Below, piece by piece: positions 1 through 64,000 of a stretch of 64,000 bases of DNA. Positions within the stretch are counted from its first letter, which is position 1, and every line of letters begins with the position of its first letter. This stretch comes from Microcoleus sp. FACHB-672 (GTDB taxonomy: Bacteria > Cyanobacteriota > Cyanobacteriia > Cyanobacteriales > Oscillatoriaceae): contig NZ_JACJOU010000015.1 of assembly GCF_014695725.1 (NCBI RefSeq), positions 248,001 through 312,000 of the forward strand. The letters are read 5' to 3'. The notes beneath the pieces were generated by a model, which was not told the DNA's origin, did not search any database, and worked only from the letters and a program-made list of their open reading frames with translations. Made by a program: the position numbers and the translations under genes.

Positions 1-1183
1 GCCTTTCTTCTGATGGGGGAGTGAAGCTTGAAGCGTGGGTATTTGATGCTTCGCCTTCATTTTTAATTGGGTCTTTCGAGCCGGCAAAGAATGAGAAAGG
101 CTCCTCACCGGATGCCGCGCTACTGCCCATTGAATGCGCTTCGTCGGCAGATGATTGCTTCGCCGAGGGCTGGTAGGCGGCAGACATTTGGCCTATCCGT
201 TCCTCTTGGCCGGCACTTTCTGAAGGTTCTTGTGTGGGGACAGCAATGCCCAGTGGCATTTTCACAAATTGCCAAACTTTCTCCTGCCCAGTTGGCAGGG
301 AGCAAACACCTAAGCTAGCAGCCAATTCTAAATCGAGCTGGCTCCAGTTGGTTGCGGCGTTTTCACTTCCTATTTCATTTGTACTTTCTTGACGCTGCCA
401 GAGAGTGTGTTTGAAGGTTTCTACGCTGGCAGTTTCTTGCTCGGTACTTTCACTTTTTCCTGGGGATTTTTGTCTGGGTTTCCCTTTGTTTCCCTCCCAG
501 TGAGCAGTGGTTTCCCAACCGGGAAATTCTGAAAACTGCCGGCTCCAGGCTAAGTTGCAAGTAACGATTTCACCTGTATTGCTTTGCACGCAGAGGGGCA
601 ATGGCAAACGTTCTAGAAGTTGGATCAGGGAATTGAGGGTTTTGAAGTGGGACGTTTCAATGGTGAATGCCGGCTTATATTCAGCAATATTTTCACTGCC
701 AATGCCGGTTTCTAAGTTAGAGGTTAAATGCTCTGCCAAAAATTTTAATAACCGCCCCCGATCCAGGAGTCCCAAAAACTTGCCGGTGGCATCAACCAAA
801 GCTAAATCCGGGTTTGACTGTGCCTGCAGGTGTTGCCACAATTGATTCAGGTTAAGACTCGCGCTCAGTGCAGTTAAAGGCTGGATCATGGGTGGCCCTG
901 TGGCCCACAGGGGCTGTTGCGGGTCTAAATCGCCAGAAACCGGGGTTCTCTGGTGTTTCCCGGCCTGAGATGCTTGCTGGGGGGGTAACTGGCCGGTTAT
1001 CAGATAGGGCAGGCAGTTCCGTAAGGATACGATGCCCAAGGGACATTGACGCTCACTGACGATCACGATTTGATCGCACTGCCCTTGACGGAATATCTCA
1101 AGCACTGTTGCCAGCCGGGATGTCTGAGTTACAGTGGGCACAGAGGCTATAAATGTTTGCAGATAGGAAGTAGGGATTGACAT
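1..1183 (-). CDS. CBS-CBS-PAS sensor protein, N-terminal part (probable histidine kinase), cut by window edge
   Basis: An open frame of 394 codons runs leftward from ATG at 1183 and leaves the window without a stop. A GTG one codon upstream is the only other start before an in-frame TAG. About residues 10-60 resemble a CBS motif (SRLATVLEIFRQGQCDQIVI, then PLGIVSLRNCLPYL). A second CBS-like unit lies at about 115-155 (NLNQLWQHLQAQ, then DLALVDATGKFLGLLDRGRL). A PAS-like stretch follows at about 185-220 (LERLPLPLCVQSNTGEIVT). The remainder is hydrophilic linker. Paired CBS plus PAS at the N-terminus is typical of large cyanobacterial sensor kinases, but the kinase core would lie outside the window and is inferred. 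The gene is divergent from kaiA, so the two share a 307-bp regulatory region. Confidence 0.72.
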   Translation of the reverse strand, partial: MSIPTSYLQTFIASVPTVTQTSRLATVLEIFRQGQCDQIVIVSERQCPLGIVSLRNCLPYLITGQLPPQQASQAGKHQRTPVSGDLDPQQPLWATGPPMIQPLTALSASLNLNQLWQHLQAQSNPDLALVDATGKFLGLLDRGRLLKFLAEHLTSNLETGIGSENIAEYKPAFTIETSHFKTLNSLIQLLERLPLPLCVQSNTGEIVTCNLAWSRQFSEFPGWETTAHWEGNKGKPRQKSPGKSESTEQETASVETFKHTLWQRQESTNEIGSENAATNWSQLDLELAASLGVCSLPTGQEKVWQFVKMPLGIAVPTQEPSESAGQEERIGQMSAAYQPSAKQSSADEAHSMGSSAASGEEPFSFFAGSKDPIKNEGEASNTHASSFTPPSEER

Positions 1184-1490
1184 CACAAAAGTTGCATCTA
1201 CAGATAAGTTACAGCCCCTACATATCGTGCGGTGGCAAGGGTTCGGCGCAGTCAAGCCGGTGGCCACACTTCGAGCCTTGGCTCAAAGCTCTCAATTGTG
1301 AGGGACAAAGGGCTTAGAAACTTGCAAGGGGGACAGCTCAATTATTACTTGTTGGCGAGGAGATTGAACGCTTTGCCCTTACAATTGGTTACAATTAAAA
1401 GTTGAATATTGAAGCAAATATTAAGCTTCTGGTTTAGGCGGCTGTTGTTATCACAAATGCTGCAACACAAACAGCAACTCTGTTCATTTA
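1184..1490. promoter_or_regulatory. Divergent promoter region of kaiA and the CBS sensor gene
   Basis: This 307-bp non-coding stretch separates two divergent genes. The kaiA-proximal 120 bp is AT-rich and holds the HLR1-like repeat listed separately. I see no clear -10/-35 pair that I could assign, and no RNA gene. Confidence 0.5.
1378..1396 (+). promoter_or_regulatory. HLR1-like box (RpaB/RpaA-type site) upstream of kaiA
   Basis: Two copies of TTACAATT occur 2 bp apart, at 1379-1386 and 1389-1396. The published HLR1 consensus is (G/T)TTACA(T/A)(T/A)NN(G/T)TTACA(T/A)(T/A). Only the first base (C instead of G/T) departs from it. The box lies about 95 bp upstream of the KaiA start. RpaB, which binds HLR1, is encoded in this window at 53.8 kb, and RpaB binding at a kai promoter is known from Synechococcus. 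Binding here is inferred. Confidence 0.55.
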
Positions 1491-2438
1491 TTGGCTACGT
1501 CTTTGCGCCCTCAACTCTCTATTTGTATCTTCCTGCATTCCAACCAGATCGCCGAGTCTCTGACACGACTTTTGGTTAATGAGCGCTATTCTGTCAGTTC
1601 CTTCACCTCTGAAGCAGAATTTTTGCAGTTTGTCGAGAGCAAAAAACAACAAATTGATTGTTTGATTTTAGAAGACGATCCGGCTTGGGAGCCGATGACC
1701 AGTCATCTGCGCCAAGAAGTTATCTTGTTGCCGGCGGTGATTGTGAATTTGAGTGAGACAGAGATCAACAACGACGAACTGCCGGCGAGTCCTACCCTAA
1801 GTGCGGTTGAGGTAGCAATGTCTCAAAGGTCTGCCGTGGTGGAGGAGGCTGTTTTGAGCTGTTTTTACCACAGTGCAGAGGTTAGAGTATCCACAGCCCA
1901 GTTTAACCACATTACAGATTTTATTCACCAAGCCCTGACTGAATTTCTTAGTCTATCTGCCTGTGGAGACTTGACCCGACCGACGACTGGGGGCCATTCT
2001 GCGGGCACCTCCCTCACTCAGCATTTACTCCTGCAACAGCAGCGCCGGCTGGCCGAGAAGTTGAGAGAACGATTAGGATACCTAGGTGTGTATTATAAAA
2101 GGAATCCCCAAGGATTTTTACGGCATCTGTCCCCTGCAGAAAGACGCGAATTCTTAGAAAATCTAAAAGTAGATTACCGAGAGATCGTTTTAAGTTATTT
2201 TTCTGATGATAATAATTTAAATCAACAAATTGATAATTTTGTAAACAGCGCCTTTTTTGCCGATGTGCCGGTAACAAATATAGTTGAGATACATATGGAA
2301 TTAATGGATGATTTTGCCAAACAGCTAAAATTAGAAGGCCGGAATGAAGAAATCCTGCTTGACTACCGCTTAACCTTGATTGATACCATCGCTCATCTGT
2401 GCGAGATGTATCGCCGCTCTCTCCCCCAAGAATCTTGA
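1491..2438 (+). CDS. kaiA: Circadian clock protein KaiA
   Basis: KaiA stimulates KaiC autophosphorylation by holding the KaiC C-terminal tail. The N-terminal ~135 residues form the pseudo-receiver-like domain (QLSICIFLHSNQIAESLTRL, with QQIDCLILEDDP). The C-terminal ~180 residues carry the conserved KaiC-binding four-helix domain (RLGYLGVYYKRNPQGFLRHL, SYFSDDNNLNQQIDNFVNSA, EIHMELMDDFAKQL, LIDTIAHLCEMYRRS). At 315 residues it is a long KaiA; the Synechococcus protein has 284. The only plausible start is TTG at 1491, as no ATG or GTG in frame covers the receiver domain; a second TTG at 1503 is an alternative. It is followed by kaiB and kaiC on the same strand, with 166 bp to kaiB. Confidence 0.96.
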   Translation: MATSLRPQLSICIFLHSNQIAESLTRLLVNERYSVSSFTSEAEFLQFVESKKQQIDCLILEDDPAWEPMTSHLRQEVILLPAVIVNLSETEINNDELPASPTLSAVEVAMSQRSAVVEEAVLSCFYHSAEVRVSTAQFNHITDFIHQALTEFLSLSACGDLTRPTTGGHSAGTSLTQHLLLQQQRRLAEKLRERLGYLGVYYKRNPQGFLRHLSPAERREFLENLKVDYREIVLSYFSDDNNLNQQIDNFVNSAFFADVPVTNIVEIHMELMDDFAKQLKLEGRNEEILLDYRLTLIDTIAHLCEMYRRSLPQES

Positions 2439-2604
2439 GAACGTGTGAGGGGTGAAGAGCAGCGTTCCGCGAAACGTTTTGATGAGGAAGAAATAGCTTA
2501 CTCTTGACTCTATTTGCTAAGCGCACGCTGCGCTATCACCCTTCACCCTTGTACGAACATGGCACAGCCACGTCCCTACTTCACCCTTCACCCTTTTTGC
2601 ACTT

Positions 2605-2922
2605 ATGTCTTCTCTAAAAAAAACTTATATTCTCAAGCTCTACGTGGCAGGAAATACTCCTAACTCTGTCCGAGCTTTAAAAACTCTCAAAAATATCCTA
2701 GAAGAGGAGTTTCAGGGTGTATATGCCCTGAAAGTGATTGACGTTCTTAAAAATCCGCAACTGGCTGAAGAAGATAAAATTTTGGCAACTCCAACATTGT
2801 CAAAAATCTTGCCCCCGCCGGTTCGCAAAATTATTGGCGATCTATCGGATCGGGAGAAAGTTCTAATTGGGTTAGACCTTCTTTATGAAGAACTGTATGA
2901 AGAAGAACAAAACCTTAGTTAA
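2605..2922 (+). CDS. kaiB: Circadian clock protein KaiB
   Basis: KaiB is the fold-switching protein that binds KaiC in its night phase, sequesters KaiA and drives dephosphorylation. The 105 residues match the family's usual length and open with the thioredoxin-like strand [16 protein letters not shown]. Conserved stretches include [40 protein letters not shown] and the acidic tail [12 protein letters not shown]. The ATG at 2605 gives the standard N-terminus. The 166 bp before it contain several TTCACCCTT direct repeats, a common kind of cyanobacterial intergenic repeat, and no coding sequence. Confidence 0.97.
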
Positions 2923-2936
2923 ATAAAGGGTTGAAA

Positions 2937-2964
2937 GCACGCTTTTCCCTAGCGTGCGGGTTTT
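2937..2964 (+). terminator. Possible intrinsic terminator/attenuator between kaiB and kaiC
   Basis: GCACGC (2937-2942) pairs perfectly with GCGTGC (2952-2957) across a 9-nt loop, followed by GGGTTTT. The stem is short and the T-run is only four bases, so it would be a weak or partial terminator. It lies in the 109-bp gap before kaiC and could lower kaiC expression relative to kaiB. Confidence 0.45.
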
Positions 2965-3031
2965 GCGGTATAAAAAATTAGGGAAAATATTCAATTTGTA
3001 AATTTACATTCAGTTTTGAACAACTAAAGAG

Positions 3032-4600
3032 ATGAATAAACTTCAGCAAATAGGGCAACCCAATCAATTGCCAGCTAGGGGAGTCCAGAAAATTCGCACG
3101 ATGATAGAAGGCTTTGATGACATCAGTCATGGAGGTCTGCCGGTGGGAAGAACCACCTTAGTCAGCGGCACTTCTGGGACAGGCAAGACGATGCTAGCTG
3201 TTCAGTTTCTTTATAACGGGATCACAATATTTGAGGAAGCCGGCGTCTTTGTAACCTTTGAAGAATCTCCAGCCGATATTATTAAAAATGCCTCAAGTTT
3301 TGGTTGGGATTTACAGGGTTTAATTGATGAAGGGAAATTATTTATTCTGGATGCCTCTCCCGATCCAGAAGGGCAAGATGTGGTGGGCAGTTTTGACTTA
3401 TCTGCCCTGATCGAGCGGATTCAGTATGCCATTCGTAAATATAAGGCAAAACGAGTTTCCATCGACTCCGTTACAGCGGTATTTCAACAGTATGATGCAG
3501 CCGCTGTGGTGCGACGGGAAATCTTTCGCTTAGTTGCCCGCCTCAAACAAGTTGGCGTCACAACGATTATGACAACAGAACGAGTGGAAGAATATGGGCA
3601 GGTTGCCCGCTTTGGCGTGGAAGAATTTGTTTCAGATAATGTCGTGATTGTCCGAAACGTACTAGAAGGCGAACGCCGGCGTCGCACGATGGAAATTTTG
3701 AAGCTGCGCGGCACAACGCACATGAAAGGGGAATATCCTTTCACAATGACTGATGAAGGCATCAATATTTTCCCACTCGGTGCGATGCGGTTGACTCAGC
3801 GATCTTCCAACGTTCGGGTGTCTTCTGGGGTCAAAACTCTGGACGAAATGTGCGGCGGTGGGTTCTTTAAAGATTCGATTATTTTGGCAACTGGAGCAAC
3901 CGGCACCGGCAAGACATTATTGGTGAGCAAATTTGTTGAAAATGCTTGCAAAAATGGCGAACGTGCTTTGCTATTTGCCTACGAAGAATCCCGCGCCCAG
4001 TTATTACGAAATGCTTACTCCTGGGGCATTGATTTTGAAGAATGGGAACAGAAAGGGTTGCTAAAAATCCGCTGTGCTTACCCGGAATCTGCCGGCTTAG
4101 AAGACCACTTGCAAATTATTAAATCAGAACTGACTGATTTTAAACCGGCTCGTCTTGCGATTGACTCACTCTCGGCTTTAGAACGCGGAATCAGCAACAA
4201 TGCCTTTCGTCAGTTTGTAATTGGCGTCACCGGCTATGCCAAGCAAGAAGAAATCACCGGCTTCTTCACCAATACCACTGACCAATTTATGGGTTCTCAT
4301 TCGATTACAGACTCCCATATTTCCACGATTACCGATACGATTCTCATGTTGCAATATGTGGAAATTCGCGGAGACATGGCACGTGCAATCAATGTCTTCA
4401 AAATGCGAGGTTCCTGGCATGATAAAGGCATTCGTGAATATACAATCAGTCAAAATGGCCCAGAAATTAAAGATTCTTTCCGTAATTACGAACGAATTAT
4501 TAGTGGATCTCCCAGCCGAATTTCAATTGATGAAAAGAGCGAACTGTCCCGAATTGTTAAAGGTGTCCAAGGCAAGAAAAACGAGGATTTAGATAGCTAA
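3032..4600 (+). CDS. kaiC: Circadian clock ATPase/autokinase KaiC
   Basis: KaiC is the hexameric double-RecA-domain ATPase at the core of the clock. CI holds Walker A GTSGTGKT near residue 50 and the catalytic Glu pair in VTFEESP. CII holds Walker A GATGTGKT near residue 290 and YEES. The phosphorylation pair is present in SHISTITDT near residue 430 (Ser then Thr), followed by the hexamer-interface motif VEIRGDMARAINVFKMRGSW. The C-terminal A-loop/tail that binds KaiA is intact (ISGSPSRISIDEKSELSRIV). At 522 residues it has the expected length. It is the third gene of the kaiABC cluster, 109 bp after kaiB. Confidence 0.98.
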   Translation: MNKLQQIGQPNQLPARGVQKIRTMIEGFDDISHGGLPVGRTTLVSGTSGTGKTMLAVQFLYNGITIFEEAGVFVTFEESPADIIKNASSFGWDLQGLIDEGKLFILDASPDPEGQDVVGSFDLSALIERIQYAIRKYKAKRVSIDSVTAVFQQYDAAAVVRREIFRLVARLKQVGVTTIMTTERVEEYGQVARFGVEEFVSDNVVIVRNVLEGERRRRTMEILKLRGTTHMKGEYPFTMTDEGINIFPLGAMRLTQRSSNVRVSSGVKTLDEMCGGGFFKDSIILATGATGTGKTLLVSKFVENACKNGERALLFAYEESRAQLLRNAYSWGIDFEEWEQKGLLKIRCAYPESAGLEDHLQIIKSELTDFKPARLAIDSLSALERGISNNAFRQFVIGVTGYAKQEEITGFFTNTTDQFMGSHSITDSHISTITDTILMLQYVEIRGDMARAINVFKMRGSWHDKGIREYTISQNGPEIKDSFRNYERIISGSPSRISIDEKSELSRIVKGVQGKKNEDLDS

Positions 4601-4649
4601 GATTAAGTGCTGAGTGCTGAGTCTTGAATTCTAATAGCTATTAGCTTTT

Positions 4650-4689
4650 TGTCCTTTGTCATTTGTCTGCAAGCTTTTGACAAAGGACA
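4650..4689. repeat. Inverted repeat downstream of kaiC
   Basis: TGTCCTTTGTC (4650-4660) is perfectly inverted as GACAAAGGACA (4679-4689) around an 18-nt loop. A 14-bp palindrome CTAATAGCTATTAG lies just upstream at 4631-4644. It may end kaiC transcription, but there is no T-run after the stem, so I call it only an inverted repeat. Confidence 0.5.
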
Positions 4690-4828
4690 GGTGCCGGCAC
4701 AATGATTGCAACCGATTATTAAGTCCCGAGTTTTTACAGCAAAGCTTACGAACAAAGCGTTCGATAGATAATTAGAAGATGCCGACACCAAACTGTTGCC
4801 GACCACTCATGAGTCATTATAAATTTAA

Positions 4829-4901
4829 CGAACACGGAGGGATTTGAACCCCCGACCCTTAGAACCGGAATCTAATGCTCTATCCACTGAGCTACGTGTC
4901 C
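4829..4901 (-). tRNA. tRNA-Arg (anticodon CCG)
   Basis: The reverse strand folds as a 73-nt cloverleaf. The acceptor stem is GGACACG paired with CGTGTTC, with discriminator G73. The D arm contains AGCTCAGTGGATAGAGC. The anticodon stem TTAGA/TCTAA encloses loop TTCCGGT, giving anticodon CCG, which reads CGG Arg codons. The T arm is GGGGGTTCAAATCCCTC. No CCA is encoded. It sits downstream of kaiC on the opposite strand. Confidence 0.93.
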
Positions 4902-4988
4902 TAACATTTAAGTAGTATAGCACTTATTGAGCCGGCTGACCAGTCACCTGATCGGAAAGAGGAGAAGAAGACAGCCGGCAGCCGTTGG

Positions 4989-6374
4989 TTAAGAACAGAT
5001 CGCCTCAGTTAGCTGAGAGTCCCGCCAGCCTGCTAAGTCAGCCAAAGCGCGATCGCGATACTTGCCATATCTTTCTTGCTTGCTGCGAATTTTCACCGGC
5101 AACTCTGGCAAAATCCCAAAATTCGGCGGCATCGGTTGAAAATGCTTCGGTTCAGCGGAACTGATGAACTCAAACAGCGAACCCATCATCGTTGTCACCG
5201 GCAGCTTCACAGTTGCCAACCCCAACGCTAGCCGCGCCGCATTGGTTCCCGCCAGCCAACCACCCGCCGCTGCTGCTGTGTAACCTTCTGTGCCGGTTAA
5301 TTGTCCTGCCGCCAATAAGGTTGGACGCTGCTTAAATTGCAGGGTTGGATAAAGTAGTTGCGGCGCATTGATAAAGGTGTTGCGGTGCATTACACCCATC
5401 CGCACAAATTCCGCGTCTTCCAAGCCTGGAATCATCCGAAATACACGTGTTTGTTCGCCCCATCTCAAATTCGTTTGGAAGCCTACCATATTCCACAATT
5501 GGCCGGCTTTGTCTTCTTGGCGCAATTGCACGACTGCGTAGCAGTTTTGGATTTTAAACTTTCGCGCTTCGATGGGGTCATCTCCCAACTCGGCTTTTTT
5601 GCGGGGATCGAATAACCCCACCGGCTTTAATGGGCCATAGCGCATCGTATCTTCGCCTCGTTTGGCCATTTCTTCAATCGGCAAACACGCTTCAAAAAAT
5701 TTCGCGGTTTCCCGTTCAAAATCCTTTAATTCTGCCTGCTCCGCCGCGCATATTTCGCGCCAAAAGTTAAGATACTGCTCTTTCGTCATGGGGCAGTTAA
5801 TATAATCCGCGTCGCCTTTGTCGTAGCGAGAGGCGCGAAACGCGATATCAAAATTAATCGATTCTCCCACAACAATTGGGCTGGCGGCATCAAAAAAACT
5901 CATGTATTCCATGCCGGTGAACCGCTGCAAATCATCTGCCAAATTGTAGGTGGTGAGCGGGCCGGTTGTGAGGACAGTAATCCCGTCTGGGGGAATTTGG
6001 TGAACTTCGTCGCGGCGCAATTCGATTAAGGGGTGAGCGTCGAGGGTTTCTGTTAAATTTCGACTAAATACCGCTCGATCTACTGCCAAAGCGCCACCTG
6101 CCGGCACATTATGTTCGTCTGCTTTGCCGATAATAATTGAACCGAGTTGCCGCAATTCTTCGTGAAGTAAACCGGCAGCGCGATCCGTTGCTTTTGCGCC
6201 AAATGAGTTACTACAAACTAATTCTGCTAATTCGCCGGTGTGATGCGCCTGACTGAGGTGATTGGGGCGCATTTCGTGTAAAATTACCGGCACTCCTGCT
6301 TGTGCGATTTGCCAAGCTGCTTCGGTGCCGGCGAGTCCCCCACCAATTACGTGAATCGGTTGTTTTTCTGTCAT
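4989..6374 (-). CDS. trmFO: Methylenetetrahydrofolate-tRNA-(uracil-5-)-methyltransferase TrmFO
   Basis: TrmFO is a folate/FAD-dependent enzyme that makes m5U54 in the tRNA T-loop. The N-terminal FAD-binding motif is [16 protein letters not shown]. Family signatures include [48 protein letters not shown] and [20 protein letters not shown]. The frame is open further upstream, but the extra residues are unlike the family and overlap the preceding gene. ATG at 6374 starts the canonical N-terminus (461 aa) and lies 2 bp after the stop of the giant kinase gene, so the two are probably co-transcribed. Confidence 0.95.
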
Positions 6375-6376
6375 TT

Positions 6377-9300
6377 TTAGCGGTGATTCTGATAGCAGCG
6401 TTGCCGATAAATTTGAGCGACTTGATCGCCTGGGTTGAGGCGCAGGCACTCTTCAAACAGTTGCGCCGCTTTGTTGAACTGTTCTAGATTGTAGAGCGAT
6501 AAGGCTTCTGTAAATGATTGTAGCGTATTTAACTTCCCATTTTTGAGTGCCGGTGGATCAGTCTCAAAGATTTCGTAGACTGTGACGGATTGAGATTTGC
6601 CTTTAACGTTTACGGTGTCAATCGTGCGAATTGCATAATCTGCCGACTTCGTCAATCGCTCATAAGTTTGTTGGGTGATTAATAATGGCAAGCCATAATT
6701 TTTGGTTAAACCTTCTACGCGAGAGGCTAAATTTACCGCGTCGCTGATTACGGTGCCATCCATGCGATTTTGTCCGCCAACAGTTCCTAACATTAAGGTG
6801 CCGGTATTGATGCCGATGCCAATTTGAATGGGATGATAGCCAGAATGGGCGCGATGTTGGTTGTATTCAGCAAGCCGGTGAAGCATAGAAATGCCGGCTT
6901 TCACCGCATTATCTGCTTCGCCACTAAATAATGCCATAATCGCATCCCCGATATATTTATCGATAAACCCATTATTTTCAACGATTGCCGGCTCCATGCG
7001 AGATAAATAAGAGTTAATAAACTTGAAATTCTCCTCTGGATTGATTCCTTCTGAAATCGTTGTAAAATCCCGAATATCGGAAAATAGTACCGACATTTCT
7101 AACTGCACCTGATCGCCTAATTTCACATCAACGATGCTTGATTTTTCCAAAAACTGGAGAAATTGGCGCGGCACAAACCGCTCGTAAGCTTTATTAAGTT
7201 CTGCCATTTTATTGTAAAATCTGGCATTTTCAATAGCAATTGCAGCTTGAGCAGAAAGCAAATTTAATAGCTCCTGCCTTTCTGGTGTAAACGCACCGGC
7301 TGTGAGATTATTTTCCAGATAAACAATACTAACTAATTTACCTTGATTGATCAGCGGTACGCAGAGAACCGATTTAGGCTGATTTTCTTGGATATACTGA
7401 TCATTGGTAAATTGTCCCTCACGAGTCGCATCATTCAAAACCACACTTTCTTGAGTGCGGCAGACATAATTGATAATTGTTTGAGAAGCGCTTTGAAAGT
7501 TTTCAATCGGCATTGATTGAAGTACGCTCATCTGCTCAGAATCGATTGCCCCTTCCGCTTCAATTAGCAGTTTTCCCCGTTCTTCTAAAATGAGATAACC
7601 TTGTTGCGCCCCTGCATTTTCAATCAAAATTTTCATCAAGCTAGATAGTAACTTATCCAGCACAATTTCCCCAGAAATTGCCTGAGAAGCCTTCAACACT
7701 GTGGCGATATCCAGGCTGTACTTCGAGCCAGTGGTGGTTACTAATGTCGTCGCTTTAGCATTTTGACTACTCCCTTGATTTGCAACCAATAAGTTGCCAT
7801 ATCGCATTTCTAAATGCTTGACTTTGGCAGTTGCCCCCCAAAGTTGATAGCAGTAACGAGCTTCCTGCATATAAGCCTTTGCTGTTAATTCTTTCCCCTG
7901 GGATAGATAAAACTTGGCAGCAAGTTCGTAAGCGAGAGCGGCTTCATGGATATAGTCGTGTTCTTTAGCGAGAGAAATCGCGCGATCATACAATTCTGTT
8001 GCCAAAGCATATTTTCCCCTGAATCGACACAGTTCAGCCTCTATCAAGTAATATTTATGCAAGTTATTCGATGGGGCATGATGTGCCCACTTCTTCATCT
8101 TTTTTTGGTTACTAACGACTTTCTGCGTCTGGCGATTTTGCTCTGACTGCTGACCATCTGTTGCCACCGATAGACGTGCTAGAGAATCATAAAAATAGAA
8201 GTGAGTAACTGTGGATGTTGCTGTGATGCCATCAAAGTATTGTTCACATAAGTCAGCATTCATAATGGCCAATTCTATTTCGTTAAACAGGAAAGAAAGC
8301 ATTAACTTGTTAAAATAAAAATGACCCAGTGTAGCGCGATCATTTCGGCTTTGTAGTTTTGGCAGCATCACCTGCTCATCGAAAGCTGTGCCAGTCAAAT
8401 CAGAAGGATTTTCTATTTTGCTGAGTAAATTCAGAACGGCTTGGTGCAATAGCTGTTGCATCTCAAAGGTTTTTTCTTGTCCCATTTGACGGATACTCTG
8501 AGCATATATCTCCATCTCAGATTCCAATTTAACCAATTCCGAGCTGCTCAGAAAGCTCAAGTGGTAGTAGGAATAAATTGAATAGCTAGCGAATTGTAAA
8601 TCTCCTGTTTGCAGTGCAAGCGTGTAAACTTCCCGTAGGGGATTGACTGCCTCTTTGAGAGGCTCTATCCAGTGTCTAATAAAGGTATATACTGTAAAAC
8701 CTGTCATATTTTTAAAAACTCTTGTATCAAGTTTGGAGACTACGTTGAGCGCGAGTTGACCAAATTGAGAGCCGCTCTGAATATCTCCAACGATTCCACA
8801 GAGAATCATGCCATAGAAACTATAAGCAACAGCAGAGTCTATTGTGTTTCCCCACTTAATAGATAAGTGGATTTGTTGAAACACAATCATCGGGAACAAA
8901 AGCGGTGCAGCAAAGTAGGTAGAGGGAGCCATTCTTGTTAGGATACGCATCGCTGCTTTTGGGTAAGGAGCGCTCATCACTGGCAAGTCAACTAAACTAG
9001 CAATCGGTTGAAATCCGATCCTTAGGTTGGTTTGCAGCAGTCCCCTTAAAACATCAAGCTTACTCGGTTGCTTCGGTAACCTTATCCCCAACAATTTCAG
9101 CACTTCTAATCCGATATTGATAGCTTCGTTAAATTGACCGAGGGCAGTATATGCTAGAATTTTCACCTCATATACTTTCACTTTGTCTAAAACTGTTTGT
9201 GCTTGAGATACGACTGCATCAATAAATCTTTCCATTAAGACAAAATCAACTTTTAGATAGGCAATTTCAGCGGCTTCTTCGTGGAGTGAGAGAGTGAGTT

Positions 9301-11686
9301 CATACTGTTGCTGCCAGCTATTGATTGCTAAGAGTTCGATGCCGATTTGCAAATAATTTAAAGCCGGCTGATACGCAGATGATAGTTTCGCTTTCTTGCC
9401 GGCAACTAAGTTTAACTGTGCCAGCTCATTTCTTTCTAGCTGGTTAGAGATCAGTTGAATACCAAAATTGAGTTGATTAACAATGTCAAAGATTTTTTCT
9501 TCTCGTTTGCTCTCAGAAATATTTTTCAGCAGCAGTTTTCCGATGTGCTGATGGATGAGAGGCTTATCTTGTTCGGCAATTAGGGAATAAGCCGCCTGTT
9601 GAATCCTATCGTGAACAAATTTATACTTGAGTGATTGCGATGAGGCGGTTGGTAATGAGCGGGTGGTCAGTTCAGTTGCATCAACCGCTAATTCTATATC
9701 CCCCATAGTACCAATCGGAACGACTAAATTCTCGGCGACGGCTGCGTGCAAATTCTTCATAGTTTCTCGCAAAAGTTGAGAGCTAATCAATGCGAGAGTT
9801 TTTAAGTTGAATTGATTGCCAATACAGGCAGCTTTTTTTAATAAACTGTTCGTACTATCTGGCAGCTTTTGAATCTTGTCGGCCATGAGTTCGACGACGT
9901 TATCCGTGAAATCCCGCGATTGAATTTGCTCTAAATCCCACTGCCATTTGCGCGTCTGAATATCAAATTCTAACAGTTCTTCTGTATTAAGTGATTTCAA
10001 AAATTCATTCATAAAGAACGGATTGCCGCCAGTCTTAAATAGCACCAACTCAGCCAAAGGCTTAACACTTTCTGCTTCACAGTTGAGCGTATCGCCAATC
10101 AAGTGTGTGATAGTAGGTAAGTCTAAGGGTAATAGTGAAATGTACTCGATAATTGCTCCGGTTTTGGCTATTTGATCTAAAGTCAACATTAACGGATGTG
10201 CTGCGGAAACTTCGTTATCCCGATAGGCACCCATTAAAAATAATCCAGGGGAGGCGGCACTCATTAAAAGCTGCATTAATTTTAATGATCCGCCATCTGC
10301 CCACTGCAAATCATCAATAAATAATGCTAGGGGATGTTCGGGTTTCGTAAAGGTTTTAATAAAATTTTTAAAGACTAAATTAAACCGATTCTGAGACTCA
10401 TTGGGGCCAAGTTCTGGAACAGAGGTTTGCTTGCCAATAATTAATTCGAGTTCAGGAATTATATCGACAATGACTTGCCCATTAATTTCTAAAGCTTTTA
10501 ATAACTTCTCTCTCCATAAATTTAGTTGCGTTTCACTTTCAGTTAACAAGTGCTTGATTAATTCTTGGAAAGCACCGACAAGGGCACTATAGGGAATGTT
10601 TCGCTGATATTGGTCAAATTTTCCAGAAATAAAATAGCCGCGTTTTTGGGTAATCGGTTTATAAAGTTCCTGCACTAAGGCTGATTTACCGATTCCAGAA
10701 TAGCCGGCAATTAGCATTAGTTCGCTCTGCTTTGAACTGACACGCTCAAAAGCGGTTACTAAGGTGGCAATTTCTCGTTCTCTGCCATAAAGTTTTTGCG
10801 GGAGTTGAAATTTATCAGAAATGTCTTCACCGGCTAGTTCAAAATTTGTTAATTTCCCCGTCAAATTTAATTGGTTTAAACATTCTTCCAAATCTGCTTT
10901 AAGTCCCCAGGCGCTTTGATATCTTTCCTCAGCAGTTTTTGCTAAAAGTTTCATGACGATTTCTGAGAGGATGGGGGGAATTTCTGGATTTAACTCAGAC
11001 AGAGACACCGGCACTTTAGCAATGTGACAGTGAACTAATTCCAGTGCATCATCCGTTTCAAAAGGCAATTTATTCGTCAGCAATTCGTAAAAGGTAATGC
11101 CGAGCGAGTAAAAATCCGTGCGATAATCTAACGTGCGGTTCATCCTGCCGGTTTGTTCCGGCGACATATAAGCCAAAGTGCCTTCTAAAACGTTAGGATT
11201 TTTTAAAGCCGGTGTTTCCCGCGTTAACTTGGTGGAGATCCCGAAGTCAATAATTTTTAATTGGTTGGTTTCTTTATTGAAAACAACATTAGATGGATTA
11301 ATATCTTTGTGAATAACATTCGCTGCATGAATATGCCCTAATGCGTCTGTTGTAGCGACCGCAATTTGAAGAAATTCTTCTAACGTAAATTGGCACTGCT
11401 GCATCCAAGACTTCAAAGATTTCCCGCCAAAATCTTCGAGAAACATCACAAGGGTATTTTGATATTTCTGTAAGTCATAAACCTTAACCACTCCTGCCAG
11501 ATCTAGAGATTTCGTGAGGTGATACTCTGTGCGATAGCGAGTGAGTTCAGCCGGCGTCGGATAATCTTGTTTAAGAACTTTGAGGATCAGGGGTTGATCA
11601 TCTGACTCTCGAATCCCTTGATATACCAGGGAGTTGGCGCTTTCATAAATTTGAGCTTTAACAGAAATGCCGGCAAGGGTGATCAT
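6377..11686 (-). CDS. Ser/Thr protein kinase - AAA ATPase - TPR - GAF - adenylate cyclase multidomain protein
   Basis: This 1769-residue soluble signalling protein has its domains in this order. A Ser/Thr kinase (about 8-270) has Lys in LILKVLK, catalytic HKDINPSN and DFGIS. A STAND/AAA-type ATPase (about 300-600) has Walker [10 protein letters not shown] and Walker [14 protein letters not shown] long TPR-like helical region (about 750-1290) leads to a GAF domain (about 1320-1480, ending [17 protein letters not shown]). A class III nucleotide cyclase (about 1520-1700) and a short C-terminal TPR complete it. The cyclase keeps the metal Asp residues ([19 protein letters not shown]), the adenine-directing Lys and Asp (DKYIGD; VISDAVN) and the transition-state Asn/Arg (VNLASR), so it should make cAMP. 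Most relatives end in a histidine kinase instead. What it senses cannot be read from the sequence. Confidence 0.88.
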
Positions 11687-11984
11687 CTTAATGTTTTTTG
11701 CAGTTAAGAATTATTAATCTATCTCAAGATAGATGCAATTATCATAAAAACTTAATCATTAGTAGTATAACTTTTCCCTGAGCCGGCACACAATAGCACT
11801 CAGCAATTCCCTCATACCCTAATGCCGGACTCTATGTGAAAAAACAGAGCCAGTAAAATTAGCCATTAAAGCGCAGTTTAGACAGAAAGGAAAACCGGCA
11901 CTAGCGCAATGAGTAATGAAAAATCAACTAGATTTGCAATAATCTAGTCGATGGTGGCAGCATTGGAATCACAAAGCTGATCTT

Positions 11985-13463
11985 TTAATTAAAGAGAATT
12001 CGAGGTGCCGGCAAAAGAATTAACACCAACAAAGCCAATGCGATTAATCCTAAAAAATCGCGTCGATTATCAAGTTCGCTCACATCATTAAGCGCCGGCT
12101 CATCACGAATAGGCATCACGATTAACAGCAGCGCCCACAGCAACAATTCAGGCCGGATAAAAGACAAAATTAACATCAAGAACCGGGCGATTTGACCCAC
12201 GATCAAGCTCGTGCGCTGTCCGAACATGGCATGAACGATGTGACCGCCATCAAGAGCGCCAACCGGCATCAAATTGAACGCAGTGACGATCATCCCGACA
12301 TAGCCGGCAACCGCAACTGGATGCAGCGAGATTGCCTTACCGGCACTCAACGCACTGCCCAACGCCAGCTTACTCAACAGACTCAGCAACAGAAAAAAGT
12401 TGGGGTTGAGCGCATCAAACGTTAACATTCCAGCGCTGGGAAGCGAGGGAACCACTTGAGAGTGAGCTAACCCCCAAACCAGCAGCGGCACCGTTACGAC
12501 GAAGCCTGCTAAAGGGCCGGCAATACTGATATCAAACAGCGCTTTGCGATTCGGCACCGGCGATCGCATCTGTATAAACGCACCAAACGTACCCAAGAAA
12601 AATGGCAAGGGAATAAAATAGGGCAGCGTCGTGCGAATTTGATAAAACCGTGCCGTCAAGTAATGGGCCAACTCGTGAACGCCCAAAATCGTCATCAGCG
12701 CCAAGGCGTATGGTAGTCCTTTCAGCAGTAAAGCTGGATTCGCCGGCAGCTTGTCTGCCATCCCAACCAGTTGAACCCCAAATCGCGTCGTCGTGAACAG
12801 TGCGATCACCAGCAGCGCTAAGGCAAAAGCAGGCCGTGTGATCAACTCAGGTTTCTGCCCTTCAGCCGCCTCTCGGTAAGGGTTGGGCACCAGTGCAAAG
12901 AAAGGTTTGCGATTAAGAGTTTCGCGAAACACCAGTAAAAACCGATCGCCAAATAAGGCGGTTATTTTTTCCTCAACAGTCTGGTAAGCCTCCTGTGGAT
13001 TTGTCCGTAGCCGGCCCCAGCAGATCACCGCTTGAGGCCGGTATTCAATGTTTTGCAAATAATAAGTAGACCAAGGAAAACAATCGCGTAGCTGGGTTTC
13101 TTCAGCTTGAGTAATCGGACGCACCGACGGGCGATCCTTCTTAGAATCGTCTGTCTGAGGCGATTCCTCCGCTAAATCCGTTAAATCCGTATCAGCCGGC
13201 TGCTTTGGTGGCATTGCCTCGCGACGGCCCAAATGAATGAGCCACCAGTAAATCGGCGGACAAATCAAAAACGGGCCAATTGCCACTGCCAGAGGCATGG
13301 GTTGGTTTTGGCCATAAATTAACGCCCACACGCACCAAATCAAAGCCGGCGTCATCATCACCAGCCACAAAATCCACACCGGCGTGCGGGTTACAGTAGC
13401 GACAGAGCGCTGCAAAATGAGATATGTAAACAGTCCAAGAAACAGGAGCAACCAGAGAACCAT
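11985..13463 (-). CDS. Site-2 protease family (M50) intramembrane metalloprotease, EGY-like
   Basis: This is an intramembrane zinc protease. The zinc motif HELAH lies in TILGVHELAHYLTARFY, and the third ligand motif is NLMPVGALDGGH. Both are embedded in hydrophobic helices, with two further helices at the N-terminus and a cytosolic segment between them. The order and the GxFIQMRSPVPNRKALFDI stretch resemble the plastid/cyanobacterial EGY group. I place the start at ATG 13463 (492 aa). A TTG five codons upstream is possible but would overlap the divergent gene, whose start is 13467. The two genes start only 3 bp apart, so their promoters must overlap each other's coding regions. The substrate is unknown. 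Confidence 0.88.
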   Translation of the reverse strand: MVLWLLLFLGLFTYLILQRSVATVTRTPVWILWLVMMTPALIWCVWALIYGQNQPMPLAVAIGPFLICPPIYWWLIHLGRREAMPPKQPADTDLTDLAEESPQTDDSKKDRPSVRPITQAEETQLRDCFPWSTYYLQNIEYRPQAVICWGRLRTNPQEAYQTVEEKITALFGDRFLLVFRETLNRKPFFALVPNPYREAAEGQKPELITRPAFALALLVIALFTTTRFGVQLVGMADKLPANPALLLKGLPYALALMTILGVHELAHYLTARFYQIRTTLPYFIPLPFFLGTFGAFIQMRSPVPNRKALFDISIAGPLAGFVVTVPLLVWGLAHSQVVPSLPSAGMLTFDALNPNFFLLLSLLSKLALGSALSAGKAISLHPVAVAGYVGMIVTAFNLMPVGALDGGHIVHAMFGQRTSLIVGQIARFLMLILSFIRPELLLWALLLIVMPIRDEPALNDVSELDNRRDFLGLIALALLVLILLPAPRILFN

Positions 13464-13466
13464 GCT

Positions 13467-14123
13467 ATGCCCAAGCAACCACAGGCTGCCCTCGATACCG
13501 TTTATGCGTTTTCACCCAACCGAGATACCTTGGGAGCAACAGCCTATCTCATTGTAGAAAACCACGCCAATATCCTCATCGACTGTCCGGCAATTGATGA
13601 GCTTAACTTAGAATTTTTGCAACAGCAAGGCGGCGTGCGGTGGTTATTTCTTACGCATCGGGGCGCTATAGGCAAGGCAGAGAAAATTCAGCAAGAAACC
13701 GGCTGTGAAATCCTCATTCAAGAGCAAGAAGCCTATCTTTTGCCGGAATTAGCCGTAAAAAACTTTTCTCACGAGTTTACTTTCAGCCCTAGCTGCCAAG
13801 CCATTTGGACACCCGGACACTCTCCCGGTTCATCTTGCCTGTATTATGCCGGCAGTGGAGGAGTGCTGTTCACCGGGCGTCATTTGCTGCCAAATCAACA
13901 AGGTGAGCCGATGCCTTTGCGAACCTCAAAAACCTTTCACTGGCCACGACAGATCCGCAGCGTTCAGTCGCTTATCGAGCGTTTCACGCCGGCAACCCTA
14001 AGTTATATCTGCCCTGGTGCTAACACCGGCTACTTACGCGGCCAACGAGTCATTGATCGCGCTTACGGGCGGTTAGCCCAGCTTGACCTGGAAGGTTGCC
14101 GGCAGTCTCAAGCCTTGGTGTAG
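13467..14123 (+). CDS. Metallo-beta-lactamase-fold protein with degenerate metal site
   Basis: The 218 residues follow the MBL fold. Features are an N-terminal beta-hairpin (TAYLIVENHANILIDCPAI), a motif-1 position WLFLTHRGAIGKAEKI, TPGHSPGSSCLYY for the motif-3 His, and FTGRHLLPN where a metal Asp normally follows TG. The usual HxHxDH is replaced by THRGAIG, and the FTGD Asp is Arg. Two or more zinc/iron ligands therefore appear to be missing. It may bind something other than a di-metal centre or be non-catalytic. The start codon is 3 bp from the divergent site-2 protease gene. Confidence 0.75.
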   Translation: MPKQPQAALDTVYAFSPNRDTLGATAYLIVENHANILIDCPAIDELNLEFLQQQGGVRWLFLTHRGAIGKAEKIQQETGCEILIQEQEAYLLPELAVKNFSHEFTFSPSCQAIWTPGHSPGSSCLYYAGSGGVLFTGRHLLPNQQGEPMPLRTSKTFHWPRQIRSVQSLIERFTPATLSYICPGANTGYLRGQRVIDRAYGRLAQLDLEGCRQSQALV

Positions 14124-14144
14124 TGCTGATTCCTGAGTCCTGAG

Positions 14145-14162
14145 TAACCTGAGTTCGGGTTA
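14145..14162 (+). repeat. Left imperfect 18-bp direct repeat of genomic island
   Basis: The 18 bases TAACCTGAGTTCGGGTTA match TAACGTGAGTTCGGGATA at 18044-18061 at 16 positions. The core TGAGTTCGGG is a sequence I associate with the ends of cyanobacterial insertion sequences. The pair brackets the GC-rich gene block and marks its likely borders. Confidence 0.55.
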
Positions 14163-14210
14163 AGCAGAAGGGAGAAAAAAGGCATTGATCTTGAGAGAAG
14201 GCTTCTTAGG

Positions 14211-14384
14211 ATGAAGGCAATAGAGCGCACTTTCGCCTGGCTGGGTCGCAACCGGCGTCTGAGCAAAGATTATGAGGCGCTGCCGCCTAGCAGAGAAGCC
14301 TTCGTATACGTGTCCACGATCCGCCTCATGCTCAAGCGGCTCACCAAGCCAAAGCCGGCGAAACGCCAATTTCACGCGCTATGA
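14211..14384 (+). pseudogene. IS5-type transposase C-terminal remnant
   Basis: The frame from 14211 to the TGA at 14382-14384 encodes 57 residues. They include IERTFAWLGRNRRLSKDYEA and a tail AFVYVSTIRLMLKRL. This is the conserved C-terminal motif of IS5-group transposases, the region of the final catalytic Glu (ERTFAWLGR). Everything upstream of it is missing, and the preceding 40 bp has no transposase match. It is a dead remnant at the left border of the island. Confidence 0.82.
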
Positions 14385-14490
14385 AACACGCGCTTATAGG
14401 GTTCACCGTAGAAAACCCAGAAAAAAGTGAATTATAGGTATTGAACTATTATGTAGTGCGCTATATAATTGTAGTTGACTGGATTTTTAA

Positions 14491-14967
14491 ATGGATAACA
14501 ACTCGAACATCAACCAACGGCGACAGGTGGGGAGGCAGCTTTCGTTTGCCCTTTATAGTGCTTCCAACCGCGTCATTCGGCTTCATCGGCCCTTTCTTGA
14601 GCCTTTGGGCCTGACCTATCCTCAGTTTCTGGTCATGCTCGCTCTCTACGAGGGCACCCCGCGCACTGTTGGGGAAGTAGGGCAAGAACTCGGTATGGAT
14701 AACGGGACTTTGACGCCCCTGTTAAAGCGCCTTGAGAGCGCGGGGTTGGTGACGCGCACCCGTGACCAACAGGACGAACGCCGCGTTCTTATCGAGCTGA
14801 CAGAAGCGGGCGAGGCACTCCGCGAGGCAGCGTGCTCGATCCCTGAAAAGATCGAGACGGCCTGCCGTCTCTCCGATGAAGACCTTGCCGAGCTTCGCGA
14901 CACCTTGAACGGGCTGGCAATACCCCGTTCAGCCAAGGCTCTCGACCACGAACCACCTTCCAACTGA
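14491..14967 (+). CDS. MarR-family regulator, OhrR-like but with the sensing Cys replaced by Ser
   Basis: This 158-residue winged-helix regulator has the OhrR signature from about residue 16: QLSFALYSASN, HRPFLEPLGLTYPQFLVMLAL, then DNGTLTPLLKRLESAGLVTR and the wing RDQQDERRVLIELT. In OhrR the motif reads LCFALY and that Cys senses organic peroxide; here it is Ser18 (codon TCG). Two other Cys occur in the C-terminal helices (EAACSIPEKIETACRLS). The GC content and codon choice are richer in GC than in flanking cyanobacterial genes. It lies 22 bp before a nitroreductase gene, its probable target. Confidence 0.87.
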   Translation: MDNNSNINQRRQVGRQLSFALYSASNRVIRLHRPFLEPLGLTYPQFLVMLALYEGTPRTVGEVGQELGMDNGTLTPLLKRLESAGLVTRTRDQQDERRVLIELTEAGEALREAACSIPEKIETACRLSDEDLAELRDTLNGLAIPRSAKALDHEPPSN

Positions 14968-14989
14968 CACCATCTTTTGAGGTTTCACG

Positions 14990-15718
14990 ATGTCAAACGC
15001 AACACACCTTTCAAACGGTCTCATTGAATTAGAAAATGAACCATCACAAACACTCTCTTTTGAAGAGACAGTTCGAGCGCGCCGCTCATTCCGCTCATTT
15101 TTACCAACACCCGTCCCTAACGCTCAAATAAAGCAAGTCTTGGAAGATGCACAATATTCTCCATCGAATTGCAACACGCAGCCGTGGAACACACACATCG
15201 TTTCGGGCGAAAAGATCAAAGAATTGGGCCGCATTCTAACCGAGCAAAACGAAGCGGAGAATTTCACGCCGGATTTTAGCTTCGATATGGAGTGCTTTTA
15301 TGGCGCCTATAGTGAACGCCGAATTGAACACGGCAAAACCTTTTATGAGGCGATGGGTGTGGCGCGGGGCGACAAGATCGCGCGTCATAAAGCCGCTGCA
15401 AAAAATTACACCTTCTACGGTGCACCTCATGTCGCTCTGCTCTTCATGCCTTCCTTTGGAGATAATGTGCGCGTTGGCGGTGACATTGGAATGTATGGCC
15501 AGACGTTTTTGTTGTCTCTGACGGCGCGCGGTTTAGGAGGTATTCCGCAGACCGCCATTGGCTTTTTTGCACAGACCATCCGCGAATATTTGGGTATCTC
15601 CGATGAACTCAAGCTGATGTTTGCCATTGCGTTTGGCTATCCAGACTTCACAGCACCAGTCAACAGCGTTCGGATGGGGCGCGTTCCCGTCTCAGAGAGC
15701 GTGACCTTTCACCATTAA
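14990..15718 (+). CDS. Nitroreductase-family FMN oxidoreductase
   Basis: The 242 residues show the nitroreductase pattern. The N-terminal FMN phosphate-binding element is VRARRSFRSFLPTPVP. It is followed by YSPSNCNTQPWNTHIVSG and the C-terminal GIPQTAIGFFAQTIREYLGI and FAIAFGYPDFTAPVNSVRMGR. Such flavoproteins reduce nitro-aromatics, quinones or related electrophiles with NAD(P)H. The gene follows the MarR regulator by 22 bp in the same orientation, a common pairing in proteobacteria. Its codon usage is less GC-rich than the next two oxidoreductases, so the island may be a mosaic. The substrate is unknown. Confidence 0.87.
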   Translation: MSNATHLSNGLIELENEPSQTLSFEETVRARRSFRSFLPTPVPNAQIKQVLEDAQYSPSNCNTQPWNTHIVSGEKIKELGRILTEQNEAENFTPDFSFDMECFYGAYSERRIEHGKTFYEAMGVARGDKIARHKAAAKNYTFYGAPHVALLFMPSFGDNVRVGGDIGMYGQTFLLSLTARGLGGIPQTAIGFFAQTIREYLGISDELKLMFAIAFGYPDFTAPVNSVRMGRVPVSESVTFHH

Positions 15719-15735
15719 AAAATGTTCGGATGGGG

Positions 15736-15876
15736 ATGATTGGTCATTTAACAGATGTAACCCACAGACCAGAAGTAAAAGCCGCGCTGGCGCAGGCTGA
15801 CGCCTGACAGATTGCTGGCTACCGCGCCGAGGCGGACGAGGCCGCGCGCCCCTACTTCGAGAATCACTCGGGGTAA
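15736..15876 (+). pseudogene. Short broken coding remnant, unidentified
   Basis: A frame starting at ATG 15736 reads 23 residues to TGA (15805-15807), then continues in the same frame for 22 residues (IAGYRAEADEAARPYFENHS) to TAA at 15874-15876. The composition after the stop is protein-like and GC-rich, as in the genes that follow. I do not recognise the family. It looks like the end of a decayed gene between the nitroreductase and the next oxidoreductase. Confidence 0.3.
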
Positions 15877-15939
15877 GACCGGCCCAAATGATGTACAGCA
15901 GTGGAATGAGACTCTTACCCAGTACAAGGAAATCGTTTT

Positions 15940-16686
15940 ATGAAGATAGGCATTCTTGGCACTGGCCATATCGGGAAGACTTTGGCACGCAAACTCAGTG
16001 CGGCCGGACATGACGTGAAGGTGGCCAACTCTCGCGGCCCCGAGACCATCGAGGCCGATGTGCTGGCTTTCGGCGCACGCGCGGTCTCGACCGCTGAAGC
16101 GGTGGAGGACGTTGACGCGGTGATCCTCTCGATCCCTCTCAACCGCATTCCCACAATCGCGCCGCTAATCGCCAACCTACCAGCCGAGACAGTCGTCATC
16201 GACACGTCTAATTACTATCCCCACCGCGACGACAAGATCGATGCCATCGAGGCCGGGCAGGTTGAGAGCCTTTGGGTGGCCCAACAGCTAGGCCGGCCAA
16301 TTGCCAAGGCGTGGAACGCGATCGGGTCTGGCTCCTTCGCCACTAAGGGCAAGTCTGCTGGAAGTCCTGACCGTATCGCCCTCCCTGTGGCTGCTGACCG
16401 CGAGAACGATCGCTCCGTGGCGATGGCGCTCGTCGAAGACACCGGGCTTGATGCTTTCGACGCCGGCACGCTCGCCGATTCGTGGCGCCAGCAACCCGGC
16501 TCGCCCTGTTACTGCACAGACCTCAACCGCGAGGAAATGCCTGCCGCGCTCGCCTCGGCGGAACGTGAGCGCTTGCCCAGGCGCCGCGAGCTTGCGATCG
16601 AGGCGATCATGGAGCGGGTGGGTGATAGCGCTACCAACCCGGATTCTGACTATGCCGTGCGCCTGACCCGCGCGCTGTTCATGTGA
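15940..16686 (+). CDS. F420-dependent-reductase-like NAD(P)-binding oxidoreductase
   Basis: The N-terminal Rossmann motif is KIGILGTGHIGKTLARKLSA, followed by VKVANSRGPE, where the residues after the second strand favour NADP binding. The sequence continues through ADAVILSIPLNRI-like strands and VVIDTSNYYPHRDDKIDAIE. It belongs to the group annotated as NADPH-dependent F420 reductase or NAD(P)-binding domain (NPB). In bacteria without F420 the true substrate is unknown. The gene is GC-rich and proteobacterial in style. Its last 50 residues recur in broken form at 17.8-18.05 kb, which implies a second copy was once present. Confidence 0.82.
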   Translation: MKIGILGTGHIGKTLARKLSAAGHDVKVANSRGPETIEADVLAFGARAVSTAEAVEDVDAVILSIPLNRIPTIAPLIANLPAETVVIDTSNYYPHRDDKIDAIEAGQVESLWVAQQLGRPIAKAWNAIGSGSFATKGKSAGSPDRIALPVAADRENDRSVAMALVEDTGLDAFDAGTLADSWRQQPGSPCYCTDLNREEMPAALASAERERLPRRRELAIEAIMERVGDSATNPDSDYAVRLTRALFM

Positions 16687-16853
16687 AGGCGGTCATGGGC
16701 TGGAGAACAACTTCCCCGCCCGTCACGCCGATCGTCCCGACCGACCACAACAGTGAGACGTGACATGGCTCGTTACATTATCATCGCATCATGCGTTGAG
16801 CCGCGCCACGCCTCTTCCCGTTCGACATCCACACAAACAACCGGAGAGCAATC

Positions 16854-17783
16854 ATGGCGACCGACAACAGCCCGCTCATCTTCCTCATGGGCGTCACCGG
16901 CCAGACTGGCCGGCTAATCCTAGAGGATTTCGATCGCACGCCCGGCAATGCCCGCATCCGCGTCGGCGTGCGTAAGCAGAAGGATCTGGAGCGTCTGCGC
17001 GGCGAAGGCCGCGACGCCGTCCTGTTCGACCTCGACGATCCGCGAACCTTCGGCCCGGCGCTTTGTGGCGTTGATCGCATGAACATCCTCACCGGCTACA
17101 CCATCGCAATGACCCACCAAACCAAGACCGTGGTGGACGCGGCGAAGAAGGCGGGCGTGCAGCACATCGTCAACCAGGGCGTCTTCGCGGCGGAAGACGC
17201 TACCGACTCGAAATATTGCTGGTTCGCCCTGGTCGAAGCCTACATCGAGGCCAGTGGCATCGCTTGGACGCACTTACATCCCAACGTGTTTCTTGAGAAC
17301 ATGCTCAGCGTATCGCAGCCCATTGGCGGCACGTTCTCAGTTTTCTGGGGCGTGAACCGCGTCGGTTACGTCGCGCTTCACGATCTGGCCGCAGTAACCG
17401 CCAAGGTCTTGCGCGACGGTCCAGAACGCTATGGTTCGAAGGACTATTATCTCAGCACCGAAACCATGACCGGCCCGGAACTGGCCACCGCACTCAGCGA
17501 AGTGCTCGACCGTTCGATTCGCTGCAACACGCTCGATCCGTCAGAGGTGGAGGCGCTGTTCAAGAAAGGCACGTTGGAAGTTGAGGACTGGTATGCCCGC
17601 AGCTCATTCGAGCTTCTTACGCAGTTCGCCGACGGGCGCATGGGCTATATGGGCACCGTCAAGGACGACGTGCCTTTCCTGCTCGGGCGGCCCGCCACCA
17701 GCGTGCGCGACTGGGCAAGGGCGAACAAGGCGCAGCTGCTCGATCTGGTTGATCAGCGCGCCGACGAAACTCCCACGGAATAA
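16854..17783 (+). CDS. NmrA-like NAD(P)-binding oxidoreductase (atypical SDR)
   Basis: The Rossmann start is PLIFLMGVTGQTGRLILEDF (GxxGxxG). It is followed by RVGVRKQKDLERL, the position that contacts the NADP phosphate, and by AAKKAGVQHIVNQGVF and IEASGIAWTHLHPNVFLENM. These are hallmarks of the NmrA / NAD(P)H-azoreductase group, which lacks the classical SDR catalytic Tyr-Lys pair. At 309 residues the protein is full length. It is GC-rich, like the preceding gene. The 167 bp upstream contain a short frame MARYIIIASCVEP from 16764 that may be the beginning of a lost gene. The function is unknown; redox sensing or quinone reduction are the family roles. Confidence 0.8.
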   Translation: MATDNSPLIFLMGVTGQTGRLILEDFDRTPGNARIRVGVRKQKDLERLRGEGRDAVLFDLDDPRTFGPALCGVDRMNILTGYTIAMTHQTKTVVDAAKKAGVQHIVNQGVFAAEDATDSKYCWFALVEAYIEASGIAWTHLHPNVFLENMLSVSQPIGGTFSVFWGVNRVGYVALHDLAAVTAKVLRDGPERYGSKDYYLSTETMTGPELATALSEVLDRSIRCNTLDPSEVEALFKKGTLEVEDWYARSSFELLTQFADGRMGYMGTVKDDVPFLLGRPATSVRDWARANKAQLLDLVDQRADETPTE

Positions 17784-17800
17784 GCCGGCGATTTTCGCAG

Positions 17801-18046
17801 GTGGGAGTGGTCGCAGAAGCGCCTTACCAGCGCATGCTAAGCGCCTCCGCCTGTCCCAATTCGGATCGAGACCCGGCGAAAACTCGGCGCGAACAGATGG
17901 CGGCAGCGCTGGCATCTGCCGACGCATCACGATCACCAAAGCGCCGGGACTTGGCAGTTGCAGTGCTGCAAGAGCGGCTTGGTGACGCTACGACAAATCC
18001 GGATGCCGATTTCGGGGTTCGCGTAAACCGTGTGATTTGTATGTAA
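17801..18046 (+). pseudogene. Truncated second copy of the F420-reductase-like C-terminus
   Basis: Roughly the last 52 residues of this frame (from REQMAAALASAD to the stop) align with the C-terminus of the oxidoreductase ending at 16686. Both share MPAALASAE/MAAALASAD, RRRELAIEAIMERVGDSATN versus RRDLAVAVLQERLGDATTN, and a final Met before the stop. About half the positions are identical. The N-terminal Rossmann domain is absent. It is a decayed paralogue rather than a functional gene and lies at the right border of the island. Confidence 0.72.
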
Positions 18047-18061
18047 CGTGAGTTCGGGATA
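18044..18061 (+). repeat. Right imperfect 18-bp direct repeat of genomic island
   Basis: TAACGTGAGTTCGGGATA is the partner of 14145-14162, with 2 mismatches in 18. It overlaps the stop codon of the truncated oxidoreductase remnant. The 90 bp after it contain no gene and look like an insertion-sequence edge. Confidence 0.55.
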
Positions 18062-18154
18062 GAAAAGGGACAAGCAGGTAAGTTAAAAGTCATTACACCA
18101 AAGCTTTACAGGCTCGTCCCATGATTAGGTTGGCGCAGCCTTGCCCAATGCCCC

Positions 18155-19546
18155 TCAATTCCGGGCAATCCCCTCCTGACGGGCAGCGTGTTGCACGGCA
18201 GCAGCAACGGTTGTGGCAACGCGCTTATCAAAGACTGAAGGAATGATATGCTCTCGATCTAAATCGGCAGGATTGACTAAGGATGCAATCGCCATCGCGG
18301 CTTCTAAATACATGGTTGTCGTGAGTGCTTGCGCCCGACAGTCAAGCGCCCCGCGAAAGATGCCTGGAAAGGCTAGGACGTTATTAATTTGGTTGGGGTA
18401 GTCACTGCGCCCTGTGGCCATGACAGCAACATCCATCGATACTAATTCTGGCTGAATTTCGGGGATAGGATTGGCCATTGCGAAAACAATCGGGTCTTTG
18501 GCCATTGAGCGTACCATTTTGGTGGTGACAACTCCCGGAGCGCTGACGCCGATAAACACATCCGAACCTTCCATCGCATCCGCTAGAGTGCCGGCTAGAT
18601 CAACCGCAAACTCCTGCTTCTGCGAGTTTAAATCTGTCCGATCTTTAGAAAGAATGCCTTTGGAGTCGCACATCATGATGCTTTCAGCACCGGCTTTATG
18701 CAGCAGGCGGGCAATCGCTACCCCAGCAGCACCGGCTCCATTAATTACGATCCGCACGCTATCCAGGGGTTTTTTCACCAGCTTCAGGGCGTTGATCAAG
18801 GCGGCTAAGGTGACGATGGCGGTTCCATGTTGGTCATCGTGAAATACAGGAATGTCCAGCTCTTGCCGCAACCGCGCTTCAATTTCAAAACACCGGGGTG
18901 CGGCAATATCTTCTAAATTAACGCCGCCAAATACAGGGGCAAGATTTTTGACAGTTTCGACAATGGCATCCGTGTCTTGGGTGGCTAAACAGATGGGAAA
19001 AGCATCCAAGCCGGCAAATTCTTTAAACAGCATTGCTTTACCTTCCATCACCGGCAAGGCTGCGGCTGGGCCAAGGTTGCCTAATCCCAGGACAGCGCTG
19101 CCATCGCTGACAATGGCGACGGTATTTTGTTTAATAGTGAGGTTATAAACTTGTTCTGGGTCTTGTGCAATTGCCATACAGATCCGGCCCACTCCAGGGG
19201 TGTAGGCCATTGCCAGATCCGAATGGCTGTTGATCACCATTTTGCTCTCTATGCTGATTTTGCCGCCCCGGTGCAGGTGAAAAGTTCGGTCATAAACGTT
19301 GATCAGTTGCACATCTGGCAGCGCTTTGACTGCTTCTACAATGGTTTCGATATGTTCTGTGCAAGTGGCATCGACGGTAATATCGCGAACTGATGTCTGG
19401 CGCGTTTGATCGACTAAATCAATTTGACCCAGGTTGCCGCCGACCGATGCAATAGCGTGGGTGACGCTAGCCAGCATACCCGCGCGATTGGGCAGCTGCA
19501 AACGAATCGTTAAACTAAAACTGGGGGTTGGTGTCAGATCTACCAT
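18155..19546 (-). CDS. ACT-domain malic enzyme (oxaloacetate-decarboxylating)
   Basis: The enzyme converts malate to pyruvate and CO2 with NAD(P) reduction. An N-terminal ACT domain (about 5-75, SLTIRLQLPNRAGMLASVTH) precedes the malic N-domain, which shows MAYTPGVGRICMAIA and the catalytic region AVLGLGNLGPAAALPVMEGK with FHDDQHGTAIVTLAAL. The NAD(P) site is RIVINGAGAAGVAIARLL. I start at the Met of MVDLTPTPSFSL (about 463 aa), which is the family's usual N-terminus. The open frame extends 31 codons further with a sequence unlike the family. It lies just right of the island and returns to host-like codon usage. Confidence 0.9.
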   Translation of the reverse strand: MVDLTPTPSFSLTIRLQLPNRAGMLASVTHAIASVGGNLGQIDLVDQTRQTSVRDITVDATCTEHIETIVEAVKALPDVQLINVYDRTFHLHRGGKISIESKMVINSHSDLAMAYTPGVGRICMAIAQDPEQVYNLTIKQNTVAIVSDGSAVLGLGNLGPAAALPVMEGKAMLFKEFAGLDAFPICLATQDTDAIVETVKNLAPVFGGVNLEDIAAPRCFEIEARLRQELDIPVFHDDQHGTAIVTLAALINALKLVKKPLDSVRIVINGAGAAGVAIARLLHKAGAESIMMCDSKGILSKDRTDLNSQKQEFAVDLAGTLADAMEGSDVFIGVSAPGVVTTKMVRSMAKDPIVFAMANPIPEIQPELVSMDVAVMATGRSDYPNQINNVLAFPGIFRGALDCRAQALTTTMYLEAAMAIASLVNPADLDREHIIPSVFDKRVATTVAAAVQHAARQEGIARN

Positions 19547-19701
19547 GACTGCTTGCGTTCTCCTGTGGGGGGTCAAAATCTGGCAAGTAAATTTTTGTGT
19601 AGCGACATAACATAGCATATCTCTACGACAATCGTTCATAGCTTATGGGAACACCCGGCTCATAACTGTATTTATCTGCACCAATAAACACTTGTATCCT
19701 C

Positions 19702-20136
19702 ATGCCAAGTCTCTATGTGGAAATTGAGATTAATGCACCCAAGCAGCGAGTTTGGCAGATTTTGATTCAAAAAGACCAGTGGTTGCACTGGAACACGTTT
19801 TTGTTTGATCGCGAGCCGGCTCTGCCATTTGAGCTGGGGAAAGAAGTGGTACTTTGTATGCAACGCGTGCGGGGTGAGGAAGAGACAGAATTTGAGCCGG
19901 TGGTGACATTAGTTCAGCCGGCAGTTTGTTTAAAATGGGTTTCTGCGATTCCAGGGTTTCGCCACGAATACATTTTTGAGCTACAAGAGATTGGCGTTAA
20001 CCGAACTAAATACATACATCGAGAAAATTTTTCCGGGTTTCTTACTCGCGTATTTTTACCATTTCTTCGTGATGATGAGAAAAAAGGCATGGAACGCATG
20101 GCAAAAGAATTAAAGCGATATGCAGAGCTTTTTTAA
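19702..20136 (+). CDS. SRPBCC (START-like) domain protein
   Basis: The 144 residues form one helix-grip domain. The opening is LYVEIEINAPKQRVWQIL, then the middle strands EETEFEPVVTLVQPAVCLKW. Near the C-terminus is YIHRENFSGFLTRVF, followed by the terminal amphipathic helix ERMAKELKRYAEL. This is the SRPBCC pattern of small hydrophobic-ligand-binding proteins. It stands alone on the plus strand, divergent from malic enzyme. No substrate can be inferred. Confidence 0.72.
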   Translation: MPSLYVEIEINAPKQRVWQILIQKDQWLHWNTFLFDREPALPFELGKEVVLCMQRVRGEEETEFEPVVTLVQPAVCLKWVSAIPGFRHEYIFELQEIGVNRTKYIHRENFSGFLTRVFLPFLRDDEKKGMERMAKELKRYAELF

Positions 20137-20340
20137 TGTTGATATTTAAGTCTAATAAATTCTTCATTTTTTGTTATTTTTAAATAAATAAAAAGTAACA
20201 AAATTCAAAGTATCTATTTAAATATTTTCAGGATAGCTGGTTAGAACGAAATAATTAAAATGATAAATTAAGCGACGTTCAGTTAATTTGAGGTAGTTGC
20301 TCATGACACTTTCAAATAGTCAAATCTCAACCGAGATTGA

Positions 20341-20475
20341 ATACCCTTATACAGACAGGCACAAGCACAACGGAAAACAATCCCCCAGTTATTAGAATTG
20401 GGGCTGAATGTAGAACGAATCGCAGTAGCATTAAGCTTACCGACATCTGAAGTAAAAGAAGTCGCAGAAGAATAG
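20341..20475 (+). pseudogene. C-terminal remnant of an Rpn/PD-(D/E)XK nuclease-type transposase
   Basis: A 44-codon frame follows an in-frame TGA (20338-20340) and ends at TAG 20473-20475. It encodes RKTIPQLLELGLNVERIAVA followed by LSLPTSEVKEVAEE. This is the characteristic C-terminal helix-turn-helix-like tail of cyanobacterial Rpn-family nuclease/transposases. The nuclease domain is absent. The whole 20137-20575 interval is otherwise AT-rich and non-coding. Confidence 0.65.
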
Positions 20476-20575
20476 ACATAAGCACAGACAGCTTAAAACC
20501 GTACTTCAAAGCTTGCCGGCCATTCAATTGGCTGATATGTTGGCAAAAGCACTAAAAACTCAGCGGGAAAGCGCT

Positions 20576-22132
20576 ATGACACGATCAGGGGGCAAAGTCT
20601 ATCTAGTAGGTGCAGGACCGGCAGGTGCGTCCTACCTCACCGTGCGAGCGCAACAATTGCTCGCTCAAGCAGAAGTATTAATTTATGACGCACTTGTAGA
20701 TGAGCAACTGCTGCAATTAGCGCCGGCAAGTACCACCCTATTTGATGTCGGCAAACGCGGCGGAAAACCCAGCACCCCGCAAGCAGAAATTGACTGGCTA
20801 CTCGTGGAACAATGCCGGCAAGGAAAACAAGTCGTGCGGCTTAAAAGCGGTGATCCGTTTATTTTTGGCCGCTGCACCTCAGAGATCCAAGCACTAATAG
20901 AAACCGACTGTTCCTTTGAAGTCATCCCCGGTCTTTCTTCCGCCCTAGCCGCACCTTTACTAGCAGGAATTCCCCTCACAGATCCAGTTTTAAGCCGATG
21001 TTTTGCCGTCTTAAGCGCCCACGAACCGGCTGAATTAGACTGGCAAACCCTCACAGGTATAGAAACTCTAGTAATTTTAATGGGAGGACGCCAGCTTAAC
21101 GAAATTATTTACCAACTTCAGCGGCATGGGAAACCTCAGCAAACACCCATTGCTATTATCCGCTGGGCCGGCCATCTTCAACAACAAATTTGGACCGGCA
21201 CCTTAGCCGATATTCTTGAGCAAACAGCCGGTAAATCTTTACCGCCGGCAGTTATTGTCATTGGAGAAGTTGTTCGCCTCCGGCAGTTTTTGCAATTACC
21301 TGATATGGAAAACCGGCAGCAAAAAACTCATCTTAATTCGCAACAGCCTTTAGCCGGTAAAACCATTTTAGTCACCCGATCAGCCGGCCAGTCAAGCGAA
21401 GTTTGTGAAAGCTTGCAACAAGTCGGCGCACAAGTTATCGAAATGCCAGCTATCGAAATTGGCCCCCCTTCCAGTTGGGAAGCTTTAGATCACGCCATCT
21501 CAAACTTAAAGGAATTTGACTGGTTAATTCTTACCTCCACCAACGGCGTAGACTACTTTTTCGAGCGATTAATTGCTCTAAAAAAAGATATCCGTGATTT
21601 AGCCGGACTCAAAATTGCCGTCGTTGGAGAAAAAACAGCAGCCAGCCTGAAACAACGCTATTTGCAGCCGGATTTTATTCCGCCCAATTTTGTTGCAGAT
21701 GCGCTAGTTGATTATTTCCCGGAAAGCGTTGAAGGCAAAAAAATTCTATTTCCCAGGGTAGAAAGCGGCGGACGAGAAGTGCTTGTCAAAGCATTCACTG
21801 GCAAAGGTGCAAATGTAGTCGAAGTCGCCGCTTACGAGTCACGCTGTCCCGCCGTAATTGCCTCCGATGCCTGGGAAGCGCTGCAGCAACATTCAGTGGA
21901 TGTCATTACCTTTGCTAGTTCCAAAACGGTAAAATATTTTTACCAACTTTTAGGACAGGCCGGGGTAGAAACTCACGGGATTACTTATTTATTGGGAGAC
22001 GTTTGTATTGCGTCAATCGGGCCGCAAACTTCTAAAACCTGTAAAGAACTTCTAGGACGCGTCGATATTGAAGCTCAGGAGTACACACTAGAAGGATTGT
22101 GCCAAGCCATAATAGAAGCGCAAAAAACCTAA
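20576..22132 (+). CDS. Fused uroporphyrinogen-III C-methyltransferase (CobA) / uroporphyrinogen-III synthase (HemD)
   Basis: Residues ~1-250 are the SAM-dependent methyltransferase (GKVYLVGAGPAGASYLTVRA; GKRGGKPSTPQAEI; VVRLKSGDPFIFGR; EVIPGLSSALAAPLLAGIPL) that makes precorrin-2. Residues ~275-518 are HemD (LAGKTILVTRSAGQSSEVCE; DWLILTSTNGVDYFF; ITFASSKTVKYFYQLLG), which closes the tetrapyrrole ring. HemD makes the substrate that CobA methylates, so the fusion links consecutive steps toward siroheme and cobalamin. Two small departures from the CobA consensus are LKSGDP (usually LKGGDP) and GRCTSE (usually GRGGEE). I start at ATG 20576 before GGKVYLVGAG; the 21 residues upstream look unlike the family. 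Confidence 0.88.
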   Translation: MTRSGGKVYLVGAGPAGASYLTVRAQQLLAQAEVLIYDALVDEQLLQLAPASTTLFDVGKRGGKPSTPQAEIDWLLVEQCRQGKQVVRLKSGDPFIFGRCTSEIQALIETDCSFEVIPGLSSALAAPLLAGIPLTDPVLSRCFAVLSAHEPAELDWQTLTGIETLVILMGGRQLNEIIYQLQRHGKPQQTPIAIIRWAGHLQQQIWTGTLADILEQTAGKSLPPAVIVIGEVVRLRQFLQLPDMENRQQKTHLNSQQPLAGKTILVTRSAGQSSEVCESLQQVGAQVIEMPAIEIGPPSSWEALDHAISNLKEFDWLILTSTNGVDYFFERLIALKKDIRDLAGLKIAVVGEKTAASLKQRYLQPDFIPPNFVADALVDYFPESVEGKKILFPRVESGGREVLVKAFTGKGANVVEVAAYESRCPAVIASDAWEALQQHSVDVITFASSKTVKYFYQLLGQAGVETHGITYLLGDVCIASIGPQTSKTCKELLGRVDIEAQEYTLEGLCQAIIEAQKT

Positions 22133-22685
22133 ATTTATTTGAATGATGCCGGCAGAAAAAACAAGTCGAAGAAACTTCTGCGCCCAACCCATTAAACCCC
22201 TTACCAAAGCACTAAACCACCAAGCCTCAACTTATCAGTGTTTATCTGTGGACGCCGGTAGAACTTAAATGTGTTTTGTTCGTCATTCAAGTTCTACCGG
22301 CGGAATTTGTGGTTAAAAAAACCTTAAAAATTTCATTAAATTTTGCCTGAATAGCAGCCGGCTCAAATGTAAAACCTAAGAACCCAAAATGTGAATGTGT
22401 ATTTCCAACCATCACCCCGGTTTCATTTTTTCATTTACCGTTGAGATAAATCGATTCCATCAGGGAAAACTAGAAAAATCAGAGAGACAAAGTCCCTGCC
22501 GACACACCCTCTTTTTACAAGCCGGTGATTTAGCCCTGTTATGGACGAGTGAGGAAAACGCCCCCACGCAGTCTCAGAGGACGCTAAAAACGATGCCGGC
22601 GGCAATGTCTTTGATAGACAATATCCTAGAACCCGTATTAATCACCCTTACCCGATAAAAGCAACAATCGCTTATCAAATATGCT
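22133..22685. other. Non-coding interval after cobA-hemD
   Basis: About 550 bp hold no gene I can support. A short plus-strand frame at 22395-22658 has no recognisable domain. The main structure is the 14-bp inverted repeat at 22253-22302, listed separately. Confidence 0.5.
22253..22302. repeat. Perfect 14-bp inverted repeat with 22-nt loop
   Basis: CGCCGGTAGAACTT (22253-22266) is exactly inverted as AAGTTCTACCGGCG (22289-22302). The stem begins with the GCCGGT variant of the palindrome common in this genome. There is no T-run after it, so it is not a standard terminator for cobA-hemD. It may be an RNA-level hairpin or a small dispersed palindromic repeat. Confidence 0.7.
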
Positions 22686-23837
22686 ATGCCGCAACACATG
22701 AAAGGGGAATTTTCCCGGTTTAATACATTTTTCTACTGGTTGGCAGGAATGGCTGTCGTTGTCGGCACACTTGCCCTAACGCAGCCGGCAGCAGCGATCA
22801 CTCAGCCGGCACCAGCCGCGACGCCAACTGTGCCGAACCCAGCGGAAACACCCGCAACTCCCAGCACCAATCCTAACTATGATCGCGGCATCGAACTGCT
22901 GAAGCAAGGAAATTATAAGGCAGCAGTTAAAGCCTTTACCCAAGCCTTGCGGGCAAATCCTAATGATGCCGGCGCATATTACCAACGCGCAAATAGCTAC
23001 TACGCCCTCAAAGACTACAAAGCTGCAATTGCTGATTATACTGAAACGCTTAAAAGAAATTTCAACGAAGCAGATGTCTACCAAAGGCGCGGCAACGCCC
23101 GCTACGCCCTCAAAGACTATCAGGCGGCAATTGCAGATTATAGTGCGGCGATCAAAACAGATCCCAAGGAAGCTGATACTTACCAGCGCAGAGGAAACGC
23201 CTACTACGCCCTCAAAAATTATCAGGCGGCGCTTGCTGATTACACCACAGCGATTGAGCGTAACCCGGAAAAAGCCGAAACTTACCAGCGCCGGGGTAAT
23301 GCCTACTACGCCCTACAAGACTACAAAACAGCCATTCTTGATTACAGCGAGGTTATTAAGAGAAATCCCGATGAAGTGGGTGCTTACCAACAGCGAGGTA
23401 ATGCCTACTACGCCCTACAAGACTACAAAGCGGCACTCGCTGATTATACCGAGGTGATTGGGCGCAATCCCAAAGAAGCCGCCGCTTACCGCCAGCGAGG
23501 GCACGCCCGTTACGCAACCAAGGATTATCAAGGCGCAATAGGGGATTTTTCTAAAGCGATCCAGAATAACTCCAACGATGCCGGTGCTTATATGGGGCGA
23601 AGTGTAGCCCGCTTTGTGATTGCAGACTACGAAGGAACGATTGTAGATTGTACTAAAGCGATTCAGATAGAAGCGAATAATCCGGATGCTTACTATTACA
23701 GGGGTATGGCGCACAGCAAATTAGGGAAAAATCCGACAGCGATTGAGGATCTGCGGAAAGCTGTAGATATCTACAAACAACAAGGCAATAGGGATGCTTA
23801 CCAAAGGGCACAGGCTCAACTTCAAAAGCTGCAATAG
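22686..23837 (+). CDS. Exported tetratricopeptide-repeat protein
   Basis: The N-terminal ~38 residues form a signal peptide or anchor (YWLAGMAVVVGTLALTQPAA, with AIT cleavage context). A Pro/Ala/Thr linker follows, then about nine tandem 34-residue TPR units from ~60 to 375. The repeats are unusually uniform, with units such as TYQRRGNAYYALKNYQAALA recurring, so the DNA has a visible 102-bp period. Such proteins are periplasmic or membrane-tethered scaffolds in cyanobacteria. A related TPR gene follows at 24.2 kb. No partner is evident. Confidence 0.83.
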   Translation: MPQHMKGEFSRFNTFFYWLAGMAVVVGTLALTQPAAAITQPAPAATPTVPNPAETPATPSTNPNYDRGIELLKQGNYKAAVKAFTQALRANPNDAGAYYQRANSYYALKDYKAAIADYTETLKRNFNEADVYQRRGNARYALKDYQAAIADYSAAIKTDPKEADTYQRRGNAYYALKNYQAALADYTTAIERNPEKAETYQRRGNAYYALQDYKTAILDYSEVIKRNPDEVGAYQQRGNAYYALQDYKAALADYTEVIGRNPKEAAAYRQRGHARYATKDYQGAIGDFSKAIQNNSNDAGAYMGRSVARFVIADYEGTIVDCTKAIQIEANNPDAYYYRGMAHSKLGKNPTAIEDLRKAVDIYKQQGNRDAYQRAQAQLQKLQ

Positions 23838-23975
23838 TAGCGAGTGAAAAAGAGGAGACAGTGCTGAAGTGTATAGCGGTTTTCAGGTAGCGAAGGGATA
23901 GGCAAACTGTAGGGGCGGGTTGAGGGAAGGAGAGCTGTTTTTAAAGGAACAAAGTCTCTATCAAACCCGCTCATA

Positions 23976-24095
23976 CTATAGCAATCCTATTTGAGTAAAA
24001 ATTCGGAGTGGGGGCATCTTGAGAGCGAACCAACGCGTTGCCTACGCGAACGCACTCCCGGAAAATCTTACGAATGATTTAAGATTGCTGTATAG
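23976..24095. mobile_element. MITE-like element with terminal inverted repeats
   Basis: The ends form an imperfect terminal inverted repeat. The left end starts CTATAGCAATCCTATTTGA; the right end, read on the other strand, is CTATACAGCAATCTTAAATC. The 120-bp interior has no coding capacity and includes GGGGGCATCTTGAGAG and an ACGCGTTGCCTACGCG stretch of the kind dispersed in cyanobacterial genomes. It lies in the 383-bp gap between the two TPR genes. Confidence 0.55.
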
Positions 24096-24250
24096 GGGTG
24101 TTTTGCTAACTTACAAATCGCTAGAGCAGGTATTTGTTTGTGGGCTTTATGTTTTGTTTCCAGTCGCTGAAAGCGTTTGAAACCTGATTATTCAACTTTC
24201 AAAAAATATACTGATTTCTTATGATATTTTATCAGTTGCGAACTCTAGCA

Positions 24251-25387
24251 ATGCTTCCAAATATCGCTAAAATTCATCGAAAATGGTATTGCCTAGGTGC
24301 CGGTATTGCAGCAGGATTCGTTTTGGCGCTCATGCCACCGGCACCCAGCTTGGCTCAGTCAGATAGCGTTTTTTTGGCTCAGATCGGCAACTCCAGTGAA
24401 GCGAGAATTTATAACGAACGCGGTGTAAGTCGTTATCAGCAGGGAAATTATCAAGCAGCCATTGAGGACTTTACCCAAGCAATTGAGATGAATCCCAATT
24501 TAGCGGAAGTGTACGTTAACCGAGGAGTCACCCGCCGGCAAGTGGGCGATTTCCCTGGCTCAATTGAGGATTACACGAAAGCGATTCAGCTTCAACCGAA
24601 CTTTGCCGGCACCTATTATAACCGGGGAAATGTCCGTGCTCAGGTGGGAGACTATGAGGGCGCGATTGAGGATTATAATCGGGCAGTGCAGCTCAATCCA
24701 GAACTCGCGGAAGCTTTCTACGGGCGGGGTGTGGCGCATCGCCGGCTGGGAAACAATGAAGGGGCGATTGCAGATTATAGCAAAGCGATTCAGCTACAGC
24801 CGAATAACGCTCTTGCTTACCAAAACCGGGCAGTTGTTCGCGCTTTGCAAGGAGATCATCAGGCGGCGCTAACAGATTACACCCAAGCGATTCAGATTAA
24901 TCCCAGTGATGCCGGTGCTTACATTAGTCGGGGACGTTCTCGTTTTGCCTTGGGAGACAAGCAAGGCGCGATTGCCGATTATGATCAAGCATTGCAGCAA
25001 AATCGCAATTACTCTTTGGCTTGGTTCCATCGGGGCAATACTTTTATGGATTTGGGAGGATATGAAAACGCACTTTCTTCCTATGATCTTGCGATTCAAG
25101 CCGATAGTAATTGGGGAAACACTAGCCTCGCGGATGTGTACACCAATCGAGGAAATGCTCGCTCTAAACTCGGCAATTTTCAGGCAGCGATTGAAGATTA
25201 CAATCAGGCAATCAAGATGAATTCTGATGATGCCGGTGCTTACTATAACCGAGGAATGGCACGATCTGCTTTGAAAGATAAGCAAAGGGCACTCCAGGAT
25301 TTAAGCAAAGCCGCAGAACTTTATCAGAAACTGGGCAATACTGAAAAATACCAAGAGGTTGCAGATGCCATTAAAACAATCCAGTAA
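24251..25387 (+). CDS. Exported tetratricopeptide-repeat protein, paralogue of the preceding one
   Basis: The signal peptide is WYCLGAGIAAGFVLALMPPA followed by PSLAQ. About nine 34-residue TPR units then run to the C-terminus (YNERGVSRYQQGNYQAAIED and similar). The repeats are more diverged than in the 22.7-kb neighbour, and one unit is lengthened around ADSNWGNTSLADVY. An ATG ten codons earlier (24221) is an equally possible start; I prefer 24251 because it gives a compact signal peptide. The two TPR genes are separated by the MITE-like element and probably arose by duplication. Confidence 0.8.
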   Translation: MLPNIAKIHRKWYCLGAGIAAGFVLALMPPAPSLAQSDSVFLAQIGNSSEARIYNERGVSRYQQGNYQAAIEDFTQAIEMNPNLAEVYVNRGVTRRQVGDFPGSIEDYTKAIQLQPNFAGTYYNRGNVRAQVGDYEGAIEDYNRAVQLNPELAEAFYGRGVAHRRLGNNEGAIADYSKAIQLQPNNALAYQNRAVVRALQGDHQAALTDYTQAIQINPSDAGAYISRGRSRFALGDKQGAIADYDQALQQNRNYSLAWFHRGNTFMDLGGYENALSSYDLAIQADSNWGNTSLADVYTNRGNARSKLGNFQAAIEDYNQAIKMNSDDAGAYYNRGMARSALKDKQRALQDLSKAAELYQKLGNTEKYQEVADAIKTIQ

Positions 25388-25416
25388 TCATCCGAGCGAA
25401 TTTATGCCAGCAAATT

Positions 25417-26067
25417 ATGAGCCACTCCAAACTCAGCACTCAAAACTCAACGCTCAGTAGGCGCATCATCGGTTTAACCGGCAGCATTAGCACGGGCAAA
25501 ACAACTGTTTCTAACTATCTTGCCAATACCCACAAATTGCCGGTATTTGATGCTGATATTTACGCCCGTGAAGCCGTAAATTTAGGCTCTCCAATTTTGA
25601 GACAAATTAGCGAGCGTTACGGTGACGATATTTTGCTATCTGATGGTAATCTTGATCGCAAAAAACTTGGACAAATTATCTTTAATAACCCTAATGATCG
25701 CCACTGGTTAGAGGCACAAATTCATCCTTATGTGCGTGATCGCTTAATTCATTCATCTAAAATGGATATTTGTCAAGGGGAAAATTCAAAATCTCCCATT
25801 GTTTTGGTTGTGCCTTTACTGTTTGAATCGAATATGACAGATTTGGTTACAGAAATTTGGGTGGTTTCCTGTGCGCCGGCACATCAGCTAGAGCGACTGA
25901 TGCAGCGCGATCACTTAACTTTAGAACAAGCGCAAGCCCGAATTAATAGTCAAATGCCCATTGAGGAAAAATGCGCTCGCGCTGATGTCGTTTTAGATAA
26001 CTCATCCTCTTTGGAAAACCTGCTGAAACAGGTAGATATTGCTTTAAACCGGCAACCTTTGTCTTGA
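25417..26067 (+). CDS. coaE: Dephospho-CoA kinase
   Basis: CoaE phosphorylates the ribose 3'-OH of dephospho-CoA in the last step of CoA synthesis. The P-loop is GLTGSISTGKTTVSNYL. Family signatures are VFDADIYAREAVN, DRKKLGQIIFN, EAQIHPYVRDRL and VVPLLFESNM. The lid and C-terminal stretch are LMQRDHLTLEQAQARINSQM and ADVVLDNSSSLENL. The length of 216 aa is normal. The first 15 residues are low-complexity and variable, and the true start could be a little downstream. It lies 29 bp after the TPR gene. Confidence 0.92.
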   Translation: MSHSKLSTQNSTLSRRIIGLTGSISTGKTTVSNYLANTHKLPVFDADIYAREAVNLGSPILRQISERYGDDILLSDGNLDRKKLGQIIFNNPNDRHWLEAQIHPYVRDRLIHSSKMDICQGENSKSPIVLVVPLLFESNMTDLVTEIWVVSCAPAHQLERLMQRDHLTLEQAQARINSQMPIEEKCARADVVLDNSSSLENLLKQVDIALNRQPLS

Positions 26068-26110
26068 GAGTCACATTCTACTTTTTTCTCAAGTTTTGAT
26101 AGGAACAGTT

Positions 26111-28405
26111 TTAACTAATTCGCGGCTTAAAATTCCGCAATCGCAGGGCATTTGTTACAACAGAAACCGAACTAAAAGCCATTGCTGCACCGGCAAGAAT
26201 TGGATTTAGCAACCAACCTGTGAATGGATAAAGCACCCCGGCAGCAATGGGAATTCCCGCAGTATTATAAACAAAGGCAAAAAACAAATTTTGTCGAATA
26301 TTCGTCATTGTGGCGCGACTGAGTTGAATTGCTGTGACAATGCCGGCTAAGTCCCCAGAAATTAAAGTAATATCACTCGCTGCAATTGCCACATCTGTCC
26401 CCGTTCCGATGGCGATTCCCACATCAGCTTGCGCTAAAGCCGGCGCATCATTAATCCCATCTCCTACCATCGCCACAATTCGATTTTCAATTCCTTGCTT
26501 TTCCATCTGAAGCGATTTGATAATTTCGGTTTTTCGATCCGGGCGGACTTCTGAAAAAATGCGACTGATGCCAACTTCCTGGGCAATGGCTTCTGCTGTC
26601 TGCCGGTTGTCGCCGGTGAGCATTACAACTTCTAAATTCATACTTTTTAACGCCCTGACAGCGGCAGCAGAAGAGGGTTTAAGTGCATCGGCAATTCCCA
26701 CTAATCCCTCAATTTCCCCGTCAATTGCAATCCAAGCTGTGGTTTTACCGGCAGCCTCCCATTTATCTTGATGAGTTGGCAGCTTTTGCGTTGCAATTCC
26801 TAAATCATTCATCCAGCGAGAAGTGCCAATTTGTACAAATTGCCCTGCAACAAAACCCTGGACACCGGCACCGGCAATTGCCTCAAATTTTTCTGCTGCC
26901 GGTAAGGGAAACTCGACCCCTTGAACCTTGGCATATTGAACAATTGCCTCTGCTAGCGGATGCTCAGAATTTCGCTCAACTGCTGCCGCTAACCGCAAAA
27001 GTTTAATTTCGTTGCCCTCGGCTGTCCCTTGAACCGTCACATAATGCGTAACGGTTGGTTTTCCTTCAGTCAAAGTGCCGGTTTTATCTAACACAATGGT
27101 CTGAATTTTATGGGCAAGTTCTAAACTTTCAGCGTCTTGGATCAAAATGCCATTTTCTGCACCTTTGCCGGTTCCCACCATCACAGATGTGGGAGTTGCC
27201 AAACCTAGGGCACAAGGGCAGGCGATAATTAAAACACCAACCGTTGCACTGACGGTCATTTTTAAGTCGGCAGTGGCACTAATCCACACCACAAACGTTA
27301 AAAGCGCGACAACCATCACTGCCGGCACAAACACTCCCGTTACCCGATCTGCCAAGTGTTGCACCGGCGCTTTTGATCCTTGCGCTTGTTGCACCATCTG
27401 CACAATTTGAGCCAGAAATGTATCCTGTCCAACTCGCGTTGCTCGAAATTTAAAACTGCCGGTTTTGTTAATCGTTCCCCCAATAACTTCATCGGAAGAT
27501 TGCTTTTTCACCGGCATACTTTCCCCCGTCACCATTGCCTCATCTACCATCGAGTTTCCCTCGATGACTTCGCCATCCACGGGAATTTTCTCGCCGGGAC
27601 GCACTAAAATCACTTCGCCCACGGTAACGGCGGCAACGGGAATATCCATCTCCCTTCCCTCACGAATCACTCGCGCTGTCTTCGCCTGCAACCCCATGAG
27701 TTTGTGCATCGCTTGCGAAGTTTGAGATTTCGCCCGACTTTCTAGCAGCCGGCCTAAAAGAATCATGGTAATAATGACGGTGACGCAATCATAGTAAAGA
27801 TCGCCGCATGACAATACTGGCACAGTGCCATTGCTCATCGGCTTAGCAAAAAATTGCGGAAAAAACGTGGCAAACACTGAATATAAAAACGCCGCGCCGG
27901 TGCCGGTGGCAATCAATGTGTTCATATCCGCAGCCCCACTTCTAGCCGCTTTCCAGCCCCGTTGAAAGAAAATTTGACCGCAAAAGACCATCACCGGCGT
28001 TGCCAGCATCAGGCCACTCCAAGGGCTGTGCAGCCATGCCGGCACCGGCAGCGGCCACTTTGTGAGTAACTGCACCGTCGCTGCCGTTAGCATGAAGCTG
28101 ATCAAGCCGGCGATTACCACTTGGCGCAACAGATCCGCTTGTTCGGCTTCTCGTTCTTCTCGTTCGGCATCCAGGGTTTCGCCGCTCATTTCCTGAACCG
28201 GCTGCACGCCATATCCCGCATCTGTCACGGCTTGCTGAATTTGCTCTAAATTTGTTTGGGTGGGATTGTATTGGACGGTGGCTTGTTCGGCACCAAAGCT
28301 GACATTGCATTCAGCAACACCACTCACCGAGTGGATAACTCGCTCGATTCTGCCGGCGCAAGCAGCACAACCCATGCCTTTGACTTTCAGATAGAGCGTT
28401 TCCAT
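26111..28405 (-). CDS. Copper-type P1B heavy-metal ATPase (CopA/PacS/CtaA family)
   Basis: This membrane pump moves Cu(I) across a membrane using ATP. The N-terminal HMA domain carries [14 protein letters not shown] (CxxC). The actuator loop has GESMPVKK. The metal-binding transmembrane motif is [11 protein letters not shown] (CPC, group P1B-1). The phosphorylation site is DKTGTLTEG, and the hinge is [21 protein letters not shown] start at ATG 28405 ([13 protein letters not shown], 764 aa); the 23 upstream residues look unrelated. Cyanobacteria use such pumps to supply plastocyanin or to export excess copper; sequence alone does not decide between the CtaA and PacS roles here. Confidence 0.93.
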
Positions 28406-28655
28406 TGTTGAAACTTTCCAGAAGGGGATTTTGGTTGCCGGGATTTGGGCATTAAGAGACAAGAAATTCCCCATCCCGGCAGTGTGTGGGTGATGCTCAA
28501 TAATTTAACTAAATCTATGTGCCGGCTGGTTGCCTAAATGGCAATTTGTTGATTTTTTTAAGCGTGCTGGAGAGGTGCCGGTATTGGCAATACCACCACG
28601 CGTTGAGAACAGCTATAAAATAAAGCCGGTGAAGCTCAAATCTTAACTTCGCCAA

Positions 28656-29180
28656 TTACTTAGCTGCTGTCACTTCGATTTCAACCAACCATCCAGGCTG
28701 CACTAATTGGGTCACTTGTGTGCGCGTTCGTACGGGTATTTTAGGCTGTTGACTGTTGCCGAAAAACTCAGCGTAAGCTTCCTGAAACGCGCCAAAGTCG
28801 GCTTTTCCGTTGAGCGCTGGATCACCCACCAAGTATCCATGTACCTTGATCACGTCACCCATCGAGTATCCGCGCTTCTGAAGAATTGCTTGAATGTTGG
28901 TGAGAATATTTCTGGTTTGAGTCTTCGTGTCTCCATAGGCTTGAGGCGTATTCGGATTGGCAGCTTGATTAATCGTCGGCGGCACCATACCGCTTAGAAA
29001 TAGTAAGCTTTTGTTACCAGGAACCGCAACAGATTCTAAAAACTGATTGACATAAGGTGAGCTAGGGTCAAGCCGGTGACGTACAATTTCCGCTGCATCG
29101 ACTCGCCACACGAAAGCCAGCAATGTTGCCACAATTCCGAGAACTAGCAGAATTGGCTTAACTCGGCTAATACTTTTCAT
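28656..29180 (-). CDS. RidA-family protein with N-terminal signal/anchor
   Basis: The first ~30 residues are a membrane signal (KPILLVLGIVATLLAFVWRV, then DAAE). The rest is a RidA/YjgF domain: LFLSGMVPP, TKTQTRNILTNIQAILQKRG, VIKVHGYLVGD and the C-terminal IPVRTRTQVTQLVQPGWLVE. The Arg that binds the carboxylate of imine substrates in RidA (usually in P.R...) is plausibly RTRTQV. Most RidA proteins are cytosolic, so export is unusual. The start at 29180 is supported by an AAGGAG Shine-Dalgarno 8 bp upstream; the longer frame (from 29204) would place that site inside the gene. Confidence 0.83.
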   Translation of the reverse strand: MKSISRVKPILLVLGIVATLLAFVWRVDAAEIVRHRLDPSSPYVNQFLESVAVPGNKSLLFLSGMVPPTINQAANPNTPQAYGDTKTQTRNILTNIQAILQKRGYSMGDVIKVHGYLVGDPALNGKADFGAFQEAYAEFFGNSQQPKIPVRTRTQVTQLVQPGWLVEIEVTAAK

Positions 29181-29730
29181 TTGATCAACTCCTTTTGAGT
29201 TCAAATCATGATACCGATCAGTTTGCCCCTAAACTGCTAGCTGCTAACGTTAAGAATTCTTTCCAGTTTGAGAAGGGCAGAATAGCAATTGGCTTGAGAA
29301 AGGCGTTTTTAGGATTTAGTCCTCTTTAAAAACAACTTTTTCTTATGGCTCAGGCTTCAACAGCAAAGATTCCAGTCACAGAATTTAAGTAATCATTTGA
29401 GGCGGGAAAGGCGAGATGTCTGCACTCAGTCCAGGCTGAAGCTTAAAATCATTTTCTATTCTGTAAACACAAACGGGTTCTTCTGTATAATATAAACTTA
29501 CTAAAGCTGCTTTTTTCCTGCCTTCTGTATTTCTTAACCCACTGGCCTAATCGCCCACTCGAAGAGAGGCTCTAAAATCCACAGTTTTGCAGGCTGTACT
29601 TACGCTAAGTCTGTTGTACCTGTAAATGCCTTAGACCTTTTCCTAATGATTGCTCCACCGCACTTGTGGATTTAAGCAGAGTGACGGGGAAGAATAGAAC
29701 CATTCACTGTCATCTGCGAATTAATTAGCT
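29181..29730. other. Non-coding interval, divergent promoter region
   Basis: This 550-bp gap separates the RidA-like gene (leftward) from the hybrid kinase (rightward). I see no gene, RNA or repeat that I can support. Confidence 0.4.
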
Positions 29731-32298
29731 ATGACTGTCCTACGGCAACTCCAGCAACTGACAAATAGGCAGAAGCTTAATCACGGGTGGCAACCGCGAG
29801 ATCGGCAAGAAAGAAACCCTCGTGAAGAGACAGCGCCTATGTCCCAAAACTTGGTGATGCGGTTGATTATTGGCGGGACGACTTTAATTGTAAGCTTATG
29901 TGCTTATTATAGCTATCAGGTTGTGCGAAACCTGCTGCTAGAGAACTTAAAGGAAAAAGCATTTTTAGGCGTCAAGGAAGGGACGCAAGAAATTGACAGT
30001 TGGATTGAGAAATACAAGGCTGCATTAGAGTCCAGTGCTAACAACCCAATATTCCGAACGATGGATTGGGAAAAAATAGAGCCGTATCTGCTTTCGGAAC
30101 AGCAGCGTCTGCCTGAATTTATGTATTTTGGGATGATTGATGCGGAAGGTTTCCTGTACACCACCCTGAAGGATCAGCCTCAAGGAAGCATCAACCTCAA
30201 AGATCGTAAGCACGTTCAGGGTGCAATGGCAGGCATGAGTAGTTTGTCTAATCCATTAATTGCCCGCGTCCCTGCAGGAGAGAAAATCGTCGCCTATGCA
30301 GTCCCTGTTTGGTCGGGCATTGCAGCGCCTGGAAAGCCTTTGGGAAAGGTGATGGGTGCCATCAATGGCGTGATTAATATTAACAAAGTTGTTGAGGTGG
30401 TGAATGATTTGCGTTATGGAAAAAGCAGCTATGCCTTTGCGCTCAATTCCAATGGAGAAGCCATTGTTCATCCCAATCCTGCATTGATGTCTACCTTAGA
30501 AAAACCCGCCCCTAGTTTCCTAAAGCTGCCCGATTCAAGTTTGGCGATGATCGCCCAAAATATGGTAGATCGGAAAAAGGGCATTGAGCTAATTTTGATT
30601 GATGGTAAGCAGCAATATGTCGCCTATATGCCGCTTTACCAAGCCAATTGGTCGGTTGCTTTAGTGATTCCTCGGCAAAATATTGAAGCGCAACTTCGTC
30701 CCCTCGACTTAATCGCAGTCGTGGTGCTAGGACTAACCGGCACAATGATTGTAGTTTTGTGGCAGATACAATCTTTTGAGCAGTCCCAACTCAAAAAATC
30801 AAAGATCACTGCGGAGGCGGCTAAAAAAGCAGCAGATGCTGCTAACCAAGCCAAAAGTGAATTCCTCGCTAATATGAGTCATGAACTGCGTACCCCTCTC
30901 AACGGCATTTTGGGTTACGCTCAAATTCTCCAGCGCAGTAAAACCCTGACCTCAAAGCAACAGGATGGCTTGGAGATTATCTACCAGTGTGGTTCACACT
31001 TGCTGACTTTAATTAATGACATTTTAGACTTGTCGAAAATTGAAGCACGGCGAATGGAACTGGAAACGAGTGATTTTCATTTTCCTTCCTTCCTTCAATG
31101 TGTTGAAGAAATTTGCTCAATTAAAGCCCAACAGAAAGGAATCGATTTCAATTTTTTGCCGGCACCTAACCTACCAGAAGCTATCCATGCGGATGAAAAG
31201 CGGCTACGTCAAGTGTTGATTAATCTCTTGGGCAATGCGATTAAATTCACGGAAAAGGGGAGCGTTAAGTTTAAAGTAGAAGCGAGCAGGTTGGCACTTC
31301 AATCGTTCGAGAGTCAAGAAATTGAATTTATTCAAAATTTATATAAAATCCGCTTCCAAATTGAGGATACCGGCGTTGGCATCAGTCCCGAAGAAGTAGA
31401 CAAAATCTTTATGCCTTTTGAACAGGTGGGAGATCGAAAGCGCCGCGCCGAAGGAACAGGATTAGGATTGGCAATTAGCCATAGTATTGTTAACCTCATG
31501 GGTAGCCAAATTCAGGTGCAAAGCCAAGTAGGTGCCGGCAGCACTTTTTCCTTTGAGGTTGATCTGCCCCTAGCCTATGGGTGGAGACAAGATACACTAG
31601 CAATAGATGCAAAAAAAATTGCTGGCTATTATGGAGATCGTCAAATCATTTTAGTGGTAGACGATAAGTGGGAAAATCGTTCCGTATTGGTGAATTTGTT
31701 GGAACCGCTGGGCTTTGAAGTCATAGAGGCAGAGAATGGGCAAGAAGGGTTAGAAAAAGCCCTCGAATCGCTCCCTAATTTAATCATCTTGGATGTTCTC
31801 ATGCCGGTTATGAGTGGATATGAGATGTTGCAGCATTTGCGGGATTCAGAGCTGCTCAAAGCTATACGGGTGATCTTCTTATCTGCCTCTGTTTCAGAGA
31901 CTGAGCGGCAAAAAAGTCTGGAAGCGGGAGGAGATGAGTTTCTGGCTAAGCCCCTCCAGGTAGATGAGCTGTTTCACGTATTAGAAAAACATTTGGCGAT
32001 TAGGTGGAAATATGAGACATCAGCCACAGAACTTTTTTCTGGTTTAACATCTTCAACAACAGCACTCAAAACTAAAGAAATAGAAATTACGGCTCCCCCT
32101 CTAGATTCTTTAAATAAGATGCTGGTATTTGTTCAGCAAGGGCGGCTGAAAAAAGTAATAGAAGAAGCGAAAGAGATTGAAAAACTGGATATAAAATATG
32201 CGCGGTTTGTTCAAGAAGTTTTGCTTTTATCACAAAAATTTCAAGGAGAGAAAATTGAAATTTTAATTAAAAGATGTATAGAAATGCAACAAAATTGA
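29731..32298 (+). CDS. Membrane hybrid sensor histidine kinase with Cache sensor and receiver
   Basis: The order is transmembrane helix ~43-63 ([20 protein letters not shown]), extracytoplasmic double Cache-like domain ~70-320 ([39 protein letters not shown]), second helix ~330-347, HisKA ([15 protein letters not shown]), HATPase ([28 protein letters not shown]) and a receiver ([27 protein letters not shown]; phospho-acceptor Asp in the latter). A ~95-residue helical tail follows. No HAMP is visible. The start could instead be the internal Met at residue 37, just before the first helix. A second receiver-kinase gene lies 153 bp downstream. Confidence 0.88.
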
Positions 32299-32451
32299 GA
32301 ATTATTCCTTAAAAACCTTGAAATTTTCAAATTTTGAAGCTAAAAGAAAAAGAGAGAGCCGGCAAAAAACTTCAAAGATTTTTGCAAATTAATGATTGAC
32401 TGCGAAAATATTAACTCCCTAACTCTTATAAACTGATGTGAGATACTACCC

Positions 32452-33798
32452 ATGTCTGAACCCGCCTTAATCTTAGTCGTCGATGATACGCCTGCCAATT
32501 TAGAAGTCATGTCTGAAGTCTTGAGCGATGCCGGTTATGAAGTTGCCATCGCGATTGATGGAGAACGAGCGCTCAAACAAATTCAACATAGTTTTCCCGA
32601 TCTGATCTTGCTAGATGTGATGATGCCAGGAATCGATGGCTTTGAAACTTGCAAGCGGTTAAAAGAAAATCCTGAAACGTTTGAGATTCCCATAATTTTT
32701 ATGACGGCGCTTTCTGACATAGAAAATAAAGTTAAAGGGTTTAATGCCGGCGCAGTTGATTACATTACAAAACCCTTTCAAGAAATTGAAGTTTTAGCGC
32801 GAGTCAAACTTCATCTCAAGCTTCACTCTTTAACCAAAAACTTAGAAGAAAAAGTCTCTTTAAGAACCGCCGAACTTTCCTTGGCACTAGAAGACTTACA
32901 AAAATCTCAATTGCAGCTTGTGCAAAAAGAAAAATTGTCTACACTCGGACAATTAGTAGCCGGCGTGGCTCACGAAATCAATAATCCAGTTGGCTTTGTT
33001 AGCGGAAATCTTGACTATGCTGAACAATATGTTACAGAGTTATTATCTTTAGTTGAACTTTATCAACAACACTATCCCAACCCAGTTGTTGAAATTCAAG
33101 AGGCACTCGACTGCCTTGAATTAGATTATTTAAAGGAAGATTTTCCAAAGTTAATTTTATCAATGAAGGAAGGCATTGATCGGATTCGTAATATCAGCAC
33201 CAGTTTACGCACGTTTTCCCGATCAGATAGTGATCGTCCGATTTCATTTAATATCCATGAGGGCCTTGATAGCACACTCATGATTTTGAAATATCGATTA
33301 AAAGAAAATAACACTCGTCCTGCTATTGTTATTGAAAAAAACTACGGAAATTTATCTAAAATTGAATGCTTCCCTGGAAAACTCAATCAGGTCTTTATGA
33401 ATCTGATCGCAAATGCTATCGATGCTTTGGAAGAGAGCAACTGGGGACGCACTTTTGCGGAAATTAAGGATCATCCTAATCGAATTATGATCCAGACAGA
33501 GTGTTCAGATAATGGTGAACAGGTCTTAATTCGGATTCAAGACAATGGGATAGGAATGTCGGACGAAGTTCAAAGTCAAGTATTTCAACATCTGTTTACG
33601 ACAAAAGCCGTAGGTCAAGGAACTGGGCTTGGATTATCAATTGCCAATCAAATTGTCGTCGAAAAGCATGGCGGGAAGCTAGATGTTAAGTCACAATTGG
33701 GAAAAGGCTCAGAGTTTATTATTACCCTTCCGATTAGGCAAGAGGAAAAAGATCGGTTAGGGGAAGAGGACTCATGTCCCCTTGCCACAGTAATGTGA
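32452..33798 (+). CDS. Response-regulator/histidine-kinase fusion (REC-HK)
   Basis: An N-terminal receiver (about 5-120: ILVVDDTPANLEVMSEVL; LILLDVMMPGIDGFE; ITKPFQEIEVLARVKLHL) is followed by a coiled-coil helix, a HisKA-like box (LSTLGQLVAGVAHEINNPVG) and a HATPase domain (VFMNLIANAIDALEES; DNGIGMS; GTGLGLSIANQIV). The protein has no membrane segment, so it is probably cytoplasmic. It could pass phosphate from the membrane hybrid kinase just upstream. The two genes are co-oriented with a 153-bp gap. Confidence 0.87.
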   Translation: MSEPALILVVDDTPANLEVMSEVLSDAGYEVAIAIDGERALKQIQHSFPDLILLDVMMPGIDGFETCKRLKENPETFEIPIIFMTALSDIENKVKGFNAGAVDYITKPFQEIEVLARVKLHLKLHSLTKNLEEKVSLRTAELSLALEDLQKSQLQLVQKEKLSTLGQLVAGVAHEINNPVGFVSGNLDYAEQYVTELLSLVELYQQHYPNPVVEIQEALDCLELDYLKEDFPKLILSMKEGIDRIRNISTSLRTFSRSDSDRPISFNIHEGLDSTLMILKYRLKENNTRPAIVIEKNYGNLSKIECFPGKLNQVFMNLIANAIDALEESNWGRTFAEIKDHPNRIMIQTECSDNGEQVLIRIQDNGIGMSDEVQSQVFQHLFTTKAVGQGTGLGLSIANQIVVEKHGGKLDVKSQLGKGSEFIITLPIRQEEKDRLGEEDSCPLATVM

Positions 33799-33899
33799 CT
33801 AAAAAAGCACTATCCTGCTTCCATCACCGATATTAACAACTGCATAACCGGCGCAAACTAAAAACTCCCATCCTCACGGATAAGCTAATTCGAGATAAT

Positions 33900-36164
33900 T
33901 CAGATAATCGGTTGAGAATTTGTGCGACGAATAGCCACGACGGCTGGTTTAGGTGGATCGTTAGCACCTTTACCGGGCCAGTTGGAACCCACCGGCACTT
34001 GACGCTTTTGTATGAATGGGTTGCCATCAGTCGTTAGCAGAGCAAATTCTCGTGTTTCCGCTGCCATGTTTTGGCGAATGCCCTTTGCTTCCCCTGGATG
34101 CTGCACAGCTAAAAATAATGTCTGTTGATCGTTTGTGAAGAATGGCCCTGTGGTTTCGCAATCCATTGGCCCACAGCCGAACAAAAATGCTTTACCGGCA
34201 TCTTCCCCAGAAGTTGGCATATACCAAATTGAGTTGTTCCCAAATAAACCAAGCATTTTAGAAGTTTCTACAGGTTTACCGGCTTCTACGCGATTGGGAA
34301 CGGCTTGATTATGTGCGCCGGTGCCAATATCTGTCACTACCCAAATATTGCCTTTCGGATCAATTAACAGATTATCTGGGTTGGAAAATCCCATGCCGCC
34401 GCCAGCCGGTTCACCGCCGGTTGCTGCCATTTTCCACCGAAAATTTGAGGCGGCAGGATCATTGTTTTCTTCCTCTAAGCGCATGATCCAACCATAAGGA
34501 TAGGGCGTTTCGCCTTGCGGGCCTTTAAAAATGCGCTGATCTGGCCCGCCTTCTTTCCCGGAAAGGCCGGCAGTAAAGGTAATGTACAGTGACCCATCGG
34601 GGGCAATTTCAGTGTCTTCCGGACGGGCTGTGCAGGTGGCACCGGCAGCGTTGCCGGCATAATGAGCATCAATTAAAATTGCCCCTTGTTTCTCTTCCGG
34701 GTTGCCGGTGTACAAATCTCCCAAAGTTTTAAATTGCTGTTTAAATTGGGTAACTTGTTCGTTATTTTCAACTTGAATATAGGGATTTTTGCCGGGATTA
34801 GCGGATTTTGGGGGTTGGGATTCGTTCTCGTTTCTCTGTTTACCGACTGTCACGTTTCCCGGTTCCCGATAAGGTAGCAAGAGGTTATTTCCGATGATAT
34901 TGTTAGGGAGATCGGGATTAACTGAAGTATCTGCTTTTAAGGGAATCCAACTGCCGGTGCCATCTGAGTTGAATTTAGCGGCGTAAAGTTGGCCGGTTCC
35001 TAGTAATTTGGAGTTAGCTTTGTCGGTGGGGTTGCTAACAGCATCCTTGCTAACGAATTTATAGACGTGTCCACCTTGGCGATCGCAGCCGGAATAAAAG
35101 GCAAGGGGTTTACCGGCTTCTACGCGAACCCCAACTGCTTCATGCCGGTAGCGTCCTAACCAGGTATGTTTCGTGCCGTAGTCTTTCGGGTTGGCTGGGT
35201 CGATTTCTACGATCCAACCATATTTATTGCCGGTAAGTCCAAATACATTGCCTTGGGCGTCGAGACTTGCGGTGTTGAAAGGCAGTTCTGCCGGCGGATA
35301 AGAGGTGCCATCAGCATAGACAGGTTCGGGGACTTGGGATTGAAAGTTTTCTTCCCCACTTAAAACCGTTCCCCACGGCGTTGTCCCACCGGCACAGTTG
35401 GCAAAAGTGCCGATAATTTGAGCACCTAATTTATCAATATAGCCTTGTCCTTGCTGTTTCTTAAAAACCGCTACTGCTGGGCCGGTTGCTTTTAGATAAC
35501 GCCCATCTTCTAATCCTGAGATGCCGGTGATTCGCCGATCTGCTGCGGAATTGGTTCTTTCCCAACTGCCGTCTGGTTGCCGGCGTAGTGAAATCACCCC
35601 TAGTCCCTGATCGATCAAGGCTTCTTTGCAAATTTCCCGAATTTTAACTTTGATCGGGTCACTATCCGGCAGTGCGAAGGCATTTAGCCCATCTTTACCG
35701 GCTTTTTTAACAGCGGCGTCTACTTCCTCAAACGGTAGGGTTTTGCCAATGATTTGTTGAAAGCTTTGTAGCCAAGGGCGTTCGCTAATATATTCAAAGT
35801 TAATTGTTAGATAACCTTCATCGGGGCCGGTTTGCACAAAGGATAAATAGTCATTGTTGTAACCGAAACGGGAATCCCCAACTTTATCGCCCCAAGCGGC
35901 AATCACTTGATAGGTAAAACCATCTGGCAAAACAAGGTCATCCGCCACTTCATAGGTGCTGTAAGCTTGCGGTTGCTGGGCCGGCTCAACTCCATCTGTG
36001 AGCAGCGGCATCGGCCCTTTAACTGGCAGAAATAGCCGTTTCAGAGCGTTTTGAGAGGAAGTCTGTGTGGTTGAATTTGGCCCACACGATTGCAGGGAAT
36101 TCAAGGCAACTGCGCCGGCAGCACTTCCCAGAAACAATAAAAAATCCCGACGATTAACACTCAT
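33900..36164 (-). CDS. phoX: PhoX-family alkaline phosphatase with Tat signal
   Basis: PhoX proteins are calcium/iron-dependent secreted phosphatases. The N-terminus is a twin-arginine signal, SVNRRDFLLFLGSAAGAVAL, followed by SLQSC, a possible lipobox. The 754 residues contain family motifs such as YSGCDRQGGHVYKFVS, CTARPEDTEIAPDGSLYITF, SNPDNLLIDPKGNIWVVTD and FLAVQHPGEA. It is the last gene of the minus-strand phosphate cluster (sphR, sphS, phoU, phoX), which supports phosphate-limitation regulation. I see no convincing Pho box directly upstream. Confidence 0.9.
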   Translation of the reverse strand: MSVNRRDFLLFLGSAAGAVALNSLQSCGPNSTTQTSSQNALKRLFLPVKGPMPLLTDGVEPAQQPQAYSTYEVADDLVLPDGFTYQVIAAWGDKVGDSRFGYNNDYLSFVQTGPDEGYLTINFEYISERPWLQSFQQIIGKTLPFEEVDAAVKKAGKDGLNAFALPDSDPIKVKIREICKEALIDQGLGVISLRRQPDGSWERTNSAADRRITGISGLEDGRYLKATGPAVAVFKKQQGQGYIDKLGAQIIGTFANCAGGTTPWGTVLSGEENFQSQVPEPVYADGTSYPPAELPFNTASLDAQGNVFGLTGNKYGWIVEIDPANPKDYGTKHTWLGRYRHEAVGVRVEAGKPLAFYSGCDRQGGHVYKFVSKDAVSNPTDKANSKLLGTGQLYAAKFNSDGTGSWIPLKADTSVNPDLPNNIIGNNLLLPYREPGNVTVGKQRNENESQPPKSANPGKNPYIQVENNEQVTQFKQQFKTLGDLYTGNPEEKQGAILIDAHYAGNAAGATCTARPEDTEIAPDGSLYITFTAGLSGKEGGPDQRIFKGPQGETPYPYGWIMRLEEENNDPAASNFRWKMAATGGEPAGGGMGFSNPDNLLIDPKGNIWVVTDIGTGAHNQAVPNRVEAGKPVETSKMLGLFGNNSIWYMPTSGEDAGKAFLFGCGPMDCETTGPFFTNDQQTLFLAVQHPGEAKGIRQNMAAETREFALLTTDGNPFIQKRQVPVGSNWPGKGANDPPKPAVVAIRRTNSQPII

Positions 36165-36412
36165 ATTGATTTGAAATTTTAGATGAGCAGATAGCTGGTG
36201 CAGTTTTTAATCTGAAGCAGTTTTAGAAGTGAGACGGCAGATTTTTACATCACTATTAATTATCCGCAAAATTGATAGAGTTTTAACAGAGGGAGACGGC
36301 TGCCCAAATGCGGCGCGACACAAAATAGCGTTCAGGCGATATGAACGCAAAAAACAACCTCTATTTTAAAACTTCCTGTGTAGGCGGAATTAATCTTTTG
36401 GTAATGCCGAGG

Positions 36413-37078
36413 TTAACGATGTCCTGTAACAATATAAGCCACTCGCTGACCAATATTGGTCGCATGATCGCCCATGCGTTCCAAATGACGGATGACCAGC
36501 GTCAGTAACACAATCGGTTCAACCACCCCTTTAATATCTCGCTGGTGGGCTAAAGTGTCATAAAGGCTTTCGTACGCATCATCGACGGTAGTATCTTGCT
36601 CTTTTAGCTGCCTTCCCGCCTCAGCATCTAAATCGGCTAAAGCTACTAAGCTCATTGCCAGCATGGCTTGTGCGTGTTGGGACATTTCTGCCACTTGCGG
36701 CATACAGGGTTGGGTGGGATAAGGAAACAGTTTAATCGCGATTTCTGCCAAATCTTTTGCATAATCACCGATGCGTTCTAAATCTCGCACAAGCTGCATA
36801 AACGCGCCTAACAAGCGGGAATCCTGTGCTGCCGGTGCTTGAAGGGTCATCATCAGAACGCAATCTGATTCTATCTGCCGGTAAAATTGATCGATTTGCT
36901 TATCTAGTAAAGGAATTTCCTTTGCTGCACACAAATCTCGACTAAACAGAGCTTCATGACTGAGGCGAAATGTATTTTCTACCAAAGCACCCATCCGCAA
37001 AACATCCCGTTCTAAACGCTTAATCTGGCGCTCAAAATGGGTTCTCTCACAATTCTGATTAGAAGATGCTGAATTCAC
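36413..37078 (-). CDS. phoU: Phosphate-signalling protein PhoU
   Basis: PhoU couples the Pst transporter to the phosphate sensor kinase and represses the Pho response when phosphate is plentiful. Two homologous PhoU helical bundles are visible: residues ~12-105 (FERQIKRLERDVLRMGALVE; LMQLVRDLERIGDYAKDLAE) and ~115-215 (VLLTLVIRHLERMGDHATNI). The ExxRxxD metal-binding motif appears in both bundles. The 221 residues match the family length. It lies between sphS and phoX, on the same strand. Confidence 0.93.
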   Translation of the reverse strand: MNSASSNQNCERTHFERQIKRLERDVLRMGALVENTFRLSHEALFSRDLCAAKEIPLLDKQIDQFYRQIESDCVLMMTLQAPAAQDSRLLGAFMQLVRDLERIGDYAKDLAEIAIKLFPYPTQPCMPQVAEMSQHAQAMLAMSLVALADLDAEAGRQLKEQDTTVDDAYESLYDTLAHQRDIKGVVEPIVLLTLVIRHLERMGDHATNIGQRVAYIVTGHR

Positions 37079-37446
37079 GCCAGTTACTTTAAAAAACTAT
37101 AAAAAGAACGACTATATGCAGCGTAACTCCACTCTTTTAGAGAGGGCATTTTCAAGTACAGCGAGCGCCTGATTAGGGTTCAAAGCCTGACCCGCTCAGT
37201 AGCTCAGATGCAAGCAAAGGGGAATAACTTTCAGCAAATTTATAGCCTCAATGCGTTGCAAACTATAATAATAACTGAAATTCACAAAGATAGAATTAAA
37301 CTAAAGATAGAAAAAGCAATTAGACAACGGAAGAACTTGGTTATGAGGGTTTTTCCTTAAACGCATAGACAGTCGGAAATCTCCTAATCTTCTGCTACCG
37401 GCCTGTAATAAATGGTAGTTTGCGCTACAAAAACTGCAAAGTAGTC
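37079..37446. other. Non-coding gap between sphS and phoU
   Basis: The 368 bp contain no gene that I can support. It is AT-rich close to phoU and probably holds the phoU promoter, but I see no clear Pho box. Confidence 0.4.
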
Positions 37447-38826
37447 TTAACTCCTTCCAGCCGTTACTTCTTCATAGGGTAAATGGATTTGTAGCCAAGC
37501 GCCGCCGGTTTCCGGATGGTTGTGGGCAGTAATGGAGCCGCCATGAGCGAGGACGATTTGCCGAACAATCGCTAAACCGAGTCCACTGCCGGCACTCACT
37601 GAGGTTGCTGCTGTTTGGGTATTGCTGGATGAGGGCTGTTGAAACTTTCTATCTGATGCTGTGCCGGCAGGATTTGCGGTGTCTTTTTGGTAGTCAGAAA
37701 CACTGCGTGAACGTGATGGCTCCCCGCGATACAATCGCTCAAAAACATGGGGTAAATCTGCTTCTGGAAAACCTTGGCCGGAATCAAAGATATCGATTTG
37801 CAGAGAGGTTGGAGCGCTCTCGGAAGGCAGCAGGGCAATCTTCGCTTGAATGGTACTTTGGGGCGGACTGTAACGAATACTGTTGTCGAATAAGTTGAGA
37901 AAGACTTGGGTGAGACGGGACTCGTCTGCGCTGAGGGCCAGCCGGTCAGGGCCAGAATAGACAAAATCTAGTTGTTTCTGCTTAGCAAGCGGCTCTAGAG
38001 TCAGCCATGCTGATTGAATTAAAACCGGCAGTTCTAAGGGTCTAGACGTGAGGCTTTTACTGGGATCTGCTTCAATCTGAATTAAATCTAGCCAGTCTTG
38101 TACCAGCTTAATCAGCCGGTTCGTTTCCAAAAGTAACCGCTCCGCCCAAGTCTGCATTGGCGGTTCTAAGCGTTGCTGTAAGGCTTCTGCAACTAAACGA
38201 ATAGAAGTCAGGGGGGTTCTGAGTTCGTGGGTTAAGTCTGTCACCCAGCGGTTGCGACTGTGAGCGAGCGTTACCAAGTCCTGCCGGTTTTCTAAAAACA
38301 CTCCCACTTGGCCATCTGGCAGCGGCCAACTGTACCCCCGCAGGGTTGTAGATCGCTGCCGGCTCATGCCTTCAGCATCGGAAATGGCGGGATGAAACAC
38401 CCACTCGCACTGACACGGCTGCTGCTGGTGGCGAGTTTGCTCGATGAGTTCGTCTAGTTCAAAGGAACGCACAACTTTAAGGAGCAAACGCGACCGTTCT
38501 GACTCCCTATTTTGAATATTGAATAGCTGTCGCGTTTGCTCGTTACACCAAAGCAGTTGATTTTCTTCATCAACTTGTAGATAGCCTATCGGTGCAACTT
38601 GGAGAAGTTGCCGCCATAATTGCAGTTGCACTTCTAGCTGTTGCCGCTCCATGTTTGCTTGGACGATTGATCGCCGCAAGCGAACCAGGCTTGGCAAGGA
38701 ATCTCCGATGTCATCATCTGGCAATATTGCAAGCAGTCGTTGAAGTTGCCGGTTAAGCAACAGCCGTTGAGACAGGAACACTCCAAGCCCTAGAGCTAAA
38801 CCCAAGAAAAATGCGACTAGAGCCAT
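37447..38826 (-). CDS. sphS: Phosphate sensor histidine kinase SphS
   Basis: SphS (PhoR homologue) phosphorylates SphR under phosphate starvation. The N-terminal hydrophobic segment ALVAFFLGLALGLGVFLSQ is the membrane-association region. A PAS domain follows (~75-130, LLQVAPIGYLQVDEENQLLW), then HisKA (DLTHELRTPLTSIRLVAEAL) and HATPase (VFLNLFDNSIRYSPP; DSGQGFPEADLPHVFER; GSGLGLAIVRQIV). There is a Ser/Thr-rich insertion before the last box. It is 76 bp downstream of sphR on the same strand, so both are likely one transcript. Confidence 0.9.
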   Translation of the reverse strand: MALVAFFLGLALGLGVFLSQRLLLNRQLQRLLAILPDDDIGDSLPSLVRLRRSIVQANMERQQLEVQLQLWRQLLQVAPIGYLQVDEENQLLWCNEQTRQLFNIQNRESERSRLLLKVVRSFELDELIEQTRHQQQPCQCEWVFHPAISDAEGMSRQRSTTLRGYSWPLPDGQVGVFLENRQDLVTLAHSRNRWVTDLTHELRTPLTSIRLVAEALQQRLEPPMQTWAERLLLETNRLIKLVQDWLDLIQIEADPSKSLTSRPLELPVLIQSAWLTLEPLAKQKQLDFVYSGPDRLALSADESRLTQVFLNLFDNSIRYSPPQSTIQAKIALLPSESAPTSLQIDIFDSGQGFPEADLPHVFERLYRGEPSRSRSVSDYQKDTANPAGTASDRKFQQPSSSNTQTAATSVSAGSGLGLAIVRQIVLAHGGSITAHNHPETGGAWLQIHLPYEEVTAGRS

Positions 38827-38902
38827 TTTGGTGGTTAGGGGTGAGTGATCAGCGGTTAGGAGTTAGTTCCGCAAAAGACAACTAACAACTAACAATTAAC
38901 AA

Positions 38903-39655
38903 CTAACCTAACCGATAGCCAAAGCCTCGGACTGTAATGATGTACTCTGGCTGGCTGGGATCTCGTTCGACTTTCTCGCGTAACCAGCGAATGTGAACGT
39001 CTACGGTTTTGCTATCGCCAATAAAATCTTGCCCCCAAACTTGGTCGAGCAACTGATCGCGGGACCAAACCCGGCGGGGATAACTCATGAATAATTCCAG
39101 CAGCCGGTATTCTTTGGGCGAGAGGGTGAGTTCTTCGCCCCGCACGATGACACGGCACTCTTGGGGATAAAGGCTGATGTCCCCAAATTGCAACACCGAC
39201 GGCTGGGGTAAGTAGTTTAAGCGCTGCCGGCGCAACAACGCCCGACACCGGGCAATGAGTTCGCGCATACTAAAGGGTTTGGTTAGGTAATCATCCGCTC
39301 CCACTTCTAGCCCTAAAACGCGATCCGTTTCGCTGCCCTTGGCGCTCAATATTAAAATCGGTACGGCATAACCTTGATGACGTAACAACCGGCACAGATC
39401 GAGACCATTGACCTGGGGCAACATTAAATCTAGAACAATTAAGTCAAAGGGCAATTCTCCTGCTCTTGGCTCAAGCTCGTAAAGCAAAGACATGGCCGTC
39501 CGCCCATCTATCGCGCTGGTGACTGCGTAGCCTTCTCCTTCTAACGCTAAAACCACCATATCGCGGATCAAGTCTTCATCTTCAACAACCAAAACTCGGC
39601 CTGTTTGCCCTATATCTGGCATCGATGGGCTTTTCATGGAGTCTATAGAGAACAT
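38903..39655 (-). CDS. sphR: Phosphate response regulator SphR
   Basis: SphR (PhoB homologue) activates Pho genes such as pstS and phoX. The receiver (about 19-135) shows RVLVVEDEDLIRDMVVLALE, the phospho-Asp in DLIVLDLMLPQVNGLDL, and LTKPFSMRELIARCRALLRR. The OmpR-type winged helix (~155-249) shows LTLSPKEYRLLELFMSYP and TVDVHIRWLREKVERDP. An internal Met at residue 7 or 12 could be the real start. It leads the sphR-sphS pair. A candidate Pho box lies ~170 bp upstream, which would give autoregulation. Confidence 0.92.
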   Translation of the reverse strand: MFSIDSMKSPSMPDIGQTGRVLVVEDEDLIRDMVVLALEGEGYAVTSAIDGRTAMSLLYELEPRAGELPFDLIVLDLMLPQVNGLDLCRLLRHQGYAVPILILSAKGSETDRVLGLEVGADDYLTKPFSMRELIARCRALLRRQRLNYLPQPSVLQFGDISLYPQECRVIVRGEELTLSPKEYRLLELFMSYPRRVWSRDQLLDQVWGQDFIGDSKTVDVHIRWLREKVERDPSQPEYIITVRGFGYRLG

Positions 39656-40013
39656 AATTAGGGAGCGTTGTTTTTAGTTCCACCCCATTCATACAATAAA
39701 ATATTAACCCTGGCTGATCTTGGCAATAAATTTTTTAAATGATCATTAACAGACTGTTCACAAATCCTTCTGATCAGCCAATTCTGCGGCAAAAGAGAAG
39801 CTAAGGCACATCTTATTCGCTATTTAATCCAAATTTAATCCAAGCGCCTTAAAATTGGTGTATGTTTTTTCCCACTCTGCCTCTCAATCTCAAGCGCCGG
39901 CATTCTACCCTTTAGTTCAGAGTTTCAACAAGTCACCACAGGGTAGCTTTGCCAAAATAATAGTAATCGTCTTGCAATAAATGCCAATCCAAGTAACACT
40001 TGCCGGTTAACCC
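39656..40013. other. Non-coding gap upstream of sphR
   Basis: The 358 bp separate arsH from sphR. They hold the candidate Pho box at 39823-39841 and presumably the sphR promoter; there is no coding sequence. Confidence 0.45.
39823..39841. promoter_or_regulatory. Candidate Pho box (SphR site) upstream of sphR
   Basis: TTTAATCC occurs twice (39823-39830, 39834-39841) with a 3-bp spacer, giving the 11-bp period of cyanobacterial Pho boxes (consensus near CTTAACCT). The match is imperfect and only two clear units are present, so it is a moderate candidate. Confidence 0.4.
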
Positions 40014-40682
40014 CTAAGTGTTCTTACCAGAGTTAATTTCAAGGGCACCATTGGCTATCGCAAGCGTCTGCTGCGCTGCTTTCTCCTTACGTTCGCTGTA
40101 GCGATCTGTTAGGTAATTAACTTGATCACGCAGCAACATTGTAAATTTGTAAAGCTCCTCCATGACATCAATGAGACGATCTCGATAAGGTGAATTCTTC
40201 ATCGTGCCATCTTCATTAAACTCTTGGTAAGCTTTAGCAACAGAGGACTGGTTAGGTATGGTGAACATCCGCATCCAGCGCCCCAGAATTCGCAGCGTAT
40301 TAACGGCATTGAAAGACTGAGAACCTCCGCTTACTTGCATTACAGCTAAGGTTCTTCCTTGAGTGGGTCTGACTGCCCCGATACTTAAGGGAATCCAATC
40401 AATTTGGTTTTTCATAATGCCGCTAATATTGCCATGCAGCTCAGGACTTGACCACACCTGAGCTTCAGACCACAAGCTCAATTCTCGTAACTCCTGCACC
40501 TTGGGATGTGTATCTTCTACACTGCCGTATATGGGTAATTCGCGAGGATTGAAAAAACGGACTTCCGCACCAAATTCTTCGATAATTCGAGCGGCTTCTT
40601 CTGCTAAGAGCCGGCTATAAGAACGCTCTCGTAAAGAGCCATACAAAAATAAAATTCTGGGTGGATGATCAAAATTTGTCAT
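40014..40682 (-). CDS. arsH: ArsH, NADPH-dependent FMN reductase of arsenic resistance
   Basis: ArsH is a flavoprotein that oxidises organoarsenicals or reduces quinones and metals. The flavodoxin-like fold starts [20 protein letters not shown], with the FMN phosphate loop GSLRERSYS. Further ArsH signatures are [39 protein letters not shown] and [20 protein letters not shown]. At 222 residues it is typical. It is the last gene of the aquaporin-arsC-arsH operon, 15 bp after arsC. Confidence 0.93.
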
Positions 40683-40697
40683 AGAAATCAGCCTTCT

Positions 40698-41093
40698 TTA
40701 ACTGAGAGTTTCAACGAGTTTTGCCACTCTTTCCTTAATTTCATCCCGCACTCGGTGAAACGTTTCCACCGGCTGTCCATCTGGATCGTCTAGTTGCCAA
40801 TCTTCAAATACATCTCGCAGCACCCAAGCTTCTGGTAAATTAACACCACAGCCGCACAGGGAAATCACGGCGTCATAGTTTTCTGCGCTAAAATCGCTTA
40901 ATTGTTTAGAAGTCTGATCTGTAATGTCAATACCGATTTCAGACATAACTTCCACAGCGGTGGGATGCACTCGGCTGCCTTCGAATCCGGAACTGGTGAC
41001 AGAAATTTTGCCGGCACCTAAAGTTTTCGCAAATCCCTCTGCCATCTGAGACCGGCAGGAATTTCTTTTGCAAACAAACATCACTCGTTTCAT
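40698..41093 (-). CDS. arsC: Arsenate reductase ArsC (Synechocystis-type, glutaredoxin-linked)
   Basis: This enzyme reduces arsenate to arsenite. It has the low-molecular-weight phosphatase-fold motif KRVMFVCKRNSCRSQMAEGF (CX5R). The second redox pair is in ISLCGCGVNLPE. The three Cys match the arrangement in Synechocystis ArsC, which uses glutathione and glutaredoxin. The start at ATG 41093 gives 131 residues, the family length; the frame is open 42 codons further upstream with unrelated sequence. It sits between the aquaporin and arsH, so arsenite made here can leave through the channel. Confidence 0.93.
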   Translation of the reverse strand: MKRVMFVCKRNSCRSQMAEGFAKTLGAGKISVTSSGFEGSRVHPTAVEVMSEIGIDITDQTSKQLSDFSAENYDAVISLCGCGVNLPEAWVLRDVFEDWQLDDPDGQPVETFHRVRDEIKERVAKLVETLS

Positions 41094-41166
41094 GGCTGTT
41101 GTTAAAGATGAGTTGTTAGATAATAGGGAGATAGCGGCGTAACTAATTGACAGAACTTTCTGGGTT

Positions 41167-41880
41167 TTATTTAATATCTTGAAATCCCTGAGAAAGCTGC
41201 CGATAGACCAGCACAGCAAGTTGCGCTCCTAAAATAGGTGCAACCCAATAGACCCAATGATGCTGCCAAATACCGGCAACTAAGGCGGGGCCAAACGACC
41301 TGGCGGGATTCATGCTTGCTCCTGTAATAGGACCCATGAGAGTTGCTTCCATTCCAACTGTTAACCCAATCGCTAAACCAGCAAAGCCAATATGAGCACG
41401 GCGATCAAGGCCAGACCCTAAAATGACCAGCATCAAGATGAAGGTGAGAATAGTTTCGAGCACAAAAGATTGTGACCAGTTGCCGTTGAGTGGCAAAGTC
41501 GCCCCCAGTTTTGCAACCGATCCCAAAGCAATTAGCAGTACCGTTGAGCCGGCAAACGCACCGATGCACTGTGCCAAAATATAGGGCAGTATCTTGTATT
41601 TGGGAAAATAACCGCTTACCCAAAAACCGAGAGTTACAGCAGGGTTAAAATGAGCGCCGCTGAGATGTCCCATTGTGTAGATTAAAGCAGCCACGACTGC
41701 CCCAAAGACGAAGCTAACCCCAAGATGGGTAACAGCACCGCCGCTAATTTGGTTCACCATGACTGCGCCGGTGCCGGCAAACACCAGAATGAATGTACCG
41801 ATACCCTCTGCCAGCGCCTCTCGCCAGCAGTAAAAAATCGATTTCTGTAAAGCCATCTTAAAATCTGACTTTTTGCCCAT
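41167..41880 (-). CDS. MIP-family aquaglyceroporin of the ars operon (AqpS-like)
   Basis: There are six transmembrane helices and two NPA boxes, HFNPAVTLGF and MNPARSFGP. The first helix is EALAEGIGTFILVFAGTGAV. MIP channels conduct As(OH)3. In Sinorhizobium meliloti an aquaglyceroporin (AqpS) replaces the ArsB/Acr3 pump in an arsR-aqpS-arsC-arsH operon. The same genes are seen here, with no arsB or acr3 in the window. ATG at 41880 is the outermost start; a second at 41856 (MALQKSIF) is equally possible. Two ArsR-like palindromes precede the gene by 140-180 bp. Confidence 0.88.
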   Translation of the reverse strand: MGKKSDFKMALQKSIFYCWREALAEGIGTFILVFAGTGAVMVNQISGGAVTHLGVSFVFGAVVAALIYTMGHLSGAHFNPAVTLGFWVSGYFPKYKILPYILAQCIGAFAGSTVLLIALGSVAKLGATLPLNGNWSQSFVLETILTFILMLVILGSGLDRRAHIGFAGLAIGLTVGMEATLMGPITGASMNPARSFGPALVAGIWQHHWVYWVAPILGAQLAVLVYRQLSQGFQDIK

Positions 41881-41912
41881 CTGATGTATCCGCAGCTTTT
41901 ATCTAAAATGAT

Positions 41913-41987
41913 TAGAATTTTTCTTGTTTGCGTAAGAACTTGCCCAGCGTCAAGTTAAGCCTTGCCTTCAAATACTGTCTCGGCCTC
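41913..41987 (-). pseudogene. Remnant 3' end of a PstS-like gene
   Basis: Read leftward, the DNA encodes TVFEGKA, then after a ~5-bp deletion LTLGKFLRKQEKF and TAA. This matches the C-terminus of the PstS-like gene at 46045 (TVFDGKAQFNLTLGELLRKQ, then EKF and a stop). Nucleotide similarity is strong (for example AACTTGACGCTGGGCAAGTT versus AACTTGACACTGGGCGAGTT). Nothing else of the gene is left. It lies directly upstream of the aquaporin, downstream of the ArsR-like palindromes. Confidence 0.8.
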
Positions 41988-42019
41988 AATATCCTTTCTC
42001 CGGTGTTCAAAATTATCAT

Positions 42020-42035
42020 ATCAATAAAAATTGAT
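42020..42035. promoter_or_regulatory. Candidate ArsR operator 1 (aquaporin operon)
   Basis: ATCAATAAAAATTGAT is a perfect 6-bp inverted repeat around AAAA. It fits the TCAA-N6-TTGA form that also occurs at 42049, 42152 and 47115. ArsR-family regulators bind such short AT-rich palindromes; an ArsR is encoded at 47.2 kb. Confidence 0.5.
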
Positions 42036-42048
42036 TTACAAAAGTATT

Positions 42049-42062
42049 TCAATAAAAATTGA
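42049..42062. promoter_or_regulatory. Candidate ArsR operator 2 (aquaporin operon)
   Basis: TCAATAAAAATTGA is identical to the core of operator 1 and starts 28 bp after it, close to three helical turns. The tandem arrangement suggests cooperative binding. Confidence 0.5.
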
Positions 42063-42151
42063 TAAATATAGATAATCCCTACTGAAAAGTAGCTTTGGGG
42101 CTTTTCGTTAAACTAATATTTAAGCTATGCGCCTTTTATCAATTATATATT

Positions 42152-42165
42152 TCAAAATAAATTGA
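42152..42165. promoter_or_regulatory. Candidate ArsR operator 3
   Basis: TCAAAATAAATTGA fits the same TCAA-N6-TTGA pattern in the AT-rich gap between pstA and the aquaporin. A degraded half-copy (TCAAATAAATGA) lies near 42197. Confidence 0.35.
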
Positions 42166-42329
42166 TATAATATGGTAGCTTTTTTGTATAAAAATTTCAA
42201 ATAAATGACGGTATTCTATATAAAATTAAATAATTTATATATAAAGCTAGAATAATTAAAACTACTAAATCAGTTCAGATAAAATTCAATATTTAAGCAC
42301 TAAGTATGGAATCCTCCTTTTGGCTTTTT

Positions 42330-42365
42330 GAATAGGGTTTATAGCAATCACGACAAACCCTATTC
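42330..42365. repeat. 11-bp inverted repeat downstream of pstA
   Basis: GAATAGGGTTT (42330-42340) is perfectly inverted as AAACCCTATTC (42355-42365). It follows the pstA stop by about 30 bp in the transcript direction. On that strand the stem is followed by AAAAAG rather than a T-run, so it may stabilise the 3' end rather than terminate. Confidence 0.5.
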
Positions 42366-42392
42366 AATGAAGCCTTAACAGATTGATAAGAG

Positions 42393-43307
42393 TTAATAGG
42401 CTTTACGAGCCGTAGAGAGACGGGAAATAATACTGGTGAGCAAGACAAGCAGCACGAGGATAAGCGCTGCTGCCCAAGCAAGCTCTTTCTGGTTTTCGTA
42501 GGGACGAGTGGCGAAGTTGTAAACCAAAACGGCGAGAGATGCTGCCGGCTGATTCAACGCTTCTACACCGTTCTGCGAAATGGGCAAGTAATACTGACTA
42601 AAAAGCGCGGTAAACAGAAGGGGTGCGGTTTCTCCAGCCGCACGAGCGATTGCTAAGGTGGTGCCGGTGACAATGGCGGGTAAAGCTGCCGGTAAAACAA
42701 CCCGCGCCACCGTTTGAAAATTTGTGGCTCCTAAACCCAGTGCGCCCTGTCTGGTTTCCTGGGGCACGAGCTTGAGCGATTCTTCTGTAGCCCGGACAAT
42801 GATGGGCAACATCAGCACGGATAAAGCAAAGCCGCCGGCGAAAGCTGAGTAATTTTTTGTGGTCAGTACGAAGACGCCGTAAGCAAATACGCCGACAATG
42901 ATCGAAGGGACACCGCTGAGAACGTTGGTGAAAAAGCGAATCCAGCTAGCAAACTGAGTGCCGGCAGCAAATTCAGACACATAAACTGCTGCTAAGACGC
43001 CAACGGGAATGCTGATCAGCGCCCCAAACGCTACCATCAGCAGTGTTCCTTGGATGGCATTGCCAAAGCCCCCACCCGCCTGTAATGCCACCGGCGGCAG
43101 TTCAGTGAAGACACCAAAGTTGATTCGGCTAGCACCTTTGATAATCACGTAGGAAAGGACGGCAACAAGCGGCAGGAGGGCGATGGCAGCCGCAGAGAAT
43201 GTCAAGCCGGTCATCAGCGTCCCAAACAGCGTCCGGGGAGAATTCGGTGAGCGCGTTAGAGTCTTGCTTGGGTAGCCAGAAGGAGTGCTATTTGGGTTTG
43301 CAGGCAT
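42393..43307 (-). CDS. pstA: Phosphate ABC transporter permease PstA
   Basis: PstA is one of the two inner-membrane permeases of the high-affinity phosphate importer. About six membrane helices are visible, with the ABC-permease coupling loop RATEESLKLVPQETRQGALG and LGATNFQTVARVVLPAALP. The N-terminal ~35 residues are Ser/Pro-rich cytosolic. It follows pstC by 68 bp. The ATPase gene pstB, which normally follows pstA, is absent; the next 512 bp is non-coding with ArsR-like sites. Confidence 0.93.
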   Translation of the reverse strand: MPANPNSTPSGYPSKTLTRSPNSPRTLFGTLMTGLTFSAAAIALLPLVAVLSYVIIKGASRINFGVFTELPPVALQAGGGFGNAIQGTLLMVAFGALISIPVGVLAAVYVSEFAAGTQFASWIRFFTNVLSGVPSIIVGVFAYGVFVLTTKNYSAFAGGFALSVLMLPIIVRATEESLKLVPQETRQGALGLGATNFQTVARVVLPAALPAIVTGTTLAIARAAGETAPLLFTALFSQYYLPISQNGVEALNQPAASLAVLVYNFATRPYENQKELAWAAALILVLLVLLTSIISRLSTARKAY

Positions 43308-43375
43308 GATAGTTAAGAATGAAAAATGAAGCAGGAAGAATCAAGAATGAGAAATCAATTCTGCATTCTGCATTT

Positions 43376-44338
43376 TTAGATTCGCTGAACCCGGCGCACT
43401 AGAATTTCAGCCAGGATATTAACTAATAGCGTCAGCGCAAACAACATTAAGGATGCATACATCAGTGCGGAGACTTGCAAACCGCTTGCTTCTGCAAATT
43501 GATTCGCCAGCAGCGAGGCAACAGTATTCGCCGGCTTTAAAATGGAAGCATTGATATTGTTGGCATTTCCGATGAGCATCGTTACCGCCATTGTCTCGCC
43601 CAAAGCGCGGCCTAATGCCAGCATGACTGCCCCCACAATTCCAGAGAAGGCTGCCGGGACGAGGATCTTAATAATCGTTTCCCAACGAGTTGCGCCCAAA
43701 CCCATTGACGCTTGTCGCAGATCCGGTGGCAGGGAAATTAACGAATCGCGAGAGATGACGGCAATTGTCGGTAAAACCATAATTGCTAAAACCACCCCTG
43801 CCGGCAGCATTCCTAAACCTGTAGCGTTCGGAGGCTCGTTAAAAATGGGTATCCAGCGAAAATGTTCGTAGAGCCAAAGACCGACCTGTTTAAAAAGAGG
43901 AACGACCACAAACAGCCCCCAAAGCCCGTACACAACGCTGGGAATGGCTGCTAAGAGTTCTACTAAGAAAGCTAAGGCTACCTGAACCTTGGGCGGCAAG
44001 AAGTCCTCGCTCAGAAATAGCGCGACTCCCAATCCCACGGGAATCGCAAAAAATAGGGCGATGACTGCACTGATGAGAGTGCCGTACAGCTGAGGCAGTG
44101 CCCCAAACGCGTCACGCACAGGGTCCCAGCTTGTAGAAAAAAGAAACCCCAAACCAAACTTTTCAATAGCCGGCAGCGCTTGCATCCCAACCAAGAAGGT
44201 GATCCAAAGCAAAATGCCCACAATTGAGAGGGCGCAAAATAGAGTGAGCGGCACAAAGATTTTATTCATCCACCGCTCAAGGGTTTGTCCAAGATTGAGC
44301 GAACGGTTTCTCCCGCTGCTTTGCGAATGACTGCTCAT
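43376..44338 (-). CDS. pstC: Phosphate ABC transporter permease PstC
   Basis: This is the partner permease of PstA. The first helix is IFVPLTLFCALSIVGILLWI. The coupling region reads SRDSLISLPPDLRQASMGLG followed by ATRWETIIKILVPAAFSGI, and the characteristic GRALGETMAVTMLIGN lies near the C-terminus. At 320 residues it is normal. It sits between pstS (291-bp gap with a terminator-like hairpin) and pstA. Confidence 0.93.
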   Translation of the reverse strand: MSSHSQSSGRNRSLNLGQTLERWMNKIFVPLTLFCALSIVGILLWITFLVGMQALPAIEKFGLGFLFSTSWDPVRDAFGALPQLYGTLISAVIALFFAIPVGLGVALFLSEDFLPPKVQVALAFLVELLAAIPSVVYGLWGLFVVVPLFKQVGLWLYEHFRWIPIFNEPPNATGLGMLPAGVVLAIMVLPTIAVISRDSLISLPPDLRQASMGLGATRWETIIKILVPAAFSGIVGAVMLALGRALGETMAVTMLIGNANNINASILKPANTVASLLANQFAEASGLQVSALMYASLMLFALTLLVNILAEILVRRVQRI

Positions 44339-44538
44339 AATTAACCTTTTTACAGAAAAAGCTGAAAATGGCCGTTCAGCTAAAAAACAAAATTGTTTGG
44401 GTATTTACAGCTTGCTTCGCAATCATCAATGATTTGTCTTAATCCAATGACTGATGATAAAAAACTGAAATATTTATTTTAGACAGTTAAATGCTTAGCC
44501 GCTTACACATTTTACTGGTAAGCAGCCGAAAAGAAAAA

Positions 44539-44583
44539 GTCAAAAGGTAAAAGACCCTGAGCTTTTACCTTTGGCTTTTTGAC
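44539..44583 (-). terminator. Terminator-like hairpin between pstS and pstC
   Basis: GTCAAAAGGTAAAAG (44539-44553) pairs with CTTTTACCTTTGGCTTTTTGAC (from 44562) with a small internal bulge and an 8-nt loop. Such a hairpin after pstS is expected where the binding protein is made in excess over the permeases, through partial termination or 3' stabilisation. Confidence 0.55.
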
Positions 44584-44629
44584 AGTTAGCCTAGACTGTA
44601 GGCAGAAAATTGTCTGAGCCGGCCTAAAC

Positions 44630-45751
44630 CTAGGAAGGGCTAATGGCATCAACTGCCGGTTGAACTTTGTCAACAACTTCTTTGGGCAGGGGGATATAAC
44701 CGAGGTCTGAGCTGAACTTCTGTCCGTCAGTCAGTCCCCATTTAATCACATCTTCCATTGCTTTGGCTTTGGCTGGATCGCTGAACTCCTTGGGCACCAA
44801 CAACCAAGTATAGGTGACGATCGGATAGGATTCATTTCCTTCTGGGTCAGCAATGAATGCGCGGAAATTTTCGGGAAGTTGAACGGCAGCAAGGGTTTTG
44901 GAGGATGCTTCGGGAGTCGGTTCAACGAACTGACCGGCTTTGTTTTCCAAAGAAGCCATATTCAAGCCGTTGTTTTTGGCATAGCCGTATTCAACATAAC
45001 CGATTGCACCTTCAGTCTGCTTCAGCAGTTCTGTGACGCCTTCGTTACCCTTTGCGCCGCTTCCAACCGGCCACTGCACGGTTTTCCCTTCACCTGGGCC
45101 GGCCTTCCAATCTGCGCTAATAGCACTCAGGTGCTTAGTAAATACGCCGGTGGTGCCGCTACCGTCTGAGCGGTAAATCACGCTAATCGCTTTGTCTGGC
45201 AGTTTTGCACCCGGATTGGCTGCCGCGATCAAGGGGTCGTTCCAATTCGTGATTTTGCCAAGAAGAATATCGCTATAAACTTGGCGCGGGAGTTTGAGAT
45301 TCTCAAGACCCGGAACATTGTAAGCGAGCACGATACTGCCGGCTGTCATGGGCACCATGAGAACGCCTTTTTGGGCTTTCGTGATTTCATCGTCCTTCAT
45401 GGCGGTGTCGCTGGCTCCAAAGTCTACCGTTCCTTCGGTAAACTGGTTCACCCCTGCTCCACTACCGACAGATTGGTAGCTAACTTGGACGTTGGGATTT
45501 GCTTTGTTGTACTCATTAAACCAAACTTCATACAGCGGTGCTGGAAACGAAGCGCCCGCCCCATTAAGTCTGACATTCTGACCCCCAGCGGCGGTTGTTG
45601 CGGCTGGAGATGCGTTAGATCCAGAGGTTGTGCTGCCGGTGTTACCCGCATTATTATTAGAATTTGAGCCACTACAAGCAGCTAAGCTAAATGAAAGTGC
45701 GATCGCCGAGGCGACAAACGCACTGCGAGTTGAGCGAAGTTGAGACAACAT
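44630..45751 (-). CDS. pstS: Periplasmic phosphate-binding protein PstS
   Basis: PstS delivers phosphate to PstCA. The signal is a lipoprotein type (STRSAFVASAIALSFSLAAC, lipobox LAAC), then a Ser/Asn/Thr/Ala-rich linker. The binding domain opens LNGAGASFPAPLYEVWFNEY. Ligand loops QSVGSGAGVNQFTEGTVDFG and YRSDGSGTTGVFTKHLS are intact. I start at ATG 45751 (MLSQLRSTRS, 373 aa). A four-unit Pho box is centred about 85 bp upstream, so it should respond to SphR. Confidence 0.93.
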   Translation of the reverse strand: MLSQLRSTRSAFVASAIALSFSLAACSGSNSNNNAGNTGSTTSGSNASPAATTAAGGQNVRLNGAGASFPAPLYEVWFNEYNKANPNVQVSYQSVGSGAGVNQFTEGTVDFGASDTAMKDDEITKAQKGVLMVPMTAGSIVLAYNVPGLENLKLPRQVYSDILLGKITNWNDPLIAAANPGAKLPDKAISVIYRSDGSGTTGVFTKHLSAISADWKAGPGEGKTVQWPVGSGAKGNEGVTELLKQTEGAIGYVEYGYAKNNGLNMASLENKAGQFVEPTPEASSKTLAAVQLPENFRAFIADPEGNESYPIVTYTWLLVPKEFSDPAKAKAMEDVIKWGLTDGQKFSSDLGYIPLPKEVVDKVQPAVDAISPS

Positions 45752-45815
45752 ATTATTCCCTGAACACACTTACAGGTGAATTCTCCCAAGCGTACGGGTT
45801 AACTGTAAACATCAA

Positions 45816-45856
45816 AGTTAATAATTAAGTTAAAATTCTATTAACTTCAGGTTAAA
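45816..45856 (-). promoter_or_regulatory. Pho box (SphR site) upstream of pstS
   Basis: On the pstS coding strand the units are TTTAACCT (45849-45856), GTTAATAG (45838-45845), TTTAACTT (45827-45834) and TATTAACT (45816-45823), each separated by exactly 3 bp. This is the 8+3 bp tandem layout of cyanobacterial Pho boxes. The first unit is one base from CTTAACCT. It lies about 65-105 bp before the pstS start. Confidence 0.72.
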
Positions 45857-46044
45857 TCGAAGTAAAGTGCTGAGCTGTCTTGCCTTCCCTAACTAGCTTT
45901 CCAGAGTTACTTGAGATTATTTCCTGGCTGGGATTGACATTTGCAACTGATTAAGTATCGCTTCTGCAATGATCCCTAGCGTGCTAAAATTCCTAACCTT
46001 GATATTAACGCACTCTCTAAGTGTCCGATGTGCCGGTTAGAGAA

Positions 46045-47070
46045 CTAAAACTTTTCCTGTTTCCGTAATAACTCGCCCAGTGTCAAGTTGAACTGAGCTT
46101 TTCCATCAAACACCGTTCCAATTTTACCGCGATGAAAATGAACCTCGCCCAGCCGGTATCCTTCATCCGGTAAAGGCACATAGCCCACAGATTTAACGAT
46201 GGCCGATGCGTTTTTCAGGTAAAAATCGACAAAGGCTTTGACCTCTGGTTTGGTTTGGGCCGATTTGGCATTGATATAGATGAGCAGAGGACGCGAAAGC
46301 GGTTGATATTCAGCTTTCTCCACAGTCTTCAATGAAGGCAACACTGGCCCTTTTCCGCTATCAATCCCTAAAGGCTTCAATTGATCTTGATTGGTTTCGT
46401 AATAAGCATAGCCAAAATAACCCAGCGCATTGGGATCTTCACTGACTCCCCGCACGAGAGCGTTATCATCTTCGCTGGCTGTATAATCACTCCGGCTGGC
46501 TTTGGCTTGACCGACTACGGCTTCCGTGAAGTAGTCAAAGGTGCCAGAATCTTTGCCGGGGCCAAAAAGATTTAGCGGTTTGTCCGGCCAAGATGGGCGA
46601 ATTTGCTGCCAACTGGTAAGTTTGCCTTCAGATGCCGGTGTCCACATCTTTTGCAATTCTGCCAGGGTGATGTCCTAGGCCCAAGTATTTTGGGGATTAA
46701 CCACCACAGTCACCGCATCAAAAGCAATGGGTAATTCTATATAAGGTATGCCAGCGTTTCTGCAAGCCTCCATCTCTTTGGGTTGGATGGGGCGAGAGGC
46801 GTTGCTGATATCGGTTTCCCCGGCACAAAATTTTCTAAACCCACCGCCGGTGCCGGTGAAGTCAACTTTGATCTCAACGTCTTCTGTTTGCGCGTTTTGA
46901 AACTCTTTGGCAACCGCCTGCGTAATCGGAAACACGGTGCTAGATCCATCAATCAAAATTGATACAGGCTGTGACTTAGCGCGACTGCATGAGTTGAGCG
47001 CCGCACCGGCACCGCTCGTTAGCACGAAAAGACACAGCCCAAAAGCCACCCGTTTCGTTATTGTGTTCAT
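46045..47070 (-). pseudogene. Second PstS-like phosphate-binding lipoprotein gene, interrupted by one amber codon
   Basis: The frame from ATG 47070 to TAG near 46045 encodes a PstS/SphX-like protein of 341 codons. It has a lipoprotein signal ([20 protein letters not shown], then SC), [40 protein letters not shown] and LFGPGKDSGTFDYFTEAVVG. Codon 132 (46675-46677) is TAG, between NPQNTWA and DITLAELQKMW; the same frame is otherwise open and well conserved on both sides, and GAG or another sense codon is expected here. It is therefore a recent pseudogene, a readthrough gene or a sequencing error. It lies 116 bp downstream of arsR with an ArsR-like palindrome 45 bp before its start. Confidence 0.88.
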
Positions 47071-47114
47071 CGGCTTAACCCGAATGACAAGACTGAGGGA
47101 ACCTCTCTATCATT

Positions 47115-47128
47115 TCAAATAAATTTGA
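47115..47128. promoter_or_regulatory. Candidate ArsR operator before the PstS-like gene
   Basis: TCAAATAAATTTGA is a 6-2-6 perfect inverted repeat, of the same TCAA-N6-TTGA form as the sites before the aquaporin. It is 45 bp upstream of the PstS-like start and 59 bp downstream of the arsR stop. Confidence 0.5.
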
Positions 47129-47186
47129 TTTGTCAAGCAACAGTTAGCTGGTATGACGCAGGAAGAATATTAAGAAAGTTAATGAA

Positions 47187-47519
47187 TTAAGAGGCGTCCT
47201 GGCATCGACGCACCGGCAGAATCGAACTAAAGCGCCGGTATTCCGCCAAATATTGCTCAAGTACGACAAATTGAGGCAAATTAAGACTGTAGTAGATCCA
47301 GCGTCCTTCCTGACGGGCGCGAACCAGCGAGGCTTCTTTGAGCGTTTTTAGGTGAAAAGACAGCTTAGACTGACTCACTTCCAACTGTTCGCACAGATCG
47401 CACACGCATAACTCGCGATCACGCAGCAGATCCAAAACCTGAAGCCGGATCGGGTCAGATAGGGCGTGAAAACCGGCAATCATTTCAGCCGGTGTTGTGG
47501 TCGAAGGTTGTGCCATCAA
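47187..47519 (-). CDS. arsR: Arsenic-responsive repressor ArsR
   Basis: This winged-helix ArsR/SmtB regulator releases DNA when arsenite binds. The metal motif ELCVCDLCEQL is the classic ArsR arsenite site (Cys-Val-Cys-Asp-Leu-Cys). The recognition helix is SQSKLSFHLKTLKEASLVRA, followed by the wing RQEGRWIYYSLN. The length is 110 residues (or 109 from the second Met). It is separated from aqpS-arsC-arsH by the PstS-like gene and pstSCA, but candidate operators lie at both places. It is divergent from the creatininase-family gene with 94 bp between. Confidence 0.94.
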   Translation of the reverse strand: MMAQPSTTTPAEMIAGFHALSDPIRLQVLDLLRDRELCVCDLCEQLEVSQSKLSFHLKTLKEASLVRARQEGRWIYYSLNLPQFVVLEQYLAEYRRFSSILPVRRCQDAS

Positions 47520-47613
47520 TTTTCTTTAAACTTTAACTTAATTCTAAACCTCGCTAGCAGGCGTACCGTCAGCCTCGCTAGGATCAAACCTGTACCTTCA
47601 CTGCAATCTCCCA

Positions 47614-48360
47614 ATGCTGCTGCACTTAAGTACCTGGCCAGAAGTTGAAACTTACCTCGAAACATCCACCGGCATCATCCTTCCCATCGGTTCGACGGAA
47701 CAACACGGCCCAACCGGCTTGATCGGCACCGATGCCATTTGTGCTGAAGCGATTTCGCGGGGGGTTGGAGAAGCCTGCAACGCCCTAGTTGGCCCTACCA
47801 TTAATGTGGGCATGGCACTACACCACACCGGCTTTCCTGGCACCATTAGCCTGCGTCCTAGCACGATGATGTTGCTGGTTCGCGATTATGTGGCCGGTTT
47901 AGCCAAAGCAGGATTTACCAAATTTTTCTTTATTAATGGCCACGGCGGCAACATAGCCACACTCAAGGCCGCTTTCTCCGAAACTTATGCAGTGCTCGCA
48001 GAGTTAAACATTAACAATGCAGATCGGGTGCAGTGTCAAGTTGGCAACTGGTTCATGTGCGGATCTGTGTATAAACTTGCCAAAGAGTTATATGGCGACC
48101 AAGAAGGTTCCCACGCTACACCCAGCGAGGTTGCGCTGACTCAGTATGTCTATCCAGAGGCGATTAAGCAAGCTCCTCTCACAGCCGAGGTAGCCAGTGG
48201 TCATGCAATTTACGGCGCTGCTGAATTCCGCCGGCGTTACCCTGACGGTCGCATGGGTTCAAATCCTGCTTTGGCAACGCCTGAACATGGCAAGCAATTT
48301 TACGATCTTGCTGTCAAAGAATTGAGTAATTACTATTTGGAGTTCATTAGCGCAGAATAA
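47614..48360 (+). CDS. Creatininase-family amidohydrolase
   Basis: Metal-binding motifs of the family are visible: ILPIGSTEQHGPTGLIGTDA (Glu, His and Asp ligands), INGHGGNIATLKAAF and GSHATPSEVALTQYVYPEA. The 248 residues match the usual length. Family members hydrolyse cyclic amides, for example creatinine or the formamide of riboflavin/F420-type precursors. The substrate here is not indicated by context. It is divergent from arsR but otherwise unconnected with arsenic functions. Confidence 0.87.
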   Translation: MLLHLSTWPEVETYLETSTGIILPIGSTEQHGPTGLIGTDAICAEAISRGVGEACNALVGPTINVGMALHHTGFPGTISLRPSTMMLLVRDYVAGLAKAGFTKFFFINGHGGNIATLKAAFSETYAVLAELNINNADRVQCQVGNWFMCGSVYKLAKELYGDQEGSHATPSEVALTQYVYPEAIKQAPLTAEVASGHAIYGAAEFRRRYPDGRMGSNPALATPEHGKQFYDLAVKELSNYYLEFISAE

Positions 48361-49164
48361 GAAATCTCGCTTGCCAAATTGCCAACGTTAGAAAACAACA
48401 CTAGCCTGATAGCGGCATCAATTTGAGAGACCTAATAGCGTAATGTCAAAATTCTAGAAAACTGGAAACATCTAGCATTTCTGTATGTCTTGTTACTGTT
48501 TTGCTCTGTCACTTTTGATTAACCGCACGCTGAAACACGCGGCAGAGATAGGTTGCTAGGGTTGCATCCCAGAGTTGAATAAGGGGCTAATGGTTGCGCT
48601 CGCTTGGCAACGAAGCAAGCGAGCATTGGATAAATATATCTAGAGATAGATACGGATATCAAGAGTTTAATGATTAAGTGAATTGTAAGTAATAATTTAT
48701 CCATTTCGCCCATTACTAACTCAAAAAGAAAACGCGTCTAGATGTTCTGTTAATTATGATACAACCTGAATCTTGATCACTTGATACTTGCCGGCACTAA
48801 GCAGACTCCACTTAATTTTGAAAGTTCCAGGAGAAAGTGGTTTGCATATTTTTTACGACAAGCTTAGGTTATAGAGCAAGGGTGCAATATACAAGTAAAA
48901 ACTCAATTAATTCAGGGTGAAATGGTGAATACGTGCGCTTAAAATCGGCTTGGTGCCGGTGCTGTTTGCTGTGAAAAATCACAAAGAGAAATGCTAAGCA
49001 CGTCTTTTTTTGCCCGGAATTAATTGAGGGTTTAGTGAAATGGCAAGAGGTGAGATAAAACCTAAAGCATGAATCATTCAAGTGATTGTTACTAATAAAA
49101 AAAGAAACGAATAGTTTTGTACGAAAGTCATTGTGCGGTTAAAAGTTTAAGCTGAGGATACACG
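48361..49164. other. Long non-coding interval upstream of the A-T-TE synthetase
   Basis: About 800 bp without a gene. It contains an 8-bp hairpin, GCTCGCTT (48598-48605) against AAGCGAGC (48617-48624). The last 100 bp before 49165 are AT-rich and presumably carry the synthetase promoter. I see no RNA gene or mobile element that I can name. Confidence 0.45.
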
Positions 49165-51918
49165 GTGAATTACAACTCAACGGCTACAATTGAACGTTCA
49201 AAAGTTACGGGAGTGGCTCAAATCTTTGAGGCTCAGGCTGAACTTACTCCCGATGCAATCGCAGTGAGGTGTGAAGAGCGGCAGCTAACTTACCGAGAAC
49301 TCAATGCAAAAGCGAACCAGCTCGCGAACTATCTCAAAACCTGCGGCATTGAATCAGAAGTGCGAGTGGGAATTTGTGCGGAACGCTCACTGGAAATGGT
49401 CATTGGAATTTTGGGCATTCTTAAGGCCGGTGGCGCTTATGTTCCCCTAGATCCCGCCTATCCACAAGAACGCCTAAGTTTTATTCTGCAAGAAACTCAA
49501 CTGCCACTATTGCTGACTCAGAGCCATCTGGTGAAAGCACTACCGCAGCAATCAACGCAGCTACTCTGCTTAGACACAGACTGGGAAACTATTGCCCTAC
49601 ATAGCGATCAGGCCCCAGCCATTGAGGTAAAACCGGAAAACCTCGCCTATGTCATGTATACGTCTGGCTCCACCGGCAAGCCAAAAGGCGTGCAAATTAC
49701 CCACGCAAATGTCTGGTACTATATTCAGGCAATTGCCAAAGTCTTAGAAGTCAACGAACAAGATGTCTATCTCCACACGGCATCTTTCTCCTTTTCCTCA
49801 TCCGTTCGGCAGTTAATGGTGCCCCTGTCGCAAGGCGCGACCAGTATCATCGCCACCCGCGAACAAATAAAAAATCCCCTCGGCCTTTTCGAGCTGATCC
49901 AAAAACAAGGTGTTACAGTCTCTGACACCGTGCCTTCAGTTTGGCGTTATGGACTGCAAGCAGTCGAAGGGCTTGAGCCAGTCCGTGCCAAGGCACTGAT
50001 GTCATCTAAATTACGGATGATTCTGCTTTCTGGGGAAATCACGCCGTGTCAACTGCTGCAAAAAATACGCGGCAAATTAAAAAATCAGCCCCGCATTTTC
50101 AACATTTACGGTCAAACAGAAACCATTGGCACCTGCGCTTATCCCATCCCAGAAGACTTTGACCGGGAACAAGGATATGTACCAGTAGGCTATCCCTACC
50201 CTCATAACCAAGCCTACATACTTAACGCCAAGGGGCAGGGAGTCGCAGTTGGGGAGATCGGAGAACTGCATATAGCCGGTGCTTGCCTAAGTCGTGGCTA
50301 TCTCAACCGGCCCGAACTCAATGCTGAAAAGTTTATCTCAAATCCCTTTGCCGACAGGCCCTCAAGCCCCTCGCAGTCCTCGTCCAGACTCTTCAAAACC
50401 GGCGATCTGGCTCGGTGGTTGCCGGATGGTGCCATAGAACTTGTAGGGCGGACTGACTTTCAGGTAAAAATCCGGGGGATGCGTGTTGAGATCGGGGAAA
50501 TCGAATCCTTACTCGAACAGCACCCCGCAATTAAGGAAACTGCGGTGACAGCGAGAGAGGAGGTACCTGGTGATAAGCGTCTAGTCGCTTATATCGTTGC
50601 CCACTCACCCTCAACTCACAGCGACAAAAGCGAGTTTTACGCTGAACTCCGTAGTTTCCTCAGTGAAAAGTTACCAGACTACATGGTGCCTTCTAGCTTC
50701 GTGATGCTCAAGGCACTACCACTGACGCCCAACGGCAAACTAGATCGCCGCGCATTGCCGGCACTCCATTCTTCCGGTGCCGGCAGCGAAAGAAACATCG
50801 TGTTTCCCCGCAACGGCTTAGAACGCCTGCTCAAAGAAGTTTGGGAAAGAGTGTTAGAAGTTAAGCCGATCAGCATCAAAGACAACTTCTTCGACTTGGG
50901 CGGGCACTCTTTAGTCGCCGTGCGCTTGTTATCGGAAATCGAGAATATCTGCGGCAAAAGTCTTCCCTTGGCGACGCTTCTGCAAGCCGCCACGATTGAA
51001 AAGCTGGCCAGAATTATCGAGTCGGAAGGTGGGGCGATGCAAGCACAATCGCTGGTGCCGCTGAATCGCGCAACTGGCAAGCCACCTTTATTCTGTATTT
51101 ACGGAATGTTACTTTATCGCGATTTGGCTCGCCATTTCGATACGGACTGGCCAGTTTACGGGGTTTACCTAGACGCTGAAATTGAGCTGCTCAAAGCCGG
51201 CAAACTAGACGAGCAAACGTCTTCCTTAACCAGTGTCGAGGACATAGCCAGCCACTACCTCAAAGAAATCCGCACCATTCAGCCAACGGGTCCCTATTAT
51301 CTAGCCGGTGAATCCTTTGGCGGCTTAGTTGCCTTCGAGATGGGGCAGCAGCTACGCGCAGCCGGTGAGCGAGTGGAACTTGTGGCCTTATTTGACACCC
51401 GATTTCCAGGGGAGACGCCAGAAATGTCCCGGCAAAAGCGGCTTTCTCTTCACATAGAGAAGCTTGGCCAAGAGGGATTTTCCTACGTTTTAGAGAAAGT
51501 TGGCCATAAGCTTAAGTCAACTAAGGGTAAGCTTGTTCGCATAGCAGGCAAACTTTCTGGCAAGTCAGAGCAGGGCAAGCCTCAGCCAGAATTAAGCGAA
51601 CCTGAAGAATCGATTGCCGCTGATGTGCGTATTGCCGTTCGAGAACGGGCTATTGAAAAATACTCCCCCGAACCCTATGCCGGCAAGCTGGCTTTATTCC
51701 GGGCGATGGATCGCACTGCATTTGAGAAATATTACACTGACCCTAAATTGTGGCGTTCTCTGACTATTAACGGCTTAGAGGTGCACGAAATTGGGGGCGA
51801 TCACCTTGGCATCCTTAAAGAGCCTCACGTAAAAGTTCTGGCTGACAAATTGAAGGAGTGTTTAAACAGTACACAGCCAACAGAAGTTGCAGAGCCGGTT
51901 GAGCTCATCAGGTCATAA
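49165..51918 (+). CDS. Stand-alone NRPS-like synthetase: adenylation - carrier - thioesterase
   Basis: Residues ~15-510 are an adenylation domain: LKAGGAYVPLDPAYP (A2), YVMYTSGSTGKPKG (A3), NIYGQTETIG (A5), FKTGDLARWLPDG (A7), KIRGMRVEIGEIE (A8) and NGKLDRRALP (A10). Residues ~545-620 are a carrier (DNFFDLGGHSLVAVR, Ser582). Residues ~640-905 are a thioesterase (AGESFGG Ser717, FDTRFPG, GGDHLG His880). The A4 motif reads FSFSSSVRQL: the Asp that holds the amino group of amino acids is Ser211. By manual alignment the pocket reads roughly S-S-R-D-L-S-I-G-T-K, which suggests an aryl, keto or hydroxy acid. The start is GTG with TGAGGA upstream. There is no condensation domain and no tailoring neighbour. 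Confidence 0.92.
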   Translation: MNYNSTATIERSKVTGVAQIFEAQAELTPDAIAVRCEERQLTYRELNAKANQLANYLKTCGIESEVRVGICAERSLEMVIGILGILKAGGAYVPLDPAYPQERLSFILQETQLPLLLTQSHLVKALPQQSTQLLCLDTDWETIALHSDQAPAIEVKPENLAYVMYTSGSTGKPKGVQITHANVWYYIQAIAKVLEVNEQDVYLHTASFSFSSSVRQLMVPLSQGATSIIATREQIKNPLGLFELIQKQGVTVSDTVPSVWRYGLQAVEGLEPVRAKALMSSKLRMILLSGEITPCQLLQKIRGKLKNQPRIFNIYGQTETIGTCAYPIPEDFDREQGYVPVGYPYPHNQAYILNAKGQGVAVGEIGELHIAGACLSRGYLNRPELNAEKFISNPFADRPSSPSQSSSRLFKTGDLARWLPDGAIELVGRTDFQVKIRGMRVEIGEIESLLEQHPAIKETAVTAREEVPGDKRLVAYIVAHSPSTHSDKSEFYAELRSFLSEKLPDYMVPSSFVMLKALPLTPNGKLDRRALPALHSSGAGSERNIVFPRNGLERLLKEVWERVLEVKPISIKDNFFDLGGHSLVAVRLLSEIENICGKSLPLATLLQAATIEKLARIIESEGGAMQAQSLVPLNRATGKPPLFCIYGMLLYRDLARHFDTDWPVYGVYLDAEIELLKAGKLDEQTSSLTSVEDIASHYLKEIRTIQPTGPYYLAGESFGGLVAFEMGQQLRAAGERVELVALFDTRFPGETPEMSRQKRLSLHIEKLGQEGFSYVLEKVGHKLKSTKGKLVRIAGKLSGKSEQGKPQPELSEPEESIAADVRIAVRERAIEKYSPEPYAGKLALFRAMDRTAFEKYYTDPKLWRSLTINGLEVHEIGGDHLGILKEPHVKVLADKLKECLNSTQPTEVAEPVELIRS

Positions 51919-51997
51919 ATTCTCAAAGTGGATGCTGCCGGCATTGTTTTGATGCTGGCAAGATCGGGTGCATGACTCACGCACCCGATTTGCCTGT

Positions 51998-53617
51998 CTA
52001 GAACACCGGCTCGTCATCCTCCTCTCCAAATACATCATCTTCCTCGTCTTCCTCATCAGCATAGGAGTTTGCCAATTCAGAAGGCTGAGAAGGTTGACCG
52101 GGAATCGCCTCCAAAATGGCATCTAGCACCTTGGCAACCGGCAAAATTTCTAATCCCAAATCAGGCGTCATTTGTCCCTTTGGAACAATCGCTCGTTTGA
52201 AACCGAGTTTTGCTGCCTCCCGCAGCCGCAATTCCAACTGAGAAACCGGGCGAACTTGTCCCCCTAAACCGACTTCCCCAATGATCACCGTGTGTGGATC
52301 GACGACGCGATCACGGAAAGACGCCACCACAGCGATCGCCACCCCTAAGTCAGCAGCCGGTTCGTGTACCCCAATTCCGCCCACAGTCGCTACATAGGTA
52401 TCTAACTTAGACAAGGGAACCCCAACCCGTTTTTCCAGTACAGCCAGAATTTGCACTAGCCGGTTGCTGTCAACGCCGGTGGTGGCTCGGCGCGGCGAGC
52501 CAAAGCTGGCAGGGCTAACTAAAGCTTGCACTTCCACCACAATCGGTCGTGTTCCCTCACACGCCACGACCGTAGAACTGCCAGAGATGAAGTCATCCCG
52601 GCTGCCCAAGAATAGCTCTGATGGATTCTCGATTTCCCGTAAACCGTTGGCAACCATTTCAAAGACGCCGATTTCGTGGGTGGCTCCAAAGCGGTTTTTC
52701 ATTGAGCGTAAGAGCCGGTGAGAGGCAAAGCGATCGCCTTCAAAGAAAAGCACGGTATCGACGAGGTGTTCTAAAACTCTGGGACCGGCAATTCCGCCTT
52801 CTTTGGTTACGTGTCCAACAATAAACAGGGTAATATTCTCCCGCTTCGCCACCTGCATTAGCGCGTTTGTGCATTCGCGCACCTGCGCCACTGATCCCGG
52901 CGCTGAAGTTAGGGAGGGAAAGTAAATTGTCTGGATACTATCAATCACTGCCAGATTGGGTTTAAGCGATTCAAGTTCCCTGAGAATTTCTTCCAAATTG
53001 GTTTCTGGCAGCAGGTAGAAACTTGGATCAAAATGGGACTGAAGCACGAGTTTACCAGCATCGCCTCCGTTCCCCGGCTCCCTGTCTTCCTCTCTCTGGC
53101 TTTCTCCGACTTCGGGATCAACATCATGATCACTCTCTGTCGGCTCGTAAGCCTGCAGGCGTTGCGCTCGTAATTTCACCTGCTGTCCCGACTCTTCCCC
53201 AGAAATATAGAGGACGCGAGAATTGTAGGACATTTGATTGGCCACTTGTAGCAACAGGGTTGATTTCCCAATTCCTGGCTCCCCGCCTATGAGTACCAAA
53301 GAGCCAGGGACGATGCCACCGCCCAACACCCGATCTAATTCCCCAAAGCCAGAAGGGCACCGAGTTAGGGCGGTATCGGCAATTTGAGAAAGTTTAAAGG
53401 AGGATCTTGGTTGGCCAGCTTTTTTATCTGGCGCTTCCCCGTTTTCCTTCATCCAGGTACTGCCGTTTAAGCTAGGGCGATAGGGGTTCGCCGGCACCGA
53501 GGTTGTTACCTGCTCAACCAACGAGTTCCAGCTCTCGCAGGCTGGACATTTACCAAAGTATTGCGGGAAATCTGCACCGCATTCGTTACACATGTACTGG
53601 GTTCGAGGCTTCGGCAT
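51998..53617 (-). CDS. radA: DNA repair protein RadA
   Basis: RadA is a hexameric branch-migration ATPase in recombination. An N-terminal C4 zinc finger (YMCNECGADFPQYFGKCPACE) is followed by the RecA-like core with Walker A GGEPGIGKSTLLLQVANQM, the RadA-specific MKNRFGATHEIGVFEM and the Lon-like C-terminal domain (VGGIGVHEPAADLGVAIAVV). The protein has 539 residues, longer than the usual ~455-510. The excess is an acidic insertion after GEESGQQVKLRAQRLQAYEP and an acidic C-terminal tail (DEEDEEDDVFGEEDDEP). Confidence 0.95.
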   Translation of the reverse strand: MPKPRTQYMCNECGADFPQYFGKCPACESWNSLVEQVTTSVPANPYRPSLNGSTWMKENGEAPDKKAGQPRSSFKLSQIADTALTRCPSGFGELDRVLGGGIVPGSLVLIGGEPGIGKSTLLLQVANQMSYNSRVLYISGEESGQQVKLRAQRLQAYEPTESDHDVDPEVGESQREEDREPGNGGDAGKLVLQSHFDPSFYLLPETNLEEILRELESLKPNLAVIDSIQTIYFPSLTSAPGSVAQVRECTNALMQVAKRENITLFIVGHVTKEGGIAGPRVLEHLVDTVLFFEGDRFASHRLLRSMKNRFGATHEIGVFEMVANGLREIENPSELFLGSRDDFISGSSTVVACEGTRPIVVEVQALVSPASFGSPRRATTGVDSNRLVQILAVLEKRVGVPLSKLDTYVATVGGIGVHEPAADLGVAIAVVASFRDRVVDPHTVIIGEVGLGGQVRPVSQLELRLREAAKLGFKRAIVPKGQMTPDLGLEILPVAKVLDAILEAIPGQPSQPSELANSYADEEDEEDDVFGEEDDEPVF

Positions 53618-53786
53618 TCCTTTAGTTGTTAAAAACCCTGAATATTGATATAAATCTTTAAAAAGCCTGAAATCTAAGATAGATAAGAATTACAGCCCTC
53701 TCAAGACGACGGAACGTGAGACAATTCTAATGATAGAGTAGTAAAAATTAATCCTTAGAAATCACACTTAAGGAGCGTTGGGTAGC

Positions 53787-54515
53787 TTGGAAAACCATAA
53801 GGAAAAGATACTGGTAGTTGATGACGAAGCCAGTATCCGTCGGATTTTGGAAACGCGCCTTTCCATGATTGGCTATGATGTGGTGACAGCGGCTGATGGA
53901 GAAGAAGCCCTGGAGACTTTTCGCAGCGCTATTCCTGATCTGGTAGTTCTGGATGTGATGATGCCGAAGCTCGATGGCTACGGTGTCTGTCAAGAGTTGC
54001 GAAAAGAATCAGATGTGCCCATCATCATGCTAACAGCCTTGGGAGATGTGGCGGATCGGATCACCGGCCTGGAGTTGGGGGCTGATGATTATGTGGTCAA
54101 GCCGTTTTCTCCAAAAGAACTGGAAGCTCGTATTCGCTCAGTGTTGCGTCGCGTAGACAAAACCGGCGCGTCTGGCATTCCTAGTTCTGGAGTCATTCAT
54201 GTCAGCAGCTTGCGGATTGACACGAACAAGCGGCAAGTCTACAAGGGAGATGAGCGCATTCGTCTCACCGGCATGGAGTTCAGTTTACTGGAACTGTTGG
54301 TCAGCCGGTCGGGTGAGCCATTCTCTCGCTCGGAGATTTTGCAGGAAGTATGGGGCTACACCCCAGAGCGTCATGTGGACACGCGGGTGGTGGATGTTCA
54401 CATCTCGCGTCTGAGAGCGAAGTTAGAAGATGACCCTAGCAATCCAGAGCTGATCCTCACCGCACGCGGCACCGGCTATTTATTCCAAAGGATCGTTGAA
54501 CCAGGCGAAGAGTGA
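53787..54515 (+). CDS. rpaB: OmpR-type response regulator RpaB (Ycf27)
   Basis: RpaB is the essential cyanobacterial regulator of high-light and photosystem genes and binds HLR1 boxes. The receiver opens KEKILVVDDEASIRRILETR, with phospho-Asp in LVVLDVMMPKLDGYGV, followed by GLELGADDYVVKPFSPKELE. The winged helix is nearly invariant: TGMEFSLLELLVSRSGEPFS, RHVDTRVVDVHISRLRAKLE. The canonical N-terminus (LENHKEKIL) begins at TTG 53787. An in-frame TTG at 53778 is closer to the AAGGAG at 53769, so it is an alternative. It stands 115 bp upstream of the ccbB-like gene on the same strand. Confidence 0.95.
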   Translation: MENHKEKILVVDDEASIRRILETRLSMIGYDVVTAADGEEALETFRSAIPDLVVLDVMMPKLDGYGVCQELRKESDVPIIMLTALGDVADRITGLELGADDYVVKPFSPKELEARIRSVLRRVDKTGASGIPSSGVIHVSSLRIDTNKRQVYKGDERIRLTGMEFSLLELLVSRSGEPFSRSEILQEVWGYTPERHVDTRVVDVHISRLRAKLEDDPSNPELILTARGTGYLFQRIVEPGEE

Positions 54516-54630
54516 TTCCACATTCCGTTGTCAGTTGTCATGGCTGAAACAAAACAACAAAATCAAAATTTTGTCAAGCTGGCTTTGTCAGTTGCAAAGG
54601 ACAGAGGACAAATGACACAGAACAAAAAGC

Positions 54631-55281
54631 ATGGCTAAACCTGACCAAAATCAAGTGCTACGCCAGTTGCCTCTCGTTGCGGGTGGGCTGGCGGGTGTGC
54701 TGCTGCTGCTCAACCGCTTTCTGACACCGCAGTTAACCGAGTCACAAGCTCGCTCGGATGCCTTGGGCGTGCTGTTAAGTGCGCTGTTAATTTTGACAGG
54801 GCTGCTGTGGCAGCAGGTGCAGCCGCGCTCGCCGGAGGTGGTTGAGTTGGTGGGGGAAGAAGGCTTTGAACTTGCACCCGATTTGCCAGAGCCGGTGAAA
54901 ACTGAACTCGCCTGGGCATCTCGGCAACTGCTCACCAATACAGTAACGCGCTCGCTGGTTGTTTGGTATCAGGGGCGTGTGCTGCTGCGGCGGGGCATTT
55001 TGGGCGAAAATTCCCAGGTGAAGCCGGGAGCGATTTTGCAGCGGGTTTTAGATAAACAAAAGCCGGTTTATTTAGTGGCGCTCAAGCTTTATCCAGGGCG
55101 CATCGAGTTTGACTATTTGCCAGAAAATACTCAGGGTGTTATTTGTCAGCCGGTGGGAAATCGAGGCGTCATGGTTTTGGGCGCAAATGCCCCTCGCAGT
55201 TATACGAAACAAGATGAAAACTGGATTGAGGGAATTGCTAATAAACTAGACGATACTCTGAGCCGATATCTTGAAGCGTGA
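54631..55281 (+). CDS. Cofactor assembly of complex C subunit B (CCB2/CCB4-like)
   Basis: The 216-residue protein has two N-terminal membrane helices (LPLVAGGLAGVLLLLNRFL; LGVLLSALLILTGLLWQQV) and a stromal/cytosolic domain with LLTNTVTRSLVVWYQGRVLL, LYPGRIEFDYLPENTQGVIC and a Ser/Thr-rich end. This is the pattern of the CCB2/CCB4 family, which attaches haem c(i) to cytochrome b6 of the b6f complex. The family assignment rests on overall similarity, not on a catalytic motif. It is co-oriented with rpaB and the DUF456 gene. Confidence 0.72.
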   Translation: MAKPDQNQVLRQLPLVAGGLAGVLLLLNRFLTPQLTESQARSDALGVLLSALLILTGLLWQQVQPRSPEVVELVGEEGFELAPDLPEPVKTELAWASRQLLTNTVTRSLVVWYQGRVLLRRGILGENSQVKPGAILQRVLDKQKPVYLVALKLYPGRIEFDYLPENTQGVICQPVGNRGVMVLGANAPRSYTKQDENWIEGIANKLDDTLSRYLEA

Positions 55282-55342
55282 AGAAGCCAACAGAGCGTTT
55301 GGCTTAAATAATGATGTTGCACCAGTGGAGATTTAAAATTCG

Positions 55343-55858
55343 ATGACAATTCTCTATGGGCTGCTTATTTTAGTAATGCTCGTGGGTGTAGTGGGGGCGG
55401 TGGTTCCCGGCATTCCGGGAGCCAGTTTAATTTTAGGAGCAATTGTTGTTTGGGGCGTCGTTTACGGCTTCACCGGCTTAGCATGGCCCTTGGGAGTAGC
55501 GATTGCGGTTTTGCTGGTCAGTATTGGCGTTGATTTTCTAGCGACGTACTGGGGGGCAAAACAGGCCGGTGCCAGCAAATGGGGGCAGATCGGTGCTGTT
55601 GTGGGCTTAGTTGTGGGGTTTTTAGGGTTGCTGCCGGCACTCCCGTTTGGTGGCCCGCTCCTGGGCATTTTGCTGGGTCCGCTGTTAGGTGCAATCATTG
55701 GTGAATATCTCTACCAGCGAGACTTGAATTTGGCAATTAAAGCAGCGGTTGGAATTTTGGTTGGTTCGCTTATTGGAAATTTAATTCAAGGAGTGCTGGC
55801 AATTGCAACAGTGGTGGTTTTTGTGCTTTCCACTTGGTCGCAGATTGCTGGGGCCTAA
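55343..55858 (+). CDS. DUF456 membrane protein
   Basis: The 171 residues hold about four to five hydrophobic helices with the DUF456 features VGVVGAVVPGIPGASLILGA, LATYWGAKQAGASKWGQIGA and PFGGPLLGILLGPLLGAIIG. The Gly-rich helices are typical of small Gly-zipper membrane proteins. The function of the family is unknown. It follows the CCB-like gene by 61 bp. Confidence 0.82.
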   Translation: MTILYGLLILVMLVGVVGAVVPGIPGASLILGAIVVWGVVYGFTGLAWPLGVAIAVLLVSIGVDFLATYWGAKQAGASKWGQIGAVVGLVVGFLGLLPALPFGGPLLGILLGPLLGAIIGEYLYQRDLNLAIKAAVGILVGSLIGNLIQGVLAIATVVVFVLSTWSQIAGA

Positions 55859-55868
55859 AAACACAATT

Positions 55869-55944
55869 AACAAACGTGCCGGTATCTAGCTTTTTAAATC
55901 TGAAATGCGATTACCATTAACTGAGTTATGTCGGCACGTTTGTT
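55869..55944. repeat. Perfect 13-bp inverted repeat with 50-nt loop
   Basis: AACAAACGTGCCG (55869-55881) is exactly inverted as CGGCACGTTTGTT (55932-55944). It starts 10 bp after the DUF456 stop and probably marks its transcript end, though the loop is long and there is no T-run. Confidence 0.6.
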
Positions 55945-56068
55945 CTCATATCGCTGAGTTCGCTGTCTCCGGTTGCAGTCTTATGGAAACTCGGAGTTAA
56001 GACTTCTAGCCGGCTAACCCAGCATCAACAAATCAGATGGGTTCACGATCTAGACAGTGGAGTCCACC

Positions 56069-56470
56069 ATGAATCAAGATGAAATTGTAGCGCTAGGAGC
56101 TTCATTGCACCGCATCAATCAGAAGCTATTAAAATCAAAAAGCCAAGCATATATGAGCCGAATTTGGTATCAAGGAGACGAACCTTATTTTGATATGTTT
56201 CTTGATCTTCTAGATAATGAGATCGTTTGGTTTCAGTTTACGCTTAGAGGGAAATGTCTTTCGTGGAATCAAAAGCAATTATGCCTGCAAACAGGCTCAA
56301 CCAATGAGTTAGTGGTTGACGATATCACCTATTATTCAGCTAGCAAAGTTATTACAGGCGATAGCAATCCCGATATTGATTTTATTAAATTAGCGCAAGC
56401 AATTTTGACAACCCGTGCCGGTGACGCTATTTTCGATAAAGCGCTCGCACTCTTCCATACTAAAAATTAA
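56069..56470 (+). CDS. Hypothetical protein
   Basis: A 133-residue soluble protein that I do not recognise. It begins MNQDEIVALGASLHRINQKL, with DEPYFDMFLDLLDNEIVWFQ and WNQKQLCLQTGSTNELVVDD in the middle, and ends with an alpha-helical stretch. The alternative GTG at 56057 would add four residues. The predicted alternation of strands and helices suggests one small alpha+beta domain. It lies between the DUF456 gene and the desaturase with separate intergenic gaps on each side. Confidence 0.6.
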   Translation: MNQDEIVALGASLHRINQKLLKSKSQAYMSRIWYQGDEPYFDMFLDLLDNEIVWFQFTLRGKCLSWNQKQLCLQTGSTNELVVDDITYYSASKVITGDSNPDIDFIKLAQAILTTRAGDAIFDKALALFHTKN

Positions 56471-56686
56471 ACAAACTCATGAATTTAAAGAATTGCGGCC
56501 CAGACATGATAATTTAAGCGACTATTCATAATTTCTACACCGATCTATAACTATTAGTAATCTTTTAATATTAACACAAATACTCCCAAAGTTCTGAAAC
56601 TAGAGCTAGCCGGCTAAGTTACCTTAGACACAGCTAAAGCTGCCGTCAAAACGTTATAATACGTCGGTTCCTATCTAACGGATGAC

Positions 56687-57775
56687 ATGACTCTGTCCCA
56701 GCTCGCTGTTCCCAAGATCACCTTTTCCAAAAGCATAGGTTTCAGAAAAGAACTCAACCGACGAGTTGAAGCTTATTTTGAAACAGAAAACATTTCTCCA
56801 CGAGATAATCCGGCTATGTACCTGAAAACCGCAATTATTTGCGCTTGGGTGCTTTCGGCATGGCTATTTATTCTCTTCGTGCCATCATCTGGGTTGGTAA
56901 AAATTCTCGGCTGTGTGGTTCTAGCTTTGGGGATGGTTGCCTTTGCCTTCAATGTCGGACATGATGCCAATCATGGAAGTTATTCCTCTCGCAAATGGGT
57001 CAATAGTCTATTTGGTTTCGCTTTAGATGTCTTAGGAGCCTCTAGCTTTTTATGGCGATACAGCCATAACAAACTTCACCATACTTATACCAACATTGCT
57101 GAGCATGATTTTGATATAAATGGTGAGGGTTTAGTGCGCTTGTCTCCTGATCAAGAGTCTCGATGGTTTTATCGATACCAACATATTTACACTTGGTTGT
57201 TATATGGATTTTTGCAGACTCACTGGTTTGTTGAGGATATCAATGTCCTGTTACTCAAACGCAAATATTACGACCACGAGATCCCAACACCGAAACCTGC
57301 AGATGTTATTACCTTTTTTGCCTTTAAGGTATTTTGGTTAGCTTATGTTATCGGTTTGCCTTTATGGCTGGGTTACACTCCCTTACAGATTATGGTGGGG
57401 TTTGTAATTACTACAGTCATCTTTAGTTTTATAGTCGCGCTCGTTTTTCGAGTGGCTCATGTGGTGGACAACGCAGAGTTTATCACTCCCCACCCAGAAA
57501 CGAGCAACGTTGATGACGAATGGGCGATTTGTCAAGTTAGAACCACCGTTGATTTTGCTCCAAAAAACCATTTCTTAAACTGGTATCTTGGCGGTTTAAA
57601 CTACCAAGTCATTCATCATCTTTTTCCCCATATCTGCCATATTCATTACCCCAAACTCTCCAAAATTGTCAAAGAAGTTTGCGATGAGTTTGAGGTTGAA
57701 TATCGAGTGAACGAAACGTTTGCAGAAGCTATCGTTGCAAACTATCGATTGGTAAAAGCTTTAGGAAATAGCTAA
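56687..57775 (+). CDS. desD: Acyl-lipid delta-6 fatty-acid desaturase (DesD-like)
   Basis: The three histidine boxes are HDANH, HNKLHH and QVIHH (Gln instead of His in the third, typical of front-end desaturases). Several stretches closely match cyanobacterial DesD: DNPAMYLKTAII, AFNVGHDANHGSYSS, SSFLWRYSHNKLHHTYTNI, DDEWAICQVRTTVDFA and NYQVIHHLFPHICHIHYPKL. Four to six membrane helices are present. No cytochrome b5 domain is fused, so electrons must come from ferredoxin. It inserts a double bond at carbon 6 (gamma-linolenic or stearidonic acid). No other desaturase is in the window. Confidence 0.9.
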   Translation: MTLSQLAVPKITFSKSIGFRKELNRRVEAYFETENISPRDNPAMYLKTAIICAWVLSAWLFILFVPSSGLVKILGCVVLALGMVAFAFNVGHDANHGSYSSRKWVNSLFGFALDVLGASSFLWRYSHNKLHHTYTNIAEHDFDINGEGLVRLSPDQESRWFYRYQHIYTWLLYGFLQTHWFVEDINVLLLKRKYYDHEIPTPKPADVITFFAFKVFWLAYVIGLPLWLGYTPLQIMVGFVITTVIFSFIVALVFRVAHVVDNAEFITPHPETSNVDDEWAICQVRTTVDFAPKNHFLNWYLGGLNYQVIHHLFPHICHIHYPKLSKIVKEVCDEFEVEYRVNETFAEAIVANYRLVKALGNS

Positions 57776-57785
57776 GCTTTGCACG

Positions 57786-57838
57786 AAAAGAAAGAGTGAG
57801 GAGAGGATCAGGTTTTCTCTCTTCACTCTTTCTTTTTA
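57786..57838. terminator. Bidirectional intrinsic terminator
   Basis: A ~19-bp stem with one internal mismatch (AAAGAAAGAGTGA-G-GAGAG against CTCTC-T-TCACTCTTTCTTT) and an 11-nt loop is followed by TTTTTATT on the plus strand and preceded by an A-run that serves the minus strand. It lies between the convergent desaturase and lipoprotein genes. Confidence 0.85.
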
Positions 57839-57868
57839 TTAACCTCTGCTGATTTCTGCAAGCAAACC

Positions 57869-59158
57869 CTAGGGCTTCGGTGCCGGCTGTTCCTTCTTGG
57901 AGGTTGCTAGCATTAAATTAGATTCATTGACTTGAAACTTATAGCCAATCCCAAAATCTAGAGGCTTGATGCTGCTATCACTCTTATAGATATCCCTTAA
58001 ATCTCCCTGATACCGAGTGCTGAACAGATCGATTGGTTGTGTGTAGTTCCCGTAAAACTTCAAGTTCCACTTAGAACTGTCCACATATTTAACCGGCATT
58101 CCAGAATCATCCTGCAACAAACTGCTGCTTTCTGCTAGAATCAGATCCCGAATGTTAGAAAAATCTTCTCGGTGCATCAAATAAGAGGCAGCTTTCAGGT
58201 AAGTGGTAGGTTCGGGAAACTGTTTGACAAATGTATTGAATTCCGGAGTCTTTTGTAAAGCACCATTGGATAAATCTACGGAGAAATAGTACAGGGTTCG
58301 CGGGTTGGATTCTCCTTGGGGTAGAAAGGAAATTTTAACCCCAGGAATTAAGTTTTTAGCCTCACGAGCCTTTTGTGCGTTCTCAAATGCTTGAACCGTA
58401 GCGTCCTTTTGGAGCGTAATGTACTCCACATCCAAAATTTTATTATTGGTTCGTGCTAAAAACACAAATAAGACAGGTAAAACGCCTTTTTCCGCCAAAT
58501 CTACCTTCATATCATTAGTGCGGAAAAAGCTTAATTGCAGGATAGCATTCAGCGAGGTAGTGATTTCCTGCAGTTTTCTATCCATTTTTTCGGGTGGGAT
58601 TTTCTCAAGATCCGGAATGTCTCCCACCGGCTCTAATCCCGCTAAAACGTAATCACTGCCTTTCGGGAAGAAAGAATAGGCATATAAGAAATCAGGCCCA
58701 CTGAATGGATAAAATATTGGATCTGAAGATTGGTTGAGAGATTTTAGCTCATTACTAGACCAGTTTCTGATTTTTGACAGTTGTTGAGCGTCTAGTCTTT
58801 GCCACGAACTGTCGAAATAGTAGGCGTGATCGTTCCACGCTTTACTTTTTTGTAAAGATGCTAGGGTGCTGCCGGCATCCACCTTGATGCCGGCTAAAAA
58901 CTTAGCCGTATCTGTGAACTTTTCCGCTTTTGCTTTATCTACAGGAATGTCGGTAACGACCGCATTTTTAGAATTCTCACCATCACTTTTCTGATTCGCA
59001 TTGATGACGGTGGTAGAACTGCTTGGCTGCTGAGAATTTTGAGTGCCATTAGGCTGATTGGGATTTGCATTTTCTCCAACCTGGTTGCCACAAGCAGATA
59101 CAAAAAATTGGAGCGTCATTGTTGCGCTCAGGACGTACATTAAGTGCTTTCGATTCAT
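57869..59158 (-). CDS. Hypothetical lipoprotein
   Basis: The 429 residues begin with a lipoprotein signal (YVLSATMTLQFFVSACG, lipobox VSAC) and an Asn/Gln/Ser-rich linker. The mature part (about 70-429) has no domain I recognise. It contains YYFDSSWQRLDAQQLSKI, YPFSGPDFLYAYSFFPKG, DVEYITLQKD and a long stretch of alternating strands. The gene starts 33 bp after the APC permease stop, so both are probably one transcript, and the lipoprotein could act with the permease or be unrelated to it. Confidence 0.7.
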   Translation of the reverse strand: MNRKHLMYVLSATMTLQFFVSACGNQVGENANPNQPNGTQNSQQPSSSTTVINANQKSDGENSKNAVVTDIPVDKAKAEKFTDTAKFLAGIKVDAGSTLASLQKSKAWNDHAYYFDSSWQRLDAQQLSKIRNWSSNELKSLNQSSDPIFYPFSGPDFLYAYSFFPKGSDYVLAGLEPVGDIPDLEKIPPEKMDRKLQEITTSLNAILQLSFFRTNDMKVDLAEKGVLPVLFVFLARTNNKILDVEYITLQKDATVQAFENAQKAREAKNLIPGVKISFLPQGESNPRTLYYFSVDLSNGALQKTPEFNTFVKQFPEPTTYLKAASYLMHREDFSNIRDLILAESSSLLQDDSGMPVKYVDSSKWNLKFYGNYTQPIDLFSTRYQGDLRDIYKSDSSIKPLDFGIGYKFQVNESNLMLATSKKEQPAPKP

Positions 59159-59191
59159 GGAAGTTCGCTCAACAAAGAGTTAAAGAATTAT

Positions 59192-60526
59192 CTAGTTTTT
59201 AGAGCCGGAAGACGCCAGCCGCTTGTTTCTTGACACAAAGAAGTAAACCAGCAAACCCACAAAAATCGTCATCAATCCTGCCAGCGATTCCTGAGGTTTG
59301 TCGAGTAAAATATAGATCAACATCCAAGCACTGATTCCTAGAAAGATCAGCGGCGTTATGGGATATCCCCATGTTTTGTAAGGCCGGGGCGCATCGGGAT
59401 ACCTTAGCCGGTGAACAAATACACCCAAAACGGTGATAAACGAAGACAGGGTAAGGGTAAATCCCAAATACGTTAAAACGGTCTCAAATGAAGAAGTAAT
59501 CACCAGCGCCAAGACAATTGCCAGTTGCAAGAGAATCGCGTGATATGGAACCCCATTTTTATTTTTGCTGGCTAGCACTTTAAAAAACGGAATATCTTCT
59601 CCGATGACTTGAGTAACTCTAGGGCCGGCCCACACCATTGAGCTAATCGAAGAAATCAGGCCGAAGGAGATCAGCAAGCTCATAATCTTTCCACCGGCAA
59701 CCCCAAAAATCCGGGTAGCGGATATATATCCCACTTCCAGTTGTCCAGCTAGCTCATCAATGGGCGCGGTATACAAAAATGTAAAGTTAATCAGCAGGTA
59801 CAAGACGAGAACGATTAAAGTTCCCGCGATTAAAGATCGCGGCACATTTTTTTCCGGTTCTGCTACCTCGCTGGCAATGTAAGTAGACGCATTCCAACCA
59901 GAATAGGAATACATGACAAACACGAGGGAAATCGCAAAGGGAGAACTTAATATCACATTCATATCTCCCGGAGCCGGCAGGAAATTGATATCTTGAGGTT
60001 GTGCGATTAACAATCCGCTAGCAACCAAAAAGACAATCAGCAGCACTTTCAAAACAGTGAAAACATTCTGAAAGTAGCTTCCAAGTTTGCGATCACTTGT
60101 ATGAATGATGGACACGCCAATGACAGTTAAGGATGCAACTAACAGCGGATTAAATATTGGGGAAACTTTTGATAAATATTGTCCCAATGCCATCGCTGCT
60201 GCAGCAATGGGTGCGGCAAACCCGACTGTAACGGAAACCCACCCGGACAGGAAACCAATTGCTGGATGATAAATTTTGGATAGATAGTGAAATTCACCGC
60301 CTGATCTGGGCATTGCTGCTCCCAGTTCACTGTAAGAAAGTGCGCCACAAAGGGCAAAGACTCCGCCGATTACCCATAAACACAGTAAGGCGAAACCAGA
60401 CTTTATATCTGCTGCTTGGAAGCCCAAACTTGTAAAAACGCCCGTTCCGATCATATTAGCTACCACAATCGAGATAGCTGTAAACAGGCTGATGAGCCGT
60501 TTGTCTTGTTGCTGGTTTGAATTCAC
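59192..60526 (-). CDS. APC-superfamily amino-acid permease
   Basis: The 444 residues hold about 12 membrane helices. The first contains the substrate-binding GTGVF-type motif (NMIGTGVFTSLGFQA). Family signatures are YSELGAAMPRSGGEFHYLS, IASEVAEPEKNVPRSLIAGT and VWAGPRVTQVIGEDIPFFKV. Such proteins take up or exchange amino acids; the substrate is not predictable. It precedes the lipoprotein gene by 33 bp. Confidence 0.88.
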   Translation of the reverse strand: MNSNQQQDKRLISLFTAISIVVANMIGTGVFTSLGFQAADIKSGFALLCLWVIGGVFALCGALSYSELGAAMPRSGGEFHYLSKIYHPAIGFLSGWVSVTVGFAAPIAAAAMALGQYLSKVSPIFNPLLVASLTVIGVSIIHTSDRKLGSYFQNVFTVLKVLLIVFLVASGLLIAQPQDINFLPAPGDMNVILSSPFAISLVFVMYSYSGWNASTYIASEVAEPEKNVPRSLIAGTLIVLVLYLLINFTFLYTAPIDELAGQLEVGYISATRIFGVAGGKIMSLLISFGLISSISSMVWAGPRVTQVIGEDIPFFKVLASKNKNGVPYHAILLQLAIVLALVITSSFETVLTYLGFTLTLSSFITVLGVFVHRLRYPDAPRPYKTWGYPITPLIFLGISAWMLIYILLDKPQESLAGLMTIFVGLLVYFFVSRNKRLASSGSKN

Positions 60527-60995
60527 GCGCTTTTCAGAATTTTTTTGGCTTTCAATTGAGATCCCCAGCGAGGGGGGATTTTATTTAATCCAATCTTTAG
60601 ATGTTCTAGCCCGGATGGTTTTTATTGGCCTGAGCTTACCTGACAGCCTGCAAACTCACCTATTAAAACTCAGATTTCGTTACCTGTCTAGACCGGCACT
60701 CTGAAACGCTGTCGCTGGCTTATTCTAAGGATCTGTCACATCGGCACGTCTTTACCACCGATTTGGCAAACCGCTGTGTCCGGCTTTAACTGGCGCTTCC
60801 CTCCTACTCATTGAGAATTTTGTCAAATCGTTGACAATAGTTGTCATTATCATCACAATAAACCCGACAATGGTATAGCTCAGATCGGCACAAATCAACT
60901 CTCAAAACGCGTTGACTCTCAACTAACATTTCCCAATAAGAGTCTTGTAAGAGCAAATTTTGGCAACTTAAAGGGTGTGAGGATAAAGAATAACA
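60527..60995. other. Divergent intergenic region between APC permease and porin
   Basis: The 469 bp contain the TGACAA-TAG-TTGTCA palindrome listed separately. No gene is supported. Confidence 0.45.
60832..60846. promoter_or_regulatory. Palindromic operator candidate upstream of the iron porin
   Basis: TGACAA-TAG-TTGTCA is a perfect 6-3-6 inverted repeat, followed by TTATCATCACAATA. Its position 150 bp upstream of an iron-uptake porin and its partly Fur-like composition make Fur control possible. The match to the classical Fur box is not close. Confidence 0.35.
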
Positions 60996-62774
60996 ATGGC
61001 AAAAGTTTTGTGGAAATATTTACAATTAATACCTAATGTGGTAGCCGCATCTCTCGCGGTTTACGCCGGCGCGACAGTGGCAGCAGAACCACCGGCATCT
61101 GTGGAATCGGTAGACAAAAAAGACATAACGCTGAGTGAGCCGATCAGCCGTAACGTCTTGGTTCAGGTGCCGGTGAGGCAAAGCCCGAACGATATAGCAC
61201 AGAATGACGCATTTAGCTCTGAAGACAGCCCCACCGGCAATGTCAGCGATTTAGAACAGATTGACCCATCCAACGCTGAAAGCAGCGTCATGGAGCAAGT
61301 GACCTCCGTTTCTCAGCTATCCGACGTTCAACCCACAGACTGGGCATTTCAAGCCTTACAAAATTTGGTTGAGCGATATGGGTGTATCGCAGGATATCCC
61401 GATGGCACATTCCGGGGAAACCGCGCCATCACGCGATATGAATTTGCTGCCGGTTTAAATGCCTGCTTAGAAGCAATTACCCAGCTGATTCAGCCAGGGG
61501 GAGACTTTGTTAGCAAAGAAGACTTAGCACTCCTTAACCGGCTGCTTGAGGAATTTCAGGCCGAACTCGCCACCTTGCGGGGTCGGGTTGATGCCTTAGA
61601 AGCGCGTGCTAATGAACTCGAAGCCAATCAATTCTCCACCACCACCAAACTCGAAGGGGAAATCATCTTTGCCGCCGTTGACGGCATCGGCACAGGATCG
61701 AGCAGTGTCCCCCACTTCGGACATCGGACTCGCTTTAACTTAGAAACCAGTTTCACCGGCGAAGATTTGCTCAGAACCCGACTGCAACTCGGCAACTTGA
61801 ATGCCTTATCTGCCAATTCCAACCCGGCACCTGAAGGGGATCTATTTTTCGCAGCCGATGCTTACGAAGAAAGCGATGGCAATGTCTTTGGTATAGACGC
61901 CCTGCTTTACACGTTTCCCTTGGGCGAACGCTTGGAGATCACTGTTGCCGCCAATGCCGGTGCCGCAGATGACTTTGCCAATACCGTCAACCCATACCTT
62001 GATGGAGATGGCGCGCTGGGCGCACTGTCTCGCTTTGCCACCCGCCATCCTATTTATTACATGATCGGGGGTGCCGGCATTGGGGCGAGGTATGAGTTCA
62101 GCGATAACTTAGAACTGAACCTGGGTTATATGGCTGCTGACGCCTTCGATCCTGATCCAACTTTTGGGTTTTTCAATGGTGCTTACGGTGCGATGGCTCA
62201 ATTGCTAGTCAAACCCAGTGAAAGACTTAACATCGGCTTAACCTATATCAATTCCTACAACAATGAAATGGGTGCCGGTAGTAACCGCGCTAATTTGCGA
62301 ACCGTTTTGGGGAATGAAACTGATTTGGATCTGCCAATTATCAGCAATGCTTTTGGGGTTGAAGCTTCTTGGCAACTCAGCAAGCGCTTTGTTGTGGGTG
62401 GTTGGGTTGGCTACGTCAACAAAACTGTACTCTCCACCCTTGGCGGACAAATTGATCGCGGTGATATGGAAATTTGGAACGCCAATCTTAACTTTGCCTT
62501 TCCCGATTTGGGTAAAGAAGGGAATTTGGGCGCTATCATCGTCGGTGTAGAGCCGATGGTTCGCAATTCTAGCGTAAGTGCTGCTGTCCCCGGACTGCCT
62601 GATGTGTTTGGGGCAGATAAGGACACATCCCTGCACATAGAGGCTTTGTACCAGTATCAGGTGACAGATAACATCGCCATTACGCCTGGTGTGGTTTGGC
62701 TCACCGCACCCGATCACAACAATGATAATGAAGATATTGTGATTGGGACGATTCGGACGACCTTTACTTTTTAG
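60996..62774 (+). CDS. Iron-uptake porin (SLH - coiled coil - OprB beta-barrel)
   Basis: This outer-membrane porin of cyanobacteria has a signal peptide (about 1-27, LAVYAGATVAAE), an SLH domain at ~110-165 (SDVQPTDWAFQALQNLVERY; GYPDGTFRGNRAITRYEFAA), a coiled coil at ~180-215 (LLEEFQAELATLRGRVDALE) and a C-terminal barrel (~225-592) ending in Phe (IRTTFTF). The SLH domain anchors it to the peptidoglycan-linked polysaccharide. The barrel transports small solutes; the family is implicated in iron uptake. There is a candidate palindromic operator 150 bp upstream. Confidence 0.92.
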   Translation: MAKVLWKYLQLIPNVVAASLAVYAGATVAAEPPASVESVDKKDITLSEPISRNVLVQVPVRQSPNDIAQNDAFSSEDSPTGNVSDLEQIDPSNAESSVMEQVTSVSQLSDVQPTDWAFQALQNLVERYGCIAGYPDGTFRGNRAITRYEFAAGLNACLEAITQLIQPGGDFVSKEDLALLNRLLEEFQAELATLRGRVDALEARANELEANQFSTTTKLEGEIIFAAVDGIGTGSSSVPHFGHRTRFNLETSFTGEDLLRTRLQLGNLNALSANSNPAPEGDLFFAADAYEESDGNVFGIDALLYTFPLGERLEITVAANAGAADDFANTVNPYLDGDGALGALSRFATRHPIYYMIGGAGIGARYEFSDNLELNLGYMAADAFDPDPTFGFFNGAYGAMAQLLVKPSERLNIGLTYINSYNNEMGAGSNRANLRTVLGNETDLDLPIISNAFGVEASWQLSKRFVVGGWVGYVNKTVLSTLGGQIDRGDMEIWNANLNFAFPDLGKEGNLGAIIVGVEPMVRNSSVSAAVPGLPDVFGADKDTSLHIEALYQYQVTDNIAITPGVVWLTAPDHNNDNEDIVIGTIRTTFTF

Positions 62775-63004
62775 GCTCCCATTCTTTTGAATTGTTGAGG
62801 TTTGGATGAATGAGCCGGCAGATAAAACTACCTAATGTGCAAGTCATAAACGGGTGATAAGACAGCTTTTCAGATTCACAGGTTTGTGGCTAAAACTTTA
62901 GCGTATATCCTTGTTTGCCTGAAGTTTTATCAAGCCCGCTTATTCACCCTAAAGCAAGAGTTAGTCATAATAGAAGCAATTGCGGTAAAAATAAGAAGAA
63001 CGCC

Positions 63005-63571
63005 ATGCTAGAAACTCAAGTTTTGTTAGAAACCCCTACAGAATCAACAGAAAAAGAATGGATCTCAATCGAAGACTTTTTGATTCATCCTCCTGAGAGA
63101 ATGGAGTGGGTTGACGGCGAGCTGGTGGAGAAAACAGGTATGACAATTAAGCATGGTTTGGCTCAAGGTAAGTTGATCTCCTATTGGAGAAATCACATCA
63201 TTTCGAGTGGGCAAGGCGGAGAAATTTGTCCAGAAACACTTTGTCGAACTAACAAGCAGGCTCGGCGTCCTGATGTTGCTTACATCACGACTGAGCTGCT
63301 ACAACAGTATGGTGAGCTTACTGTCCTTCCCGAAAGTTTCCCACTCATTGCCGAAATCGCCTCTCCTGATGACAGTGCTGAAGAGTTATTTGCTAAATCA
63401 AAAGAATATTTAGAATCTGGCTGTTTGGAAGTTTGGGTGCTGTTCCCTGAAGCTCAACTAATTATGATTCACACAGAACAGCGCTGGCTTTTATTTAATG
63501 CCGATGAAGTGGTTAGCACTCAAACTATTTTACAGGGATTTAATGTAGCAGTCAGTGAATTGCTTGCTTAA
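63005..63571 (+). CDS. Uma2-family putative restriction endonuclease
   Basis: Uma2 proteins carry a PD-(D/E)XK nuclease fold and are numerous in cyanobacteria. Visible motifs are WISIEDFLIHPPERMEWVDG, ELVEKTGMTIKHGLAQGKLI, RRPDVAYITTE (the catalytic Asp), LIAEIASPDDS (ExxxxxxD pattern) and KEYLESGCLEVWVLFPE. The ATG at 63005 gives the usual start (188 aa); an upstream extension to 62915 has no matching residues. Their role (defence, mobility or gene conversion) is unsettled. Confidence 0.9.
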   Translation: MLETQVLLETPTESTEKEWISIEDFLIHPPERMEWVDGELVEKTGMTIKHGLAQGKLISYWRNHIISSGQGGEICPETLCRTNKQARRPDVAYITTELLQQYGELTVLPESFPLIAEIASPDDSAEELFAKSKEYLESGCLEVWVLFPEAQLIMIHTEQRWLLFNADEVVSTQTILQGFNVAVSELLA

Positions 63572-63785
63572 TAAACTAATGGATAGCTCCTGAAAGATCC
63601 AGTTTCCATCTAGGCAAAATGTGAAGAATACCAACCACCGGCCCGAAAATCTTGCCGAACCCATAAGGGCTTAGATGTAAAGATTCGTAAACTTTTAAAA
63701 TTCTCTGTGGAAGGGAAAGCCGGTCAAGGCCACAGGCGTAAATTTACAGGCTTCACCGCGATAAGATAGCAATAAAACTACTGAA

Positions 63786-64000
63786 GTGAGGGGCCAGATT
63801 TCCTGGTCAAAAGCGCCTATCGAAACCATCTACGGCAACCTGCAAGGTCTAAAATCCAGCCAGCTTAAACAGCTACAAAAGCTATACCATCAGCGGCTAC
63901 CGGCCAACTTCATCACAACAGCCGAATTTGCCCAGCGAATCGCCGCCATCAGTACAGAAATTGGTCAGCCGGTGTCTGCCTACATCAACCGGCGCGGGCA
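63786..64000 (+). CDS. hflX: GTPase HflX, N-terminal part cut by window edge
   Basis: The frame beginning GTG 63786 (or an unseen alternative downstream) reads ETIYGNLQGLKSSQLKQLQK, LYHQRLPANFITTAEFAQRI, AAISTEIGQPVSAYINRRG and leaves the window. This matches the N-terminal domain of cyanobacterial HflX, a ribosome-splitting stress GTPase. No ATG occurs in frame between the upstream TAA and this region, so a GTG start is likely. The GTPase domain lies outside the window. Confidence 0.8.
   Translation, partial: MRGQISWSKAPIETIYGNLQGLKSSQLKQLQKLYHQRLPANFITTAEFAQRIAAISTEIGQPVSAYINRRG

Follow-up and report, generated by a model that had tools for sequence, protein, structure and literature searches.

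The analyzed window, a 64,000-nucleotide stretch of the Microcoleus sp. FACHB-672 genome, carries arsenic and phosphate genes side by side. Profile matches along the minus strand gave the order arsR, a PstS-like gene (sphX), pstS, pstC, pstA, aquaporin, arsC, arsH, sphR, sphS, phoU, and phoX, which bore out the gene order claimed in an earlier note on this DNA. The features are as follows.

47187..47519, minus strand: arsR, ArsR/SmtB-family metalloregulator with an ELCVCDLC motif (PF01022, 5e-18; NF033788, 99.5 bits; cut-off, 55)
47109..47136, minus strand: promoter-like TTGACA-16-AATGAT of sphX (10/12 match), its spacer covered by an ArsR box at 47114-47129
46045..47070, minus strand: sphX (PstS-like), broken; two ORFs (TIGR02136 positions 11-132 and 135-295)
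45827..45856, minus strand: Pho (SphR) box preceding pstS, 21/24 positions, three repeats
44630..45751, minus strand: pstS, ATG start read at 45751 (TIGR00975, 398.5 bits; cut-off, 205)
43376..44338, minus strand: pstC (TIGR02138, 310 bits, above cut-off)
42393..43307, minus strand: pstA, with no pstB after it (TIGR00974, 286.5 bits, above cut-off)
42151..42166, no strand assigned: ArsR box 1 upstream of aquaporin, one mismatch
42048..42063, no strand assigned: ArsR box 2 upstream of aquaporin, one mismatch
42020..42035, no strand assigned: ArsR box 3 upstream of aquaporin, perfect
41912..41978 (about), minus strand: second sphX copy, present as a 3' remnant matching the 3' end of sphX at 33/38 nt (E = 5e-8)
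41167..41880, minus strand: aquaporin, MIP family (TIGR00861, 190.7 bits; cut-off, 171)
40698..41093, minus strand: arsC, glutathione/glutaredoxin-type arsenate reductase (TIGR02689, 239.9 bits; cut-off, 157.6)
40014..40682, minus strand: arsH (TIGR02690, 384.5 bits, above cut-off)
38903..39655, minus strand: sphR-type response regulator (PF00072 and PF00486)
37447..38826, minus strand: sphS-type histidine kinase (PF00512 and PF02518)
36413..37078, minus strand: phoU (TIGR02135, 173.4 bits, above cut-off)
33900..36164, minus strand: phoX alkaline phosphatase (PF05787, 338.9 bits)

The PstS-like gene was identified as sphX, a member of the PstS_2 subfamily (TIGR02136) and not of PstS (TIGR00975). 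An in-frame TAG at 46675-46677 splits it into two ORFs, which match adjoining stretches of TIGR02136 with 120 and 169 bits, compared with 34 and 23 bits for TIGR00975; three intact orthologues scored 303 to 309 bits against TIGR02136 (cut-off, 206.6). The earlier note had missed this stop. The sphX frame in the window is not intact, and the gene is SphX by descent and a pseudogene by state. Three genomes of the genus were compared: the window genome (G000), G001, and G002. The sphX gene of G001 has a large in-frame deletion that leaves 142 amino acids, and that of G002 has lost its start codon and is interrupted by frameshifts and by one or more in-frame stops. The dN/dS values of sphX were 0.30 to 0.43 (three comparisons) versus 0.02 to 0.21 for 11 neighboring genes (33 comparisons); because they are still below 1, either the loss is recent or constraint partly remains. 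If the TAG were an assembly error or were read through, SphX would still be made, which would agree with the full domain kept across both halves and with dN/dS below 1. This is highly improbable, given the other, heavier damage to the same gene in G001 and G002 and a dN/dS that exceeds those of the 11 other genes. With the stop codon here and different damage in the two sister genomes, SphX is very unlikely to act in the window organism and is probably not made whole. An intact arsenic-induced PstS in this organism was rejected on the same grounds. The predicted structure of an intact orthologue (seven-row alignment, G003 first) had a mean pLDDT of 53.8 and was too poor for use.

The Synechocystis-type ArsR operator is reportedly ATCAA-N6-TTGAT, as Lopez-Maury is said to have described in 2003. 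Sites of this type were found at the promoters of both sphX and aquaporin. The three ArsR-like sites pointed out earlier are real (47114-47129 and 42048-42063, one mismatch each; 42020-42035, perfect), and a fourth lies at 42151-42166. Compared with first-order Markov shuffles of the 250 bp upstream, the sphX box had a P value of 0.017, and none of 300 shuffles was as good as the aquaporin boxes. Box 42020-42035 is also perfect in G001 and G002, and box 42151-42166 has at most one mismatch in both; box 42048-42063 has at most one mismatch in G002 and, by alignment, two in G001. No ArsR box of its own was found upstream of arsR, where the best site has three mismatches. The window genome (6.37 Mb) contains 426 sites with at most one mismatch, 18 of them perfect, and 173 sites of the reversed pattern; thus, a single box alone is weak evidence. 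Among relatives, a box with at most one mismatch lies upstream of sphX in 28 of 31 named ars-linked loci (0.83 expected) versus 0 of 29 pst-linked loci. ArsR control of ars-linked sphX is a prediction from sequence that is well supported by this comparison. The idea that the PstS-like gene encodes an arsenic-induced binding protein is consistent with this ArsR-box group but fails for the window, where the gene is broken. Two boxes, at 46376-46391 and 46948-46963, fall inside the coding sequence of sphX and were rejected as operators. The second is perfect in all three genus genomes, but its position encodes the SILIDGSS stretch, and 5/31 ars-linked and 1/30 pst-linked relatives have a site within one mismatch of the motif there; codon composition explains this most simply.

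The Pho (SphR) box consists of tandem YTTAAYYW repeats. The box before pstS in the window follows this consensus at 21/24 positions (P = 0.003), and boxes lie at the same place in G001 (19/24, P = 0.030) and G002 (21/24; 0 of 300 shuffles as good). The upstream region of pstS in the window contains no ArsR box, and no Pho box was found before sphX or aquaporin, both of which carry ArsR boxes. Therefore, the arsenic and phosphate regulons, which the earlier note considered fused, are adjacent but not merged. The regions upstream of sphR, phoU, and phoX yielded no clear Pho box. The S, C, A, and B genes of PstSCAB do not stand together at the locus: the cluster has no pstB, which sits on a different contig of the window genome and was unlinked to the cluster in the seven family genomes searched (of eight, with G007 left out).

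An alternative is that the old sphX promoter reads through the dead sphX, so that ArsR would now drive pstSCA and arsenic would induce phosphate uptake. The promoter match (10/12 at 47136-47109) is one of three equal-best matches in the region, and the ArsR box on it is identical in G000 and G001 despite the broken gene, which could mean service to pstSCA; however, G002 has lost the region after the box, including the start codon. No terminator-like hairpin lies between the sphX stop and pstS, but one lies in the 3' half of sphX (46247-46230), and such sites number 11 in the region compared with 9.9 in shuffles, which is no enrichment. Agrobacterium tumefaciens 5A offers a precedent: pstS1/phoB1 are repressed by ArsR1, and pst1 transcripts increase with As(III) (PMC7965956). 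In Synechocystis, by contrast, phosphate transport genes are reportedly repressed by arsenic (PMC4284471). The alternative appears unlikely, and ArsR promoter control over pstSCA is not favored because pstS carries a Pho box of its own and lacks an ArsR box, a combination seen in G000, G001 (with a weaker Pho box), G002, G004, and G005; in G004, too, no ArsR box lies upstream of pstS.

In the relatives examined, the ground plan of the locus is arsR-sphX followed by acr3, gapdh-arsJ, or aquaporin and then arsC/arsH, without pstSCA. The order is arsR-sphX-acr3-arsC in G003, G005, and G007, arsR-sphX-aquaporin-arsC-arsH in G018, and arsR-sphX-gapdh-arsJ in G041 and G028. In relatives, arsR lies immediately before sphX in 12 of the 57 sphX-type matches examined. 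Of the loci examined, only those of this genus contained the pstSCA insertion; a second genus of the family has a related layout. The G004 locus reads arsR-pstSCA-acr3-arsC-sphRS-phoU-phoX, with a Pho box before pstS and an ArsR box before acr3, and no sphX match was found in the G004 genome.

Before the aquaporin gene, a 3' remnant of sphX is present in all three genomes of the genus; the sphX C-terminus matches there with 87% identity in G001 and 75% in G002. The loci L085 and L100 have a tandem sphX-sphX-aquaporin arrangement. In L085, a perfect ArsR box precedes each sphX copy and aquaporin; in L100, no box with at most one mismatch was found before the second copy or aquaporin. The tandem copies were not the nearest kin of the window sphX in the tree, and these loci show that the tandem state exists, not that it is ancestral to the window locus.

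We therefore consider that the locus is a cyanobacterial ars operon, arsR-sphX-aquaporin-arsC-arsH, that was invaded by Pho-controlled pstSCA and in which sphX then lost its use, with a probability of about 0.75. The ancestral SphX would have been an ArsR-induced periplasmic phosphate binder, most likely feeding PstCA under arsenate stress. The pstS-pstC-pstA genes would have been inserted behind sphX, beside the resident sphR-sphS-phoU-phoX, and sphX would then have become dispensable, with one copy reduced to the 3' remnant and the other broken in the three genus genomes; this order, insertion first and decay second, is inferred. At the present locus, arsenite, whether produced by ArsC or entering the cell, would free ArsR from boxes recognized by comparison, and the aquaporin, arsC, and arsH genes would be switched on. 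Low phosphate would switch on pstSCA through SphR at the Pho box, and an unlinked gene would supply the ATPase PstB. The aquaporin is a likely arsenite exit because no Acr3 was found in genome searches of G000, G001, and G002, for which G004 served as the positive. The window genome has two matches above the Pfam ArsB cut-off elsewhere (47 and 39 bits; cut-off, 22), and the aquaporin may not be the sole exit. No ArsJ match was found in the three genus genomes by a search run without a positive control.

In the tree, which was built by a quick method without bootstrap and from rows that do not include an experimentally studied SphX such as the Synechocystis protein, SphX grouped with pst1-operon SphX, and a 50-row clade (SH-aLRT, 99) held 38/38 ars-linked and 4/4 pst1-adjacent rows. 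The pst1-linked SphX proteins in the sample were from Microcystis, Chroococcus, Aphanothece, and G014. Of three pst1-adjacent sphX genes tested, only that of Aphanothece had a clear Pho box, and the G014 gene had an ArsR-type box with one mismatch. In many filamentous cyanobacteria, SphX might be mainly a phosphate-binding protein of the ArsR regulon, with pst1-adjacent SphX a later recruit and the window a case of PstSCA replacing SphX. We regard this broader view as tentative and somewhat doubtful, and the Pho box in one of three pst1-adjacent genes, together with the G014 box, slightly lowered our estimate of it.

Alternatively, ArsR-linked SphX could be a periplasmic decoy or sensor for arsenate rather than a phosphate feeder to PstCA. 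An ABC transporter permease gene is absent behind most of the ars-linked sphX genes examined, and an arsenate-insensitive isoform or a role in arsenic transport has been floated (PMC4284471). However, the presumed ligand-binding loops (DGSSTV, SGTs[19 protein letters not shown]) are near-identical in the consensus sequences of the ars-, pst1-, and pst2-linked groups, so nothing indicates a changed ligand, and we consider a decoy or sensor quite improbable compared with a phosphate binder.

The link between arsR and a PstS gene and the idea of arsenic induction are already in print. In 2014, a PstS that is co-regulated and perhaps insensitive to arsenate was proposed for ars clusters of cyanobacteria (PMC4284471), and the Nodularia ars cluster nsp33490-33550 has a PstS gene behind arsR (PMC3610870). 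The window resembles such clusters in having arsR, a SphX-type gene, and then ars genes, but its sphX is broken, pstSCA is inserted, and aquaporin replaces Acr3/ArsJ. The displaced sphX and the pstSCA insertion are a further variation on these published clusters, and no further study of arsenic and SphX was found in the literature by title or abstract opening. The Synechocystis pst1 operon, sphXpstS1C1A1B1B1' (PMC4010505), likewise has sphX upstream of pstS, and pst1-adjacent SphX proteins of other cyanobacteria share the clade; the window sphX differs in having an ArsR box instead of a Pho box, in lacking pstB nearby, and in being broken. In the arsenic islands of Halomonas GFAJ-1 (PMC5930303) and A. 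tumefaciens 5A (PMC7965956 and PMC3834237), pst also adjoins ars, whereas the window pstB is elsewhere; in A. tumefaciens 5A, ArsR1 controls pst1, unlike the window pstS with its Pho box and no ArsR box.

SphX is used as a phosphorus stress marker for Trichodesmium (PMC12206446). If ArsR controls part of the SphX clade, SphX abundance could also report arsenic in some cyanobacteria. If SphX helps to tell phosphate from arsenate, genomes lacking sphX should depend on PstSCA at the locus. The suggestive gene order has become a testable claim, with an operator conserved before ars-linked sphX and a clade in which pstSCA displaces sphX. Outside cyanobacteria, Sinorhizobium meliloti reportedly has an arsR-aqpS-arsC-arsH operon without an arsenite pump, as Yang is said to have shown in 2005. 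The window is similar in that aquaporin, arsC, and arsH would be under ArsR with no arsenite pump in the operon, but its arsC is of the cyanobacterial glutaredoxin type and the pst genes are inserted.

The locus is a known kind of cluster in a new form, with an insertion of pstSCA and a displacement of sphX. Reading of the open reading frames and profiles in the window confirmed the gene order that an earlier note had given along the minus strand, namely arsR, PstS-like gene, pstS, pstC, pstA, aquaporin, arsC, arsH, sphR, sphS, phoU, and phoX. That note's observation is sound but overlooks one important point. The two genes discussed most below are as follows.

46045-47070, minus strand, PstS-like gene (sphX)
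41167-41880, minus strand, aquaporin gene

A creatininase-family gene (47614-48360) is divergent from arsR and holds the same position in two other genomes of the genus (G001 and G002) and in four of other genera of the family (G003, G004, G005, and G007). A stand-alone NRPS-like protein with adenylation, carrier, and thioesterase domains (49165-51918) is kept in G001 and G002.

The PstS-like gene is divided by a TAG at 46675-46677, a position variable among relatives, into ORFs of 131 and 203 amino acids, which align with TIGR02136 positions 11-132 and 135-295; all three intact relatives tested passed the cut-off of this profile. The G001 copy keeps 121 N-terminal and 21 C-terminal residues joined in a single frame, and the G002 copy has lost its start codon and is interrupted by one or more in-frame stops and by frameshifts. 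The dN/dS values of sphX were 0.40, 0.30, and 0.43 (three comparisons of 143, 339, and 143 codons), and 11 further genes in the locus ranged from 0.02 to 0.21 over 33 comparisons; the sphX values, being below 1, fit a recent loss. The earlier hypothesis of an arsenic-induced, arsenate-aware or phosphate-selective binding protein cannot apply to the window organism unless the in-frame stop codon is an error.

The gene was assigned by a 99-row tree (IQ-TREE quick method, with SH-aLRT as the only support). One 50-row clade (SH-aLRT 99) contained all 38 ars-linked rows, 4 pst1-adjacent rows, and 8 without clear neighbors, and the 39 pst2-linked rows were placed outside it. Because the ars-linked and pst1-adjacent rows share this clade, we call the gene SphX, a name resting on rows other than the experimentally studied SphX proteins. 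The pst1-adjacent rows sit with 4 ars-linked rows in a 10-row subclade (support 96), and branching inside the 50-row clade is weakly settled.

The C-terminal half was matched in 48 of the 60 genomes searched, including the window's own. Among 57 sphX-type matches examined in fetched regions of relatives (omitting the broken G001 and G002 copies, the window's own copies, and, apart from one in G006, matches scoring under roughly 200 bits), arsR lay directly upstream in 12, each from a different genome, and the next ars gene was acr3, gapdh-arsJ, or aquaporin. In the named-genome scan, the best 80 of 573 loci, a sample leaning toward close relatives, were filed as 31 with ars genes beside sphX, 30 with pst2 genes, and 19 with neither. 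The sphR-sphS-phoU-phoX genes also adjoin ars genes in G003, G005, and G007, suggesting from gene order that this arrangement probably predates the pst insertion.

The order arsR-sphX-pstSCA-aqp-arsC-arsH is kept in G001 and G002 and, among the loci examined, was seen only in the window genus. G004 has arsR-pstSCA-acr3-arsC-sphRS-phoU-phoX, and a search of its genome for sphX gave no match. Laspinema L084 and Oscillatoria L086 carry pstSCAB directly behind arsR-sphX-acr3-arsC. These differing layouts indicate that pst genes reached the ars neighborhood in more than one form. In all seven family genomes searched, out of eight, pstB is separate from pstSCA; in G004 and G005, the pst1-type pstB was the only match at E values up to 1e-80. 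The pst1-type pstB of the window genome is an orphan gene apart from pstSCA (C13:319069-319872; L059, L194).

Upstream regions of 250 bp were surveyed for ATCAA-N6-TTGAT with at most one mismatch, which we take to be the ArsR operator motif of Synechocystis type, and expectations came from first-order Markov shuffles. Among the best 80 of 573 loci, ars-linked ones carried the box in 28 of 31 cases (0.83 expected), pst-linked ones in 0 of 29 (0.29 expected; a 30th was too short upstream), and the others in 2 of 18 (0.46 expected; a 19th was too short). The three ars-linked misses were L098, where sphX is internal to an operon, and L147 and L153, which are in fact pst-type operons. Within 300 bp and without shuffles, 11 of the 12 arsR-adjacent sphX genes and 8 of the remaining 45 had the box. 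Three sphX-type genes (L057, L164, and L166) have such a box (0, 1, and 0 mismatches) with no recognized arsR adjoining, as expected if arsR is unlinked.

The ArsR-type site noted earlier ahead of the PstS-like gene was borne out; window sphX and aquaporin are both preceded by ArsR boxes, and neither has a Pho box. Scored against a presumed consensus of SphR-type repeats, window pstS has a Pho box of 21 of 24 positions (P = 0.003) and no ArsR box, and G003 sphX scores 18 of 24 (P = 0.037), these P values being per single test with 24 regions and two motifs examined. G004 splits likewise, with a Pho box at pstS and an ArsR box at acr3. In the window, no ArsR box was found upstream of arsR and no clear Pho box upstream of sphR, phoU, or phoX. 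Pho boxes scoring at least 20 occurred in 2 of 29 ars-linked sphX genes (0.27 expected) versus 5 of 7 chosen cyanobacterial pst-linked ones (0.18 expected); only one of three pst1-adjacent sphX genes had a clear one. A perfect ATCAA-N6-TTGAT palindrome within the sphX coding region (46948-46963), also perfect at this spot in the decaying G001 and G002 copies, is probably a product of SILIDGSS codons.

A 3' fragment of a second sphX copy precedes aquaporin in all three genomes of the genus. Two loci, L085 and L100, have two sphX copies in tandem ahead of aquaporin and exemplify the state expected before the remnant stage, although neither groups closest to the window in the tree. L085 has a perfect ArsR box ahead of each copy and of aquaporin; L100 has one only ahead of the first copy. 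The L085 aquaporin match (8291-8927) falls in two overlapping pieces and may contain a frameshift.

PstS has been reported in cyanobacterial ars clusters, some with arsR upstream, and co-regulation and arsenate-insensitive PstS isoforms were suggested (PMC4284471). In a Nodularia arsR cluster, nsp33500 is named SphX (PMC3610870); its log2 changes in a phosphate-limitation table were 0.75, 1.21, and -0.22, and those of the adjacent gapdh 1.57, 2.41, and 0.09 (PMC9846622), so the gene may have a modest phosphate response. Published work also indicates that Synechocystis ArsR seems to govern only five genes (PMC4010505), that Agrobacterium ArsR controls pst1, as shown or reviewed (PMC7965956, PMC3834237), and that the Halomonas GFAJ-1 arsenic island includes a pst operon (PMC5930303). 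No published counterpart of the ArsR-operator survey was found in a search mostly outside subscription literature, and no report of sphX decay or this pstSCA insertion came up among papers found through queries on other topics.

Searches for Acr3 in the three genomes of the genus gave no match, and two matches above the Pfam ArsB cut-off lie elsewhere in the window organism's genome. Arsenite would derepress the ArsR-controlled genes, with aquaporin as a putative exit route, and SphR would control pstSCA; ancestral SphX may have supplied PstCA with phosphate under arsenic. The likely ligand loops have almost the same consensus in ars-, pst1-, and pst2-linked proteins, and in each consensus Arg (ASR) stands where window PstS has Asp (ASD). 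The Asp of ASD in PstS matters for arsenate discrimination. In two loci from other genera of the family, an ArsP-type permease, absent from the window locus, lies between arsC and sphR (L043 4551-5546, called from a PF03773 match, and L044 9847-10842).
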